From positions 1 through 55,371 of the forward strand of contig VFFB01000006.1 in the NCBI GenBank assembly GCA_018882585.1: a stretch of 55,371 nt of DNA, written 5' to 3'. Every line of letters starts with the position of its first letter. Position 1 is the first letter of the stretch. A model generated the notes under the pieces. It was not told where the DNA came from and did no database searches. It was given only the letters and a program-made list of their open reading frames with translations. Both the position numbers and the translations under genes were made by a program. This document shows, one piece after another, positions 1 to 55,371 of this stretch. The DNA comes from Candidatus Kapaibacterium sp. (lineage in GTDB: Bacteria; Bacteroidota; Ignavibacteria; Kapaibacteriales; Kapaibacteriaceae).

Positions 1-234
1 GATCAGAGCTACGGCCCGACGAATGCCACTGCGCTTGTCCATGCCATCAACGATATAGCCCATCGGCATGGCAAGGCCGATCGCCGGTATCGCCTCGGCC
101 AACCCCACCATGCCCAACATGAGCGGATCCTTGGTGACCGCATAGATATACCAGCTTACCACAAGGGCCTGCATGTGCCAGCCCATGGCCAGAAAGAACC
201 GCAACTGCAGGAAGGCAAGGAATTCCGGAGTCAT
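1..234 (-). CDS. MFS transporter, N-terminal fragment (runs off left edge)
   Basis: Only the first 78 residues are in the window; the gene continues beyond base 1. The reading frame opens at an ATG ending at 234 and encodes a hydrophobic N-terminus with two predicted membrane segments (about residues 4-31 and 38-62). These are followed by the motif GYIVDGMDKRSGIRR, which resembles the charged cytoplasmic loop 2-3 of major facilitator (MFS_3/EntS-type) exporters. No good Shine-Dalgarno precedes the ATG, and a GTG six codons upstream is an alternative start. It is divergent from the symporter gene at 330. The substrate cannot be inferred. Confidence 0.7.
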   Translation of the reverse strand, partial: MTPEFLAFLQLRFFLAMGWHMQALVVSWYIYAVTKDPLMLGMVGLAEAIPAIGLAMPMGYIVDGMDKRSGIRRAVALI

Positions 235-329
235 ACTGCAAAGATCGCCCACATTTCAACGCGCAGATCGGTCGGCGTGCGGCAGCGCATCCAACCGAAG
301 ATTGCTGCAGGTCGTTTGTAAATTGAGTC

Positions 330-1577
330 ATGAAACTCTCTCTGACAAAACAGATCTTCCTCGGCCTGATCCTTGGCGGCGTCCTTGGCTACGTCGCCCC
401 GGAGTTCAGCACAGGCATTGCCTGGCTGCGCGACATCTTCCTGCACCTCATCAAGGTGATCATTGCCCCCTTGGTATTCTCGACCGTGGTGGTGGGCATT
501 GCCGGAGGGGGCAGTGCAAAGGCTGTTGGTAGAATGGGTGTGAAGTCGCTGGTCTACTTTGAAGTGGTCACAACCCTGGCGCTCTTCCTTGGCCTGCTGG
601 TGGTGAACGTGGTGCAACCCGGCAATGGCATCACGCTGGTGGGCGACCCGGGAACGCTGGGGACGATCGCGCAGCATCATCCGAAAACGCTGATCGAGAC
701 GATTGTGCACATCTTCCCGTCCAGCATCATCGACTCGATGGCCAAGGGCGACGTGCTGCAGATCGTGACGTTCTCGGTGATCTTTGCCATGGCCGTCGCC
801 TCGGTTGGCGAACGCGCCCGGCCTGTCGTCGAGTGGTGCGAGGCGCTGGCGCAGACGATGTTCTCGTTCACGAACATCATCATGAAGTTCGCCCCCATCG
901 GCATCGGCGCTGCCATGGCGGCTACGATCGGACATCAGGGTCTTGGCATTCTGGCAAACCTGGGCATGCTGATCGGCGCCTTGTACGCGGCGCTGATCCT
1001 GTTCGTTGTGATCGTCCTTGGCGCCGTGATGCTGATCGCACGCGTTCCAATTAAGCCCTTCCTGCGAACGATCCGCGAGCCGTTCACGCTGGCCTTCGTT
1101 ACAACGTCAAGCGAGAGCGCGCTGCCCATGGCCATGGAGAAGATGGAGGCCTTCGGCGTGCCCAAGCGTATCGTGGGCTTTGTGATGCCGGCAGGCTATT
1201 CGTTCAACCTTGACGGCACAACGCTCTATCTATCGATGGCAAGCGTTTTTGTGATGCAGGCCGTAGCGTCGACCGTGCCCGGATTCACCTTTGGCATCGA
1301 ACAGCAGATCGGCATGATGCTGGCGCTGATGATCACGTCGAAGGGCGTTGCCGCCGTGCCACGCGCCTCGCTCGTCATCCTGCTGGCAACGCTGTCGAGC
1401 TTCCTGCCGCCAAACCTGCAGCATTACGGACCGATTGCCGTGGCGATGATCTTCGGCGTGGACGAGCTGATGGACATGGCCCGCACATCGGTGAACCTTA
1501 TGGGCAACTGCCTTGCCACCGTCGTGGTCGCCCGTTGGGAAGGCGAATTCGACGATGAAAAGGCAAAGGCTCTTTAA
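330..1577 (+). CDS. Dicarboxylate/amino acid:cation symporter (DAACS family)
   Basis: This 415-residue inner-membrane protein is full length for the GltP/DctA family, which couples uptake of glutamate, aspartate or C4-dicarboxylates to H+ or Na+. Family signatures are visible in order: the serine-rich re-entrant loop TTSSESALP (about residue 257), the FNLDGT motif in the substrate/cation site (about 292), the second hairpin loop SKGVAAVPRAS (about 337), and the polar NLMGNCLA helix (about 389). Both re-entrant loops and the Asn/Asp residues are intact, so transport activity is expected. Glutamate and dicarboxylate cannot be told apart by eye. It stands alone, divergent from the MFS gene and convergent with the secreted protein ending at 1606. 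Confidence 0.93.
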   Translation: MKLSLTKQIFLGLILGGVLGYVAPEFSTGIAWLRDIFLHLIKVIIAPLVFSTVVVGIAGGGSAKAVGRMGVKSLVYFEVVTTLALFLGLLVVNVVQPGNGITLVGDPGTLGTIAQHHPKTLIETIVHIFPSSIIDSMAKGDVLQIVTFSVIFAMAVASVGERARPVVEWCEALAQTMFSFTNIIMKFAPIGIGAAMAATIGHQGLGILANLGMLIGALYAALILFVVIVLGAVMLIARVPIKPFLRTIREPFTLAFVTTSSESALPMAMEKMEAFGVPKRIVGFVMPAGYSFNLDGTTLYLSMASVFVMQAVASTVPGFTFGIEQQIGMMLALMITSKGVAAVPRASLVILLATLSSFLPPNLQHYGPIAVAMIFGVDELMDMARTSVNLMGNCLATVVVARWEGEFDDEKAKAL

Positions 1578-1605
1578 GGTGTTGTCTGCCTGATGCTGCG
1601 GGTGC

Positions 1606-3744
1606 TTACCGCGCCACGACGAATCGTGCCGATAATCCCGTGCGCACCCCCTTGATGACGTAGGCACCCGGGTCGAGCGACGTCACATCGATGTTGCGCT
1701 CGGCATCAATGGTGTGCGTGCCAAGGATCCTGCCTAACGCATCGACAACGACGTACGTGTCGTGGGCGGGCACGCTGACGTTGATGGACGTCGCCGCCGG
1801 ATTCGGCACAAGGTGCACGCTGCCTGCCACGAGCGGGACGTCCTGCTCGACGCCTGTGACCTCGCCGTCAGGGAAGCGCAGCAGATAGCGCTGCCACGTT
1901 TCTGCACTCCATTGCGCAAGCACTTCGTTGGTATCACCCTTCGGACGAAGGATCAACGCATCACCCTCCATATACTCGGCAGTGGTGATGATCGAGCCGT
2001 CGCCACCTGGATTGAACATCTGCTGGCACACGCCGTCATGCGTCACGACAATGCGATTACCGTTGAGTGGAATGCTGTCGAGTTCCTTCCAGCGCTGAGC
2101 CGATGTGCTCTCGGCTCCGCCCGGTCCGCCGCGACCACCGCCGGCCCAACGTCCCTGCTTGTCGACGCGACCCCACATGAGCTCTGCCATTTCCCAGCAG
2201 CGGCAAACCGTGCTTGCGATGACGTCGCCGACGGGAATACCAAGTGCGCGCTGGTGCAGACCGATCTCGCGAGCCTGCTCGCGTCCTTCGTAAATCAGGT
2301 TACGTCCCGGGAAACACTCGGGCGACGGCCCTGGGTCTTTCTGTCCCCAGTCGGTCTTGGCATGTCGATACATGAACACAAGTTTCCCTTCACGCATCTC
2401 CGACATCAGGTCTTTGAACCACACTCGGTCCTCGCGCTGATTTTCGTAGGCACCAAGGTCGACCTTGCGGCCGACAAGGCGCGGATTGCCCACGATGTCG
2501 GTCTGATGGTGATTCACGAAGCCATCGATGAAGCCTCCGTTGTAGGCCTGCGAGATCAACTGCAGGTAGAGCCCATCATCGTCGGTTCCGTAGATGCGAT
2601 CCTTCCCTGCCGGATTGTCGATATCGACAAACTGCGGGTCGGCTTGATAGAAGCCGAAATCCCAGTCGTTGCGCACAAGGTTGGCAGTGGGCGTGATCTT
2701 GGCATTCAGGCCCGTCGTATCAAGCTGTTCAACCTGCTTGATCTCGGCCGCATCGTCGCCCCATAGGATCGAGTTGAGGATCTGCCCGGCATGCATGGCA
2801 ACAGCGGCACCAAAGCCGCCGATGTTGGCATACAGGTTACGGGAGAATGTTGTGTTCACGATGTATGGCTTGCAGGCCTTCGTGGCATAGATGGCGCCGC
2901 CCTTGGCACCGACGCCCGTGACCTGGTTACCGGCAAAAACACAGCTGGAGACGTACGGGATATCGTGATTGTCGAAGGCCACCGCACCGCCCGCATCGCG
3001 CGCCTCGTTGTTCACGAAGAAGCTCTCGCGCAGATAGGCCGCCGGCCCCTTGGCCAACGTATCGTTCGTGATGTAGGCAGCACCACCTGTGATGGCCCAG
3101 TTGCGCTCAAAGACGCAGTAGTTCAGGGCCATGCGTCGGACGTTCGTGGCATGGAGGGCACCACCAACGGTGGCAGAGGCGTTGTACAGGAAGCGACAGT
3201 TCCGAAAACGAGGAGTGCCAGTACCGATGATGGCACCACCACCACCTTCGATGTCGGCATTGCCGCGCACGATGGTAAGCCCGTTGATGATCGTCGTAGA
3301 ATCGATGGCCTCGCCTCGCAGGTCAAGGATGTGACGCGAGTTATCGGACCGACGAGGATCGTCGGCCTTGATGGCGTCACCGTCGTTATTTTCGAGATCG
3401 CCATTCAGCACCGACGGGTAGCGAAACCAGTCGCGCAGCTCGCGCTTCGGCTCACCCATCTTGAAGCCGCCATAGATAAGCATCCCCTGGCGGATCATGA
3501 ACGAGGCCGTGCGATCGCCACGCGTCCGCCCCTCGCCTTCGTCGGCACGGTACGTTCCTTGGGCCACCCAGATCTGATCGCCCGGCTTCCAGGCGTCCAG
3601 CGCCGACGTCAGGTAACGATAGGCCGTGGTCCAACCCTGACCGTCGCCTCCGGCTTCGGCAGCCGAGGCAACGTAGAGCGTATCGGCATGCACGACGGCG
3701 CTACCGACAAGCAGCAAACAGGCAAGAAGAAGTGTGCGCATCAT
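1606..3744 (-). CDS. Secreted beta-helix / histidine phosphatase fusion with T9SS sorting domain
   Basis: This 712-residue exported protein has an unusual domain order. A signal peptide (MMRTLLLACLLLVGSAVVHA) leads into a right-handed parallel beta-helix region (about 20-430) rich in Asn/Gly turns such as GGGGAIIGTG. A histidine-phosphatase (phosphoglycerate-mutase-like) domain follows at about 455-630, with RHAKTDW, an Arg in STVCRCWE and a late His in VTHDGV, so the RH/R/H catalytic set is kept. It ends with a T9SS-type sorting module (PNPAATSINVSV near its start, SLDPGAYVI near its end). The ATG at 3744 is preferred to an upstream TTG because GAGGTC sits just before it. It lies 48 bases downstream of another T9SS protein. 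The phosphatase substrate is unknown. Confidence 0.8.
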   Translation of the reverse strand: MMRTLLLACLLLVGSAVVHADTLYVASAAEAGGDGQGWTTAYRYLTSALDAWKPGDQIWVAQGTYRADEGEGRTRGDRTASFMIRQGMLIYGGFKMGEPKRELRDWFRYPSVLNGDLENNDGDAIKADDPRRSDNSRHILDLRGEAIDSTTIINGLTIVRGNADIEGGGGAIIGTGTPRFRNCRFLYNASATVGGALHATNVRRMALNYCVFERNWAITGGAAYITNDTLAKGPAAYLRESFFVNNEARDAGGAVAFDNHDIPYVSSCVFAGNQVTGVGAKGGAIYATKACKPYIVNTTFSRNLYANIGGFGAAVAMHAGQILNSILWGDDAAEIKQVEQLDTTGLNAKITPTANLVRNDWDFGFYQADPQFVDIDNPAGKDRIYGTDDDGLYLQLISQAYNGGFIDGFVNHHQTDIVGNPRLVGRKVDLGAYENQREDRVWFKDLMSEMREGKLVFMYRHAKTDWGQKDPGPSPECFPGRNLIYEGREQAREIGLHQRALGIPVGDVIASTVCRCWEMAELMWGRVDKQGRWAGGGRGGPGGAESTSAQRWKELDSIPLNGNRIVVTHDGVCQQMFNPGGDGSIITTAEYMEGDALILRPKGDTNEVLAQWSAETWQRYLLRFPDGEVTGVEQDVPLVAGSVHLVPNPAATSINVSVPAHDTYVVVDALGRILGTHTIDAERNIDVTSLDPGAYVIKGVRTGLSARFVVAR

Positions 3745-3792
3745 GCGACCTCGTGCAACGTTGAACGTCAAACTGTCCGGAACAAAACCATG

Positions 3793-5883
3793 CTACCGAC
3801 AACAAACCGTCACTTGCGTTACGGTTACTGTATGCGGCGACTCGACAATGCAATGATACATACCTTGCGCCAGACCATCCATGTCAATGATCATGGTTGC
3901 ACTGATACGCACTGCCCTGCCCTGCATGTCAACCAGCTTCATGGTACAAGGGGCAGTGGCAGACACGTGCAATTCACTGCCGTGGCGCACTGGGCGGTAC
4001 TCGTCCGACGTTGGCGTCACCACGTCCACGCCCGTTGTCACACGCGGAACGCGTATCACACCTTCGGGTGTGAGCAGGTGGTAGTATCCCGGTGTTGTTG
4101 CCACGCTGCGCACATCGTCGATGCCCATGGGTATAACGGTGCGCGTCCACGTGCGGCCGGCATCGGCCGTGACCCATAGCGCCTGCGGCGCAGGCGACCA
4201 GACGGCAAGTCCATCGGACGTTGAAGCAAGGGGCAGCTGCGACGCAAACGGCGGCGTATGCAGCGTCCACGATGTGCCGTCATCGTCCGTGATATACGCT
4301 GCGTCACCCGTCCAAACCACAACAGCAGCACCTGCACTACGCACGTCGAAGGTCCGCCAATTCACGTCGGCTTCCATCAGCGTGAGCAGGCGCCAGCCCG
4401 TCAGCTCCTCGCCCGTGCTGTCGCAGGCATAGCTGCGCAGGAACATGCGGTCACTCTGCTGGTCGTAAGCCAGAGCGACCACCACGACCACGCGATCCGT
4501 ACCGGCGATGCCAAGGATCTGTCCGTCGGCACCGTCGTTGGTGACGATGGTCCGCAGCGACTCCCACTGCGAGGAACCGTCCCGGCGGATCTTTAGGTCA
4601 CGTCCCTGCCAGATGACGTCGCTATTGCCAAGGCGGGTCACGGCATAGACCGGCTGGCCGGTCACCTCGACGCGCGAAGTGCGCGTTGCAACGTCGAACG
4701 ACATCGTGCTTTCGCCACCATAAGTCCACACGCGGCCACGATACACCGTCGAACGACGCTGCTGCTCATCGCCGTAGCGCACTGATACAACGGCCGAAGG
4801 CGCAGGCGCATCGCCCCATATCACCATGCCGCGAGATGCGATGTCGACCCATGAATCGGCGTAGACGACAAGATCATTTACACCGAGAAGTGGCTCGGTT
4901 GTGAGCGGAGCAACGAGACCGGTATTGAAGGCCGATGCCGTTGCCGAGGGGATGTTCCATGTGAACGGACCGAAGCCTTCTTTGCTGCACAGTGCTGTGG
5001 TGTCGGCTGTGGCCCAACACCGAAGCGGCATACGGGCCGACATCGCGGCGTTGCGTTGCCATGCCAGACCATCGACTGACGTGAAGATGCCGCTTGGCAT
5101 CACAATGTACCAGCGTCCGGATGCATACATCACGTCGAGCGGATATCCCAGGTCGGCCGACGGATACGGCAGCACCATGGTCTGCACCGGCACAGAAACT
5201 GATCGCAGCGTGTCGTGCTGCCAACGTCCAACACGACCATCGCGCATTGTCGTCACATACGTTGCCAGCGAATCATACTCCGGCTCCCACATACCTATTG
5301 GGCCTGATCGCATATCGATGCGCCAAACATCACCCTTGGGCGCGGCACCCGACGTGCTGGCATAGGCGGCGATCCAGCATGATTCGGCACTCGATGCAAC
5401 GTCGATCGTGCTGGTACAGGGGATCGGCGACGACAGGTAGCGCACGGTGTCGGCCTCGACGTCATACAGTGACATCACGACCAGATCACCCTCGCAGTCA
5501 TGAATGGCAACAACGACACGGCCGCCATGCACGACGGCAAGTACATTGGGTACGGCCAGCGTTGACTGCCACGACATGCCTGCGTTATGTGTGATGCGGC
5601 AAGAATCGGCGGCATCGACAAGGACGACGGTATCACCGTTGACATAGATGGAAGAGCTGGTGCGGGGCATGTATGGCAGGCGTTGCCATGTTGTATCGCG
5701 GCCGTCCGGACGCATTGCCCGATGATAGGCGCGCTGACCGGACACCATCACAACCCTTCCGCCACCCTCGACCATGAACTGCACGTCAGCGCCCGTCGGA
5801 ACACGCAAGGTGTCGACACCCTGTCCTGCCGCCTGCATAACGGCAACAAGAGCAAGGATCAGGCAGGGGGCAATGCGAAACAT
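3793..5883 (-). CDS. Secreted beta-propeller-like protein with T9SS sorting domain
   Basis: This 696-residue exported protein begins with a signal peptide (MFRIAPCLILALVAVMQAAG). Most of its length consists of repeated beta-strand blades of the BNR/sortilin kind: recognisable segments are ITHNAGMSWQSTL, ITDDDGTSWTLH and VTADAGRTWTRT (Asp-x-Gly-x-x-Trp boxes). The final about 75 residues look like a sorting domain, with strand pattern MKLVDMQGRAV and DGLAQGMYHCIV. The frame stays open upstream into rpoC, but the signal peptide fixes the start at 5883. It probably forms a transcription unit with the beta-helix/phosphatase gene. Its ligand or function is not evident; sortilin-type propellers usually bind proteins or sugars. 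Confidence 0.75.
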   Translation of the reverse strand: MFRIAPCLILALVAVMQAAGQGVDTLRVPTGADVQFMVEGGGRVVMVSGQRAYHRAMRPDGRDTTWQRLPYMPRTSSSIYVNGDTVVLVDAADSCRITHNAGMSWQSTLAVPNVLAVVHGGRVVVAIHDCEGDLVVMSLYDVEADTVRYLSSPIPCTSTIDVASSAESCWIAAYASTSGAAPKGDVWRIDMRSGPIGMWEPEYDSLATYVTTMRDGRVGRWQHDTLRSVSVPVQTMVLPYPSADLGYPLDVMYASGRWYIVMPSGIFTSVDGLAWQRNAAMSARMPLRCWATADTTALCSKEGFGPFTWNIPSATASAFNTGLVAPLTTEPLLGVNDLVVYADSWVDIASRGMVIWGDAPAPSAVVSVRYGDEQQRRSTVYRGRVWTYGGESTMSFDVATRTSRVEVTGQPVYAVTRLGNSDVIWQGRDLKIRRDGSSQWESLRTIVTNDGADGQILGIAGTDRVVVVVALAYDQQSDRMFLRSYACDSTGEELTGWRLLTLMEADVNWRTFDVRSAGAAVVVWTGDAAYITDDDGTSWTLHTPPFASQLPLASTSDGLAVWSPAPQALWVTADAGRTWTRTVIPMGIDDVRSVATTPGYYHLLTPEGVIRVPRVTTGVDVVTPTSDEYRPVRHGSELHVSATAPCTMKLVDMQGRAVRISATMIIDMDGLAQGMYHCIVESPHTVTVTQVTVCCR

Positions 5884-5944
5884 GCAGTGATGGCGCAATG
5901 ATGTCGAGAGATGTCCAAGCAACATGCGTGGTATGGAATGCCTT

Positions 5945-5985
5945 GAAAACAAGAGGCCCCTCAGCGATGATATCGTTGAGGGGCC
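5945..5985 (-). terminator. Rho-independent terminator after rpoC
   Basis: A perfect 9-bp stem (5955-5963 with 5977-5985, GGCCCCTCA / TGAGGGGCC) encloses a 13-nt loop. On the minus strand it is followed by a T-rich tract (TCTTGTTTTC, 5954-5945). It sits 29 bases after the rpoC stop codon and closes the ribosomal protein/RNA polymerase operon. Confidence 0.9.
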
Positions 5986-6013
5986 GTGTGATTCGTGCTT
6001 CGTTCTACCAGCC

Positions 6014-9000
6014 TTAGGCTTGTGCCGGCTTCTTTCGTGCAGGCTTGCGTGCAGGCTCTTCGACAGGCTCCTCGACCATCGGAATGATGGCTTCGGCACC
6101 AAAGATATTGCCGACGGCGCTGCTGACAAGCATTTCCTGATAGCTGCGCAGACCCGTACCGGCCGGGATGAGCTGACCAAGAATGATGTTCTCCTTCAGA
6201 CCCTGCAGACGGTCGGACTTTGCAGCTGCCGATGCATCAGCCAGCACGCGTGTCGTCTCTTGGAAGGATGCTGCGGACAGCCACGACTCCGTCGTGAGCG
6301 ATGCCTGCGTGATACCCAGCAGGAGCGGCTCGCCAATGGCGGGCTCGGCAACCCGGCTACGTGCGATTTCCTTCTCCTTCTTCTTCAGCTCGGCATTCAC
6401 TTCCTTCAAGATGCGCTTATCAACGATCTGACCGACCTTGAACTTGCTGTCGCCCTTATCGGTGACAACAACGCAGGCCTTGAGGTGCTCGTTCTCATCC
6501 GTGAAGCGCATACGGTCGACCTGGTCGCCTTCGAGGAATTGCGAGTCGCCGGAGTCTGTCACGCGTACCTTCTGCAGCATCTGGCGGACGATCACTTCGA
6601 TGTGCTTGTCGTTGATCTTCACACCCTGCATGCGGTACACTTCCTGGATCTCGTTCACCAGGTACGACTGCACCTCGTTGATACCCTTGATGTGCAGAAT
6701 GTCGTGCGGGTTGATGGCACCTTCGGTCAGACGGTCGCCGGCGCGCACAAGGTCGCCTTCCTGCACAAGCACGTGCTTACCGATCGGCACACTGTAGTCG
6801 CGCTTCATTTCACCGTCGAGCGACGTCACCGTCAGCACGCGCGAGCCGCGCTTCGGCTTGTCGATCGAAACGATACCGTCGATCTCGGCAACCGCTGCAG
6901 GCGCCTGCGGTGCGCGAGCTTCAAACAGCTCGGTAACGCGCGGCAGACCGCCCGTGATGTCGCGCAGACGACCAAGGTCGCGAGGCATCTTCACAAGCTT
7001 CGAACCAACGCTCACCACTTCGCCATCGTCCACTACGATCTGTGCACGCGTCGGAATGATGTAGCTCTGGATCAGCACGCCTTCGTCGTCGACGATCTCG
7101 ATTGCAGGGCTCTTCGTGCGGTCACGCGAGTCAGTCACGATCTTCGCCGTGTGACCCGTCTGCTCGTCGATTGCTTCCTTGTACGTCAGGTTCGGCACCA
7201 GGTCGCGATAGCGAACACGACCCGACTTTTCCGTAATGATCACGGCGTTGTACGGATCCCATTCGTACAGCGTGTCGCCCTTCTTGATCTTGTCGCCTTC
7301 CTTGACCTTCAGTTCGGCGCCGTAAACGGCATCGTACTTCGTCAGAATGCGGTTTGATTCAGGCTCGATGATGTTGATGACACCGGCACGCGAGACAACA
7401 ACGTTGATCTCTTCGAAGTCGCCTTCGTACGACACATAGCGGATGTTCTCGAACTGCACCACACCGTCGAACTTGGCTTGGGCCAAGCTCTGCGACGACG
7501 ACAGCGAAGCCGTACCACCCGTGTGGAACGTACGGAGTGTAAGCTGCGTACCAGGCTCACCGATGGACTGCGATGCGATCGTACCCACAGCCTCGCCGGT
7601 ATCGACAACCTGGCCGGTAGCCATGTTTCGTCCGTAGCACTTGGCGCAGACGCCACGACGCGACTCGCAGGTAAGAACCGAGCGAATCATCACCATTTCG
7701 AGCGATGACTGCTCGATCTCGGAGGCGATCTCTTCGGTGATCACTTCGCCCTTCTTCACAAGCATCTTGTTCGTAAGGGGGTCAACGACGTCCATCAGCG
7801 ACACACGTCCAAGGATGCGCTCGTACAGCGGCTCCTTCACGTCCTCGCCATCCTTCAGGGCCCGCATCTCCACGCCGCGGATCGTTCCGCAGTCGTCAAC
7901 GGAGATCACCATGTCCTGTGCAACGTCGTGCAGACGGCGTGTGAGGTAACCGGCGTCGGCCGTCTTGAGAGCCGTATCGGCAAGACCCTTACGGGCACCG
8001 TGCGTCGAGATGAAGTACTCAAGGATGGTCAGACCTTCCTTGAAGTTCGAGATGATCGGGTTTTCGATGAGTTCGGCGCTCGATGCCGTGGCCGTCTTCT
8101 GCGGCTTGGCCATCAGACCGCGCATACCTGCAAGCTGACGGATCTGCTCCTTCGAACCGCGAGCCTGCGAGTCCAACATCATCCAGAATGTGTTGAAGCC
8201 ATCAAGGTTTGTCTGCAGTTCGCTGTAAAGCTTATCGGCAACACGGTTCGTTGCCGTCGACCACATGTCGATGATCTTGTTGTAGCGCTCGCCTTCGGTG
8301 ATCACACCCGAGTGGTAATAGTCCTCGATCTTATCGACTTCCTTCTGGGCACTATCGATGATCTTTACCTTTTCGTCGGGCACAACAACGTCGGCGATCG
8401 ACACGCTCAAGCCACCGCGCGTTGCCGTTGTGAAGCCGGCCTCCTTGAGCTTGTCAAGGAATTCGACGGTCTTTGCAAGGCCAGCCTTGCGGAAGCACAG
8501 CGAGATGATCTGACGCAGACGCTTCTTGGTGAGCAGCTCGTTCAGATAGCCGATCTCAGACGGTACGATCTGGTTGAACTGGATACGACCGACAGTGGTT
8601 TCGACCAGCTCGGAAACACCAGGGATACGAACCTTGACCTTGGCGTGCAGGCTGATGCGCTTGCTGTTGTAGGCAATGATGACCTCGTCGGGTGACGAAA
8701 AGATCTTGCCTTCGCCGAGCGCGCCGCGACGAACCTTGGTCAGATAATACGTACCCAGAACCATGTCCTGCGACGGAACGGCGATCGGCTCGCCATTCTG
8801 CGTGTGCATGATGTTGTGGGCCGACAGGATGAGCAGCAGTGCTTCGAGCTGGGCTTCGTGGCTCAGCGGCACGTGCACGGCCATCTGGTCACCGTCGAAG
8901 TCAGCGTTGAAGGCCGTCGTCACAAGCGGGTGCAGCTGGATGGCCTTGCCTTCGATCAGCTTGGGCTGGAAGGCCTGAATACCCAGACGGTGCAGCGTGG

Positions 9001-10300
9001 GAGCACGGTTGAGCAGCACCGGATGTCCGTCGATCACCTTGTCGAGAATGTCCCACACTTCGGTGGTCTTCTTCTCGACCATCTTCTTGGCACTTTTTAC
9101 CGTCTTGCAGTGACCGCGCTCGATGAGTTTGCGGATGACAAGCGGCTTGAAGAGCTCGACGGCCATGTCCTTCGGAAGGCCGCACTCGTACAGCTTCAGC
9201 TCGGGGCCGACAACGATGACCGAACGGCCTGAGTAGTCAACGCGCTTACCAAGCAGGTTCTGACGGAAGCGACCCGTCTTACCCTTGAGCGTATCGGCGA
9301 GCGACTTGAGTGCACGCTGTGATTCGCTGCGGACGGCACGACGCGAGTTATCGAACAGCGCGTCAACAGCCTCCTGCAACATGCGCTTCTCGTTCCGCAG
9401 GATCACCTCGGGCGCCTTGATGTCGATCAGGCGCTTCAGACGGTTATTGCGGATGATGACGCGACGGTACAGGTCATTCAGGTCAGACGTAGCAAAGCGG
9501 CCGCCTTCAAGCGGCACCAGCGGACGCAGGTCCGGCGGGATCACAGGGATGATGTCGAGGACCATCCATTCGGGACGGTTCGGCTCCTTGCCTTCGCCAC
9601 TTCGGAACGCGTCAAGAATGCGCAGTCGCTTCAGCACGTCGGCCTTCTTGGCCTGCGAAAGGTCTTCGCGGGCAACGTCGCGCATGCGGTAGTAGTCTTC
9701 GTCGGCATCAACACGGCGCAGCAGTTCCTTCACGGCTTCGCCGCCGATCAGGGCGATGAACTTGCGCGGGTCCTCGTCGTCCATGTTGCGTTCTTCCGGA
9801 CGCAGGTTGGCAAGGACGTCAAGGTACTGATCTTCCGTAAGCAGGTCCTTGGGCTGCAGGCCCGTCGAACCTGGCTGGATCACGACGTACGATTCGTAGT
9901 AGACGATCCGCTCGACATCCTTGGTTGGCATGCCGATCACGCCCGAGATCTTGCTGGGGAGTGAACGCAGGAACCAGATGTGGACAACGGGAACGGCGAG
10001 CATGATGTGTCCCATGCGCTCGCGGCGCACGGACTTCTGCGTCACCTCGACGCCGCAGCGGTCGCAGACGATTCCCTTGTAGCGAATTCGCTTGTACTTA
10101 CCGCAGGCGCATTCCCAATCGCGAATCGGACCAAAGATCTTTTCGCAAAACAGACCGTCCTTTTCCGGACGGAACGAACGGTAGTTGATCGTTTCCGGCT
10201 TCGTCACTTCACCGTGGGAACGGTTCAGGATGTCATCCGGCGACGCAATGCGAATCGTGATCTGCGAGAAGCCACGCTTCGGAATGAATTGATATTGCAT
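6014..10300 (-). CDS. rpoC: DNA-directed RNA polymerase beta' subunit
   Basis: The 1428-residue catalytic beta' subunit assembles with beta, alpha, omega and sigma. Visible hallmarks are the N-terminal zinc-binding cysteines in [13 protein letters not shown] and CDRCG (about 61-80) and the universally conserved NADFDGD Mg2+-binding loop (about 462-468). The second zinc site has [11 protein letters not shown] (about 875), followed by the trigger-loop region [18 protein letters not shown]. The C-terminus carries a lineage-specific tail rich in Pro, Glu, Arg and Lys. A GTG directly precedes the chosen ATG; GAGG five bases upstream of GTG-ATG fits either start. It lies 47 bases downstream of rpoB and ends at a strong terminator. 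Confidence 0.99.
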
Positions 10301-10347
10301 CACAACCTCGTGAGATTTTTTCGTGTAGTAGAGAGGCGGCCGGCAGA

Positions 10348-14172
<3,825 letters not shown>

Positions 14173-14321
14173 GGGTGCTCCAGAGTGCTCTAAAAAAACA
14201 GAATCTCGTGACCAGCGAACGCTCGTTCGCCCGTCACGAAATCCCGTCGATGGTTGATGAAAGGGGGCAGTGCATGTCCGTCAAACCGCCGTACCGTGAG
14301 AAAGCCGTCAAAACAACAACG

Positions 14322-14350
14322 CCCGGAACGGCGTGTAACGCCATTCCGGG
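14322..14350 (-). terminator. Hairpin between rplL and rpoB (probable attenuator or processing site)
   Basis: A 12-bp stem with one C/A mismatch (14322-14333 with 14339-14350) and a 5-nt loop lies just after the rplL stop. On the minus strand it is followed by the interrupted T tract GTTGTTGTTTTG. The position matches the partial terminator/RNase processing region known between rplL and rpoB in enterobacteria. Partial termination here would let ribosomal stalk genes be transcribed more than rpoBC. Confidence 0.6.
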
Positions 14351-14370
14351 GTTGTCTGCATGTACATCGA

Positions 14371-14751
14371 TTACTTGAGCGTAACCTTGGCGCCAGCTTC
14401 TTCGAGCTTCTTCTTGAGCGCGTCGGCGTCGGCCTTGGGCAGCTGCTCCTTGACGAGCTTGGGTGCGCCTTCGACGAGGTCCTTGGCTTCCTTCAGACCA
14501 AGACCCGTGACTTCGCGCACAACCTTGATGACGTTGAGCTTCTGAGCACCACCGTCCGTCAGTTCGACGTCGAATTCGGTCTTCTCTTCGGCGGCAGCAG
14601 CAGCACCGGCAGCCGGAGCACCGGCAGCCATCATGACAGGGGCGGCAGCCGTTACGCCAAACTTGTCTTCAAGGGCCTTCTTGAGTTCGGCAGCCTCGAC
14701 GAGGGTCAATGCGCCAATCTTTTCAACGAGTTCTTCAACGATTGCGGACAT
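14371..14751 (-). CDS. rplL: Ribosomal protein bL12 (L7/L12)
   Basis: This 126-residue stalk protein forms dimers on L10 and recruits translation GTPases. The N-terminal dimerisation domain ([20 protein letters not shown]), an Ala/Gly/Pro-rich hinge (about 36-55) and the globular C-terminal domain with [17 protein letters not shown] are all intact and of normal length. It lies 42 bases after rplJ, as is usual. Confidence 0.99.
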
Positions 14752-14793
14752 GTTGTTCTCCGTGATAAAACGTGTTTGCGAAAGGTGTAAGGA

Positions 14794-15318
14794 TCAAGCC
14801 GCCTTCTTCTTGGCGACTTCTTCGATAAGACCAGCAACGTCGCGCATGACGGCGTTGATGCTGCCCACGATGCCGGAGATGGGCGCATGAAGGCTGCCCA
14901 CGATGCCGGCAATCATGTCTTCGCGTGTCGGCAGTTCCGACACGGCCTTGAGCTGCGAACCGTCGAACATCTGCCCCTCGACGAACGCCACCTTGAGCTT
15001 GGGCTTTTCGCCCTTATCAAAGAACTGGCGGATCACCTTGGCAGGTCCGATCGGGTCACTGGCACCGGCGATGACGCCCGTCTGTCCGAACAGCTTCTTC
15101 GCATCGAATTCGTAGCCACCGACCTCGGCCAGTGCGCGCAGGATAAGGGTGTTCTTCGCCACCTTCATCGATACGCCCTTCTCGCGAAGCTGTGCGCGGA
15201 AGTTTCGATCTTCCGTTACAGACATTCCCGTGAAGTCCACGAAGTACAAGCTCGAAGCTCCGCGGATGAACTCGGCGAGTTCAGCGACGGTCGCTTGTTT
15301 TTGTTCCTTCGTTACCAT
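14794..15318 (-). CDS. rplJ: Ribosomal protein uL10
   Basis: This 174-residue stalk-base protein anchors L7/L12 to 23S rRNA. The conserved core SLYFVDFTGMSVTE followed by KVAKNTLILRAL identifies it, and the C-terminal helix that binds L12 dimers is present. The ATG at 15318 gives the family-typical N-terminal length. However, a TTG five codons upstream (15333) has the better Shine-Dalgarno (GGAAGG, 7-nt spacing), so a slightly longer protein is possible. The upstream spacer may carry an L10-type autoregulatory leader. Confidence 0.97.
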   Translation of the reverse strand: MVTKEQKQATVAELAEFIRGASSLYFVDFTGMSVTEDRNFRAQLREKGVSMKVAKNTLILRALAEVGGYEFDAKKLFGQTGVIAGASDPIGPAKVIRQFFDKGEKPKLKVAFVEGQMFDGSQLKAVSELPTREDMIAGIVGSLHAPISGIVGSINAVMRDVAGLIEEVAKKKAA

Positions 15319-15402
15319 AGCTCCGTTTGACAATGTGATGCCTTCCGATCAACCCGGTTAGGGGGTAGAAGCAGATCGGTTGGCGTGCGTAATAACCGTG
15401 AA
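15319..15402 (-). promoter_or_regulatory. Possible L10 leader (rplJ translational control)
   Basis: The 84-base spacer between rplA and rplJ can fold. CCGATC (15345-15350) pairs with GATCGG (15374-15379), and a self-complementary AACCCGGTT (15351-15359) lies inside. In many bacteria the L10-L12 complex binds its mRNA here to repress rplJL. I could not confirm the kink-turn consensus, so the assignment rests mainly on position. Confidence 0.3.
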
Positions 15403-16101
15403 TTAGTGGTCGGCACCGACGGAGTGCTCGTCGACCTTGACCGACGGACCCATCGTGGAGCTGAAGCTGACGCTCTTGACGTACTTGCCCTTGGCCGTTG
15501 CCGGCTTCGCACGCAACACCGTCTGAATGAACGTCTGCACGTTGTCGGCCAACTTGTCTGCACCGAACGAGCACTTGCCCACCGATGCGTGCACGTTGCC
15601 GGCCTTGTCGACGCGGAACTCGATCTTGCCCGCCTTGACCTCGGTAACAGCCTTGGCAACGTCAAACGTCACCGTGCCGCTCTTGGGGTTCGGCATCAGA
15701 CCGCGCGGTCCGAGGATACGACCAAGCTTTCCAAGCTCGCCCATAACGTCCGGCGTGGCAATGATGATGTCGATGTCGGCCCAGCCACCCTGCAGCTTCT
15801 CGAGGTAGTCCGTGAAGCCCGCATAGTCGGCTCCGGCCTCAAGTGCTTCCTTGTCCTTGGGCGACTTGGCAACAACCAGCACGCGGACGCTCTTGCCCGT
15901 ACCGTGCGGCAGCGACACCGTTCCGCGAACAAGCTGATCAGCCTTCCGCGGGTCGACGCCAAGGTTCATGGCAACGTCGAACGACTCGTCGAACTTTGCC
16001 GTCGCATTGACCTTGACAAGGTCGATGGCCTTCTTGTAATCATACACAGCGGCGCGATCGTAGCTTTTCGCCGCCTTCTTGTAGCGCTTGCCTTGTGCCA
16101 T
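15403..16101 (-). CDS. rplA: Ribosomal protein uL1
   Basis: This 232-residue L1-stalk protein is also a translational repressor of its own operon in many bacteria. Identifying segments are the N-terminal [44 protein letters not shown] and the strongly conserved [16 protein letters not shown] (about 130-145). The length is normal. It lies 78 bases downstream of rplK in the usual rplKAJL order. Confidence 0.99.
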
Positions 16102-16179
16102 TGCGCAGTATCCTTTGTTTCGTTGTACAAACGGCTATGCCGGCCAATGGCCGACACCATGCCTCCAACGGTGGGTGAA

Positions 16180-16605
16180 TTAACCTTCGACGTTGATGCC
16201 CATGGAACGAGCCGTGCCCGCGATCATGCTCACAGCACTCTCCATGGTGGTGCAGTTCAGGTCGGCCATCTTGATCTTGGCGATCTCTTCCAGCTGAGCA
16301 CGCGTGACCTTGCCAACCTTGGTCTTGTTCGGAGCGGCAGATCCCTTGTCGATGCCGGCTGCCTTGATCAGCAGCACCGGTGCCGGCGGAGACTTGACCT
16401 CGAACGTGAAGCTTTTGTCGCTGTAGAACGTCACAACGACAGGCAGGATCGTGCCCGACTGCTTCGCCGTCTTGGCGTTGAACTGCTTTACAAACTCCAT
16501 GCCGGGGAGACCACGCTGACCGAATGCCGGACCAACCGGCGGAGCCATCGTTGCCTCTCCAGCCTTAAGCTGGAGCTTGAAGGAACCCATTACCTTCTTT
16601 GCCAT
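16180..16605 (-). CDS. rplK: Ribosomal protein uL11
   Basis: This 141-residue protein belongs to the GTPase-associated centre and is needed for the stringent response. The N-terminal domain has the classical proline helix with [12 protein letters not shown] (about 21-32). The C-terminal rRNA-binding domain ([19 protein letters not shown]) and the terminal [12 protein letters not shown] are complete. It follows nusG by 80 bases. Confidence 0.99.
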
Positions 16606-16685
16606 CGCAATAACCTATTGTGTGATCGGATTACGGTGCGATCGTCGTGCCTGCGGCATTGCCGCCGCCCGACTCCCGGATCCCG

Positions 16686-17252
16686 TCAGTGATTCTCTAG
16701 TTCAACCTGATGGAAGTCCAACTCGATCGGTGTCTTCCGACCAAGAATGCCAACCTCCACCTTGAGTTTCTGCTTTTCGACATTGACTTCCTTGACCGTT
16801 CCCGTGAAGGAGGCAAAAGGACCGTCAATGACCTTGACAGGGTCGCCCTCGCGGAACGTCGTCTCCACCGTCGTGACGTCCTTCCGCTCTTCGATACGAC
16901 CCAGAATACGCGCAACCTCGTCGTTCTGCAGCGGCTGCGGTCCGGACTGACTGCCAACCATGCTCACCACCGACTGCAGCGACTGGATGATGTCCCGCAA
17001 ATGCCGATCGTACAACAACTCCGCCAGGATGTATCCCGGCATGATGTTGCGCACGACCACATGGCGCTTGCCATTGCGAACGACATACACCGTCTCCTGA
17101 GGAATCACGACGCTTCTGACGCGATTCTGCATCCCAAGACGAACCATCTCGGTCTCGATCGAGGCCTTCACCTTGGCCTCGTGGCCGGTGTAGGTCCGGA
17201 TCGCATACCAACGGTAGTCTACCGGTATGGTCTGTGGCTGTTGCTGGCTCAT
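16686..17252 (-). CDS. nusG: Transcription termination/antitermination factor NusG
   Basis: This 188-residue factor binds RNA polymerase through its N-terminal domain (YRWYAIRTYTGHEAKVKASI; PGYILAEL) and Rho or ribosomal S10 through its C-terminal KOW domain. The KOW motif is visible as EGDPVKVIDGPFASFTGTV (about 134-152). The length is normal and no inserted domain is seen. It starts 11 bases after the secE stop. Confidence 0.98.
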   Translation of the reverse strand: MSQQQPQTIPVDYRWYAIRTYTGHEAKVKASIETEMVRLGMQNRVRSVVIPQETVYVVRNGKRHVVVRNIMPGYILAELLYDRHLRDIIQSLQSVVSMVGSQSGPQPLQNDEVARILGRIEERKDVTTVETTFREGDPVKVIDGPFASFTGTVKEVNVEKQKLKVEVGILGRKTPIELDFHQVELENH

Positions 17253-17263
17253 ACGAGGTTCGA

Positions 17264-17446
17264 TCAGTAAATGAACTTCGTGACGTAGGTCATGCCCTGA
17301 TCGATCACGAACACGATTGCTGTGATGAGCAACGTGGTAACGATCACCACCATGGTGCTCTCACGAAGCTGCTCGCGCGTGGGCCACGAGACTTTCTTCA
17401 TCTCCTTCGACACTTCCGTGAAGAAGGACTTTGTCAATCCGAACAT
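17264..17446 (-). CDS. secE: Preprotein translocase subunit SecE
   Basis: This minimal 60-residue SecE has the conserved amphipathic segment EVSKEMKKVSWPTREQL (about 11-27) followed by one membrane helix (TMVVIVTTLLITAIVFVIDQ), the standard single-span form outside enterobacteria. It clamps SecY in the inner-membrane translocon. The start at 17446 has a good Shine-Dalgarno (GAGAGGA, about 5 nt spacing). A longer open frame upstream runs through tRNA-Trp and is not coding. Confidence 0.95.
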   Translation of the reverse strand: MFGLTKSFFTEVSKEMKKVSWPTREQLRESTMVVIVTTLLITAIVFVIDQGMTYVTKFIY

Positions 17447-17478
17447 CTGATCCTCTCCGAGGTTCGTGTATTCAATCG

Positions 17479-17551
17479 CACGGGCGGCAGGACTTGAACC
17501 CGCAGCCTGCGGTTTTGGAGACCGCTGCTCTACCAGTTGAGCTACACCCGT
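17479..17551 (-). tRNA. tRNA-Trp (CCA)
   Basis: The 73-nt cloverleaf has acceptor ACGGGTG/CGCCCGT with discriminator G, D arm GCTC/GAGC, anticodon stem GCGGT/ACCGC with loop CTCCAAA, and T arm with TTCAAGT. The anticodon CCA reads UGG. CCA is not encoded at the 3' end. It is last in the tRNA cluster, 32 bases before secE. Confidence 0.97.
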
Positions 17552-17557
17552 ATGTCG

Positions 17558-17630
17558 AGCTGATGACCGGGATTGAACCGGTGACCTCCACCTTACCAAG
17601 GTGGTGCTCTACCAACTGAGCTACATCAGC
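17558..17630 (-). tRNA. tRNA-Thr (GGT)
   Basis: The 73-nt cloverleaf has acceptor GCTGATG/CATCAGC with discriminator T, D arm GCTC/GAGC, anticodon stem CCACC/GGTGG with loop TTGGTAA, and T loop TTCAATC. It decodes ACC/ACU. Only 6 bases separate it from tRNA-Trp, so no tuf gene intervenes. Confidence 0.97.
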
Positions 17631-17706
17631 GGTCACTGCTCTGCCAGAGACACGCTTCCCCTTCGGCCAATTCCACGTTCGGGCAATCGGCGTCAGGGTC
17701 AACTTG

Positions 17707-17779
17707 AGCGGGAGACGGGACTCGAACCCGCGACCAACAGCTTGGAAGGCTGTGACTCTACCAACTGAGTTACTCCCGC
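17707..17779 (-). tRNA. tRNA-Gly (TCC)
   Basis: The 73-nt cloverleaf has acceptor GCGGGAG/CTCCCGC with discriminator T, D arm ACTC/GAGT, anticodon stem ACAGC/GCTGT with loop CTTCCAA, and T loop TTCGAGT. It decodes GGA/GGG. A 76-base spacer separates it from tRNA-Thr. Confidence 0.97.
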
Positions 17780-17813
17780 AGTCCTGCCCTTGCGGACAAG
17801 TCTCCCGAAATCG

Positions 17814-17895
17814 TGGGCAGGGAAGGATTCGAACCTCCGAAGGCGTAGCCAGCAGATTTACAGTCTGCCCTCGTTGACCGCTTGAGTACCTGCCC
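17814..17895 (-). tRNA. tRNA-Tyr (GTA)
   Basis: The 82-nt class II tRNA has acceptor GGGCAGG/CCTGCCC with discriminator A, anticodon stem GCAGA/TCTGC with loop CTGTAAA, a long variable arm (about 13 nt) and T loop TTCGAAT. It is first in the cluster, about 15 bases downstream of the predicted promoter -7 element. Confidence 0.97.
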
Positions 17896-17909
17896 GGTAC
17901 CAGAGCCGA

Positions 17910-17941
17910 CAAATATAGGTGTCAGAAGAGTACCCTGCAAA
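17910..17941 (-). promoter_or_regulatory. Promoter of the tRNA-secE-nusG-rpl-rpo cluster (Bacteroidota type)
   Basis: On the minus strand TTTG (17941-17938) is followed by 20 bases and TATATTTG (17917-17910). This matches the Bacteroidota primary-sigma consensus TTTG (-33) and TAnnTTTG (-7). The predicted start lies a few bases before the 5' end of tRNA-Tyr. In sigma70 terms it also reads TTGCAG-N17-TATATT. Confidence 0.75.
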
Positions 17942-18040
17942 CTGGCGTGCAGGAAAGCATCGGGAAATCTACTGTGCGAGGGACGGGCCGGGGCCCGGAC
18001 GACCGGGGCTCGAACGTCGGCGGCAGAGGGGGAAACGACG

Positions 18041-19177
18041 TCAGACGCCAACTCCCGACATCATTCCAACAAACTGTCGGAACAGGTAGTCGGAATCATG
18101 CGGCCCGGGCGAGGCCTCGGGGTGATACTGTACGGCAAATGCCGGCGCATCCGTAAGCGCTATGCCGGAACAGGTTTGGTCGTTCAGGTTGACATGCGTG
18201 ACCCGCGCATTTGCCGGCAGGGTCGAGGGGTCGACAGCAAAGCCGTGGTTCTGCGAGGTGATCTCGATGGCTTCCGTGTCGAGGTTCTTGACGGGGTGAT
18301 TCGCCCCGCGATGCCCGAAGGTGAGCTTGTAGGTATTGGCCCCGACGGCCAACGCCAGGATCTGATGGCCAAGACAAATACCAAAGATGGGCCGCTGTCC
18401 GATCAGCTCCCGTACCGTGGCAATACCCTGCGTGACGGCGGCAGGATCACCAGGCCCGTTCGACAGGAAGATGCCGTCAGGTTCCGTCGCCATGACGTCG
18501 GCCGCCGTCGCCGTTGCCGGCAGGACGGTGATGTCGCAGCCGTAGGCAGACAGCTGACGAAGGATGTTTCGCTTGATGCCGAAATCAATGGCCGTGACCC
18601 GGAACCGCTTCGGCTCGCCGGCAAGTTGCGCATAGCCCCATTCACCACCCGCTTCAGGGATGTAGTGATAGGGGGCGGCGGTCGTGACCAATGGTGTCAG
18701 GTCCAGGCCATTCATGTCCGGAACGGCACGTGCCCGCTCGACGAGTTCCCGAGGGTCGAGACCTTCGCCGTGCGCGATGACGCAACGCATGGCCCCCTCA
18801 GAACGAAGGATGCGTACGATGCGGCGCGTGTCCACGCCGTCGATACCGGCTACGCCAGATGCTTCAAGGTAGGACTGCAGCGATGTCGAGGCGCGCCAGT
18901 TGGACGTGACGCGAGACAGCTCATGTACGACCATTCCGGAGGCCTGCACGCGGTCACTCTCGATGTCCTCTTCATTCACACCGTAGTTCCCGATGTGGGG
19001 ATAGGTGAAGGTGACGATCTGCCCTTTGTATGAGGGGTCGGTAAGGACCTCCTGATACCCGGTCATGGCCGTGTTGAAGACGAGTTCGCCAGAGGCCTCT
19101 GCGCCAATGGCGCCGATGGCTGTGCCAGAGACTGTGATGCCGTTTTCAAGCGCTAGGATCGCGGGTAACCGATGCAT
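18041..19177 (-). CDS. carA: Carbamoyl-phosphate synthase small subunit
   Basis: The 378-residue glutaminase subunit feeds ammonia to CarB for pyrimidine and arginine synthesis. The N-terminal domain has [25 protein letters not shown]-type sequence (about 26-50). The class I glutamine amidotransferase domain has the nucleophile motif FGICLGHQ, the oxyanion region FLSNGPGDP and the catalytic His/Glu in QYHPEASPG. The carB partner is not adjacent. It is divergent from the HNH gene across a 155-bp spacer. Confidence 0.98.
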
Positions 19178-19213
19178 GGAGTAACAGGCCGTGGAGAACG
19201 AATTCGTAATCAG

Positions 19214-19244
19214 TTGGCGAAAATACGTTCCCCGCCCCTATATT
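19214..19244 (+). promoter_or_regulatory. Candidate promoter for the HNH nuclease gene
   Basis: TTGGCG (19214-19219), a 19-base spacer and TATATT (19239-19244) lie in the carA/HNH divergent spacer. They would place the transcript start near 19251, about 80 bases ahead of the proposed CTG start. The match to TAnnTTTG is incomplete. Confidence 0.4.
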
Positions 19245-19332
19245 CTCCGTAGCCATAAGGAGGGTCGTCTTCGATACGCCAATCTTCGCTGGTCATGCTG
19301 CCATAGGTCAGCCTCTGTACGAGGCTCGACAT

Positions 19333-19842
19333 CTGTCGCTCAACTCGAGGGTACTGGTCCTTAACCAGTCCTACGAACCTGTGAGCGTCTGCAGTACCAA
19401 GAAGGCATTGCTGCTTGTTGTCCTTGCAAAGGCCGAGATCGTCGAGGAACGCACCGACTGCCAGATCCGAACCGTGCGCACGCGATTCCCCTTCCCGTCT
19501 GTGATCCGCTTGTCTGCCTACATCCGTGTGCCCTACAAGAAGATCGACCTGTCGCGCAAGAATGTCCTTCGGCGCGACAACCACCGCTGTCAGTACTGCG
19601 GCACATCATCGCCACCGCTAACCGTAGATCACGTGATACCGCGCTCGCGCGGCGGCATGGACCAGTGGGAGAACTTGGTATGCGCCTGCCTGTCATGCAA
19701 CAATCGCAAGCGCAACCGAACGCCGGACGAGGCGAACATGCGCCTGCTCACGACGCCAAAGCGACCGCATCCGGTGGCCTTCCTGAAGCAGTACATCGGC
19801 ACTGCCGACGATGGCTGGCGCCCGTACTTGTTTCTTGACTGA
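19333..19842 (+). CDS. HNH endonuclease family protein (probable CTG start)
   Basis: This protein (about 169 residues) belongs to the widespread chromosomal HNH family whose N-terminus reads VLVLNQSYEP followed by VCSTKKA. Zinc-finger cysteine pairs CQYC (86-89) and CLSC (119-122) flank the nuclease core VDHVIPRSRGG (His100) and NNRK (Asn123-124). The family's conserved N-terminal strand begins upstream of the first GTG (19381). The only start with a Shine-Dalgarno is CTG at 19333 (GAGG, 8-nt spacing), giving MSLNSRVLVLNQ. If CTG is not used, translation from GTG 19381 would lose 16 conserved residues. The biological role of the family is unresolved. Confidence 0.85.
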   Translation: MSLNSRVLVLNQSYEPVSVCSTKKALLLVVLAKAEIVEERTDCQIRTVRTRFPFPSVIRLSAYIRVPYKKIDLSRKNVLRRDNHRCQYCGTSSPPLTVDHVIPRSRGGMDQWENLVCACLSCNNRKRNRTPDEANMRLLTTPKRPHPVAFLKQYIGTADDGWRPYLFLD

Positions 19843-19878
19843 TGCGCTCCCCTGCACCGACGAACCGCAGCCGCGGCG

Positions 19879-22779
19879 TCACCGTTCGAGATGCATGATC
19901 GGCAGCGACCGCACGGTTCCGCCCGCAGCGACGCGCACAACGTAGGCACCCGAGGCCAACGACGACAGGTCTGTCTCGGCAAATGCATCATGCAACATCG
20001 TCCGCAACGCAACACTTCCGTCAAGTGCCACGATCTGGACATCACTGCCGTTGGGCGCATATGTGCGCACCGTTCCGGAAGCACCGTCGTGAACGATGCG
20101 GATAGCAACGGCATCGTGTTCGCCGACCGACGTCGGCACGCGCACGTAGCGCAGCATGAACCACGGCGTAGCAGCCTGGGCCGTGTTGATCGTGAACGTG
20201 AACCGGCCAAGTGCCGAGGGTGCAACAGTGCGACTCCAGCCCGACGGACGACCGTCAGCCCCCAAGGCCTGCACCAGCAAACTGTCGGCACCGCCACTCG
20301 GCATGGTCAGACGCATCGTCGCGCCCTCCATCTGCGTGGCTCCACGACCGTACTTCGAGAGTTCATTCGTAGCGACATCGAACTCGGCTCCTTCGTTAAG
20401 CGCCCGCGTCGAGATCACCATGAGTGCCTGCGACGCAACATCCAACGGCAGACTATCAAGCGACGTCAGCGCAACAGTGGCGTGACCGGCGCCAGCTGTC
20501 TGCTCGACGCGCATCGGTCCAACGTCATGGATCTCGCCCTGCAAGGCTCCCGTTACGCTGATGGATCGTGGCGTGACCAAGCGGTATACACCAAGGTCGG
20601 AATTCCAGAAGATCTGTTCATTCTCGGCGTCGAGCTGACGTCGATCTACATCACCGGTCAGCACCGATATCTCACGGTGCGGCAGGAAACTGCCAACTGC
20701 CTGGGTACCGCGCTGCATCTCGACCGTGCGGAAGAGCGACATTCTCTGGTCAGAGTAGACGTTCAGGAAGAAGGGCTGGGTAAAACGCCGTGGATATTCC
20801 AGGGCTTCGTTCGCAACGGCGATGGTGAGCTTCTTGGTCGAGGCAGCAACATCACCTCGGCGCAGACGCAGGGCTGTTGCCGGCATCAGCGCAAGAACGT
20901 TCGGCTTGTTGTAGAGCTCCCAGATCTGCGCCGAGTCGATGCGCGTTGCCGCATAGACAGGGGCGCCGCTGAAGACGCCCTGCACAACGCCGTCCCAGTC
21001 GTGAAGGCCGGCATATCCCGGAAGGAATGCCATCATGTCGTTTTGAAACGAACGAGGGAACTGAATGGATGCGTGATGGACGATGTGGGCCTTGCCCGCC
21101 TGTGCTAGCTGGACGTGCGAGTAGAGTCCGGCGTCAGATGTCTCGTTCAGTATCGGCACCTGCGTCGTCCGCCACTCCGTCGACGAGGTGATGTCAAAGC
21201 TGTCGGCGGCAACGTTCTCCCAATGCGACACGAAGCGAAGGCTCGGACACAGCAGCATGTCGCTCTTGAGCGTATCCCGTACAAGCTTGTACACGCCATC
21301 GAACAGACTGGTCAACTGCTCACGGTAGAATCCGGCCACATCCTTCATTCGCGCCGGCGACACGTCTTCTTCCCAGAAAAGATTCCGCCGGATCTTTCCG
21401 GCTGCGACACTCTCACCTGCGGCAAGACCCTCGTGCCCGATCTCGACAAAGCGGACGTCGTCAAGATAGACGTCGCCGGAATCTGCACCGCAGAAGAACG
21501 CCAGCGCCGCCGTCGCCTCATCTGTCGAGATGCTCGTGAATGTAATGTCAAATCGCTGCCACGTCGACGTCAGCGTGAGGTCTTTGTTCAGCCCATAGTT
21601 GTCGTACGGATAGGTGCTGTTGAAGGCATAGACCATCATGCTCCGCTGTCCGCGCTGCGGCGTCGTCCGCGCCCAGAATGTGAGTCTGTGTCGGCTGCTT
21701 CGCTTAAGTGGACTGATGCTCTGCGACAGGATGATGTCGAAGGGCTGCCGTGATGCACCAAGCTTGCCGACACGCAAGCGATAACACGACGTTCCCTCCT
21801 TGACATCAGAATCGCTGATCTGCTCGACGGCCTGCGCGCCGCCCGTGGTATTCACGCCAAGCGTCCATGCTGCCGAGAACGGATCCTCGAATCCACCGTT
21901 CTTCAATCGGTTCTCGGTCGACGCGGGTTGCGTGCTCCAACGCGTCTGCAGCGCAGCGTCTGTCGTGGCCCCCTTGTTCTTCATTGATGCAATGAAGAGC
22001 GAATCGATCAAGGCAACCTGCTGCGATCCAAGGTTCACGGAACCGTAGATATTCTCACGGCTGACATCTTTCGAATACAACCAGTATACAGCCAACGACG
22101 CATCCTCGAAGGCAATGGCATAAGGCATTGCGGGCTCATCCTTGTAGGCATTACCCGTAAAAGGGTTTACATGTTCGAGCACGGAACGCATCATGTTGCG
22201 ATGGATCTGCTGTGCCGTGCGGTCGAAGAAGATGGGTACACGGCATCCCCAGCCGACGGAGTCGTACTGACGCACGCCGTCATCCGGGAGCGGCTGCCAC
22301 GCAGCATAGAAGGTCAGCACGGAGTAGATCCCCTGCTGCTTGAGTTGATGCATGAACCAGTCAAACCGTCGCATTCGTTCGGCATTCACGCCTCCGGTCG
22401 TTGTGCCACCGTCAAAGAAACTTATGGGAGGAACAAGAACGTAGTCGAAGCCGGTGAAGCGTACAAGGTTGACGCCCAGAGCGCGCAGACGACGCGCCGT
22501 AGCAATGGCGGTCGCGCTGTCGGGGAAGCATCCTCCGAACTGGATCGTCACCCCATACAGTCGCAAGCGCTCGCCATCGGCCGAAACAAGATGGCCGTCG
22601 TCCGACAGCTTCACCCGGCCTTTGGCACCGGCCGGCTCGACAGGCCCAAGCAGTGCCGTATCGATCTGTACCGTCGGCCCAAATGCAAACGGATAGGGGT
22701 CGGTAAGGGGCTGTGCGAACACTGTGGGTGCAAGACAAAGAAGTGCAAGTGCGGCCACGACTGCAAGGCGCTGAAGCAT
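19879..22779 (-). CDS. Secreted glycoside-hydrolase-like protein with CBM and T9SS sorting domain
   Basis: This 966-residue exported protein has a signal peptide (to about residue 22). It continues into a TIM-barrel region resembling GH5/cellulase-like proteins (RRLRALGVNLVRFTGFD, about 95-111; AFEDASLAVYW where related proteins usually show a Asn-Glu-Asn motif). A CBM4/9-like carbohydrate-binding module follows (KNGGFEDPFSAAW to VYLDDVRFVEIG, about 292-445), then the remainder of the barrel/accessory domains and a T9SS sorting tail (SLASGAYVVRV). It starts 4 bases after the DUF1501 gene, so the three genes 25779-19879 form one operon. The substrate is unknown, and the altered Asn-Glu-Asn region leaves catalysis uncertain. 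Confidence 0.7.
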   Translation of the reverse strand: MLQRLAVVAALALLCLAPTVFAQPLTDPYPFAFGPTVQIDTALLGPVEPAGAKGRVKLSDDGHLVSADGERLRLYGVTIQFGGCFPDSATAIATARRLRALGVNLVRFTGFDYVLVPPISFFDGGTTTGGVNAERMRRFDWFMHQLKQQGIYSVLTFYAAWQPLPDDGVRQYDSVGWGCRVPIFFDRTAQQIHRNMMRSVLEHVNPFTGNAYKDEPAMPYAIAFEDASLAVYWLYSKDVSRENIYGSVNLGSQQVALIDSLFIASMKNKGATTDAALQTRWSTQPASTENRLKNGGFEDPFSAAWTLGVNTTGGAQAVEQISDSDVKEGTSCYRLRVGKLGASRQPFDIILSQSISPLKRSSRHRLTFWARTTPQRGQRSMMVYAFNSTYPYDNYGLNKDLTLTSTWQRFDITFTSISTDEATAALAFFCGADSGDVYLDDVRFVEIGHEGLAAGESVAAGKIRRNLFWEEDVSPARMKDVAGFYREQLTSLFDGVYKLVRDTLKSDMLLCPSLRFVSHWENVAADSFDITSSTEWRTTQVPILNETSDAGLYSHVQLAQAGKAHIVHHASIQFPRSFQNDMMAFLPGYAGLHDWDGVVQGVFSGAPVYAATRIDSAQIWELYNKPNVLALMPATALRLRRGDVAASTKKLTIAVANEALEYPRRFTQPFFLNVYSDQRMSLFRTVEMQRGTQAVGSFLPHREISVLTGDVDRRQLDAENEQIFWNSDLGVYRLVTPRSISVTGALQGEIHDVGPMRVEQTAGAGHATVALTSLDSLPLDVASQALMVISTRALNEGAEFDVATNELSKYGRGATQMEGATMRLTMPSGGADSLLVQALGADGRPSGWSRTVAPSALGRFTFTINTAQAATPWFMLRYVRVPTSVGEHDAVAIRIVHDGASGTVRTYAPNGSDVQIVALDGSVALRTMLHDAFAETDLSSLASGAYVVRVAAGGTVRSLPIMHLER

Positions 22780-22783
22780 GACG

Positions 22784-24346
22784 TTAGCGACGGACGGTGA
22801 GGAAACTATGGGCTGTATATCGGTCGGCCGTCAGGGTGACGACATAGGTTCCTTGCGAAAGCCCACGAACGTCCATCTCGCAGAGGCCCGACCATGCGTC
22901 GACACCTGCGGTGCGAACGACGCTACCCGCCATGTCTCGCACGGTGATGCCGGCAGTACTCAGCGGCGGAACGTCGACGCGGATGCGCACGCGATCGACG
23001 GCAGGATTCGGACCGATCGAGGTTATGGCCACGGGCATCGGACGCGACGTGTCGTTGCCCACCGATGAAACGTTGAACAACGGTAGCGCCTTGGCAGCGA
23101 AATCCTTGAACAGGACGTTCTGCGCAAGTGTAGATGGCGCTCCAAGCCACTGCAACAGCACAGACGCATAGATATCGCGATAGTCATATCGCATCAGCAT
23201 GTCGCCCCGATCGTCGAGGTCGGTCAAACTTGGATGCGCACCGTAGACACCACCGTTGACGTGCTTGCCGAAGACGAAGAGCGGAGCAGCCGTGCCGTGG
23301 TCTGTACCCTGACTGCCGTTCTCCATCACCCTGCGTCCAAACTCGCTGAACGTCATACCGGCAACGCGTTCGTCATGGCCCTGCGCCTTCATGTCGGCCA
23401 TGAAGGCCGTCACGGCTTCGGAGAGCTCGCGCAGCAGATTCGCATGCGTTCCTGCGACGCCCCCTTGATTGGCATGCGTGTCGAAATTGAAGCCGGCCCA
23501 CGATAACAGATAGATCCGCGAGGATAGACCGCCACTGATAAGCTGGGATACAACTTTGAGTTTCGTGCCAAGGTCCGACGTGGGATACGACACCGTTGTC
23601 TTGCCTTTATCGGCAGCCTGTTTGACAACCTTGGCGTAGACATTCGCCGAGCGGGCCACGTCGCGCATGAAGGCAATCTCGCGGCCGGCCGGCGTGTCAG
23701 AAGCCGGACCTGACGGCACCTCTTCGGACGAACCCGTATTCACCAGACGGTAGAACTCGTCGGGATCACGGAAGCTGATGCCTACAGCACCTTGTGAGCC
23801 AAGCAGACCCAGCGAGATCGACGTGCCGATCTGAATTGCCAATGGATGATCGGGCAGCGTAGCCGGATAGCCCGGCGCAAGCGTTTCGAGGTACCTACCA
23901 AGCCATCCCGTACTTGCAAAGACATCGGCATCCGTGGCCGTCAGCCAGATGTCGGTGCCCCTGAAGTGCGACCTGTCCGGATTCGGATAGGTCACGCCCT
24001 GTACGATGGCCATTGTGCCTGCATCGAAGGCATCACGGAAGCCCTGCATTGCAGGATGCCAGCCAAGGTCATCGTTGATGCGAAGTGCACTGCTCTTGGG
24101 AATGGCAATGGTAGGACGGTCGGTGTAGTACTTGTCGATGGTGATGGGCACGACCGTGTTCAGACCGTCATTGCCACCGGCCATCTGGATAAGCACCAGG
24201 ATCCTGTCTCCCGAGCCGAGCAACTTGTCGATCGCGTCGTTGCCGTGCGCAAGAGCGCGCATACTGAGGGAGTCAACGACGCCGGGAAGCGTTGCAAGAG
24301 CGATGCCGGTGCGGCCGGCGTTGCGAAGAAATCGACGGCGATCCAT
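22784..24346 (-). CDS. DUF1501 family exported protein with T9SS sorting domain
   Basis: This 520-residue protein begins MDRRRFLRNAG, a twin-arginine-like signal. It carries the DUF1501 core (sulfatase/phosphatase-fold relatives) with VLIQMAGGNDGLNTVVP, HFRGTDIW, GMTFSEFGRRVMENGS and GTDHGTAAPLFVFG. It ends in a sorting domain (PNPAVDRVRIRV; GLSQGTYVVTL). The ATG at 24346 has GAGGA upstream; the frame extends further but only into the previous gene. DUF1501 and DUF1800 genes are commonly adjacent in Bacteroidota, Planctomycetes and Proteobacteria. The enzymatic role is not established. Confidence 0.9.
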   Translation of the reverse strand: MDRRRFLRNAGRTGIALATLPGVVDSLSMRALAHGNDAIDKLLGSGDRILVLIQMAGGNDGLNTVVPITIDKYYTDRPTIAIPKSSALRINDDLGWHPAMQGFRDAFDAGTMAIVQGVTYPNPDRSHFRGTDIWLTATDADVFASTGWLGRYLETLAPGYPATLPDHPLAIQIGTSISLGLLGSQGAVGISFRDPDEFYRLVNTGSSEEVPSGPASDTPAGREIAFMRDVARSANVYAKVVKQAADKGKTTVSYPTSDLGTKLKVVSQLISGGLSSRIYLLSWAGFNFDTHANQGGVAGTHANLLRELSEAVTAFMADMKAQGHDERVAGMTFSEFGRRVMENGSQGTDHGTAAPLFVFGKHVNGGVYGAHPSLTDLDDRGDMLMRYDYRDIYASVLLQWLGAPSTLAQNVLFKDFAAKALPLFNVSSVGNDTSRPMPVAITSIGPNPAVDRVRIRVDVPPLSTAGITVRDMAGSVVRTAGVDAWSGLCEMDVRGLSQGTYVVTLTADRYTAHSFLTVRR

Positions 24347-24354
24347 GGTCTTCC

Positions 24355-25779
24355 TCACATCAGTTGATACTCGGGCATTCGAACGATGGCCTGCAGCAGT
24401 CCGCGCACGCGAACGGCAGCGCCGGGCGTGTCGATGTCCCATTCGTAGTCCGGAATGCCGGATAAGAGGATCTCAAGTAGGACTGCTCGCTGTTCCTGCG
24501 TCGTAGGCACGGCAAGCATGACCTTGCAGGTCGCTTCGACGATCTTCCGCGGATCGTCGGCATTGGCAATGGACTTGGCAAAGGCAATTGGGTTCGGCGC
24601 AACGGGCTGGCCCGAGCCGTCCGTCAACGATGCTCCTGATGCCGTCTTGCCAAGAATGAAATTCTCGGCAAACCGCTGGCGCAACGGGAAGGTCGAGCTC
24701 GTGATCCAGCTATGCCAGCCCTTCCAACCTTCGACGCTCGGCGGATAGAAGATCTCCTGCCCCAGCTGCGTCATCACGGCCAGCATGGCCGTAGGATGAA
24801 CTTCAAGCATGCCATACTGCGCGGCCAAGCCGACGACAAGGTCGGCCGGAGCTTTAATGATCGCTCCACGCACGGCCGTCTCGTAGAAGGCGTTCGACGT
24901 CAGCAGCGTGGTAAGCACGGACTGCATGTCGTAGTCGGCCGAACGGATCACCGTTGCGAGTGCGTTGATACTGTCGTCGCTGGGGTGCTGCTCGACGAAG
25001 GTGCGGAAGAGTTTCCGCGCCAGGAAGCGCGGGCAGGCCTGCTGCTCGAGCGTTATGCGCACCACGTCCTGATAGTCCCAGGAGCCCGTCTGCCCAAGGA
25101 TGGTCTTCGTATCACGGTCTGCAAGCTGCGCATTGTATACGCCGTCCAATCCTGCGACGCGCCAGCCGGTGAAGGCACGCGACGCTTCGACGATGTCACG
25201 TTCAGAGTAGTTGCCGATGCCGAGCGTGAAGAGCTCGAACCATTCGCGTCCGAAGTTCTCGTTCGGATTGCCCTTGATGCTCTGATTACCGTTCAGATAG
25301 ATCAGCATGGCAGGGTCGCCGACCACCTTCGTCGCCAGCTCCCGGAACGACCCGACGGCATACTGTCTGAACAGCTGCGACTGCTTATACAGGTACTGCG
25401 CAACGTAGACGGTGATGTAGTCGGCCGTGAAATGGTTGTGCCAGAACAGCACCATGCGCTCTCGAAGAGACGGTGTACCGATGGCATGTCGGTACCACCA
25501 CGTCTGCAACTCCGGCCACAACCGGGCATACTCCGAAAAAGGTTGCCCCTGCTGCGGAGGTGTCGTTGCCCACGAAGGTGGCGGCACCGTAGCCGTCTTC
25601 GACAGCAGGTCTGCGACCGCCGCAGCCGGCGTCTGACCCATGTAGCGCAAGGCCAGCGCATTGGTTGGTTGCAGCGTCGCGCGACGCACAAGGTGCATCG
25701 CATCGTCGTACGACAGCGGCTCCTGCCGCTGCGTCAGGTCGGCAACCGCAAGTCGCGGTTTTTCGTCAAAGCTGATCAT
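24355..25779 (-). CDS. DUF1800 family protein
   Basis: This 474-residue member of DUF1800 shows the family signatures HLVRRATLQPT, LRERMVLFWHNHFTAD (about 106-121), NENFGREWFELFTLGIGNYSE (about 177-197), ARKLFRTFVEQ and PPSVEGWKGW. No clear signal peptide is visible at the N-terminus. It is the first gene of the DUF1800-DUF1501-glycosidase-like operon, with 8 bases to the next start. The function of the family is unknown, although its conserved pairing with DUF1501 implies a joint exported complex or activity. Confidence 0.93.
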   Translation of the reverse strand: MISFDEKPRLAVADLTQRQEPLSYDDAMHLVRRATLQPTNALALRYMGQTPAAAVADLLSKTATVPPPSWATTPPQQGQPFSEYARLWPELQTWWYRHAIGTPSLRERMVLFWHNHFTADYITVYVAQYLYKQSQLFRQYAVGSFRELATKVVGDPAMLIYLNGNQSIKGNPNENFGREWFELFTLGIGNYSERDIVEASRAFTGWRVAGLDGVYNAQLADRDTKTILGQTGSWDYQDVVRITLEQQACPRFLARKLFRTFVEQHPSDDSINALATVIRSADYDMQSVLTTLLTSNAFYETAVRGAIIKAPADLVVGLAAQYGMLEVHPTAMLAVMTQLGQEIFYPPSVEGWKGWHSWITSSTFPLRQRFAENFILGKTASGASLTDGSGQPVAPNPIAFAKSIANADDPRKIVEATCKVMLAVPTTQEQRAVLLEILLSGIPDYEWDIDTPGAAVRVRGLLQAIVRMPEYQLM

Positions 25780-25816
25780 GCATTCCTCGGCAGTTCAAGC
25801 GGTCCAAAACATACCA

Positions 25817-25824
25817 TATCTTTG
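25817..25824 (+). promoter_or_regulatory. -7 promoter element ahead of the yfhO-lysC operon
   Basis: TATCTTTG matches the Bacteroidota TAnnTTTG consensus, 30 bases upstream of the ATG at 25855. The expected -33 position 20 bases upstream reads GTTC, a weak match, so only the -7 half is convincing. Confidence 0.45.
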
Positions 25825-25854
25825 GCCTTTCACATAACCCTATTGCATGGATGC

Positions 25855-28371
25855 ATGGCAACTCCCGGTAAACCCTCGTGGCTGAATGCCGACCTGAAAC
25901 GCGACCTGTTGTATTGCGGGGCAATCCTGCTTGCTGTCGTCGTGTTCTTCAGCGACGCCATCTTTGGCGGAAAGAACTTCCTTGGCGAAAGCGACAACGT
26001 GGCGTTCTTTAGCTTTATCCCGTACCTGGAATCGGCAAAGGATACCGGCGAATTCCCGCTCTGGATGCCGTACATCTTTTCGGGTATGCCCTCGCTAGCC
26101 TCGTTCCTGGCCGCCGGCGAGCGGTCGTGGGACATCGTCCTGCAGGTATTGTTTGCCCTGCCACGCATGTTGGGCAACTTGGCCGACAACGACACAGCCC
26201 GCATCGGCATGTGGTACACCGTCTATGGTTGGGGTGTGTATGCCCTGCTGCGCAGCAAGCAGCAGGAGCGCATGGTTGCCCTGTTCTCGGCACTGGCAGC
26301 GATCTTCTCCACGTTCGTCATCGTGTGGATCATGATCGGCCACTCTACAAAGCCTGTTGCACTGGCCACACTACCCTGGCTGTTCCTGGCCCTGGAGCGC
26401 ATCCGCACGAACTTCACACTGACCAACCTGTTCATCCTTACCTTGCCCCTTATCGCCCTTGTCGGGGCAACCCACCCGCAAATGATGTTCTACATCGGCG
26501 TGGCAGTAGCCCTGTATATGGTCGTTGAACTCATCATGGCACTTGCTTCCAAGCAAGGGGCAATGAGCGTGCTCCGAACCGGCGGAGCCCTGGCGATCGC
26601 GGCGGGTCTGGCATTGGCGACGCATGCAGACATGCTGCTGTCCACGCGTTCGTATACGCCGTATTCAACCCGTGGCTCGGCACCGCTGGTGCAAAGTGCC
26701 GGCAACAAGCAGGATGCCTCGGGCGGCAACGACTATGAGTACGCCACGAATTGGAGCTTCTCGCCCGAAGAGATGATGACCTTTCTGGTGCCGAACTACT
26801 ATGGGTTCGGCAAGATGGAGGTTGACGTCAACGGCCGCCAGCAGCGCCTGATGATGTACTGGGGCCAAATGCGCTTCACCGATGCGGCCAACTACATGGG
26901 CATCGGCGTGCTGCTACTGGCCATCCTTGGACTGTGGTATCACCGTCGCGACCCGCTGGTGATTGCCCTTGGTGCAATCTCGGTGGTGTCGCTTTTGTTG
27001 TCGTTCGGCAAGAACTTCCCTCTGCTGTACGACGTGTTCTTCTATAATGTCCCTTCATTCAACAAGTTCCGCGCACCGCAGATAGCTCTGGCCATGCTGC
27101 AGTTCGCCATTCCCGTGCTGGCCGGCTACGGCCTTACCTCGGTGCTACGATGGAACCGTGAGTCGACGCCAACGCAACGCCGCACGGCGATGATCATCGG
27201 CGGACTCTGCACACTGTTCTTCCTTTGGGGCATGGTGGCTGGCGGCGGCGGCAAGCAGTCCTACGTGGAGCAGGCAACGGCGGGCTATGTCGAAAAGGGA
27301 TACCCACAAGACCAGGCGGGCTTTGTAGCCGAGTTGGCCTACGACGCCATGTCGAGCGATTGGACACAGACAGGTCTTATCGCCGTGGCCTTCGCCGCCA
27401 TCATCCTGTTGCTCGTCCACCGCAAGATCAAGCCCGTAGTTGCGATGCCCCTTCTCGTCCTGCTAACCGTGATCGACCTGTGGCGTGTGGATTATCGTCC
27501 GTACGACCCGCAGAAGACGAATGTCGAGCGGACGGTGTTCCGGCGGACCGATGTGGTGGACTTCCTAAAGAACGACAAGACGCCTTATCGCATCGCCGAC
27601 TTTTCGCCGGCACCGCCGAACTCTTGGGCACGGCATTTCATCGAGCACGTGCATGGATACAGCTCGGCCAAACTGCGTGTGTATCAGGACATGTTGGATG
27701 TTGCCGGCGCCGGACCACTGCGTCCGGGTGAACGCGTCGAGGACCGTGCCGGAAACAGCATGGTCACCAATCCCTTCATGTGGGATCTGCTGAACGTCAA
27801 GTACATCGTCAGCGATCGACCAATCTTTCCGAATGCGCAGCCGGCGTTCGCATCACAGGAGACAGGTCAGCTGGTCTATGCAAATCAGTCAGCCCTTCCC
27901 CGCGCATGGTTCGTCGACACGCTTGTTGCCGAGAAGAACGGCATGACCATTCTTGAGCATCTGCGCGACGGAACGTTCAACCCACGCTCGCGAGCGTATG
28001 TCGAGGATGCGGCCGCCGTAAAGGTTCTGCAGCGCGACTCGGCTGCAACGGTGCAGCGTACGGAGGTTGGCAATCAACGCACGACATTCTCGGTGCGTTC
28101 GGCGTCAGCCGGCTTCGTCGTCTTCAGCGAAGTGTACTACCCCGAGTGGCATGCCTACGTCGACGGCAACGAGGTGCCCATGTACAAGACCAACTTCCTG
28201 CTGCGCGGCGTACACGTTCCGGCCGGCACGCATACGGTCGAGTTCAAGTTCATCAGTCCGGAGTTTGAACAGGGTCGTATGATCTCGATGGCTGCCAACG
28301 GCATCATCCTCCTGATCGGTGCGCTCGGCATGTTCGTTTCGTATCGGAACAGACAACGGGGCGAGGCATGA
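25855..28371 (+). CDS. YfhO family polytopic membrane protein
   Basis: This 838-residue protein has about a dozen hydrophobic helices from residue 17 to about 520 and a large non-membrane domain (about 560-800). One last helix (NGIILLIGALGMFVSY) precedes the C-terminus. The segments GESDNVAFFSFIPYL, FPLWMPYIFSGMPSL and VFSEVYYPEWHAYVDG are typical of YfhO/GT-C-like proteins, which in Gram-positives take part in glycosylation of lipoteichoic acid. In Bacteroidota-type genomes they are large putative lipid-linked glycosyltransferases. The longer open frame upstream is antisense to the DUF1800 gene. The stop overlaps the next start (ATGA). Confidence 0.88.
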   Translation: MATPGKPSWLNADLKRDLLYCGAILLAVVVFFSDAIFGGKNFLGESDNVAFFSFIPYLESAKDTGEFPLWMPYIFSGMPSLASFLAAGERSWDIVLQVLFALPRMLGNLADNDTARIGMWYTVYGWGVYALLRSKQQERMVALFSALAAIFSTFVIVWIMIGHSTKPVALATLPWLFLALERIRTNFTLTNLFILTLPLIALVGATHPQMMFYIGVAVALYMVVELIMALASKQGAMSVLRTGGALAIAAGLALATHADMLLSTRSYTPYSTRGSAPLVQSAGNKQDASGGNDYEYATNWSFSPEEMMTFLVPNYYGFGKMEVDVNGRQQRLMMYWGQMRFTDAANYMGIGVLLLAILGLWYHRRDPLVIALGAISVVSLLLSFGKNFPLLYDVFFYNVPSFNKFRAPQIALAMLQFAIPVLAGYGLTSVLRWNRESTPTQRRTAMIIGGLCTLFFLWGMVAGGGGKQSYVEQATAGYVEKGYPQDQAGFVAELAYDAMSSDWTQTGLIAVAFAAIILLLVHRKIKPVVAMPLLVLLTVIDLWRVDYRPYDPQKTNVERTVFRRTDVVDFLKNDKTPYRIADFSPAPPNSWARHFIEHVHGYSSAKLRVYQDMLDVAGAGPLRPGERVEDRAGNSMVTNPFMWDLLNVKYIVSDRPIFPNAQPAFASQETGQLVYANQSALPRAWFVDTLVAEKNGMTILEHLRDGTFNPRSRAYVEDAAAVKVLQRDSAATVQRTEVGNQRTTFSVRSASAGFVVFSEVYYPEWHAYVDGNEVPMYKTNFLLRGVHVPAGTHTVEFKFISPEFEQGRMISMAANGIILLIGALGMFVSYRNRQRGEA

Positions 28372-28961
28372 CCCCCGAGGAGCTCATGCAGACCGCCGAT
28401 GCGTCGATCATCGCACACGGTCATCTACGCCTTTCCGACGAAGTGCTGCGGTCGCTCGATACCAGTCAGATCTTCACGCTGCGCGACCGCTACGGAGCCC
28501 GCGTGTTGATTCGCCTGCCAGAATCCGAAATCGCGTTTTTCGAGTGGCTACGCCAGCAGGATCCTGCCGTATGGACAGACCTGTGGGGCGGCGAAGACGA
28601 GCCGTACCTGGTCTCGCTGGCACATCTTGACGACATCGCCGGCCAGGGCCGGGGCTACGTCATTTGTGACCTTATCGGCGTCGACAACTACTTCTTCTCG
28701 CCCGACGTGCTGATAGAGAAGGAGAGCGACGCCTTCATCCAGGCCGTGCGCGAGCGGTTCCTAGCCAAGCTTTCGCTAACGCCGGCACAGCTGCTCGCGC
28801 TTGAAGCAAGTACCGGCCCCATCGACGTATGGCACTTCGCCTATCGCCATGGATTGCCGCTCGACCTTGCCAAACATGCCGTGGCACAGCTTGTGGACGA
28901 TCGCATCCTGCTGCACGTCACGCGCGCAGATCATCTGGCTCAGTTCTTCGACGTGAAATGA
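28368..28961 (+). CDS. Unknown protein coupled to YfhO and aspartate kinase
   Basis: I do not recognise this 197-residue soluble protein. It overlaps its upstream neighbour by 4 bases (ATGA) and its downstream neighbour by 4 bases, so translation is probably coupled on both sides. Visible features are an acidic composition, a central Trp-rich segment (WLRQQDPAVWTDLWGG, about 59-74) and a C-terminal helical part. That part, with WHFAYRHGLPLDLAKHAVAQL (about 155-175) before a short strand, could be a winged-helix fold. No signal peptide or membrane segment is present. Confidence 0.8.
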   Translation: MTPEELMQTADASIIAHGHLRLSDEVLRSLDTSQIFTLRDRYGARVLIRLPESEIAFFEWLRQQDPAVWTDLWGGEDEPYLVSLAHLDDIAGQGRGYVICDLIGVDNYFFSPDVLIEKESDAFIQAVRERFLAKLSLTPAQLLALEASTGPIDVWHFAYRHGLPLDLAKHAVAQLVDDRILLHVTRADHLAQFFDVK

Positions 28962-30238
28962 GTCTGACCATCATGAAGTTCGGCGGCACGTCGGTACAGG
29001 ATGCCGACGCGCTCTCGCGCGTGTTACGCATTGTGGCCACGCGCGCTGCCGCCACCCCCTGCATCGTCGTCCTGTCGGCCACTGCCGGCACGACCGACGC
29101 GCTGCTGCGCATCGCGCGCGAGCGCAACGTCGACGCCGTTGCTCGTTTGCGCGAACGTCACCACGACATCGTGCAGACGCTTGTACCAACGACCGAAGCG
29201 CACACTGCCGTTGATGCGCTATGCGACGAACTAGCGACGTTCGTGCGAGGGATGCACCTGCTGGGCGAGACCACGGATCGATCAGTCGACGAGGTTGCCT
29301 CGTTCGGCGAACGCCTGAGCACGACCATTGTCGCCCATGCCTGCGCTGTCGCCGGCGTCCACACGGCGTGGCTTGACGTGCGCCGCGTGATGCGTACGAA
29401 TGCCCGCCATCTTGCCGCCGAAGTCGACATGGACAGCGTCCGCACCCTTGCGAACGACGTCCTGCGGCCGGTGCTTGACGCCCACCGCGTTGTTGTAACG
29501 CAAGGCTTCATCGGCAGTACGGCCGAAGGCGTTACCACGACGCTGGGTCGCGGAGGCTCGGACTACTCGGCGGCCATCCTTGGGGCGGCCCTGCATGCCG
29601 ACGTCATCGAGATATGGACGGACGTGAGCGGTGTCTACTCGACAGACCCGAGGCTTGCGCCAACGGCGCGACCCATACCACGGATGGGCTTTGACGAGGT
29701 GCGCGATCTTGCGCTCTACGGTGCGAAGGTTCTCCATCCCGATACGATCGCACCAGCTGTTGCATCTGGCATACCCGTCCACGTTCGCAACACATTCGCC
29801 CCGGAAGAGCACGGCACGGTGATTACAGCCGAACACCCTACAGATGCTCCGCTGCATGCTGCAACGCTTGTGCGCCGGTGTACCCTTGCATCGTGGCGCG
29901 GCAATCCGGCTCATCACATTCGCAATGCCATCCTGCACTGGTCATACCACGACGGTGCGGCATGCGTTGTGCATACGCCAACCGACGACGACGTGCTGGA
30001 CCTTCAGGTGGCACTCACCGACGTCAACGGCACAACGTCTGCCGTCAGCATCATTGCCGTCTGCGGTCCGGCAGCGGGAAGCACGCAGGCGCTCTCGTCC
30101 ATCACCGATGCCATCAGACATCATGATGTTCGGGCCATGGTCAGCGGAGTGACGGCTACGACGTGTTTCGTCGTCTGCATGCAGGACGACGCCGAGGCAA
30201 CACTGCGATCGATCCACGATCGCATCGTCGGCGCTTAG
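28958..30238 (+). CDS. lysC: Aspartate kinase
   Basis: This 426-residue enzyme phosphorylates aspartate, the first step towards lysine, threonine, methionine and diaminopimelate. The N-terminal kinase domain has KFGGTSV (7-13), GERLSTTI, TLGRGGSDYSAA (about 192-203) and the nucleotide-site EIWTDVSGVYSTDPR. The KVLHPDTIAPA segment follows. The C-terminal third (about 300-426) fits a pair of diverged ACT domains, so feedback control by lysine or threonine is likely. The start at 28958 forms an ATGA overlap with the unknown gene; a longer frame upstream is a shadow. The stop overlaps the plsY stop from the other strand. Confidence 0.95.
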   Translation: MSLTIMKFGGTSVQDADALSRVLRIVATRAAATPCIVVLSATAGTTDALLRIARERNVDAVARLRERHHDIVQTLVPTTEAHTAVDALCDELATFVRGMHLLGETTDRSVDEVASFGERLSTTIVAHACAVAGVHTAWLDVRRVMRTNARHLAAEVDMDSVRTLANDVLRPVLDAHRVVVTQGFIGSTAEGVTTTLGRGGSDYSAAILGAALHADVIEIWTDVSGVYSTDPRLAPTARPIPRMGFDEVRDLALYGAKVLHPDTIAPAVASGIPVHVRNTFAPEEHGTVITAEHPTDAPLHAATLVRRCTLASWRGNPAHHIRNAILHWSYHDGAACVVHTPTDDDVLDLQVALTDVNGTTSAVSIIAVCGPAAGSTQALSSITDAIRHHDVRAMVSGVTATTCFVVCMQDDAEATLRSIHDRIVGA

Positions 30239-30903
30239 GCTACGTTATCGTCGTCTGAGGTGTCGGCACCTTCAGCGGCTATCAACGCACGGATCGGCTC
30301 GATGTGCCGCACGAAGATCATGAAGCAGACCATGAGTACCGTGAGCTTCACGTCGAACGTATCCCCAACAGGGACGAATGTTGCGTAGCGCAGGACGCGA
30401 TCCGGCGTGCCCATGATAAGAATGGCCAGCCCGATGGTGCCAGACATCGATCCGACGTGGACGTCTTTGCGGATGGCGTAGAATCCCGTCAGATACATCA
30501 GCCCCCAGTACGCAAGCATCAGCGGCGACAGCGCCGTGCATGCGCCAAGCGCCGTGGCAAGCCCGCGGCCCCCTTTGAATCCTAGCCACGGGTTGAAGTT
30601 GTGTCCGGCAATGCTTGCCGCCGCAGCCACACCCGATGCCAGGTACCACTGGTCGAACATCATCTGGGCAAGAAGAACAGCGGCAACACCCTTCAGCAGG
30701 TCGACGACAAGTACCAACATCGCAAGCTTCGAACTGCCCGAGACGTCGTACGTGTTCCGTGCTCCGACGTTGCCGCTTCCAACCGTGCGGATGTCTACAC
30801 CGCGTGCCAGACGCATCACGATCCACGCAGTCGGAATGGTTCCAAGTACGAAGCCGATTCCCGCAGCCATCAACAGTCCTATGTTCACTTTTCCCCCAGC
30901 CAT
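30235..30903 (-). CDS. plsY: Glycerol-3-phosphate acyltransferase PlsY
   Basis: This 222-residue inner-membrane enzyme transfers acyl groups from acyl-phosphate to glycerol-3-phosphate. Characteristic motifs are GTIPTAW (21-27), VGSGNVGARN (41-50) and GHNFNPW followed by GFKGGRGLAT (about 98-115), plus several membrane spans. The C-terminus has an acidic tail. The start overlaps the upstream ABC permease gene by 19 bases. Convergent with lysC, the two stop codons share bases (CTTAG region). Confidence 0.95.
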   Translation of the reverse strand: MAGGKVNIGLLMAAGIGFVLGTIPTAWIVMRLARGVDIRTVGSGNVGARNTYDVSGSSKLAMLVLVVDLLKGVAAVLLAQMMFDQWYLASGVAAAASIAGHNFNPWLGFKGGRGLATALGACTALSPLMLAYWGLMYLTGFYAIRKDVHVGSMSGTIGLAILIMGTPDRVLRYATFVPVGDTFDVKLTVLMVCFMIFVRHIEPIRALIAAEGADTSDDDNVA

Positions 30904-31769
30904 CGTGTTTGAATGATCGACATAATAAGCAGTATTACGAACACAACATAGGCCAAAGCACTGGCATACCCCATTTGATCGCTTTGCTCAAATGCCTGCA
31001 CGTAAACCTCGTACACCAATGTCGTAGTCGCACCCAGCGGTCCACCCTTGGTCATGACGTAGACCTCGACAAACATCTGGAACGACTTGATGGTGTTGAT
31101 GACAACGATGAACAGGATCGTTGGTCGTAACATCGGAAGCGTGATACGCCAGAACTGCTGCCTACGACTTGCTCCGCTCAACGTAGCACTTTCGTAGATG
31201 TCTCGCGGAATGGACTCCAGTCCTGCAAGGACAAGAACCATGTAGTAGCCGACCGATATCCAGACGTCCATGGCCATGATGGCGGGCAGTGCCGTGCTCT
31301 GCGTCAGCAGCCAGCCTCGCTCGGGTCCTGCTACTCCCATGGTTCCAAGCAGCATGTTGACGTATCCCTCGCGGGCATACAGGTTGGTGAAGATCAGGGC
31401 GATCACGACGAGCGATGTTACGGACGGCATGAAGTAGGCGGCTCGCAGCAGCGCAGCGAACCTCGGCATGGCCTGGGCGCGTCGTTGCAGGATGACGGCC
31501 AGGAAGATGGCCAGCGACGTTGTCACGGGAACGGTTCCAACGGTGAAGATGGCCGTGTTCCGGAACGCCGTCCAGAACACTTCACTCTCGAACACCCGTT
31601 GGTAGTTCTCGAAGCCGACCCACGACAGCTGGTTCGTCAGCGTGGCATACTTCGAAAAGCTCAGAACAAGAGCGTAACCAAGCGGATACAACCAGAACAC
31701 ACACAGCGTGATGATCCATGGCATCAGCATGGTCAGCGTCTGCGCATACTCGCGCGTGGACCTACGCAT
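30885..31769 (-). CDS. ABC transporter permease, sugar type (MalF/UgpA family)
   Basis: This 294-residue membrane protein has about six helices. It carries the cytoplasmic EAA loop that docks onto the ATPase (ESATLSGASRRQQFWRITLP, about 206-225). MPWIITLCVFWLYPLGYALVLSF at the N-terminus and TKGGPLGATTTLVYEVYVQAF near the end are typical of carbohydrate uptake (CUT1) permeases. Its start lies inside the maf gene (8-base overlap). No second permease, binding protein or ATPase is adjacent, which is unusual for a CUT1 subunit. Confidence 0.9.
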   Translation of the reverse strand: MRRSTREYAQTLTMLMPWIITLCVFWLYPLGYALVLSFSKYATLTNQLSWVGFENYQRVFESEVFWTAFRNTAIFTVGTVPVTTSLAIFLAVILQRRAQAMPRFAALLRAAYFMPSVTSLVVIALIFTNLYAREGYVNMLLGTMGVAGPERGWLLTQSTALPAIMAMDVWISVGYYMVLVLAGLESIPRDIYESATLSGASRRQQFWRITLPMLRPTILFIVVINTIKSFQMFVEVYVMTKGGPLGATTTLVYEVYVQAFEQSDQMGYASALAYVVFVILLIMSIIQTRWLGEK

Positions 31770-32382
31770 CGGGGGCTCCGGCTGCAAAGTCACGCAACGT
31801 CGTGTAGAGCAACTCGAGCGGCAGACCGACGATGGTATAGTAGCAGCCATCAACGTGGCGTACGAAGACCGCACCGAAGTCATCCTGAATGCCATAGGCG
31901 CCTGCCTTGTCGAGTGGCGATCCAGAGTCGACGTAGGCCTTGATCTCATCGTCGTCCAACCGACGGAACGACACCTGTGTGCGTCGGAAGGTAGACACAC
32001 AGCGATGCGTGGCGGAGTCGACGAGTGCAAGTCCTGTGTAGACCGTATGGGTGCGACCGCTAAGCAGATGCAGCATGCGAATGGCGTCGGCGGCATCGAC
32101 CGGTTTGTTCAAAACGGCATCATCAAGGACGACGGTGGTATCACTGCCGATCACGATGGACGGTCGTTCCACGAGCTCCGCACCACGCCTTGCCTTGGCA
32201 AGCGCAAGCTCCATGACATAGGCATCTGGTGGCATCGATGTTGGCACGACGTCTTCGTCGATGTTCGGCACCACCACCTCGAAGTCGAACCCGATGTGGC
32301 GCAGGAGGCTCTGTCGTCGGGGCGACTGCGATGCCAGCACCAACGGTCTTGGCAGATGCAGCAGGTCGTTCAGGCGGAGCAT
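31762..32382 (-). CDS. maf: Maf/YhdE-type nucleotide pyrophosphatase
   Basis: This 206-residue cytosolic enzyme hydrolyses non-canonical or excess pyrimidine/modified nucleoside triphosphates (dTTP, UTP or m7GTP depending on subgroup). The signature LASQSPRRQSLL (about 16-27), the catalytic-Asp motif VIGSDTTVVLDD (about 96-107), KPVDAADA, GRTHTVYTG and DKAGAYGIQD are all present. It sits 3 bases after the OmpA gene stop and overlaps the ABC permease start. Confidence 0.95.
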   Translation of the reverse strand: MLRLNDLLHLPRPLVLASQSPRRQSLLRHIGFDFEVVVPNIDEDVVPTSMPPDAYVMELALAKARRGAELVERPSIVIGSDTTVVLDDAVLNKPVDAADAIRMLHLLSGRTHTVYTGLALVDSATHRCVSTFRRTQVSFRRLDDDEIKAYVDSGSPLDKAGAYGIQDDFGAVFVRHVDGCYYTIVGLPLELLYTTLRDFAAGAPDA

Positions 32383-32385
32383 GCG

Positions 32386-34491
32386 TTACTTCTTGGTGAT
32401 CGTGAATTCGACGCGACGGTTGCGCTGTCGTCCGTCGTCGGTGGTGTTTGGCGACAACGGCTTGGTCTCGCCGTACCCCTCCGACGAAAGCCGCAGACCG
32501 TCGATACCTTTTTCGACCACATAGGCGCGCACTGCCTCGGCGCGCTTCTTCGACAAGGCAAGGTTATCGGCGTCCTTTCCGACGTCGTCGGTATGTCCCG
32601 AAACATGGATCTCCATCTGCGCATTCGTGCGCATGAAGTCCGTCAGTCTGTCAAGTTCCGGGAACGACTCCGGACGCAGTTCCCACTTTCCGGTGTCGAA
32701 GAAGACGTTGTTGAGTCGGATGGCAACATTCACAACGATGGGCGACAGCTCAAGGTCCTGCTCAACCTCCTTGTAGTCTTCCAGCCCACGCGCATCCAGC
32801 TCGTTGCTCAGCGGATAGTAGCCCTGTGTTTGCGCACGCACACCATAATGCACCCCGCCCTTCAGGGTCACGCGATACGAACCGTCGGCAGGCGACGATC
32901 TTGCCGTGCCGGCAACCGTTCCCGTTCCAAGATCTTCGTAGATGATGTCGGCTTCGACGGGCTGCCGCGTTGTTGCGTCGATCACGCGGCCACGCACGGC
33001 CATCAGCGCCTCTGGCTTCGCCCCCTTGGGCATGGCGATCGAGAAGATGTCTGACTTCCCTGCCGAGCCGAACTGCGAGCTGAAGTAGGCTGAATCACCC
33101 TTGGCAGAAACGTTGAAGAACGACTCATGATCGGCCGTGTTGATCCCGCGGCCAAGGTTGCGAGGGCGCGACCAGTTCGCCAGCGAACTGTCAAGTCGCT
33201 TGATCACAAAGATGTCACGTCCGCCGAAGCCACGGTGTCCGTCGCTGGCAAAGTAGATCGACGAGCCGTCGGCAGCGATGAACGGTGCCACCTCCATGCC
33301 GATGGTGTTTACCGAGTCGCCCATGTTCTGCGGCTCCGACCATGTGCCGTCGGCCATACGGATACTCAAGTACAGGTCGTTCCCGCCCCGGGTCGTCGGT
33401 GTCTCGATCGACAGCACCATGAATGATCCGTCGGCCGCGATATGCGAGGTCATGGCACGGCTGTTGTTGATAAACCCCTTTATCGTAACCGGCTGTGGAG
33501 CCGACCACCCCGTTGCCGTCCGCCGGCTTACCGACATTCCCCGCTTGAGCGTTCCGTCGGGCATGTAGGTGCCATTCACGAACAGCATATTCAGATCCTG
33601 CGTCACCGCAATGGCATAGTTCGTGCCAGCATTGTTGACCGGCGCTCCCAGATTGACGGGCTTCGACCATGCGCCGTCGGCACGACGCGTCGACACCCAG
33701 ATGTCGCTGCGCGTGATCGGCGGCGTGTTGTCAGCATGGCCGGTACGACTAAAGAAGATCATCGACCCGTCGGGCGCAAGGCAGTCAACCGACTCGTCCG
33801 CCGCGGTGTTGATGGTCGAACCAAGGTTGACAGCCTTGATCTGTTCATCGACACCATCAACGACGTTGACTGGCGAAGGGGGCATGGCGACAACGCTGAA
33901 GCGATCGACATCGATCTGCTGAGGGCCTTTCACCAGGACACCGGCATTATCGCCGAAAGGGGTGAAATCGAGGAGCGTGATCGTTACGATGGGTTGATCA
34001 TTCACGAAACACGTCACGGCATCCTGCTGCTTCCGTATGGTCAGCTCCAGCCAGTCATTCTGCGCGATGGGCTTGATCGTCCGCCAGGGCAGAACGTCCT
34101 CGTTGAACACGCCACGCACGATGCGCAGTCGTACACGACCGCTTCGCTGCACGCTGAATTCGTAGTACGACTCGGCAGCGTCAGCCCAGAACATCATGCC
34201 GTACATGCCGTCGGCTTCGCCTTCGGCCTGCCGCAAACGACACGACATGTGCCAGTCACTCTGCGCTTGCATGCGTACTGGCGTGTGATACTGAACGACG
34301 GCAGACGTGTCGGCACCAACAAGTCGAGCCGCACCATCAACCACAGGGGGCGACGCCGCGCCTGCACCACGGTATGTCCAGGAACGTGGAGCAGTGTCGA
34401 ACGATTCGTTGACGACTGTCTGTTCCTGAGCCCGCGAGGCCGTTACGGTGATGAGGATGGCTGCGAACCAGCATAGGCGCGTTGGCGTCAT
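32386..34491 (-). CDS. OmpA-family outer-membrane protein with PD40 propeller
   Basis: The 701-residue exported protein starts with a signal peptide (MTPTRLCWFAAILITVTASRA). Next is a LamG/concanavalin-like beta sandwich (about 25-195), then PD40/WD40-like beta-propeller repeats (about 215-480; SDGHRGFGGRDIFVI and FFSRTGHADNTPPITRSDIWV are examples). A carboxypeptidase-regulatory-like beta sandwich (about 495-565) follows. The peptidoglycan-binding OmpA domain (about 585-701) has the signature VSGHTDDVG and RAEAVRAYVVEKGI. This arrangement resembles Bacteroidota envelope proteins such as PorE, a T9SS component. PorE identity is possible but unproven. A GTG five codons upstream is an alternative start. 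Confidence 0.85.
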   Translation of the reverse strand: MTPTRLCWFAAILITVTASRAQEQTVVNESFDTAPRSWTYRGAGAASPPVVDGAARLVGADTSAVVQYHTPVRMQAQSDWHMSCRLRQAEGEADGMYGMMFWADAAESYYEFSVQRSGRVRLRIVRGVFNEDVLPWRTIKPIAQNDWLELTIRKQQDAVTCFVNDQPIVTITLLDFTPFGDNAGVLVKGPQQIDVDRFSVVAMPPSPVNVVDGVDEQIKAVNLGSTINTAADESVDCLAPDGSMIFFSRTGHADNTPPITRSDIWVSTRRADGAWSKPVNLGAPVNNAGTNYAIAVTQDLNMLFVNGTYMPDGTLKRGMSVSRRTATGWSAPQPVTIKGFINNSRAMTSHIAADGSFMVLSIETPTTRGGNDLYLSIRMADGTWSEPQNMGDSVNTIGMEVAPFIAADGSSIYFASDGHRGFGGRDIFVIKRLDSSLANWSRPRNLGRGINTADHESFFNVSAKGDSAYFSSQFGSAGKSDIFSIAMPKGAKPEALMAVRGRVIDATTRQPVEADIIYEDLGTGTVAGTARSSPADGSYRVTLKGGVHYGVRAQTQGYYPLSNELDARGLEDYKEVEQDLELSPIVVNVAIRLNNVFFDTGKWELRPESFPELDRLTDFMRTNAQMEIHVSGHTDDVGKDADNLALSKKRAEAVRAYVVEKGIDGLRLSSEGYGETKPLSPNTTDDGRQRNRRVEFTITKK

Positions 34492-34538
34492 GCGCCAAAG
34501 ATACACACGGCCATCATCCTATGTTGAGATTGGCTGTA

Positions 34539-35087
34539 TTACTTCGCCAAGGCTGCTTCGACGTCGGCGCGGAGTGCTGCACTCATGGGGTCGACGCCGC
34601 TTTTATAGCGCTTGACCAGCTGACCGTCTTTTCCGATCAGGAACTTCTCGAAGTTCCAGCCGATCTCGCCGGCCATGTCGGCCTTACCGCCACCCTGCGT
34701 CAGCCAGTCGAACAATGGAGACTTGCCCTGCCCCTTGACCGTGACCTTTGAGAACATGTCGAAGGTGACGTTGTACTTGGTCGAGCAGAACTCGGCGATC
34801 TCGGCATCAGTACCGGGTTCCTGCGCTCCGAAGTCGTTGGCCGGGAATCCCATCACAACCAGGCCTTTGTCCTTATAGGCGGCGTGGAGTTGCTCGAGGG
34901 GAGCGTATTGCTTGGTGTAGCCGCAGAAGCTGGCCACGTTCACGACAAGCAGGACCTTGCCCTTATAGTCGGCAAGATTGACGGTGTTTCCGGTGATGTT
35001 CTTGACGGTGAAGTCGTGGACCGATGTCGGTGCTGGCGTCATGACGAAGAGTCCAAGAATTGTGGCGAGGAGGAGGATTGCATTCAT
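34539..35087 (-). CDS. Glutathione peroxidase family thiol peroxidase, exported
   Basis: This 182-residue protein has an N-terminal hydrophobic signal (MNAILLLATILGLFVM) and so probably acts in the periplasm. The peroxidatic Cys55 lies in NVASFCGYT, and the WNFEKFLIGKDG motif supplies the Trp and Asn of the active site. The usual FPCNQFGGQEPG segment reads FPANDFGAQEPGT, so its Cys and Gln are replaced. Most bacterial members reduce peroxides using thioredoxin rather than glutathione. It lies 16 bases downstream of the MnmM-like gene, possibly as the last gene of that operon. Confidence 0.93.
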   Translation of the reverse strand: MNAILLLATILGLFVMTPAPTSVHDFTVKNITGNTVNLADYKGKVLLVVNVASFCGYTKQYAPLEQLHAAYKDKGLVVMGFPANDFGAQEPGTDAEIAEFCSTKYNVTFDMFSKVTVKGQGKSPLFDWLTQGGGKADMAGEIGWNFEKFLIGKDGQLVKRYKSGVDPMSAALRADVEAALAK

Positions 35088-35103
35088 GCGGCCGACAACA
35101 CGG

Positions 35104-35691
35104 TCAGGCGGACGATTGTTCCCTATGTGGTCGACGTTGGATGACAACAACGACGGGCGGCATTCCGCGCTGATTGACGAAACGTGTCTCGGACACAACC
35201 CACAAGCCTTGGTCGAGTGCCGACACCAGCTCCATCAGTGCTGCATACTCACGCTCACCTTCGGGATGTCGATAGCAGACGATGGTCATCAGCCCATCGG
35301 ACGAAAGCATCGCAAGGCCAGCCGACACCGCTGTCAGGGTGGTGTCCACCATCGTCGTGATCGCATGATCGTGTCCGGGCAGATAACCAAGATTGAAGGT
35401 GATTGCACGGATGCCACCATGGTGCTCGGTGGACACAAGGTCTGACATCTGCTCGTGTCCGGCATGCATGATATTGACCCGCGTGCCTGTGCCCTCTAGA
35501 CGCTGCATCGTGGCCCTAAGGGCAGCTTGCTGAATATCAAAAACGTAGAGCGTTCCCTCGTCACCAACAAGATCGGCCATGACGCGTGCATCGAAGCCAT
35601 TTCCTGCAGTGGCATCAACTACAACGTCTCCGGCATGCAGGTGCTGCCGCAGCAGCATATGCACGTACGACACGGCATTATGGTACATCAT
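35104..35691 (-). CDS. MnmM/YtqB-like class I SAM methyltransferase
   Basis: This 195-residue protein fits the rRNA_methylase/YtqB family. The SAM-binding motif DATAGNGFDARVMADLV begins at residue 26, followed by VFDIQQAAL, and NLGYLPGHDHAITT (about 95-108) is a family hallmark. In Bacillus subtilis YtqB is MnmM, which methylates nm5(s2)U34 of tRNA to mnm5(s2)U. The ATG at 35691 overlaps the previous stop as ATGA. Its partner upstream is a FAD oxidoreductase with MnmC2-like features, which supports a tRNA role. Family membership is firm, substrate is inferred. Confidence 0.85.
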   Translation of the reverse strand: MMYHNAVSYVHMLLRQHLHAGDVVVDATAGNGFDARVMADLVGDEGTLYVFDIQQAALRATMQRLEGTGTRVNIMHAGHEQMSDLVSTEHHGGIRAITFNLGYLPGHDHAITTMVDTTLTAVSAGLAMLSSDGLMTIVCYRHPEGEREYAALMELVSALDQGLWVVSETRFVNQRGMPPVVVVIQRRPHREQSSA

Positions 35692-36695
35692 GCCTTCCAC
35701 CACTGCCGCACATCGATCTCGGAGTCAAGGGGCGTTGCCTGAACTATAAACTCGGCAAGGACTTTGCATACCCACGGCGTGAGCAATGAGCCTTTTGTGC
35801 CAAAGCCGTTGCAGATGATATGCCTTGGATGCACCGGATGCGGTCCGACGTACGGACGTCGCATGTGCGACGATGGACGCACCGCTGCGCGGTGCCGTTC
35901 CACAACGATGTCGCGTTGCACCAGGTGTCGCCCCTGCTCCAGCAGCCAGTCGCGAGCGGCCGTCGTGGGAATATCGTCGAGGGTATCCCAGTCATACGTC
36001 GAGCCAAGCCGGTATCGCGCCTCACCCATCGGGATCAACCAGATGCCGGCCGACAGAATGTGGTCAAGATGCATTCCATCAATGTGCACGTCCAGGATCT
36101 CGCCCTTCACCGGTGCGAACGGAAGCCATGACCACAGCGGATGATGCTGTGCCGTCCACCCATCGCACCAGACAACAGTATCGTAGGTGTCCTCAAGTTG
36201 TTTCCATGTCTCGGGGTCGATCACGCCGTGTTCGACCGACAGGGCATGGCACATGGTGTCGAGGAAGACGTTGGTATCGACCGTGGCAGCATCGACCTCG
36301 AAGCCGCCGAAGGGATAGTCCACAACGTCGTGCCTGCCCGGTTCGATCGGGGCAACACGCAGCCAGTCGAACTCATCGGTCGTACACCGCTTGGCAAACA
36401 GCGCCGGCATATCCGGATCACGAAAGACGCGTCGCAGCGGGCGCCGGTCAAGGATGCGCACACTGAAGCGTTCCTCTATATGTCGATACGCATCGTAGGC
36501 CGCCGGCGTGACCACTGACCCTTTCCAAGTCGTGTGCAGACGGCGTCCGGTAATTGGCGTGATGAGCCCGGCCGCCACGCGTGATGATGTGGTTGATGCA
36601 TTGGGGTCGATGACGTGAACATCGACGCCTGCCGCTCGCAGATACCAGGCCGTCCATGAGCCGGCCAGACCTTGTCCGACAACGAGTACGCGCAT
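35688..36695 (-). CDS. FAD-dependent oxidoreductase (DAO fold), MnmC2-like
   Basis: The 335-residue flavoprotein has the dinucleotide motif VVGQGLAGSWTAWYL at its N-terminus (Gly7, Gly9, Gly12) and VIDPNASTTSSRVAAGLITP (about 28-47). It closes with CNGFGTKGSLLTPWVCKVL (from residue 295), the C-terminal FAD-binding strand-helix of D-amino-acid-oxidase folds. The pattern and length match the stand-alone relatives of the MnmC oxidase domain, which removes the carboxymethyl group of cmnm5U34. Other DAO enzymes (glycine or D-amino acid oxidases) remain possible. It overlaps TcdA (TGATG) and the methyltransferase (ATGA). Confidence 0.8.
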   Translation of the reverse strand: MRVLVVGQGLAGSWTAWYLRAAGVDVHVIDPNASTTSSRVAAGLITPITGRRLHTTWKGSVVTPAAYDAYRHIEERFSVRILDRRPLRRVFRDPDMPALFAKRCTTDEFDWLRVAPIEPGRHDVVDYPFGGFEVDAATVDTNVFLDTMCHALSVEHGVIDPETWKQLEDTYDTVVWCDGWTAQHHPLWSWLPFAPVKGEILDVHIDGMHLDHILSAGIWLIPMGEARYRLGSTYDWDTLDDIPTTAARDWLLEQGRHLVQRDIVVERHRAAVRPSSHMRRPYVGPHPVHPRHIICNGFGTKGSLLTPWVCKVLAEFIVQATPLDSEIDVRQWWKA

Positions 36696-37426
36696 CAGCG
36701 GACATCCTTTGCGATGAGCCCCCTGATGACGACGCCGGCACAGGCGCCGCCGAAGGCTGCAGGCAGGTACGAAATGGTGCCAAAGGCACTCTTCTTGAAG
36801 TTGGCGCCATCGGTGAACATCAGCGACGCATCGTCAGTTTCTTCAAGCGAGTACACGGCAGTGAAGCCAGATGCAATGCCATGTTTCTTCAGACGCTTTC
36901 GAACGTACCGTGCGAGCGCACATCGTTGCGTTTCGGCGATATCGGCCGTTCGGATCATCGTGGGATCCATCTTGCCGCCGGCGCCCATCGACGACACCAG
37001 TGGATAGCCACGCTTCATGGCTTCGACAATGAGATAGACCTTCGGGCTGAGCGAATCGATGGCATCGACGACGTAGTCGAAACGCGTTGCCAGGACGCGC
37101 TCCATCTGGCCCGGTGTCAGGAACTCCCTGATGGTGGTGATCTGCAGTTCCGTGTTGATCAGCCGCAGGCGCTCGCGCATGACGTCGACCTTGAACATGC
37201 CCTCGGTGGTGACCAAGGCCGGAAGCTGGCGGTTTCGGTTCGAGGGGTCGACGACGTCGCCATCGACGATCGTGAGACGTCCCACGCCGGCACGAGCCAG
37301 GAACTCGGCGCAGAATGACCCCACACCGCCCATGCCCATCACCAGCACATGGCGGTCGCGCAGCGCGTCAGCCGCTTCGTCGCCGATCAGCAGTCGCGTA
37401 CGCGACTGCCAACGGCTGTCGGTCAT
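36695..37426 (-). CDS. tcdA: tRNA threonylcarbamoyladenosine dehydratase
   Basis: This 243-residue ThiF/E1-like enzyme uses ATP to cyclise t6A37 of tRNA to ct6A. The Rossmann motif GMGGVGSF (31-38), the Arg-finger segment SNRNRQLPAL, the VDAIDSLSPK block and SSMGAGGKMDPT (about 124-135) are characteristic of TcdA/CsdL. The start forms an ATGA overlap with the tatD stop, and its stop overlaps the next start. The C-terminal tail includes the membrane-like GGACAGVVIRGLI. Confidence 0.92.
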   Translation of the reverse strand: MTDSRWQSRTRLLIGDEAADALRDRHVLVMGMGGVGSFCAEFLARAGVGRLTIVDGDVVDPSNRNRQLPALVTTEGMFKVDVMRERLRLINTELQITTIREFLTPGQMERVLATRFDYVVDAIDSLSPKVYLIVEAMKRGYPLVSSMGAGGKMDPTMIRTADIAETQRCALARYVRKRLKKHGIASGFTAVYSLEETDDASLMFTDGANFKKSAFGTISYLPAAFGGACAGVVIRGLIAKDVR

Positions 37427-38064
37427 CGCTTGAAGACGGTGTTGAAATTCGCTTGCAGGGTCAAACACAGGTCATCAATGGAAACGTGTCGAAGAGTTGC
37501 TGCCGCTGCATACACATCGGCAATGCGAACATCGGCAATATCATCGGTTTCGAGCAGGAGTCGGTTGTCCGGCACCTGCTTGATCGCCGTGCGTGCCGGG
37601 GCATTCGTGTTGAGCAGGGCAGTTCCGAACGACACATAGCATCCGGCAGCGACAAGACGCGCTGCGACATCGCCGAACTTGTTCATGCCGTGGATGATCC
37701 ATGGCATGCTGGCGCTGCACGCACGACGTTCGGCAAGAACGTCGTCGAATGCCCGCACGCAGTGAATGACAAGCGGAAGATGCAGTCGCTCGCTACGCTC
37801 GATATGCAGACGAAACACCTGCAGCTGCACGTGGAGCGGCACCGCGCAGGCGCGGTCGAGGCCGGTTTCGCCGATGGCGACAACATTGGGTCTGCCCACG
37901 GCGGCATCCAGCAGGTCGAGCGTTGCCGTTGCCGCATCCCATGGGTGGATGCCCACGCTGCATGGACCGTCGGCCGGCATGCCGTCGACGCCAAGCCGAA
38001 CACTGCGAACGCAGACGACGTCGGCGTCAACAACGGGATGGTGCGTATGACAATCGTAGAACAT
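37423..38064 (-). CDS. TatD family hydrolase
   Basis: This compact 213-residue member (the family is usually about 255) is a metal-dependent TIM-barrel hydrolase/nuclease. Metal ligands are visible as CHTHHP (His6, His8), the Glu of GETGLD, IHCVRAF, IHGMNKF and the LLLETDDI aspartate. It lacks some loop regions compared with E. coli TatD and begins directly at the first barrel strand. It is first in a four- or five-gene overlapping operon of tRNA-modification genes. Its ATG at 38064 follows the groEL terminator. Confidence 0.88.
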   Translation of the reverse strand: MFYDCHTHHPVVDADVVCVRSVRLGVDGMPADGPCSVGIHPWDAATATLDLLDAAVGRPNVVAIGETGLDRACAVPLHVQLQVFRLHIERSERLHLPLVIHCVRAFDDVLAERRACSASMPWIIHGMNKFGDVAARLVAAGCYVSFGTALLNTNAPARTAIKQVPDNRLLLETDDIADVRIADVYAAAATLRHVSIDDLCLTLQANFNTVFKR

Positions 38065-38084
38065 CGCGTGCAGTTTACGCAACC

Positions 38085-38124
38085 GGAAAACCAAAACGCC
38101 CGACCTTGTGCAGAGGCCGGGCGT
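38085..38124 (-). terminator. Rho-independent terminator after groEL
   Basis: The stem ACGCCCG (38096-38102) pairs with CGGGCGT (38118-38124) around a 15-nt loop. On the minus strand it runs into GTTTTGGTTTTCC. It lies 24 bases after the groEL stop and just ahead of tatD. Confidence 0.85.
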
Positions 38125-38148
38125 CTTGTGTGTGGTGTGTCGGATGGC

Positions 38149-39792
<1,644 letters not shown>

Positions 39793-39820
39793 TTAGGGTG
39801 ATGAGGGTAAGGTAGAGGGC

Positions 39821-40108
39821 TTAACCGACGATGGCGAAAATGTCGCTCTCGCGCATGATGAGGTAGTCCTCGCCGTCGATCGATACTTCGGTACCGGCAT
39901 ACTTGCCATACAGCACCTTATCGCCAACCTTTACCTGCAGGGGCGTGACCGTGCCATTCTCGGCGACCTTGCCATTGCCCACGGCAACGATGCTGCCCTG
40001 CATCGGCTTTTCCTTCGCCGTGTCCGGAATGATGATTCCGCCCTTGGTGACCTCTTCCGGCTCAGCAGCCTTGACGATCACGCGATCATGCAGCGGTGTA
40101 AGCGTCAT
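39821..40108 (-). CDS. groES: Co-chaperonin GroES
   Basis: This 95-residue co-chaperonin forms the heptameric lid of Gro[13 protein letters not shown] at the N-terminus, [13 protein letters not shown] (the mobile loop, about 23-35), [14 protein letters not shown] and [15 protein letters not shown] confirm it. It starts about 125 bases downstream of the CIRCE operator. Confidence 0.99.
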
Positions 40109-40234
40109 GTCTGTTCTCCCTGTGAAAATGAATGTGTGTGGTTGAATGCCGTTGTTTCGTTGACGTTTCCCGAACCGTCCGCCCCGAGGCGGTACCGGCG
40201 TTCTGATGTATCAGACGCGGCCGTTGACGAACTG

Positions 40235-40261
40235 TTAGCACTCTTCGTGTGTGAGTGCTAA
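40235..40261 (-). promoter_or_regulatory. CIRCE operator (HrcA binding site)
   Basis: TTAGCACTC (40235-40243), a 9-base spacer and GAGTGCTAA (40253-40261) form a perfect 9-9-9 CIRCE inverted repeat. It lies just downstream of the predicted groES transcription start. HrcA should repress groESL here until heat stress titrates it. Confidence 0.98.
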
Positions 40262-40275
40262 TCATCAAGGGGCTG

Positions 40276-40307
40276 CAAAAATAGAGGCCAAGGTGGGCGT
40301 CATCAAG
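40276..40307 (-). promoter_or_regulatory. groESL promoter (Bacteroidota type)
   Basis: On the minus strand CTTG (40307-40304), 20 bases, then TATTTTTG (40283-40276) fits TTTG-N20-TAnnTTTG. It also reads as TTGATG-N17-TATTTT. The start would fall about 7 bases upstream of the CIRCE element. Confidence 0.7.
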
Positions 40308-40328
40308 TGAAATGATGACAAAGCATCT

Positions 40329-40363
40329 GACAATATTGTCTTTGAGCATGTCAGAATGACATG
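40329..40363. promoter_or_regulatory. Two palindromes upstream of the groESL promoter
   Basis: A perfect 12-base palindrome GACAATATTGTC (40329-40340) and an inverted repeat CATGTCA-GAA-TGACATG (40347-40363) lie 22-56 bases upstream of the groESL -33 element, between it and the mlaE stop. They could be operators for a second regulator. No T tract follows either, so they are not obvious terminators. Confidence 0.4.
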
Positions 40364-40388
40364 CCAAGCGCCTGTGGCGAAGCTGGTC

Positions 40389-41171
40389 TTAGATGATCAC
40401 GCCAAAGATGGCGTCGATGACCAGGATGGAGGCTGCCGAAATGGTGAAGGCCCGAACGGTTGACGCGCCGACACCTTCGGCGCCGCCTTCTGTGTGAAAT
40501 CCTACGTGAACGCCGATGAGTGCCGTGAAACCGCCAAAGACGAATGACTTCGTAATGCCGGTCATGATCTCGGATACCTGAAAGAACTTGATGATGGAGT
40601 CAAAGAAAACCGGCGCGGTAAAGTCGAATTTGATGCTTGTGAGGACGAAGGCACCGGCAAGCGCAACAACGTTAGAGAATACAGCAAGGACAGGCATCAT
40701 GGTGAGCGCAGCCATGGCCCTTGGCATGCCCAGGTAGCGGTTCTTGTCGATGGCCATCATTTCGAGGGCATCGATCTGCTCGGACACCTTCATGGTTCCG
40801 ATCTGTGCAGCGATGGCACCGCCGACGCGTCCGGCAATGACAAGTGCCGTCAGCACGGGGGTCAGCTCGGTGAATACGACCGTGGCGATCGAACCACCAA
40901 TAAATGGCCGAGCGATACCGATCAGGTTGAACTTTGCGAACAGGTTCGTGGCTTGCAGGGCGGCAATGGCGCCCGTGAACGAGCCGACCAGAACGACAAG
41001 CGGCAGCGAATCGGAGCCAACGATCTTCATCTGCTCAAGGACAAGAGCCCGATCCTTGAATGCCCGTGGCATATAGATGCCGACGCGCACCAACAGGTAG
41101 ACGATCTGCCCTACCTCTGCAAGAGCATCCATCATCATCCGACCGAATCGCGCGAGAGCGTTGCCCAACAT
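40389..41171 (-). CDS. mlaE: MlaE family lipid ABC transporter permease
   Basis: This 260-residue inner-membrane permease belongs to the MlaE/YrbE family that moves phospholipids between membranes. Identifying segments are IVGSDSLPLVVLVGSFTGAI (about 49-68), RPFIGGSIATVVFTELTPVLTALVIAGRVGGAIAAQIGTM-type sequence and EQIDALEMMAIDKNRYLGMPR (about 134-154, the ATPase-docking helix). At least five hydrophobic helices are present. The partner ATPase (MlaF) and MCE protein (MlaD) are not downstream; groESL is. The start at 41171 is chosen because it opens the family-typical N-terminus. Confidence 0.92.
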   Translation of the reverse strand: MLGNALARFGRMMMDALAEVGQIVYLLVRVGIYMPRAFKDRALVLEQMKIVGSDSLPLVVLVGSFTGAIAALQATNLFAKFNLIGIARPFIGGSIATVVFTELTPVLTALVIAGRVGGAIAAQIGTMKVSEQIDALEMMAIDKNRYLGMPRAMAALTMMPVLAVFSNVVALAGAFVLTSIKFDFTAPVFFDSIIKFFQVSEIMTGITKSFVFGGFTALIGVHVGFHTEGGAEGVGASTVRAFTISAASILVIDAIFGVII

Positions 41172-41219
41172 GCAGGTTCCAGAGTTCAGCGAAAGGTGCA
41201 ATCTACGGCAGAACAAAGA

Positions 41220-41251
41220 AGCCCGCGCACGTCGCAAGACGTACGCGGGCT
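41220..41251 (-). terminator. Terminator after the first lipoprotein gene
   Basis: The long hairpin AGCCCGCG plus ACGTC, loop GCAA, GACGT plus CGCGGGCT (41220-41251, one C/A mismatch) is followed on the minus strand by TTCTTTGTTCT. It lies 39 bases after the stop at 41291 and separates that gene from mlaE. Confidence 0.8.
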
Positions 41252-41290
41252 GATTTCAAGCTCGCAAACCGATTTCACTCGGTCGTTGTA

Positions 41291-42151
41291 TTACGGACGG
41301 CGACCGCCAGTACCCGGGCGCACGCCCGTGGAGTCACCAGTATTGGAACCGCCACCGCGGGGACCACCAGGGCCGCCAGGGCCGACGTTCGTGGTGTCAC
41401 CGCCACCGCGGGGACCACCAGGGCCGCCAGGGCCGACGTTCGTGGTGTCACCGCCACCGCGGGGACCACCAGGGCCGCCAGGGCCGACGTTCGTGGTGTC
41501 ACCGCCACCGCGGGGACCACCAGGACCGCCAGGGCCACCTTGACTTGCCAACCAACGCTCGAGGATTGGCAGTTGCTCTGCTGACAGGACGCCGCGCAGA
41601 GCAGCGATGAATTCATCGCGGCACTTCTTGGCAGCCTCGGCAGCAGCCTTGCGGGCATCGCCGTTGGCGCGCAGCGCCTCGCGAGCAGCCTTGTTGATGT
41701 CGGCCAGAGCAGCACGAGCTTCGTCGCGCGACATCTCGCCGTTCTTGACCTTCTTGCGGATCTCATCGCGCTGGGCGTTGAACGGAGCCAGGATCTCGCG
41801 CTCGGACTTGCGCAGGTCGCCCATGGCTGCCTTCATGCAATCTTCGTGGGCGGCAAGCAGACCCTTGACAGTTTCCTGCTGCTCGGGCGTAAGCTTGAGT
41901 GCTTGCAGCAGCGGACCGAACGGCGTACGGCGCATGTCACTGCCCGGACGCTCAACGGCCATCGGCTCGTCAAATGTTGCTTCGTAGAAAATGCCGGTTT
42001 CCATTTCCGGCGCGGGAAGCGTTGCGCTCTTGAGCGACAACGGCATGTCATCGGCAGGCGTTGTTGCCTCGCTGCATCCAACAAGGCCAACCGAACCGAC
42101 GGCAATAATCGCGGCGCCAAAGAGGCCCGACATCATGCTGCGCATGTTCAT
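41291..42151 (-). CDS. Spy/LTXXQ-like lipoprotein with Gly-Pro-rich repeat tail (paralog 1)
   Basis: This 286-residue predicted lipoprotein has lipobox LVGC (Cys26). A central helical domain (about 70-195) has LKLTPEQQETVKGLLAAHED and EMSRDEARAALADINKAARE, resembling the LTXXQ repeats of Spy/CpxP-type periplasmic chaperones and metal-resistance proteins. A Cys pair (about Cys93 and Cys167) is conserved in paralog 2. The C-terminal about 80 residues are a Gly/Pro/Arg repeat made of a 17-residue unit. The start at 42151 has GAGGAG at 7-nt spacing. Its neighbour at 42365-43165 is a clear paralog. Confidence 0.85.
   Translation of the reverse strand: MNMRSMMSGLFGAAIIAVGSVGLVGCSEATTPADDMPLSLKSATLPAPEMETGIFYEATFDEPMAVERPGSDMRRTPFGPLLQALKLTPEQQETVKGLLAAHEDCMKAAMGDLRKSEREILAPFNAQRDEIRKKVKNGEMSRDEARAALADINKAAREALRANGDARKAAAEAAKKCRDEFIAALRGVLSAEQLPILERWLASQGGPGGPGGPRGGGDTTNVGPGGPGGPRGGGDTTNVGPGGPGGPRGGGDTTNVGPGGPGGPRGGGSNTGDSTGVRPGTGGRRP
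41351..41536 (-). repeat. 51-bp coding tandem repeat (VNTR)
   Basis: Three identical 51-bp units (from 41351, 41402 and 41453) are followed by a partial fourth (41504-41536, one mismatch). Each unit encodes 17 residues of the type VGPGGPGGPRGGGDTTN. Unit length is a multiple of three, so slippage changes protein length without breaking the frame. Confidence 0.97.
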
Positions 42152-42236
42152 GAGAAAACTCCTCGAAATGAGTTGTAATGATGAGTTGTTGCCATCCATG
42201 GTGTGTAGCGCGACCTCTGACGGTTCGCGATCTTGA

Positions 42237-42277
42237 ATGGTTTAACAAACCATCGAACAGGTCAAAGTTACACGGAT
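42237..42277 (-). promoter_or_regulatory. Shared upstream element of lipoprotein paralog 1, with palindrome
   Basis: The blocks AACAAACCATCG (42244-42255) and GTTACACGGAT (42267-42277), separated by 11 bases, recur with the same spacing upstream of paralog 2. Here the first block is also half of a perfect palindrome ATGGTTT-AAC-AAACCAT (42237-42253). The minus strand contains TAACTTTG (42270-42263), a match to the -7 consensus TAnnTTTG, about 112 bases ahead of the start codon. Confidence 0.6.
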
Positions 42278-42302
42278 ATTGCCGTCAGAAGACGTCTACC
42301 TG

Positions 42303-42344
42303 AAAAAAACAAGGCCCGCAACCAGGGAAACTGGTGCGGGCCTT
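42303..42344 (-). terminator. Terminator after lipoprotein paralog 2
   Basis: A 14-bp stem with one bulged base (42311-42325 with 42331-42344; AAGGCCCGC and ACCAG arms) is followed on the minus strand by GTTTTTTTC. It lies 20 bases after the stop at 42365. Confidence 0.93.
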
Positions 42345-42364
42345 GAACATTTCTCGTTGACGAA

Positions 42365-43165
42365 TCATCCGCGAGTGTTGGGATTGGTATTCGTCGTGTC
42401 GCTGCCCGAGCCGGTGCCCGTGGAATCATTGTCGTGATGACCGCGTCCGTCGTGACCCTTGCCACCTTTGTCGCCGTGATCGGGTCGGTCGCCCTTACCG
42501 GGACCCTTACCACCCTTATCACCATGTCGGTCGCCCTTGCCGGGACCGAAGGCGCTTGGATCGGCAATCCATTGATCAAGGATGGCAGATTGTTCCGGCG
42601 TCAGCAGGGCACGGAGTGCGGCCAGGAAGCTATCGCGGCATGCTTGCATGGCAGCCTTTGCTGCTTCGCGCTCGGGGTTATTCTTGAGGGCTTCGCGGGC
42701 CGCTGCATTGATCTCGCCGATCAGAGCGCGAGCTTCCTCACGCGTGATCTCTCCGGCGGCAAGCTTGGCCTTCACTTCGTCACGTTGTGCCTTGAAGGGC
42801 TCCATCAGAGCCTGTTCCGAGGCGCGCAGGGCATCGCGAACAGCCTTGGCGCAATCCTCGTGCTGTGCCAGCAGATCTTTCACCGCTGTCTGTTGTTCTG
42901 CCGTCAGGTTCAGCGCCTTGAGCAGTCCGCCAAAGTTCTGACGCTTGCGGTCGCCCGCAGGGCGCTCAAGCTGCATCGGCATGTCGATCGTTGCGTCATT
43001 CACAACGGCTTCTTCAACGTCGAGTGCCGGAATGGTGGCCGTAGCCAGTGCCATCGGCATGTCATCGGCCGGAGCAACGGCTTCGCTGCATCCAACCAGG
43101 CCAAAGGATCCAAACGCGATCAGGGCAGCTCCAAGCAGGCCCATCATCATCTTGCGCGTCTTCAT
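42365..43165 (-). CDS. Spy/LTXXQ-like lipoprotein with Gly/Lys/Asp/His tail (paralog 2)
   Basis: This 266-residue predicted lipoprotein aligns with paralog 1 from the first residues (lipobox LVGC, Cys26, then SEAVAPADDMP). It shares the helical domain with LNLTAEQQTAVKDLLAQHED and EITREEARALIGEINAAARE. The tail differs: after about residue 195 it becomes rich in Gly, Lys, Asp and His (GPGKGDRHGDKGGK repeated imperfectly, then GHDGRGHHDND), a plausible divalent-metal-binding segment. The start has GGAG at 5-nt spacing. It is followed by its own terminator, so the two paralogs are separate units with similar upstream elements. Confidence 0.85.
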   Translation of the reverse strand: MKTRKMMMGLLGAALIAFGSFGLVGCSEAVAPADDMPMALATATIPALDVEEAVVNDATIDMPMQLERPAGDRKRQNFGGLLKALNLTAEQQTAVKDLLAQHEDCAKAVRDALRASEQALMEPFKAQRDEVKAKLAAGEITREEARALIGEINAAAREALKNNPEREAAKAAMQACRDSFLAALRALLTPEQSAILDQWIADPSAFGPGKGDRHGDKGGKGPGKGDRPDHGDKGGKGHDGRGHHDNDSTGTGSGSDTTNTNPNTRG

Positions 43166-43222
43166 AAAAACTCCGTAGTATGGGGTGGTAATTTGTTCAG
43201 CCCGGTGTGTCAAAAGGCTGGT

Positions 43223-45274
43223 GTGGCGCCTTTGCAACAACAAACCATCGCTACGACATTGGTTACACGGATCATCGCCCTCCTATGCTGCACGATCGTC
43301 GCACATGCACAGACGGCCCGCGATCATGCCGTCGAGTTGCGCACGTCAGCCACCGACAACGGTTTCCGTATCGAGGTTGATGGCGCCCGGTCAACATCAA
43401 CGACTCGGGTCAGCATCAGGGGGCTTGGTGCCTACGACTGGATCGACGTACCGTTGCCCGAAGGAAACACGGGCATCGATGTTGGCCGTGCTGATGGCAC
43501 GACGGAGGTTCGATGGCTGATCGACCGCACAGACACGGCTGGCAAGGCCGTACCGGCCGACGGGTACGCAATGATCCGCACGGCCGATGATGCGAACGGC
43601 AAGCGTCGCGTATTGCTTATCGCTGACACGCAGGCTGCCGATGCACTTGAGGACGTCCTTGCACGCTATCGCGATGATCTTCGACGCGAAGGCTGGAGTA
43701 CCGAACTCGCCACTGTGCCACCGTCGCGGCATCACGCGCAGGCGCCGCAGATCCGCTCGTTGATCCGCGAGGTCTATCAACGCCCCCTAGATATACCACT
43801 GTCGCATGTCATCCTGATCGGTGCCATCCCAATACCGTATTCAGGTGGATTTTCTGTGCTAGGGACGTATCCCCCGCCCGACGGACACGAGGGACACGGC
43901 GGTGCGTGGGCGTCCGACTGCTACTATGCGGATATGGAGATCGCTGCCGGCATCGACGCAGCCGGCGCGTGGACAGACGCCGAGGTTGACATTGCCGACA
44001 GCGCTACGGCCTACTGGGAGAGGAACGTGAACGTTCCGGGTGACGGGAAATTCGATCAATGCGTGATCCCCTCTGACGTTGAACTTGCCATCGGACGCGT
44101 CGACATGGCGGACATGCCTGCCTTTGGCACCATGGCGGACGATCGCCGTCGCGAGTTCGAGTTGCTGCGGCGCTACTTCGACAAAAATCACCGATACCGC
44201 ACGCAAGGCCGGAACATCCCTTTGCGGGCCCTTATCGACGACAACTTTCATGGCTTCATTTACGAGGAGGGTGGGGCCCGCATCCACGAGGCATTCGCTG
44301 CCAGCGCCTGGCGGTCATGGTCGTCCGCGGTCGACACCTTCGTTGTTGGCGACTGGGTCCCGGAAACACCAACACGTGCTTCACTCGATACGATGCAATG
44401 CCTACTGTCCTATGCCTGCGGCGGCGGCGGCTTTGAACATTGCAGTTACGTGGCCACAACGCAGGACCTTGTGCAACAACCGCTGCGGGCGCCGATCACC
44501 TTGCTGTTCGGCAGTTACTTCGGCGACGTTGCGGCAAGGAACAACATCATGCGGGCTGTGATCGCTGCCGACGGCGATGCCTTGGCCTGCGGTTGGTCTG
44601 GACGTCCCCACTGGTTCCTGCACACCCTTGCCGCCGGTGAAACCATCGGCGACTGTCTTGTGCGCACGCAGAATAACGCCGGCGAGTATCGAGGAGCTGC
44701 CAAGGTCTCATCCGACGACGCTACGATCTCCGCCTTCGATGCATACCGTCGTGGAGTGCATATCCAGCTCGTAGGCGATCCGACCCTGCGGTTGCCGGGG
44801 CCTGCAATGCCATCGCTTGCCGTGCAACGCGTCGACGATGCGTCCGGCAACGCTGTTGACGTCGAGATAACATGCCCTGACAGCGCCAAGGTTGTGATCG
44901 AGCAAGGTCCAACCGCAGACGGACCATGGACAGACGCGGCAGCGGTCGATCTTGGCCCTGGCGAACGTCGCATCGTCAGACTTTCCGTTTCGACCCAAGC
45001 CGGCCTGTTGCGCGCGCGGCCCTATCGCGCGGCCGATGTCCGCGGCAGCCGCCTTTGGACAAACATCTGGGGACGCGGAACGCTTACTGCCTTCGGTCCG
45101 GCGACAGGCGTCTGCGACGTGCTTCCCGACAACCTTGGTTGCCTCCAGGACCTGCACTGGTTCGACCTCATGGGACGGCCCATCAGCGCACCACGCAACA
45201 ACGGCTCCGCCGGAACCTACCTATGGCGTTCCGGAGCGGCCTCCGGCATCAGCGTGTTCGGGTTCGGTCGATAA
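43223..45274 (+). CDS. Gingipain (C25)-like secreted protein lacking the catalytic His/Cys
   Basis: This exported protein (about 683 residues) shows the layout of peptidase family C25. It has VLLIADTQAADALEDVL (about 131-147), SHVILIGAIPIPYSGG (about 194-209) and a caspase-like second subdomain. In gingipain R the catalytic residues lie in NYTGHGSE and ACVNGDF. Here the aligned segments are SYACGGGGFE (around residues 396-405) and FGSYFGDV (Ser431), so both His and Cys are missing. The C-terminus is short and only weakly T9SS-like. The start is uncertain: GTG 43223 has AAAAGG upstream, but TTG 43259 gives a tighter signal peptide. It is divergent from lipoprotein paralog 2 and precedes the subtilase. 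Confidence 0.75.
   Translation: MAPLQQQTIATTLVTRIIALLCCTIVAHAQTARDHAVELRTSATDNGFRIEVDGARSTSTTRVSIRGLGAYDWIDVPLPEGNTGIDVGRADGTTEVRWLIDRTDTAGKAVPADGYAMIRTADDANGKRRVLLIADTQAADALEDVLARYRDDLRREGWSTELATVPPSRHHAQAPQIRSLIREVYQRPLDIPLSHVILIGAIPIPYSGGFSVLGTYPPPDGHEGHGGAWASDCYYADMEIAAGIDAAGAWTDAEVDIADSATAYWERNVNVPGDGKFDQCVIPSDVELAIGRVDMADMPAFGTMADDRRREFELLRRYFDKNHRYRTQGRNIPLRALIDDNFHGFIYEEGGARIHEAFAASAWRSWSSAVDTFVVGDWVPETPTRASLDTMQCLLSYACGGGGFEHCSYVATTQDLVQQPLRAPITLLFGSYFGDVAARNNIMRAVIAADGDALACGWSGRPHWFLHTLAAGETIGDCLVRTQNNAGEYRGAAKVSSDDATISAFDAYRRGVHIQLVGDPTLRLPGPAMPSLAVQRVDDASGNAVDVEITCPDSAKVVIEQGPTADGPWTDAAAVDLGPGERRIVRLSVSTQAGLLRARPYRAADVRGSRLWTNIWGRGTLTAFGPATGVCDVLPDNLGCLQDLHWFDLMGRPISAPRNNGSAGTYLWRSGAASGISVFGFGR
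43239..43272 (-). promoter_or_regulatory. Shared upstream element of lipoprotein paralog 2
   Basis: AACAAACCATCG (43239-43250), 11 bases, then GTTACACGGAT (43262-43272) repeats the element seen upstream of paralog 1, 74 bases ahead of the paralog 2 start. It overlaps the 5' end of the gingipain-like gene if that gene starts at 43223. No exact TAnnTTTG is present here. Confidence 0.55.
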
Positions 45275-45354
45275 CGGAATCATCCGTAACATTACGTCTC
45301 TGAATTCGTCACTGACGTGCCACACATCGGTCATCGTACTTGAGAAGGATCACC

Positions 45355-48300
45355 ATGCGACTGTTCGTCCAAGCGAGCCTCGTCGTTCTCGTCGGCTGCC
45401 TTGCGGCCACCACCTCGCTTGCAAAGAGCGATGCATTCATCGTCTACATGCCGTCGAAGCAACTGGCGAACGGATATACGACCATGCCCCGCGCCATCAA
45501 GGTCACGCGTCCTGCGGAAGGCACCTATGTGCCCGGCATCGTCATCGTCAAGACACGTGCCTCGTACCGTGTGGGCAAAGGCGAGCAGACGCTTGCAAGT
45601 GCGACGTTGGCGCCCGTCCTGGACTACATGCAGACGCGCAGCGTCGAGCATGCCATGGTGCCGGCAACGAAAACGAACGAACCGGACATCGTTGCAGCCG
45701 GTATTGACCGCATCTACCGCATCGCGTATAACGAGCCCATCGAGCCGTTCGACCTCTGCAAACGCCTGATGGAAAACCCTGACGTCGAGTACGCCATGCC
45801 CGAGCGCATCTTTCAGCCGATGTATACGCCGAATGACCCGCGACTGGCAAGTCAGGGTTACCTGACGCCGATGAAAGCAGCGGCAGCATGGGACGTTACC
45901 AAGGGATCCAAAGACGTGATCGTGGCCATCGTTGATTCTGGCTTGGACTGGACCCACGAGGATCTGGCGGCGAACATCTTCTCGAACAAGAAAGAGATCG
46001 CCGGGAATGGCAAGGATGACGACGGCAACGGCTACGTCGACGATGTGCGCGGCTGGGACTTTGTTGGCAACGTAACGCTTCAGGAAGTCGCCGGCGGTAC
46101 GCTGAAGCCCGACAACGATCCGAAAGTCACGGGTAGCATCGACGACCGCAAAGGGCACGGCACAACAGTCGGCGGCTGTGCTGCCGGCATCGGCGACAAT
46201 GGAAAAGGCATTGCCGGCCTTGGATTCGGCGTAACGATCCTACCCTGTAAGATCGGCTCCGACAACTCGTCATTCGCCGGTTTGCTGCAAGGCTACCAAG
46301 CAATTCAGTATGCCGCCGACATGGGGGCCCACATCATCAACTGCAGCTGGGGTGGTCCCGGCATGGACCCGGGCGCGCAGGAGATCATTGACTATGCGAT
46401 CAGCAAGGGTTCACTCGTTGTTGCCGCTTCCGGCAATAGCGGTGTTGATACAGACCAGTTCGAGTTCACTCCCGCCTGTCTTGACGGAGTGCTAAGTGTA
46501 GGCTCGACGGACAACAATGATCGTGTAAGCAGCTTCTCGAACTACGGCTGGCGGATGACAACCTTCGCCCCTGGCCAGAGCATGCTGTCGACCTTCCCGA
46601 ACAATCAGTACCGGGCGGCCGACGGAACGTCATTCTCGTCTCCCGTCGTGTCTGGCATCTGTGCCCTTGTCAAGTCGATCCATGCAGACTGGACGCCACA
46701 GCAGATCATGGCGCAGATCCGTGGCACGAGCGATGCCATGGCAAGCGTGCCGCCACAGAACCGCCCCAAGTATTGGGGTCGCGTGAACGCCGAACGCGCC
46801 GTAAAGATCAATCGCCTGTGGACATCCGGCGAGCGCATCCCGGGACTCATCGTCTCGAACTTCCGCGTTGGCAGCGGCACGGCAATCACGAAGCGCGAAC
46901 CGACCGACGTCGTGGTCACGGTAAAGAACGTCCTTGCCGATGCTTCTACGTCAACCGTCGAGATCGCATCGCTTGATTCGCGTGTCACGATCGTTTCCGG
47001 CAGCAGCACGAATTCCGGAGCACTGCCACGCGACGGCAGCAGAGACATTACCGTACGACTGCAACCAAGTGCGAACTATCCGTGGTATGAGGCAAGTGTG
47101 CCGTTAGCCGTCACCATGCGCAGCGGAACATACAGCAACCTGCAGGTGGTGTCGATCCCGCTGCGTCTTACATCGAATAACGCGTTGGTCCTGTCAGGTA
47201 ATGCCGACGGACTCTTGTTCACCAACGCCAAGAACGTCGGAAACAGCGAGATTTGGGGCACGGCAATTGCGTCGAATGGGCAGAATGCCTGGTACCGCAT
47301 TGCGTCCGGCCGGATATCGGCCAATGCACTTTCGTTCAAGCCGGTGGCCTTCGACGCCGTTGCTGGAAAGGGCATCATTGGCGGCATGAACAGTTCGACG
47401 CCGACGATCGCCCGCTACTCCGGTGGATCGTGGCCGGCCACGAACGTCGCGGCCATCGCTTCGTCTGTCATCGGTATTCACATGCGTTCCGCCAATGAAG
47501 GTGTCTTCATCGGCGATGCCGTTACGAATCGCTTTGGCGTTGGCCGGTCCACCGATGGCGGCGTCACGTGGACTGCCTATGGAACGGCTCCGCAGATCCT
47601 GACCGGCGAGAAGCTGCGTCCGAACGTGTACTTCTTTGATGGCGACAACATGTGGTTTGTCACGACCAATAATCGCATGGGACGTTCTACCGACGGCGGC
47701 AAGACGTGGCAGATGAGCACCATGGGACTCACGGGTGCCACCCCCATTGCCGTTGCCTTCCGCGATGCCACGAACGGCCTGCTGCTGTACTCTATCAGCG
47801 GAGGGTACAAACTCGCCTCGTCGATCGATGGCGGCACGAAATGGACAGCGCTGCCGACCGACCTCAAGCCCCTCGGTGCCGATCCACTGACCATCTCGAG
47901 CTCGGGCGATCATCACCTGATCGTTTGCAAGGACGGTGCGGTGTTTGGTACGGATGACAATGGTGCGACGTATCAGCCTGTACTTTCGATGGAACAGATG
48001 CAGCCTTTGAACTCCGCCCGCGCGCAGAAGTTCACGAGTTCGACCGTTGTCTTTGCAGGACAGATGGTAACAACGCTCACGTATCGCTACAACGGGCCCA
48101 ACGGAACGAAGATCCTCGAATCAACACAGACAGCTGTCAATTTCGACACACTGACGCCGCAGCAGGGACGCAATCGCTTTGTTACCGTGCGGAGCACGGG
48201 CACCGGCACTGCCACGATCGACAGCATCAGGATCATTCCGTCGTCCGGCGTCAGCGACACAGCCTTCAAGGTCACAAACACACCCAGCACCACCATCGAG

Positions 48301-48702
48301 TCCGGCAGTTCGTCGCAGATCACCATCCGCTTCTCGGCAACGGACCCCGGCATGTACACAGCAACCCTTCGCGTGGTCAGCAATGCCACGCCATCCGTCA
48401 TCACAGTGCCCCTTACGGCCGTTGTCTCCACCCCCGTCTCAGTATTGGATGAAGGGGCAATGGAGGCCGTCGGTGTGATGCCGAATCCCACGTCGGACCG
48501 ACTGCTTGTGCGTCTTCCGGGCGACCGTGCGGCAACACTGACGCTGATCGATGTGCAAGGCCGCACAATGATCATGCGCAACACCGCTGCCGGAATGCAA
48601 GAAGCCAGCCTGGACGTTGCCGGACTGGCCTCGGGAACCTACTACGTTGTGGTAACGGGCGAAGGGCTGGCCAAGATGATGGCCGTAACGATCACCCGCT
48701 GA
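45355..48702 (+). CDS. Secreted subtilase (S8) with T9SS sorting domain
   Basis: The 1115-residue serine protease has a signal peptide (to about residue 25), an inhibitor-like prodomain (about 60-155) and an S8 domain (about 165-475) with the complete triad. Asp194 lies in AIVDSGLDWTHED, His268 in RKGHGTTVGG and Ser426 in DGTSFSSPVVSG. A calcium-loop-like GKDDDGNGYVDDVRGWDFVGN stretch is present. Beyond it lie a beta-sandwich, BNR-type repeats (RSTDGGKTW, SIDGGTKW), another sandwich and a C-terminal sorting domain (MPNPTSDRLLV; GLASGTYYVVV). The start has AGAAGGA at about 6 nt. It is likely co-transcribed with the gingipain-like gene 80 bases upstream. Confidence 0.95.
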   Translation: MRLFVQASLVVLVGCLAATTSLAKSDAFIVYMPSKQLANGYTTMPRAIKVTRPAEGTYVPGIVIVKTRASYRVGKGEQTLASATLAPVLDYMQTRSVEHAMVPATKTNEPDIVAAGIDRIYRIAYNEPIEPFDLCKRLMENPDVEYAMPERIFQPMYTPNDPRLASQGYLTPMKAAAAWDVTKGSKDVIVAIVDSGLDWTHEDLAANIFSNKKEIAGNGKDDDGNGYVDDVRGWDFVGNVTLQEVAGGTLKPDNDPKVTGSIDDRKGHGTTVGGCAAGIGDNGKGIAGLGFGVTILPCKIGSDNSSFAGLLQGYQAIQYAADMGAHIINCSWGGPGMDPGAQEIIDYAISKGSLVVAASGNSGVDTDQFEFTPACLDGVLSVGSTDNNDRVSSFSNYGWRMTTFAPGQSMLSTFPNNQYRAADGTSFSSPVVSGICALVKSIHADWTPQQIMAQIRGTSDAMASVPPQNRPKYWGRVNAERAVKINRLWTSGERIPGLIVSNFRVGSGTAITKREPTDVVVTVKNVLADASTSTVEIASLDSRVTIVSGSSTNSGALPRDGSRDITVRLQPSANYPWYEASVPLAVTMRSGTYSNLQVVSIPLRLTSNNALVLSGNADGLLFTNAKNVGNSEIWGTAIASNGQNAWYRIASGRISANALSFKPVAFDAVAGKGIIGGMNSSTPTIARYSGGSWPATNVAAIASSVIGIHMRSANEGVFIGDAVTNRFGVGRSTDGGVTWTAYGTAPQILTGEKLRPNVYFFDGDNMWFVTTNNRMGRSTDGGKTWQMSTMGLTGATPIAVAFRDATNGLLLYSISGGYKLASSIDGGTKWTALPTDLKPLGADPLTISSSGDHHLIVCKDGAVFGTDDNGATYQPVLSMEQMQPLNSARAQKFTSSTVVFAGQMVTTLTYRYNGPNGTKILESTQTAVNFDTLTPQQGRNRFVTVRSTGTGTATIDSIRIIPSSGVSDTAFKVTNTPSTTIESGSSSQITIRFSATDPGMYTATLRVVSNATPSVITVPLTAVVSTPVSVLDEGAMEAVGVMPNPTSDRLLVRLPGDRAATLTLIDVQGRTMIMRNTAAGMQEASLDVAGLASGTYYVVVTGEGLAKMMAVTITR

Positions 48703-48715
48703 TCGTCAGGCAAAC

Positions 48716-49384
48716 TCAGGCAAACGAAGAGTCTGTCATATCGTCGGCGCCGTATCCACGGCGCCGACGTCGTTTATACCAGACGTACAGGATGAACAGC
48801 ACGCCGCCGATGAGCAGCAGCGTGAAGAAGAGCGTTCCCCACTGGAATGTGCCGGGATACACACTCGTCGTACCGTCGCCATTGGCCACCGTATACGGAC
48901 GCGAGAAGTAGAATGCCGGATGGAAGGGCATGGAGAAGTACCACGGGATGCTTCCCATCAGGTACCCCATCATAAAACCGTCACCCATGCCGCCGTAGCG
49001 GTTCACGACGTAGGTCTGTCCGCCGTTGGCACCGGGAAGGCGCTGCGTTGTGCTCTGCCTGGGAACGCCATAGCGCGAGGTGTAATCCTTGCTCGAACCG
49101 ATGCGCGAACCACCGAAGGAGTTGCGTCCCATGGACGGCATGGACGTTCGCCCGGGTGACGACGAACGCGAGCGCGAACCATAGGTGCTGGGCGGTGTCG
49201 CCCGACGGCCGCCGAACGACCTGTTCGAATTCGACGGTGAACGGAACGACCGTGAGGGCGAGCTGAAGCTTCGACGACCTCCGAATGAGCCGCCGCGACG
49301 CTGCGCGGAAAGGTCTTCGGGCATCATCATGGCCACAAGACCGATCAGGAGGGCGATCAGTGAAAAACGTCGTAGGAAGGACAT
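48716..49384 (-). CDS. Arg/Ser/Gly-rich exported membrane protein, unknown function
   Basis: The 222-residue protein opens with a signal-anchor (SLIALLIGLVAMMM). It has a long low-complexity Arg/Ser/Gly segment (about 28-125; FGGRRSFSSPSRSFRSPS is typical), a GGMGDGFMMGYLMGSIPWY patch and a second membrane helix (TLFFTLLLIGGVLFILYVWY, about 184-203). KRRRRRG and an acidic end follow. The layout recalls the N-terminal half of bacterial Tim44-like proteins, but no Tim44 domain follows. It starts one base after the stop of the acidic protein upstream and is probably coupled to it. Confidence 0.75.
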   Translation of the reverse strand: MSFLRRFSLIALLIGLVAMMMPEDLSAQRRGGSFGGRRSFSSPSRSFRSPSNSNRSFGGRRATPPSTYGSRSRSSSPGRTSMPSMGRNSFGGSRIGSSKDYTSRYGVPRQSTTQRLPGANGGQTYVVNRYGGMGDGFMMGYLMGSIPWYFSMPFHPAFYFSRPYTVANGDGTTSVYPGTFQWGTLFFTLLLIGGVLFILYVWYKRRRRRGYGADDMTDSSFA

Positions 49385-49385
49385 G

Positions 49386-49865
49386 TCAGAAGATCCCTTC
49401 TGTTGAAAGCGTGTCATCATCATTGCGATAGGTTATGAGGGCCTTGAATTCCGTGGTGTCGGCGATATCGTTGCGTCCGCCGAACCAGCCACGGATACCG
49501 GATGACGTATTGCTGGTTGGCTTCATGTGCACGAGCAGGCTGACGATGCCGAACTGCTCTTCGCCGTCGCGATAGACGACGGTGTCGTTCAGGTCGCCCT
49601 CGCTCGAGATCATCAGCAGGTGCAGCGACCGCGCCTCGTCTTCGTCAAAACTTGGCTCGCGCATCCGCACATGCTCGAAGTAGTCCGTAAAGATCTGCTT
49701 GGTATAGAGCTGGCCGTCCTCGCCCAAGTACTGCACCACAGCGTCGAAGGCGCCCTGCTCATCGATATTGATGAACACCTCGCGCACCCCGGCCAGTTGC
49801 TCGCCGTTGTAATAGACGGCCGTCTTTTCGATACGACCGTTGCTTTCGATGGAGAATTCAGGCAT
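49386..49865 (-). CDS. Acidic unknown protein, coupled to the Arg-rich membrane protein
   Basis: I do not recognise this 159-residue soluble protein. It has no signal peptide, is strongly acidic and appears to be beta-rich. Two similar halves are suggested by GRIEKTAVYYNGEQLAGVREVFI (early) and GDLNDTVVYRDGEEQFGIVSLLV (late), shown here in part. It lies directly upstream of the basic, Arg-rich membrane protein with a one-base gap. It is divergent from the ligase gene at 49996. Confidence 0.75.
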   Translation of the reverse strand: MPEFSIESNGRIEKTAVYYNGEQLAGVREVFINIDEQGAFDAVVQYLGEDGQLYTKQIFTDYFEHVRMREPSFDEDEARSLHLLMISSEGDLNDTVVYRDGEEQFGIVSLLVHMKPTSNTSSGIRGWFGGRNDIADTTEFKALITYRNDDDTLSTEGIF

Positions 49866-49962
49866 GTCCGAATTTACGACAGGGTGGAATGCTTCAAGGC
49901 CGGGCCTACAACGAAGACGTCACGAACAAGTTGCACCGATGTCATACGGCATGCCCCGCACG

Positions 49963-49970
49963 TATATTTA
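49963..49970 (+). promoter_or_regulatory. Candidate -7 element for the ligase-carboxypeptidase operon
   Basis: TATATTTA differs from TAnnTTTG in the last base only and lies 26 bases upstream of the ATG at 49996. The -33 position is not well matched. Confidence 0.35.
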
Positions 49971-49995
49971 CAAGCATTCTTGCACGGAGCATCTC

Positions 49996-51240
49996 ATGGA
50001 AGAAACCGGGATCACCTACGACATTGGCGACCCTTACGTCAAACCCTCGTTCACGCTGGGGATCGAGGAAGAGTACATGGTACTCGATCCAACGACGCTG
50101 AACCTGAAGTCACACGTCAGTCTTGAGCTCCTGTCGAAAGGGCGCCTCCTGCTGCACGAGCATATCAAACCCGAGATGCACGGCTCGATGTTGGAGATCG
50201 GTACGGGCATCTGCAAGAACGTCAAGGAGGCACGCTTCGAGGTCACAAAGATCCGCTCGATCGTTGCCCACCTGGCCCGTCAGAACGGCCTGCTCATCGG
50301 CGCAGCGTCCACGCACCCGTATTCGCGTTGGGAAGATCAGGAGATCTACCCCGACGACCGATACCAGGTGCTCATCGAGGACATGCAGCTGCTGGCGCGC
50401 TCGCTCCTGATCTTCGGAATGCACATTCACATCGGCATCGAGAACCGCGAGGTACAGATCCAGCTGATGAACGAGATGCGTTACTTCCTTCCGCATATCC
50501 TTGCCATCTCTACCAATTCTCCGTTCTGGGAAGGCATGGATACGGGGCTGAAGAGCTACCGGTCGAAGATCTTTGAGCGTTTCCCGCGCACGGCCTTGCC
50601 CGACCTTTTCTCGAGCTGGGGCGAATACGACAACTACGTCAACCTGCTGGTAAAAACTGGCTCGATCGACAATGCCAAGAAGATCTGGTGGGACATCCGT
50701 CCGCATCCGTTCTTCCCCACGCTCGAAGTACGCATCTGCGACCTGCCGATGCGCATCGAAGAGACCATTGCCATCGCTGCGCTCTGTCAGGCACTGGCTG
50801 CCAAACTGTACTCGCTCTACGAAAAGAACCTGTCGTTCCGCCAGTACCGGCGCTCTCTGCTGATGGAGAACAAGTGGCGCGCCGTCCGCTACGGTTTGGA
50901 CGGCAAGCTGATCGACTGGGGACGCCAGAAGGAAATGCCGGCGCGCGAGCTGGTGCGAGAGCTGCTGGATTTTGTGGACGACGTGGTGGACGACCTTGGC
51001 TCGCGCCGCGAGATCGAATACATCTATCAGATCCTGGAGATGGGCTCTGGCGCCGACCGTCAGCTGCGCGTATGGAAAGAGACCGGCAGCATGGAAGAGG
51101 TGGCCAAGTATATCCACCGCGAAACGAATGCAGGACTGATCGAGGACGTGACGCCGTTCCTCTCGAACGTGCAGCCGGCGCCCCCTGACATGATCGAAGA
51201 AAAAATGACATCCATCCGCTCGGAGCAGAGTCCAGAATGA
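49996..51240 (+). CDS. Carboxylate-amine ligase, GCS2/YbdK family
   Basis: This 414-residue ATP-dependent ligase is related to glutamate-cysteine ligase type 2. The metal/ATP segment FTLGIEEEYMVLD (19-31), the HGSMLEIGTGIC region (about 55-66), FGMHIHIGIENRE (about 140-152) and LEVRICDLPMR (about 245-255) mark the family. YbdK itself has weak glutamate-cysteine ligase activity in vitro, and relatives make other amide or peptide bonds, so the substrate is open. The ATG at 49996 has GGAG at 6 nt; a longer frame upstream is not coding. Its stop overlaps the carboxypeptidase start (ATGA). Confidence 0.92.
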   Translation: MEETGITYDIGDPYVKPSFTLGIEEEYMVLDPTTLNLKSHVSLELLSKGRLLLHEHIKPEMHGSMLEIGTGICKNVKEARFEVTKIRSIVAHLARQNGLLIGAASTHPYSRWEDQEIYPDDRYQVLIEDMQLLARSLLIFGMHIHIGIENREVQIQLMNEMRYFLPHILAISTNSPFWEGMDTGLKSYRSKIFERFPRTALPDLFSSWGEYDNYVNLLVKTGSIDNAKKIWWDIRPHPFFPTLEVRICDLPMRIEETIAIAALCQALAAKLYSLYEKNLSFRQYRRSLLMENKWRAVRYGLDGKLIDWGRQKEMPARELVRELLDFVDDVVDDLGSRREIEYIYQILEMGSGADRQLRVWKETGSMEEVAKYIHRETNAGLIEDVTPFLSNVQPAPPDMIEEKMTSIRSEQSPE

Positions 51241-52736
51241 GTAGCATGACCAAGCTTCTCGCCCTTGTCGTGACGACGTGCATCGCCTGCGCCAACGTCA
51301 TGGCCGGAGATACCACCAAGGCAGTAACACCGATCTTCCAGAAGCCTCTTACGTCGAAACGCGCCGTGACCATCGGCGGAAAGCGCATCGACTACGAGGT
51401 AACAACAGGCCATCTGACCCTGGTAAAGGAAGATGGTACAGAGCGTGCCAAGATCTTCTTCGTAGCCTATACCAAGACCGGCGTCAGCGATCCGGCGACA
51501 CGTCCGTTGACGTTTTCGTTCAACGGCGGCCCCGGCTCGTCGTCGGTATGGCTCCACCTTGGCGTCCTTGGTCCGCGTCGCGTTGCCATGAACGACGATG
51601 GTACCACCCTGCCCCCTCCCTATGCCCTTGTCGATAATGAGCACTCGTGGCTGGACCTGACGGACATGGTCTTTATTGATCCTGTGAGCACGGGCTTTTC
51701 GCGTGCGGCCGATGAAAAGGATGCTCGAAACTTCCACGGATACAACCAGGACATTGAATCGGTAGGCGAGTTTGTGCGCCGCTACGTCAGCGACTACAAA
51801 CGCTGGGCATCACCAAAGTACCTTATCGGTGAATCCTACGGAACGACGCGTGCAAGCGCCTTGGGCGACCACCTGCAGCAACGCTACGGCATGTACCTGA
51901 ACGGCATCATTCTTGTGAGCGCCGTGCTGAACTTCCAGACGATCGACGTTGCCGAGGGCAACGACCTTCCGTTCACGTCATTCCTGCCCACGTTTGCCGT
52001 CACCGCCTGGTATCACAAGCGTCTGCCGGCCGACATGCAGGCCAAGACGGTAGAACAGATAGCCGCCGAAGCCCGCGCCTACGCCATGGGTGACTATGCG
52101 TTGACGCTGATGAAAGGCGATGCGCTTACACCTTCAGAGCGCAACGCAGCGATCGAGACGCTTCGCCGCTATACCGGACTGAGCGCCGACTACCTTGATA
52201 AAGCAAATCTGCGCCCCGTGATCTTCCGTGTATGCCAGGAACTGCTGCGCGACAAGGGATTGATCATCGGTCGTTTTGACAGTCGATATACTGGTTTACA
52301 GTCGGACCGTCTGGCCGAATCAATGGAACGCGACCCGAGCCATCATCCGACGATCGCCGGCTGCTTCTCGACATGCATCAACGACTACCTGACGCGAGAA
52401 CTCGGCGTTACCACGACACTACCCTACGAGGTGTTGACAGGCCGCGTACACCCATGGGACTATTCGAACGTACAGAACGAATACTTGAACGTTGCCCCAC
52501 GTCTGCGCAACGCTATGCTGTCAAACCCCAACCTGCGAGTCTGGGTACTGAACGGTTACTACGACCTGGCGACGCCGTTCTATGGCACCGAGTACACCTT
52601 CGATCACATGTTCCTGCCCCAGCCGGCCAAGCCGAATCTGCAGATGACTTACTACGGCGCCGGCCACATGATGTACCTGCTCAAGACCGAACTGGCCAAG
52701 ATGAAGCAGGACGCCACGACGTGGTTCAAACCATAG
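51237..52736 (+). CDS. Secreted serine carboxypeptidase (S10 family)
   Basis: This 499-residue exported alpha/beta-hydrolase removes C-terminal residues from peptides. A signal peptide (MSSMTKLLALVVTTCIACANVMAG) is followed by the oxyanion motif FNGGPGSSSVW. The catalytic triad is Ser200 in IGESYGT, Asp443 in LNGYYDLATP and His477 in YYGAGHMMY. VFIDPVSTGFS is the typical substrate-site strand. It is translationally coupled to the upstream ligase, and tandem hairpin repeats directly follow its stop. Confidence 0.94.
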   Translation: MSSMTKLLALVVTTCIACANVMAGDTTKAVTPIFQKPLTSKRAVTIGGKRIDYEVTTGHLTLVKEDGTERAKIFFVAYTKTGVSDPATRPLTFSFNGGPGSSSVWLHLGVLGPRRVAMNDDGTTLPPPYALVDNEHSWLDLTDMVFIDPVSTGFSRAADEKDARNFHGYNQDIESVGEFVRRYVSDYKRWASPKYLIGESYGTTRASALGDHLQQRYGMYLNGIILVSAVLNFQTIDVAEGNDLPFTSFLPTFAVTAWYHKRLPADMQAKTVEQIAAEARAYAMGDYALTLMKGDALTPSERNAAIETLRRYTGLSADYLDKANLRPVIFRVCQELLRDKGLIIGRFDSRYTGLQSDRLAESMERDPSHHPTIAGCFSTCINDYLTRELGVTTTLPYEVLTGRVHPWDYSNVQNEYLNVAPRLRNAMLSNPNLRVWVLNGYYDLATPFYGTEYTFDHMFLPQPAKPNLQMTYYGAGHMMYLLKTELAKMKQDATTWFKP

Positions 52737-52742
52737 GATAAG

Positions 52743-52814
52743 CCCACGCTTCAGCGTGGGCCCACGCTTCAGCGTGGGCTCACGATTCAGCGTGGGCTCA
52801 CGATTCAGCTTCGC
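52743..52814. repeat. 18-bp tandem hairpin repeat (four units)
   Basis: Units CCCACGCTTCAGCGTGGG start at 52743 and 52761. CTCACGATTCAGCGTGGG starts at 52779, and a decayed fourth at 52797 merges into the next array. The first two are perfect 7-bp hairpins with a TTCA loop, so the array could terminate transcripts or stabilise the mRNA of the carboxypeptidase. Confidence 0.95.
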
Positions 52815-52908
52815 CGGTGCATTCGCCGGTGCATTCGCCGGTGCATTCGCCGGTGCATTCGCCGGTGCATTCGCCGGTGCATTCGCCGGTGCATTCGCCG
52901 GTGCATTC
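52813..52908. repeat. 12-bp tandem repeat, eight identical copies
   Basis: GCCGGTGCATTC repeats eight times without change, followed by a partial GCCG. All forward frames stay open through it, one of them in frame with the antitoxin gene downstream. Identity of all copies suggests recent expansion by slippage. Confidence 0.98.
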
Positions 52909-52942
52909 GCCGACATCCATGTACCCCATGTACGGCCCTCGG

Positions 52943-52966
52943 ATATACATTTCCACAGCTGTATAT
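52943..52966. promoter_or_regulatory. Inverted repeat, candidate antitoxin operator
   Basis: ATATACA (52943-52949) and TGTATAT (52960-52966) form a perfect 7-bp inverted repeat with a 10-base spacer. It lies 27 bases upstream of the antitoxin ATG. Antitoxins of this fold commonly repress their own operon through such palindromes. The right arm with the following T (TATATT) could double as a -10 element. Confidence 0.55.
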
Positions 52967-52993
52967 TGCCACATCACATTCGAGGATACAACC

Positions 52994-53224
52994 ATGCGTC
53001 TGGCAAAATGGGGGAACAGTCTTGCCGTTAGACTTCCATCGAGAATGGTCGAGGAGATGAATCTTCGGGAGGGTGACGAGATCGAGCTGGTGAAAGGCGA
53101 GCGAGAGACATTCATCGTATATCGGTATGAGAGTCCAGTCGAATTGCTACAGCGCATTCGCCACTTCCGCGGCAGACTACCTAAGGGTTTTCGTTTCGAC
53201 CGTGATGATGCACATGCGCGCTAA
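52994..53224 (+). CDS. AbrB/MazE-type antitoxin
   Basis: This 76-residue swapped-hairpin DNA-binding protein begins MRLAKWGNSLAVRLPSRMVE, the classic MazE/VapB/AbrB signature, followed by LREGDEIELV. The C-terminal about 30 residues (LLQRIRHFRGRLPKGFRFDRDD) would wrap the toxin. The start has GAGG upstream. It overlaps the PIN gene start by 11 bases. Together with the inverted repeat upstream it forms a type II toxin-antitoxin module. Confidence 0.9.
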   Translation: MRLAKWGNSLAVRLPSRMVEEMNLREGDEIELVKGERETFIVYRYESPVELLQRIRHFRGRLPKGFRFDRDDAHAR

Positions 53225-53624
53225 GGCCTTCGCCGACACCAACGTTTTGTTGAATCTGCTCTCCGACGACGAGCGAAAGGCACAAACAGCCGAGGCCTTG
53301 CTGCAGCATGGGCCCACCATCAGCGTTCAGGTACTGAACGAGATTGTCTCCGTTGCCACGCGCAAGCTAGGCATGCCGGTGGATGAGGTCGCCGAGTTCT
53401 GCTATGTGCTTCGACGACTGTGTCACATCGAGCCCATCACAACAGACCATCATGACATGGCGCTATCCCTGCTTCGCAGGTATGGTTTCAGCATGTACGA
53501 CGCGCTTATCGTTGCGACGGCACTGATCGCTGACTGCAAATGCTTGTATACCGAAGACCTTCAGCACAATCAGATCGTAATGCGGCAGTTACGCATCGTG
53601 AATCCTTTCCAAGCGCTACCCTAA
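53214..53624 (+). CDS. PIN-domain ribonuclease toxin (VapC-like)
   Basis: This 136-residue PIN domain carries the acidic metal-binding residues expected for Mg2+-dependent RNA cleavage: Asp8 in FADTNVLLNLL, Glu43 in VLNEIVSVA, Asp96 in MYDALIVATA and Asp115 in LYTEDLQ. Family members cut tRNA or rRNA when freed from the antitoxin. ATGs at 53205 and 53208 are alternative starts. Its stop overlaps the convergent ferredoxin gene by 4 bases. Confidence 0.92.
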   Translation: MRAKAFADTNVLLNLLSDDERKAQTAEALLQHGPTISVQVLNEIVSVATRKLGMPVDEVAEFCYVLRRLCHIEPITTDHHDMALSLLRRYGFSMYDALIVATALIADCKCLYTEDLQHNQIVMRQLRIVNPFQALP

Positions 53625-54715
53625 CGGTTTTCCAGACGCAGAACACCCCTTGGGCAGACGCTTGAGCAGACGCCGCAGCCCACGCACGAGGCGCGCTTGA
53701 TGTCAAGGCCGCGCTGCGCATACGAGCGAACATCAATGCCCATTTCGCAGTAGGCCGAGCAGTTGCCACAGGAAATGCATTGTCCGCCGTTTGTGGTGAT
53801 TCGAAAGCGCGAGAACCACTTCTGCAGCATTCCGAGTATGGCTGCCATCGGACAGCCGAACCGGCACCATACACGTGCACCAAGCAATGGATAGAAGCCA
53901 ACGCCAATGACGCCGCTGAATAGTCCGCCGATTACAAATCCGTAGCCGCGCCACATGGCATGAGCATACGGAGCGACAGCGCTGTTGGCGTCGACGTGCG
54001 CCCACCATAGCACTGCCGTTAGAACAACGACCAAGGCAAGGACACCGTGGATCATCCAACGCTCGATCTTCCATGACGTCATGGAATAGCTGCCGTTCTG
54101 TCGGAACGGGTCACCCAGCGTCTCCGCAAGGCCGCCGCAACCGCACACCCATGAGCAGTACCAGCGCTTGCCAAAGAAGTACGTCAACACAGGTACGGCC
54201 ACAACCGACATCACAAGCGTCCAACCACCCAGGAATGTCAGCATGGCATTGCCGGATGCAAACATTACATCGATGCTGCCCGGCAGCAGATACTCCGGCT
54301 TCAGCGGCCAGAAGTATGTCAGGTAGAACTCCTGCCGCTCGATTGCCAGGAACACTCCGGGAAGGATGTAGGCCGCAATAAGCTGAAACAGCATCACACT
54401 CCATGTCCGCCACATCTGATACCTATTGCCGCGATAGCGGTACAGCATTCGAGCACCCATCACGAGCACCGCAACCGTATACAACGTGCCGTACAGGAAC
54501 CAGTGGTCGGCTGGAGCACTCCGCATCCACTGCGACAGCGGCTCAAGCACGATCGTAAGCCATGCTAGCTTCTCGGGAAACCAGTACACCATCACATAGA
54601 ATGCCGTCAGCAGCACCGCAAGAGCGTAGGCAGGCGCTCCACGACGCTTCCATGATGACGTCATCACGCCGTTGTTGTCTACCGATGGCGGAAGGTTTAT
54701 CTGCACAAGGTTCAT
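53621..54715 (-). CDS. Polytopic membrane ferredoxin (NapH/CcoG/NosR-like)
   Basis: The 364-residue inner-membrane protein has about five hydrophobic helices (30-280). Cysteine motifs between and after them are YCSWVCGCGG (about 192-201), WCRFGCP (about 286-292) and two C-terminal 4Fe-4S ferredoxin motifs CISCGNCSAYC (about 318-328) and CVGCGVCSSVCP (about 346-357). This places it with NapH, CcoG/RdxA and the C-terminal part of NosR, which pass electrons across or along the membrane. It overlaps the upstream flavoprotein as ATGA, so the two probably form one electron-transfer chain. The final acceptor is not in the window. Confidence 0.88.
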   Translation of the reverse strand: MNLVQINLPPSVDNNGVMTSSWKRRGAPAYALAVLLTAFYVMVYWFPEKLAWLTIVLEPLSQWMRSAPADHWFLYGTLYTVAVLVMGARMLYRYRGNRYQMWRTWSVMLFQLIAAYILPGVFLAIERQEFYLTYFWPLKPEYLLPGSIDVMFASGNAMLTFLGGWTLVMSVVAVPVLTYFFGKRWYCSWVCGCGGLAETLGDPFRQNGSYSMTSWKIERWMIHGVLALVVVLTAVLWWAHVDANSAVAPYAHAMWRGYGFVIGGLFSGVIGVGFYPLLGARVWCRFGCPMAAILGMLQKWFSRFRITTNGGQCISCGNCSAYCEMGIDVRSYAQRGLDIKRASCVGCGVCSSVCPRGVLRLENR

Positions 54716-55371
54716 GGCGCACCCCGACGGGCCGCTGCCTCTAGCTGCTGCGGCGTGAGGTAAAGCTCAGGGTCGAAACATGCCTTGCGGATCGATCGCA
54801 GGACGACGTCGACGCTGACACCTTCGTTGATCCATGTTGCCCAGACGTCTTGCCGCATGCGCACGCCCAAGGCATGAGCACCGACCACGCATCGCGTGCG
54901 CTCATCGTAGGCGATTCGTACAAAGCGCATTCCGTCTGGCGGAGCCCATGTCCACGATGCATACGAGGTATCGACGAGGCCACACGATTGAAACTCGATG
55001 TCGAAGAACTTCGCCGAGTCATGCCGGAAGGGAGGCCTATAAACAACAGTCTCGCCGCACATCACCGATGCAACGCATTCACCCTGCGCACGGGCGGCAT
55101 ACCACGTCATCTCGACACGCCCCCCGGGAAGTTCGGCGCAATCGCCGGCAGCATAGACCGCAGGATCTGACGTCCGCAAGGCGCCATTGACGACGATGCC
55201 ACGGGCAACGTCAAGTCCGGCGCTCGCCGCTAGGTCTGTCGTCGGCTCGACTCCGATGCAGCATACCACAAGTTGCGCCGCGAGCGTTTCGCCCGACGTC
55301 AACACAACGTGCGACACGCGGCCGGCAGCATCGGCAAGGATCTTCAGCACGTGCGTCGCGCAGCGTACATC
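54712..55371 (-). CDS. NAD(P)H/FAD-dependent oxidoreductase, C-terminal part (runs off right edge)
   Basis: About 219 residues are in the window. The N-terminal FAD motif lies beyond base 55371. The visible part contains the end of the NAD-binding domain (VVCCIGVEPTTDLAASAGL) and the second FAD signature (SDPAVYAAGDCAEL). A C-terminal domain of the rubredoxin/nitrite reductase-type class follows, ending with DPELYLTPQQLEAAA. It should pass electrons from NAD(P)H to a partner, most simply the coupled membrane ferredoxin. Confidence 0.85.
   Translation of the reverse strand, partial: DVRCATHVLKILADAAGRVSHVVLTSGETLAAQLVVCCIGVEPTTDLAASAGLDVARGIVVNGALRTSDPAVYAAGDCAELPGGRVEMTWYAARAQGECVASVMCGETVVYRPPFRHDSAKFFDIEFQSCGLVDTSYASWTWAPPDGMRFVRIAYDERTRCVVGAHALGVRMRQDVWATWINEGVSVDVVLRSIRKACFDPELYLTPQQLEAAARRGAP

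Follow-up and report, generated by a model that had tools for sequence, protein, structure and literature searches.

A predicted type IX-secreted surface phosphatase that joins a beta-helix to a histidine phosphatase domain in Kapaibacteriaceae

What would a bacterium do with a histidine phosphatase carried on the same polypeptide as a beta-helix and a signal for type IX secretion (T9SS)? This question is raised by one gene in a window of 55,371 nt (the whole stretch of DNA analyzed here: contig VFFB01000006.1 of assembly GCA_018882585.1, Candidatus Kapaibacterium sp.), for which a sequence-only reading had proposed that a beta-helix, an apparently active histidine phosphatase and a T9SS sorting domain occur in one chain. 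The family, order and phylum named below are those of the source organism. We found profile matches to all three parts in the window protein and among 17 orthologues, and the gene product is probably a T9SS-exported cell-surface phosphatase with a beta-helix stalk and a SixA/PRK06193/PmrG-like domain. The reading frame on the minus strand opens with an ATG at 3744 and runs without interruption to its stop codon at 1606, and the chain is organized as follows:

1606..3744, minus strand: complete gene, 712 amino acids and a stop codon; ATG at 3744 preferred as start over an in-frame TTG upstream at 3771
3685..3744, minus strand: hydrophobic, signal-peptide-like N-terminal segment, residues ~1-20 (boundary set by eye; predicted helix 2-17)
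2440..3684, minus strand: right-handed parallel beta-helix, residues ~21-435, the last stretch choice-of-anchor-Q-like (profiles and full-length model)
1867..2418, minus strand: histidine phosphatase domain, branch 1, residues ~443-626 (profiles and domain model)
1609..1827, minus strand: T9SS type-A C-terminal sorting domain, residues ~640-712 (TIGR04183; profile match over 647-701)

The N-termini of the orthologues are hydrophobic as well and are followed by an invariant Asp-Thr.

The identity of the central domain was assessed from profiles and from predicted structures. Two PRK06193 models match the window protein (E = 1.1e-17 and 1.6e-13), both far under the model cut-offs. The PmrG model (NF052369) matches residues 442-605 (E = 4.8e-4; 19.6 bits against a cut-off of 170) and Pfam His_Phos_1 stays under its gathering score (14.3 vs 21.7 bits; E = 0.033). 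When the 17 orthologues were scanned at E ≤ 0.01, PRK06193 was matched by all of them, PmrG by 13 (best E = 8.9e-10) and His_Phos_1 by nine. The SixA model TIGR00249 was absent from the matches of the window protein up to E = 1, and the SixA likeness is therefore one of fold only. No branch-2 histidine phosphatase Pfam model was matched by the window protein or by the scanned orthologues, and searching PDB sequences by phmmer with the entire protein returned nothing but a weak match to Nup192 (E = 0.71). The model of the isolated domain, built from 17 sequences, reached a pLDDT of 84.9 and a pTM of 0.83. Foldseek ranked RosC first (E = 2.5e-8), followed by PGAM5, alr0221, SixA-annotated and MutT1 entries, and VIA-align gave tied results for SixA (1ujb; Z 14.6, rmsd 3.2, 145 residues aligned) and RosC (8s6q, 9emu; Z 14.2, rmsd 3.5, 155 aligned). 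A domain search and a structure prediction had been proposed as checks by the sequence-only reading, and both bear it out: the region is predicted to fold as a histidine phosphatase. A non-phosphatase fold was rejected on the basis of this confident model, which has SixA, RosC and PGAM5 among its nearest solved structures. By its residues and its modeled alpha/beta fold, the domain is a member of the branch-1 histidine phosphatase superfamily; these outweigh the shortfall against His_Phos_1, whose gathering score is a usual rather than a strict criterion.

We then considered the residues on which catalysis would depend, using 20 aligned proteins, of which 17 are fused orthologues, one is cut by a contig end and two are the short T9SS-tailed phosphatases L026 and L029:

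2362..2367, minus strand: R460-H461, RH motif, H461 being the predicted phosphate-accepting nucleophile (20/20; aligned with the RH of PhoE)
2314..2316, minus strand: C477, invariant (17/17)
2203..2205, minus strand: C514, invariant, directly before R515 (17/17)
2200..2202, minus strand: R515, predicted second catalytic arginine, CRCWE motif (20/20; aligned with the second Arg of PhoE)
2035..2040, minus strand: H569-D570, predicted second catalytic His and an Asp, D570 being the candidate general acid (D in 16/17, E in 1/17)
1960..1977, minus strand: E590-x-x-E593-G-D595 motif (all three 17/17; E590 and E593 18/20, D595 20/20)

R460, H461, R515, H569 and D595 are invariant across all 20 proteins. 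When an 18-row profile of the domain was aligned with PhoE (1ebb) in HMMER, a weak match (E = 0.1), the RH pair and both later residues, the second Arg and His, fell opposite their PhoE counterparts, which we take to be catalytic in that enzyme. A misalignment of the catalytic Arg or of the late His was thus rejected on the invariance and on the PhoE alignment, and the apparently intact catalytic set announced from the sequence holds. Of the E-x-x-E-G-D motif, L026 and L029, which are short T9SS phosphatases of the order, keep only D595. C477 and C514 plausibly pair as a disulfide, judging from the sequences; similar cysteines are found in the exported relatives examined. We found no residue clearly equivalent to what we presume to be the general acid of PhoE-type enzymes: a Trp/Gly-rich segment follows Arg515 instead, so that turnover of ordinary phosphomonoesters should not be taken for granted. 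D570 may act as the general acid.

The same observation favors a reading in which catalysis was lost and the domain persists on an adhesin-like surface beta-helix as a module that binds phosphate ligands or plays a structural part. We consider this reading quite unlikely, since the four catalytic residues are invariant in 20 of 20 proteins and the phosphatase is the most conserved part of the chain: at 58.5%, its mean pairwise identity across the 17 orthologues exceeds that of both the beta-helix (46.8%) and the sorting region (27.2%). This argues for a retained function and against a decayed domain, and residues and model together make phosphatase activity a likely prediction.

The sorting-domain model TIGR04183 is over its cut-off in the window protein (26.5 vs 23 bits, residues 647-701) and also in the whole-genome search (31 bits), and in the orthologues the sorting domain was matched at E ≤ 0.01 by 15 of 17 sequences with the NCBIfam Por_Secre_tail model and by 14 of 17 with that of Pfam. 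The source genome encodes PorU (806 vs 420 bits; E = 1e-242), three PorV-family loci and SprA, all over their cut-offs. Among the sorting-domain matches listed in this genome, 80 of 87 are over the cut-off, including the window protein. For comparison, PorU, PorV and SprA were over the cut-off in none of 14 control genomes, and the sorting domain in one. The presence of PorU, PorV and SprA in the same genome renders the cell-surface location proposed by the sequence-only reading credible, and these profile matches make export to the surface likely. The window encodes further proteins with a T9SS tail or a match to one: a subtilase that also has BNR-type matches and HYDIN/ASH-like Ig matches (45340-48699, plus strand), and the CBM_4_9 and DUF1501 proteins of two adjacent genes (19882-24442, minus strand), both of which match the tail.

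The beta-helix is supported by profiles and by structure. The Beta_helix and choice_anch_Q models remain under their cut-offs in the window protein, whereas the POMP repeat is over its own (17.3 vs 15) and Beta_helix matches 15 of the 17 orthologues (E ≤ 0.01). The full-length model is of moderate quality (pLDDT 71.0, pTM 0.71), falling below 50 at the junction between beta-helix and phosphatase (398-440). With VIA-align, the beta-helix aligned with BT_1002 (5mqp_B; Z 26.0, rmsd 3.1, 293 residues aligned), with Pel9A (1ru4; Z 25.6, rmsd 3.8, 323 aligned) and with rhombotarget A (Z 24.1, rmsd 4.4, 317 aligned). It therefore shares its fold with polysaccharide lyases and rhombotarget A (9cdu, 9cdv, 1ru4, 5mqp; Z 24.0 to 26.0), at an identity of just 12 to 15%, and it also resembles the adhesin PfbA. 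Polysaccharide lyases of the beta-helix type have a conserved catalytic Lys. In a comparison by column conservation, no Lys was invariant within the beta-helix across the 17 rows. The sequence-only reading had suggested a polymer as target; because the lyase likeness is shared with rhombotarget A and PfbA, the beta-helix is not decisive on this point, and a common fold is no proof of a common function.

These parts suggest the following mechanism. The protein would be exported by Sec and then translocated by the T9SS, with removal of the C-terminal sorting domain, and the mature protein would end up either anchored on the outer surface or set free there. The beta-helix may form a rigid stalk, a role at which we can only guess, and possibly a ligand-binding surface, presenting the compact phosphatase domain. 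A phosphate monoester substrate would phosphorylate His461, with the phosphate bound by Arg460, Arg515 and His569, and water would then free inorganic phosphate.

A survey of the architecture in related genomes had also been proposed as a check. The fusion was found as a single ORF with no internal stops in 17 of the 23 family genomes (source included), one of which is the single-contig genome G005; in another, G018, a contig end removes the start of the ORF. That the source is a draft of 200 contigs speaks for an assembly chimera in which a beta-helix gene was joined to one for a phosphatase. We rejected a chimera, whose probability is negligible, since the same fusion occurs in the separate assemblies of 16 other family genomes. 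Elsewhere in the family, the phosphatase is truncated at a contig end in G012, the two halves of the fusion lie at the ends of two contigs in G015, and in G006 and G021 a piece of the beta-helix remains at the end of the contig that bears rpoC. In G010 and G017 we detected no piece of the fusion, nor the symporter that adjoins it in other genomes; there the rpoC match ends at most 5 bases from the contig end, having reached position 355 or 367 of the 400-residue query. Because these contigs end inside rpoC, the expected site is missing from the assemblies, and the absence is no evidence of real gene loss.

We extended the search beyond the family. A first scan of genome contigs with the single protein alone confirmed no relative. 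The full-protein search matched 32 of 60 genomes (source included); 22 of them belong to the family and 10 do not, and eight of these 10 were matched through beta-helix or sorting-domain stretches only. The domain profile matched 19 of the 23 family genomes and 27 of the 123 order genomes, namely these 19 and eight in one other family (f7, a sister family). Within a phylum sample of 395 genomes, in which the best eight candidates per genome were scored with this profile, it matched 14 (ten in the source family, two in f7 and two others). Related loci were sought with two short peptide patterns of the domain, and fusions outside the family are possible. The f7 genomes yielded ten ORFs from eight genomes (303-354 aa from stop to stop) that encode the phosphatase without a beta-helix. 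The sorting-domain scan took in eight of these ORFs (L029 and the second ORF of L061 were left out) and found the T9SS tail over the cut-off in seven, the exception being the second ORF of L100 (21.5 vs 23 bits). Two of the eight f7 genomes (G028 and G054) harbor short T9SS-tailed phosphatases in tandem (L061:1384-3234 and L100:1111-3003).

A search of the 395 phylum genomes with the short phosphatases as queries, scoring the best five candidates of each, matched ten genomes, of which G236, G172 and G213 were new outside the order. G213 (L082) was matched through its sorting domain only. G236 and G172 encode lipoprotein-like phosphatases without a beta-helix (L059 and L076). These belong to two other families of the phylum, and by eye they present a lipobox-like Cys and an extra N-terminal region before the phosphatase (L059:1099-2037 and L076:1054-2061). 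A Pelagibacter-labelled MAG contains tandem PRK06193-like phosphatases with signal-peptide-like starts, downstream of what appears by eye to be an integrase-like ORF (L048:3914-5051). The view that histidine phosphatases are usually cytosolic or simple periplasmic enzymes, on which the sequence-only reading had relied, is thus overstated: exported ones occur in f7, in L059 and L076, in the Pelagibacter-labelled MAG and in BtMINPP and PE_PGRS11. The distribution of the fusion in the family and of beta-helix-free phosphatases in f7 suggests that the fusion is an elaboration specific to this family, built on an exported SixA/PRK06193/PmrG-like lineage. The titled records are labelled, for example, Ignavibacteria bacterium or Candidatus Kapaibacterium, and some are apparently mislabelled (e.g., Bradyrhizobiaceae).

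The gene order of the window is rpoB (10351-14172), rpoC (6017-10303), a BNR-type gene (3793-5994), the phosphatase gene and a convergent symporter, with an MFS fragment at the window edge whose match is just under the cut-off:

330..1577, plus strand: DctA/GltP-type dicarboxylate symporter, convergent neighbor (conserved in synteny; a separate protein)

Synteny was compared across 16 family loci (L031-L046), leaving out the distant relatives L047 and L048. The end of rpoC lies upstream in 11 of the 16, the remaining five being truncated upstream by contig ends, and the convergent symporter lies downstream in 12 of the 16 at an identity of at least 72%. In L034 and L044 the symporter is less closely related (29% identity) and same-strand, and none was seen in L041 and L045. 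This conserved synteny suggests vertical and stable inheritance rather than a mobile cassette. The product of 3793-5994 (minus strand), between rpoC and the phosphatase gene, is a BNR/sortilin-like protein with a sub-cut-off match to a T9SS tail. ORFs of 700-733 aa occupy its position in L032, L037, L039 and L042, and in L034 and L045 the phosphatase gene directly follows the rpoC frame. A tblastn search with the BNR-type protein (E 1e-8) found no match in 20 other loci, some of them too short to hold the gene; from these sequences, this protein appears to be fast-diverging or replaced.

What the phosphatase would act on is a matter of conjecture. We would guess at a surface or environmental phosphomonoester, either a phosphosugar on the cell's own glycans or dissolved organic phosphate. 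One rival reading is a PmrG/Ais-like surface enzyme that tunes surface charge by acting on glycolipid or glycan of the outer membrane of the cell itself, with the beta-helix holding it at the glycan layer. The PmrG matches of 13 of the 17 orthologues, and a stable chromosomal locus beside rpoC, as expected of a core function, are in line with such a role; PmrG dephosphorylates heptose II of LPS (PMC8129183). However, the window protein itself is far under the PmrG cut-off. Moreover, the Pfam scan of 25 window ORFs (a subset that includes the phosphatase gene) recognized no LPS gene, and we regard this reading as improbable. The scan also detected no phosphate-uptake or organophosphate-use gene, which tells against the main reading and also against a second rival, a surface phytase or phosphomonoesterase that scavenges phosphate from dissolved organic phosphorus. 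Such a nutrient phosphatase would agree with predicted surface export and a histidine phosphatase fold. Branch-2 phytases are characterized by the motifs RHGxRxh and an HD proton donor, as defined in PMC7762957, and the latter is present as H569-D570. RHGxRxh is absent, however: the window protein has RHAKTDW, and RH-x-x-TDW is found in 18 of 18 rows. With no branch-2 Pfam match either, we hold scavenging to be about as doubtful as the own-glycan role, and the present data do not separate the two. The phytate or phosphoglycan substrate named by the sequence-only reading found no specific support, neither in the motifs nor in the neighbors (rpoC, the BNR-type gene, the DctA-type symporter and MFS).

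A bolder version of the surface phosphatase, which we put forward only tentatively, is a dedicated phosphate-editing device of the outer surface, fixed beside rpoC in the family, for which we came across no precedent. The beta-helix would capture a polymer or glycolipid and the SixA/PmrG-like domain would strip its phosphates, the Trp/Gly-rich segment and the E-x-x-E-G-D motif replacing the usual acid-bearing part. More generally, the locus presents a histidine phosphatase on T9SS cargo, joined to a beta-helix scaffold and syntenic across an uncultured family. If active, it would carry out phosphate editing or scavenging outside the cell with a fold mostly known from intracellular metabolism.

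Finally, we compared the protein with known systems. The best sequence match of the domain is with PRK06193 proteins (NF004842/NF004841, annotated "hypothetical protein"). Their members in L047 and L048 share C-x3-R-N-L ... C-R-C-W-E-T and a signal-peptide-like start with the window protein; those examined are, however, short and single-domain, with no beta-helix, and the window protein is far under the cut-offs of these models. PmrG/Ais, an exported branch-1 histidine phosphatase not known to have a stalk or a T9SS tail, matches weakly over most of the domain, below the cut-off of its model (NF052369, LPS core heptose(II)-phosphate phosphatase). The nearest solved folds, SixA (1ujb) and RosC (8s6q, 9emu), are short stand-alone chains at 13 and 20% identity. 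The phosphoglycerate-mutase domain of PE_PGRS11, which we presume to belong to the histidine phosphatase superfamily, offers a further parallel, but its carrier domain and secretion route are unrelated to those of the window protein. As described in PMC7550000, PE_PGRS11 is a surface protein of Mycobacterium tuberculosis in which this functional domain stands beside a repetitive domain. Likewise, PMC7762957 places BtMINPP, a histidine phosphatase of Bacteroides, in outer-membrane vesicles. In the open literature searched, we found no join of a beta-helix, a branch-1 histidine phosphatase and a T9SS tail; histidine phosphatases did not appear with type IX secretion, and with a beta-helix only in one reference list. 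All the parts are known, so that the surprise is moderate, and it is their combination that is new. The short T9SS phosphatases of f7 (L026, L029, L061 and L097-L101) share the domain family and the export route but have no beta-helix, and they constitute a tractable comparison for the fused protein.

Follow-up and report, generated by a model that had tools for sequence, protein, structure and literature searches.

An exported protein of Kapaibacterium with a predicted C25 fold, no catalytic dyad and a widespread family

To our knowledge, peptidase family C25 is known almost only from the gingipains and from PorU, the T9SS sortase. The gingipains RgpB and Kgp (PF01364) have an export signal, a prodomain and a two-subdomain alpha/beta core that is followed by an IgSF domain. 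The C-terminal subdomain of Kgp is six-stranded, and its catalytic residues are C477, H444 and D388 (PMC6426963). Replacement of a catalytic dyad of this type is already known in clan CD from the pseudo-orthocaspases (C14), conserved clades in which His is changed to Tyr and Cys to Ser, with Tyr-Ser as the common dyad (PMC6426788).

We analysed a window of 55,371 nucleotides from Candidatus Kapaibacterium sp. that encodes a dyad-less exoprotein with a predicted C25 fold. The protein shares with RgpB and Kgp the two-subdomain fold, the strand order, the GDPTLR signature and the export signal, and its Ig/FN3-like domain after the core is comparable to the gingipain IgSF domain. Unlike in the gingipains, the catalytic His and Cys are replaced, the protein falls below the Pfam threshold, an FN3-like domain stands where the prodomain would be, and the dyad-less family has an acidic insertion of about 35 residues before the VGRVD strand. 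PorU has the same fold but is roughly twice the length of the window protein, which has no dyad and forms a third, separate lineage in a genome whose PorU-like C25 protein with intact dyad is encoded by another gene (L001). The pseudo-orthocaspases also have the clan CD fold and a Cys-to-Ser change; they carry a p20 domain, whereas the protein here has Gly in place of His, is exported and contains FN3 domains. Our literature searches, which are no proof of absence, found no published description of a dyad-less family on the C25 side, and the family is apparently undescribed.

Gene, domains and predicted fold

The gene (43223..45274, forward strand, as are all features of the protein below) encodes 683 amino acids if the GTG start is assumed. 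It is a real gene, since 94 of 123 genomes in the order carry homologues, frequently a pair of paralogues, and gene order around it is kept within the same family. Residues 2-27 form a hydrophobic helix in the AlphaFold2 model and are followed by an AHAQ site, which suggests a signal peptide of residues 1-30 (43223..43312) with putative cleavage between IVAHAQ and TARD. The next domain, a beta domain of approximately residues 31-118 (43313..43576), is delineated by predicted strands, is conserved in the alignment and gives weak fn3 matches in relatives. The C25-like core (residues 127-524, 43601..44794) comprises, according to AlphaFold2 and Foldseek, an N-terminal four-stranded and a C-terminal six-stranded alpha/beta subdomain and ends in LVGD519PTLRL (44768..44794), recognised from alignments as the C-terminal strand signature of C25. 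The Ig/FN3-like beta domain (approximately residues 531-605, 44813..45037) is predicted by AlphaFold2 and by profile matches to FN3 chains. The C-terminal tail (45050..45271) is a degenerate sorting-domain-like stretch (DLMGRPI...GTYLWR) with no match to a T9SS CTD profile.

Searched as a single sequence, the window protein has no convincing match in Pfam, NCBIfam or PDB sequences. Its assignment to C25 in the first-pass annotation is echoed in Pfam by its relatives alone: the window protein does not reach the curated cut-off of Peptidase_C25 (PF01364), whereas 31 of 65 full-length relatives match the profile at E up to 1 (best 6.9e-9) and at least one (L102) exceeds the cut-off, with 24.3 bits against 23. 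Searching the PDB with the family profile retrieved mostly FN3 and sorting-domain chains and did not find the C25 catalytic domain. Predicted structures point to C25. The AlphaFold2 model of the window protein, built from 65 aligned sequences (pLDDT 83.9, pTM 0.85), has RgpB and Kgp as its four best PDB matches in Foldseek (prob 1.00, E 5.1e-12 to 1.7e-10). The core of a planctomycete relative, modelled from an alignment that overlaps with the first but differs from it (pLDDT 92.3, pTM 0.91), likewise leads to RgpB (E 1.6e-9). The predicted strands are arranged as in C25: the N-terminal subdomain has four of them and the C-terminal subdomain six. We conclude that the protein is predicted to have the two-subdomain C25 (gingipain/PorU) fold, as had been proposed from the sequence by eye.

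The former catalytic sites and their conservation

The first-pass annotation had read SYACGGGGFE and FGSYFGDV as remnants of the two catalytic segments, with His and Cys replaced between recognisable strands. Both segments are present in the ORF translation (residues 396-405 and 429-436), and Ser431 had been numbered correctly. In the predicted C-terminal subdomain, strands 393-399 and 423-429 precede the Gly-rich loop and Ser431, respectively; the loop thus follows strand 7 and the serine strand 8, which are the C25 positions of His and Cys. The former His site is Y397-A-C-G-G-G402 (44411..44428), located from the alignment and predicted strands, and the former Cys site is F-G-S431-Y-F-G-D-V (44507..44530).

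The register is best defined by a C25-like family that links the gingipains to the dyad-less family. This bridging family (L212:2662-4917 and L270-L280) occurs in Bacteroidota and carries C-terminal HEAT repeats; the Pfam Peptidase_C25 profile does not detect its member L212. It has detectable sequence homology with the dyad-less family across the core, but keeps HHHG and DACYNGSF, and no FN3 domain or sorting tail was noted in it. In hhalign, APITLLFGSYFGDV of the bridging family aligns with ARFVMFDACYNGSF of the dyad-less family (Prob 91.9, E 7e-7), and DACYNGSF pairs with FGSYFGDV, so that Ser431 occupies the position of the catalytic Cys. An alignment by eye over 38 residues runs without gaps, and the bridging family aligns with PorU Cys on Cys (Prob 75). 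A weak profile comparison with PorU only (Prob 5) also places Ser431 on Cys, and Gly400 on His.

The catalytic His is absent: between residues 341 and 452, even the alignment column richest in His has this residue in at most 11 of the 150 members. A long insertion on the His side of the bridging family makes it uncertain whether Gly400 or Gly401 stands in for the His. Gly402, present in 148 of 150 members, falls by hand alignment with Kgp as a guide at the expected place of the oxyanion-hole Gly that follows His. The reading of both catalytic residues as replaced therefore holds, with His giving way to Gly400 or Gly401 and Cys to Ser431. What had been taken for a local pseudo-gingipain proved to be one case of a replacement that is fixed in a large family.

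Conservation was assessed in 150 non-redundant members (<90% identity). Ser431, Asp220, His222, Tyr235, Asp274 and Arg292 are invariant in all 150, as is G200, and members that have the GDP signature always keep its GD. Conservation of Ser431 and of the Gly cluster had been proposed as a check; the serine is fully conserved, but the cluster is kept less strictly (Cys399 in 122 and Gly401 in 94 of 149 members). Asp220-x-His222, distant from the Gly cluster, had gone unnoticed. It lies in the loop P-D220-x-H222-xx-H225-xGAW-xx-D232-x-Y-Y235 (43877..43930). The family-specific insertion includes N270-x-P-G-D274-G-K276-F-D278 (44030..44056), an acidic segment that possibly binds metal. Asp340 is kept in 129 and His467 in 125 of 149 members. 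Divergent members drop the SYFGDWD motif and H225-GAW yet retain Ser431 and Asp220-x-His222. With the cysteine position occupied by an invariant serine throughout the family, the former active-site region seems to be under selection still.

Covariation is suggestive of a contact between the loops of the two subdomains. By APC-corrected mutual information in a small sample (Neff ~105), the pairs 225-434, 225-435, 229-434/435 and 227-434 rank 16-38 of ~60,000, and other top pairs, among them 145-316 and 152-323, resemble genuine helix contacts. Phylogeny can also produce this signal, since in divergent clades loss of H225 goes hand in hand with changes at G434/D435.

Family spread and genomic setting

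A genome-wide scan with the single window protein found no relatives, and an alignment was needed. The alignment-based scan of GTDB genomes recovered 534 relatives from at least six phyla, the best of which are from Kapabacteria, Saprospiraceae, Chitinophagales, Planctomycetota, Verrucomicrobiota, Lentisphaerota, Acidobacteriota and Spirochaetes. Members also occur in Pseudomonadota. Some are annotated as 'peptidase C25' and others as 'hypothetical protein', the latter including divergent members on Roseobacter and Methylomagnum plasmids. On the Roseobacter plasmids pTB2 and pROLI127 (L217:11755-13665 and L219:9752-11668), the divergent member directly follows a PAPS-forming sulfate adenylyltransferase/kinase gene and lies near exosortase xrtD and polysaccharide genes, an arrangement that suggests a surface-polysaccharide context without T9SS. 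The pTB2 gene is RD1_RS20115 of Roseobacter denitrificans.

The window genome likely has a T9SS, as it encodes a SprA-type protein (7.4e-251) and the PorU-like C25 protein L001. Two C25 proteins with intact motifs are encoded in all, and the second of them carries YACQTGAF. A T9SS sorting domain was matched in 43 of 65 full-length relatives. No Por_Secre_tail or T9SS sorting domain was detected in the window protein, whose tail is degenerate, or in eight of the other nine members of its clade. The second dyad-less paralogue of the genome (G000:C133:8874-9980; also L033 and L192) is of the canonical type, with YGCGGGT, FGSYFGDW and a FlgD_ig/sorting-like tail; its APC transporter neighbours were judged irrelevant.

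Directly downstream of the window gene lies an S8 subtilase gene (45340..48702, forward strand) whose product keeps its Asp/His/Ser motifs intact and carries a T9SS sorting tail. The order of an LTXXQ-like gene, the dyad-less C25 gene, the S8 subtilase and housekeeping genes is kept in 9/9 same-family loci examined, some of which contain gaps and one of which has the S8 gene cut by the contig end. The LTXXQ/metal-resistance-like exported protein of the window (41291-42199, reverse strand) has tandem PGGPGGPRGGGDTTNV repeats at its C-terminus and a paralogue beside it at 42365-43165. The subtilase neighbour, which the first-pass annotation had mentioned, adjoins the gene in a single clade of 10 genomes (support 1.0, long stem) and was not found outside it in the loci searched. 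Within this clade both proteins evolve fast, at ~37-46% identity compared with ~90% for GroEL. In another family of the order (L045, L052), the dyad-less C25 gene is present as two tandem copies in divergent orientation next to the same MlaE gene; the chromosomal site therefore looks ancestral, and the subtilase partner may be newer.

Possible functions of the rebuilt cleft

As the Cys-His dyad is lost, the standard mechanism of a C25 cysteine peptidase is not available to the protein. The explanation we favour, and hold to be reasonably probable, is that of an exported C25-fold protein whose cleft was rebuilt around Ser431 and handles an extracellular ligand or substrate. The new cleft would consist of the S431-x-x-G-D loop, the Gly-rich loop that replaces the His loop, and, contributed by the N-terminal subdomain and specific to the family, the D220-x-H222-x-x-H225 loop with the acidic insertion. 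Ser431 and Asp220-x-His222 would lie together in it. Such a site would be functional, and handling of an extracellular ligand or substrate is its most likely activity. The conservation pattern argues against simple loss, because Ser431 is invariant, Gly402 retained, Asp340 mostly retained and the Asp-x-His newly invariant. We infer that cutting, with Ser as nucleophile and His222 as base, and binding only are about equally likely. The invariant Asp and His could alternatively bind a structural metal, as happens in gingipains, instead of a ligand. In the window clade the protein probably works side by side with the neighbouring secreted subtilase, a partnership that is not a family trait.

More specifically, the protein may be a serine hydrolase with Ser431 as the nucleophile, Gly402 and the Ser431 amide as the oxyanion hole, and His222 as a relocated base backed by Asp220, although we consider this unlikely. 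A Ser-based enzyme had been among the options raised in the first-pass annotation. Ser431, His222 and Asp220 form an invariant Ser-His-Asp set. No polar residue is more conserved (150/150 each), and they persist where the flanking motifs are lost, for example in Roseobacter, Methylomagnum and Verrucomicrobiota members. Gly402 (148/150) and Asp340 (129/149) stand where the oxyanion Gly and the third residue of the Kgp triad would be expected, and the covariation between the two loops fits as well. However, the many conserved acidic residues in the vicinity point to metal binding instead, and clan CD Cys-to-Ser variants with His lost are regarded as presumably inactive, as in pseudo-orthocaspases (PMC6426788). 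His467 as the new base was ranked down as it is not invariant (125/149). That the whole family turned from cysteine peptidases into serine hydrolases, with the Asp220-x-His222 base drawn from the other subdomain to form a relocated clan CD site, is a tentative and rather unlikely extension.

A non-catalytic pseudo-peptidase that serves as a binding or scaffold protein at the surface or in the periplasm, and in the window clade chaperones, anchors or restrains the subtilase, is likewise possible but doubtful. It would agree with the loss of the dyad, with the strict S8 adjacency and fast evolution of both proteins in the window clade, and with the precedent of the pseudo-orthocaspases (PMC6426788). 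Yet the loci searched outside the clade have no S8 neighbour, and a function devoted to the subtilase therefore cannot account for residues that are invariant throughout the family; the N-terminal region of the S8 protein reads by eye like its own propeptide. As S8 neighbours are not a feature of the family as a whole, we gave little weight to inhibition of the subtilase.

It is improbable that the family has kept a cysteine peptidase in another register, with Cys399 of YGCGGGSY catalytic and LFGSYFGD as the next strand. A profile combining PorU with a second C25 family does align this way, with Cys399 on the catalytic Cys (Prob 58.6, E 9.5e-5), and YGCGGGSY resembles the YACQTGAF of the second C25 protein of the genome. 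The score of this comparison (41.6, whereas none of 20 shuffled controls exceeded 23.3) indicates that the homology is real but does not settle the register. The bridging family, the strand order and the PorU-only comparison all place Ser431 on Cys, 27 of 149 members lack Cys399, and there is no conserved His partner upstream; we thus rejected the Cys399 register. Functionless decay of a former peptidase, for which the loss of both catalytic residues and of a recognisable sorting tail in a fast-evolving clade could speak, is hardly credible given the open frame, the position kept in 9/9 same-family loci examined, and the invariant residues that the window protein shares with members from other phyla.

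The dyad-less family is a widespread sister family with an invariant Ser and Asp-x-His that risks misannotation as protease in Bacteroidota and PVC genomes, and it is also found in bacteria that are not expected to have a T9SS. If its members are catalytic, they would represent a rare nucleophile switch combined with relocation of the base inside one fold. If they are not, they would constitute a large secreted pseudo-peptidase family, the counterpart of the pseudo-orthocaspases.
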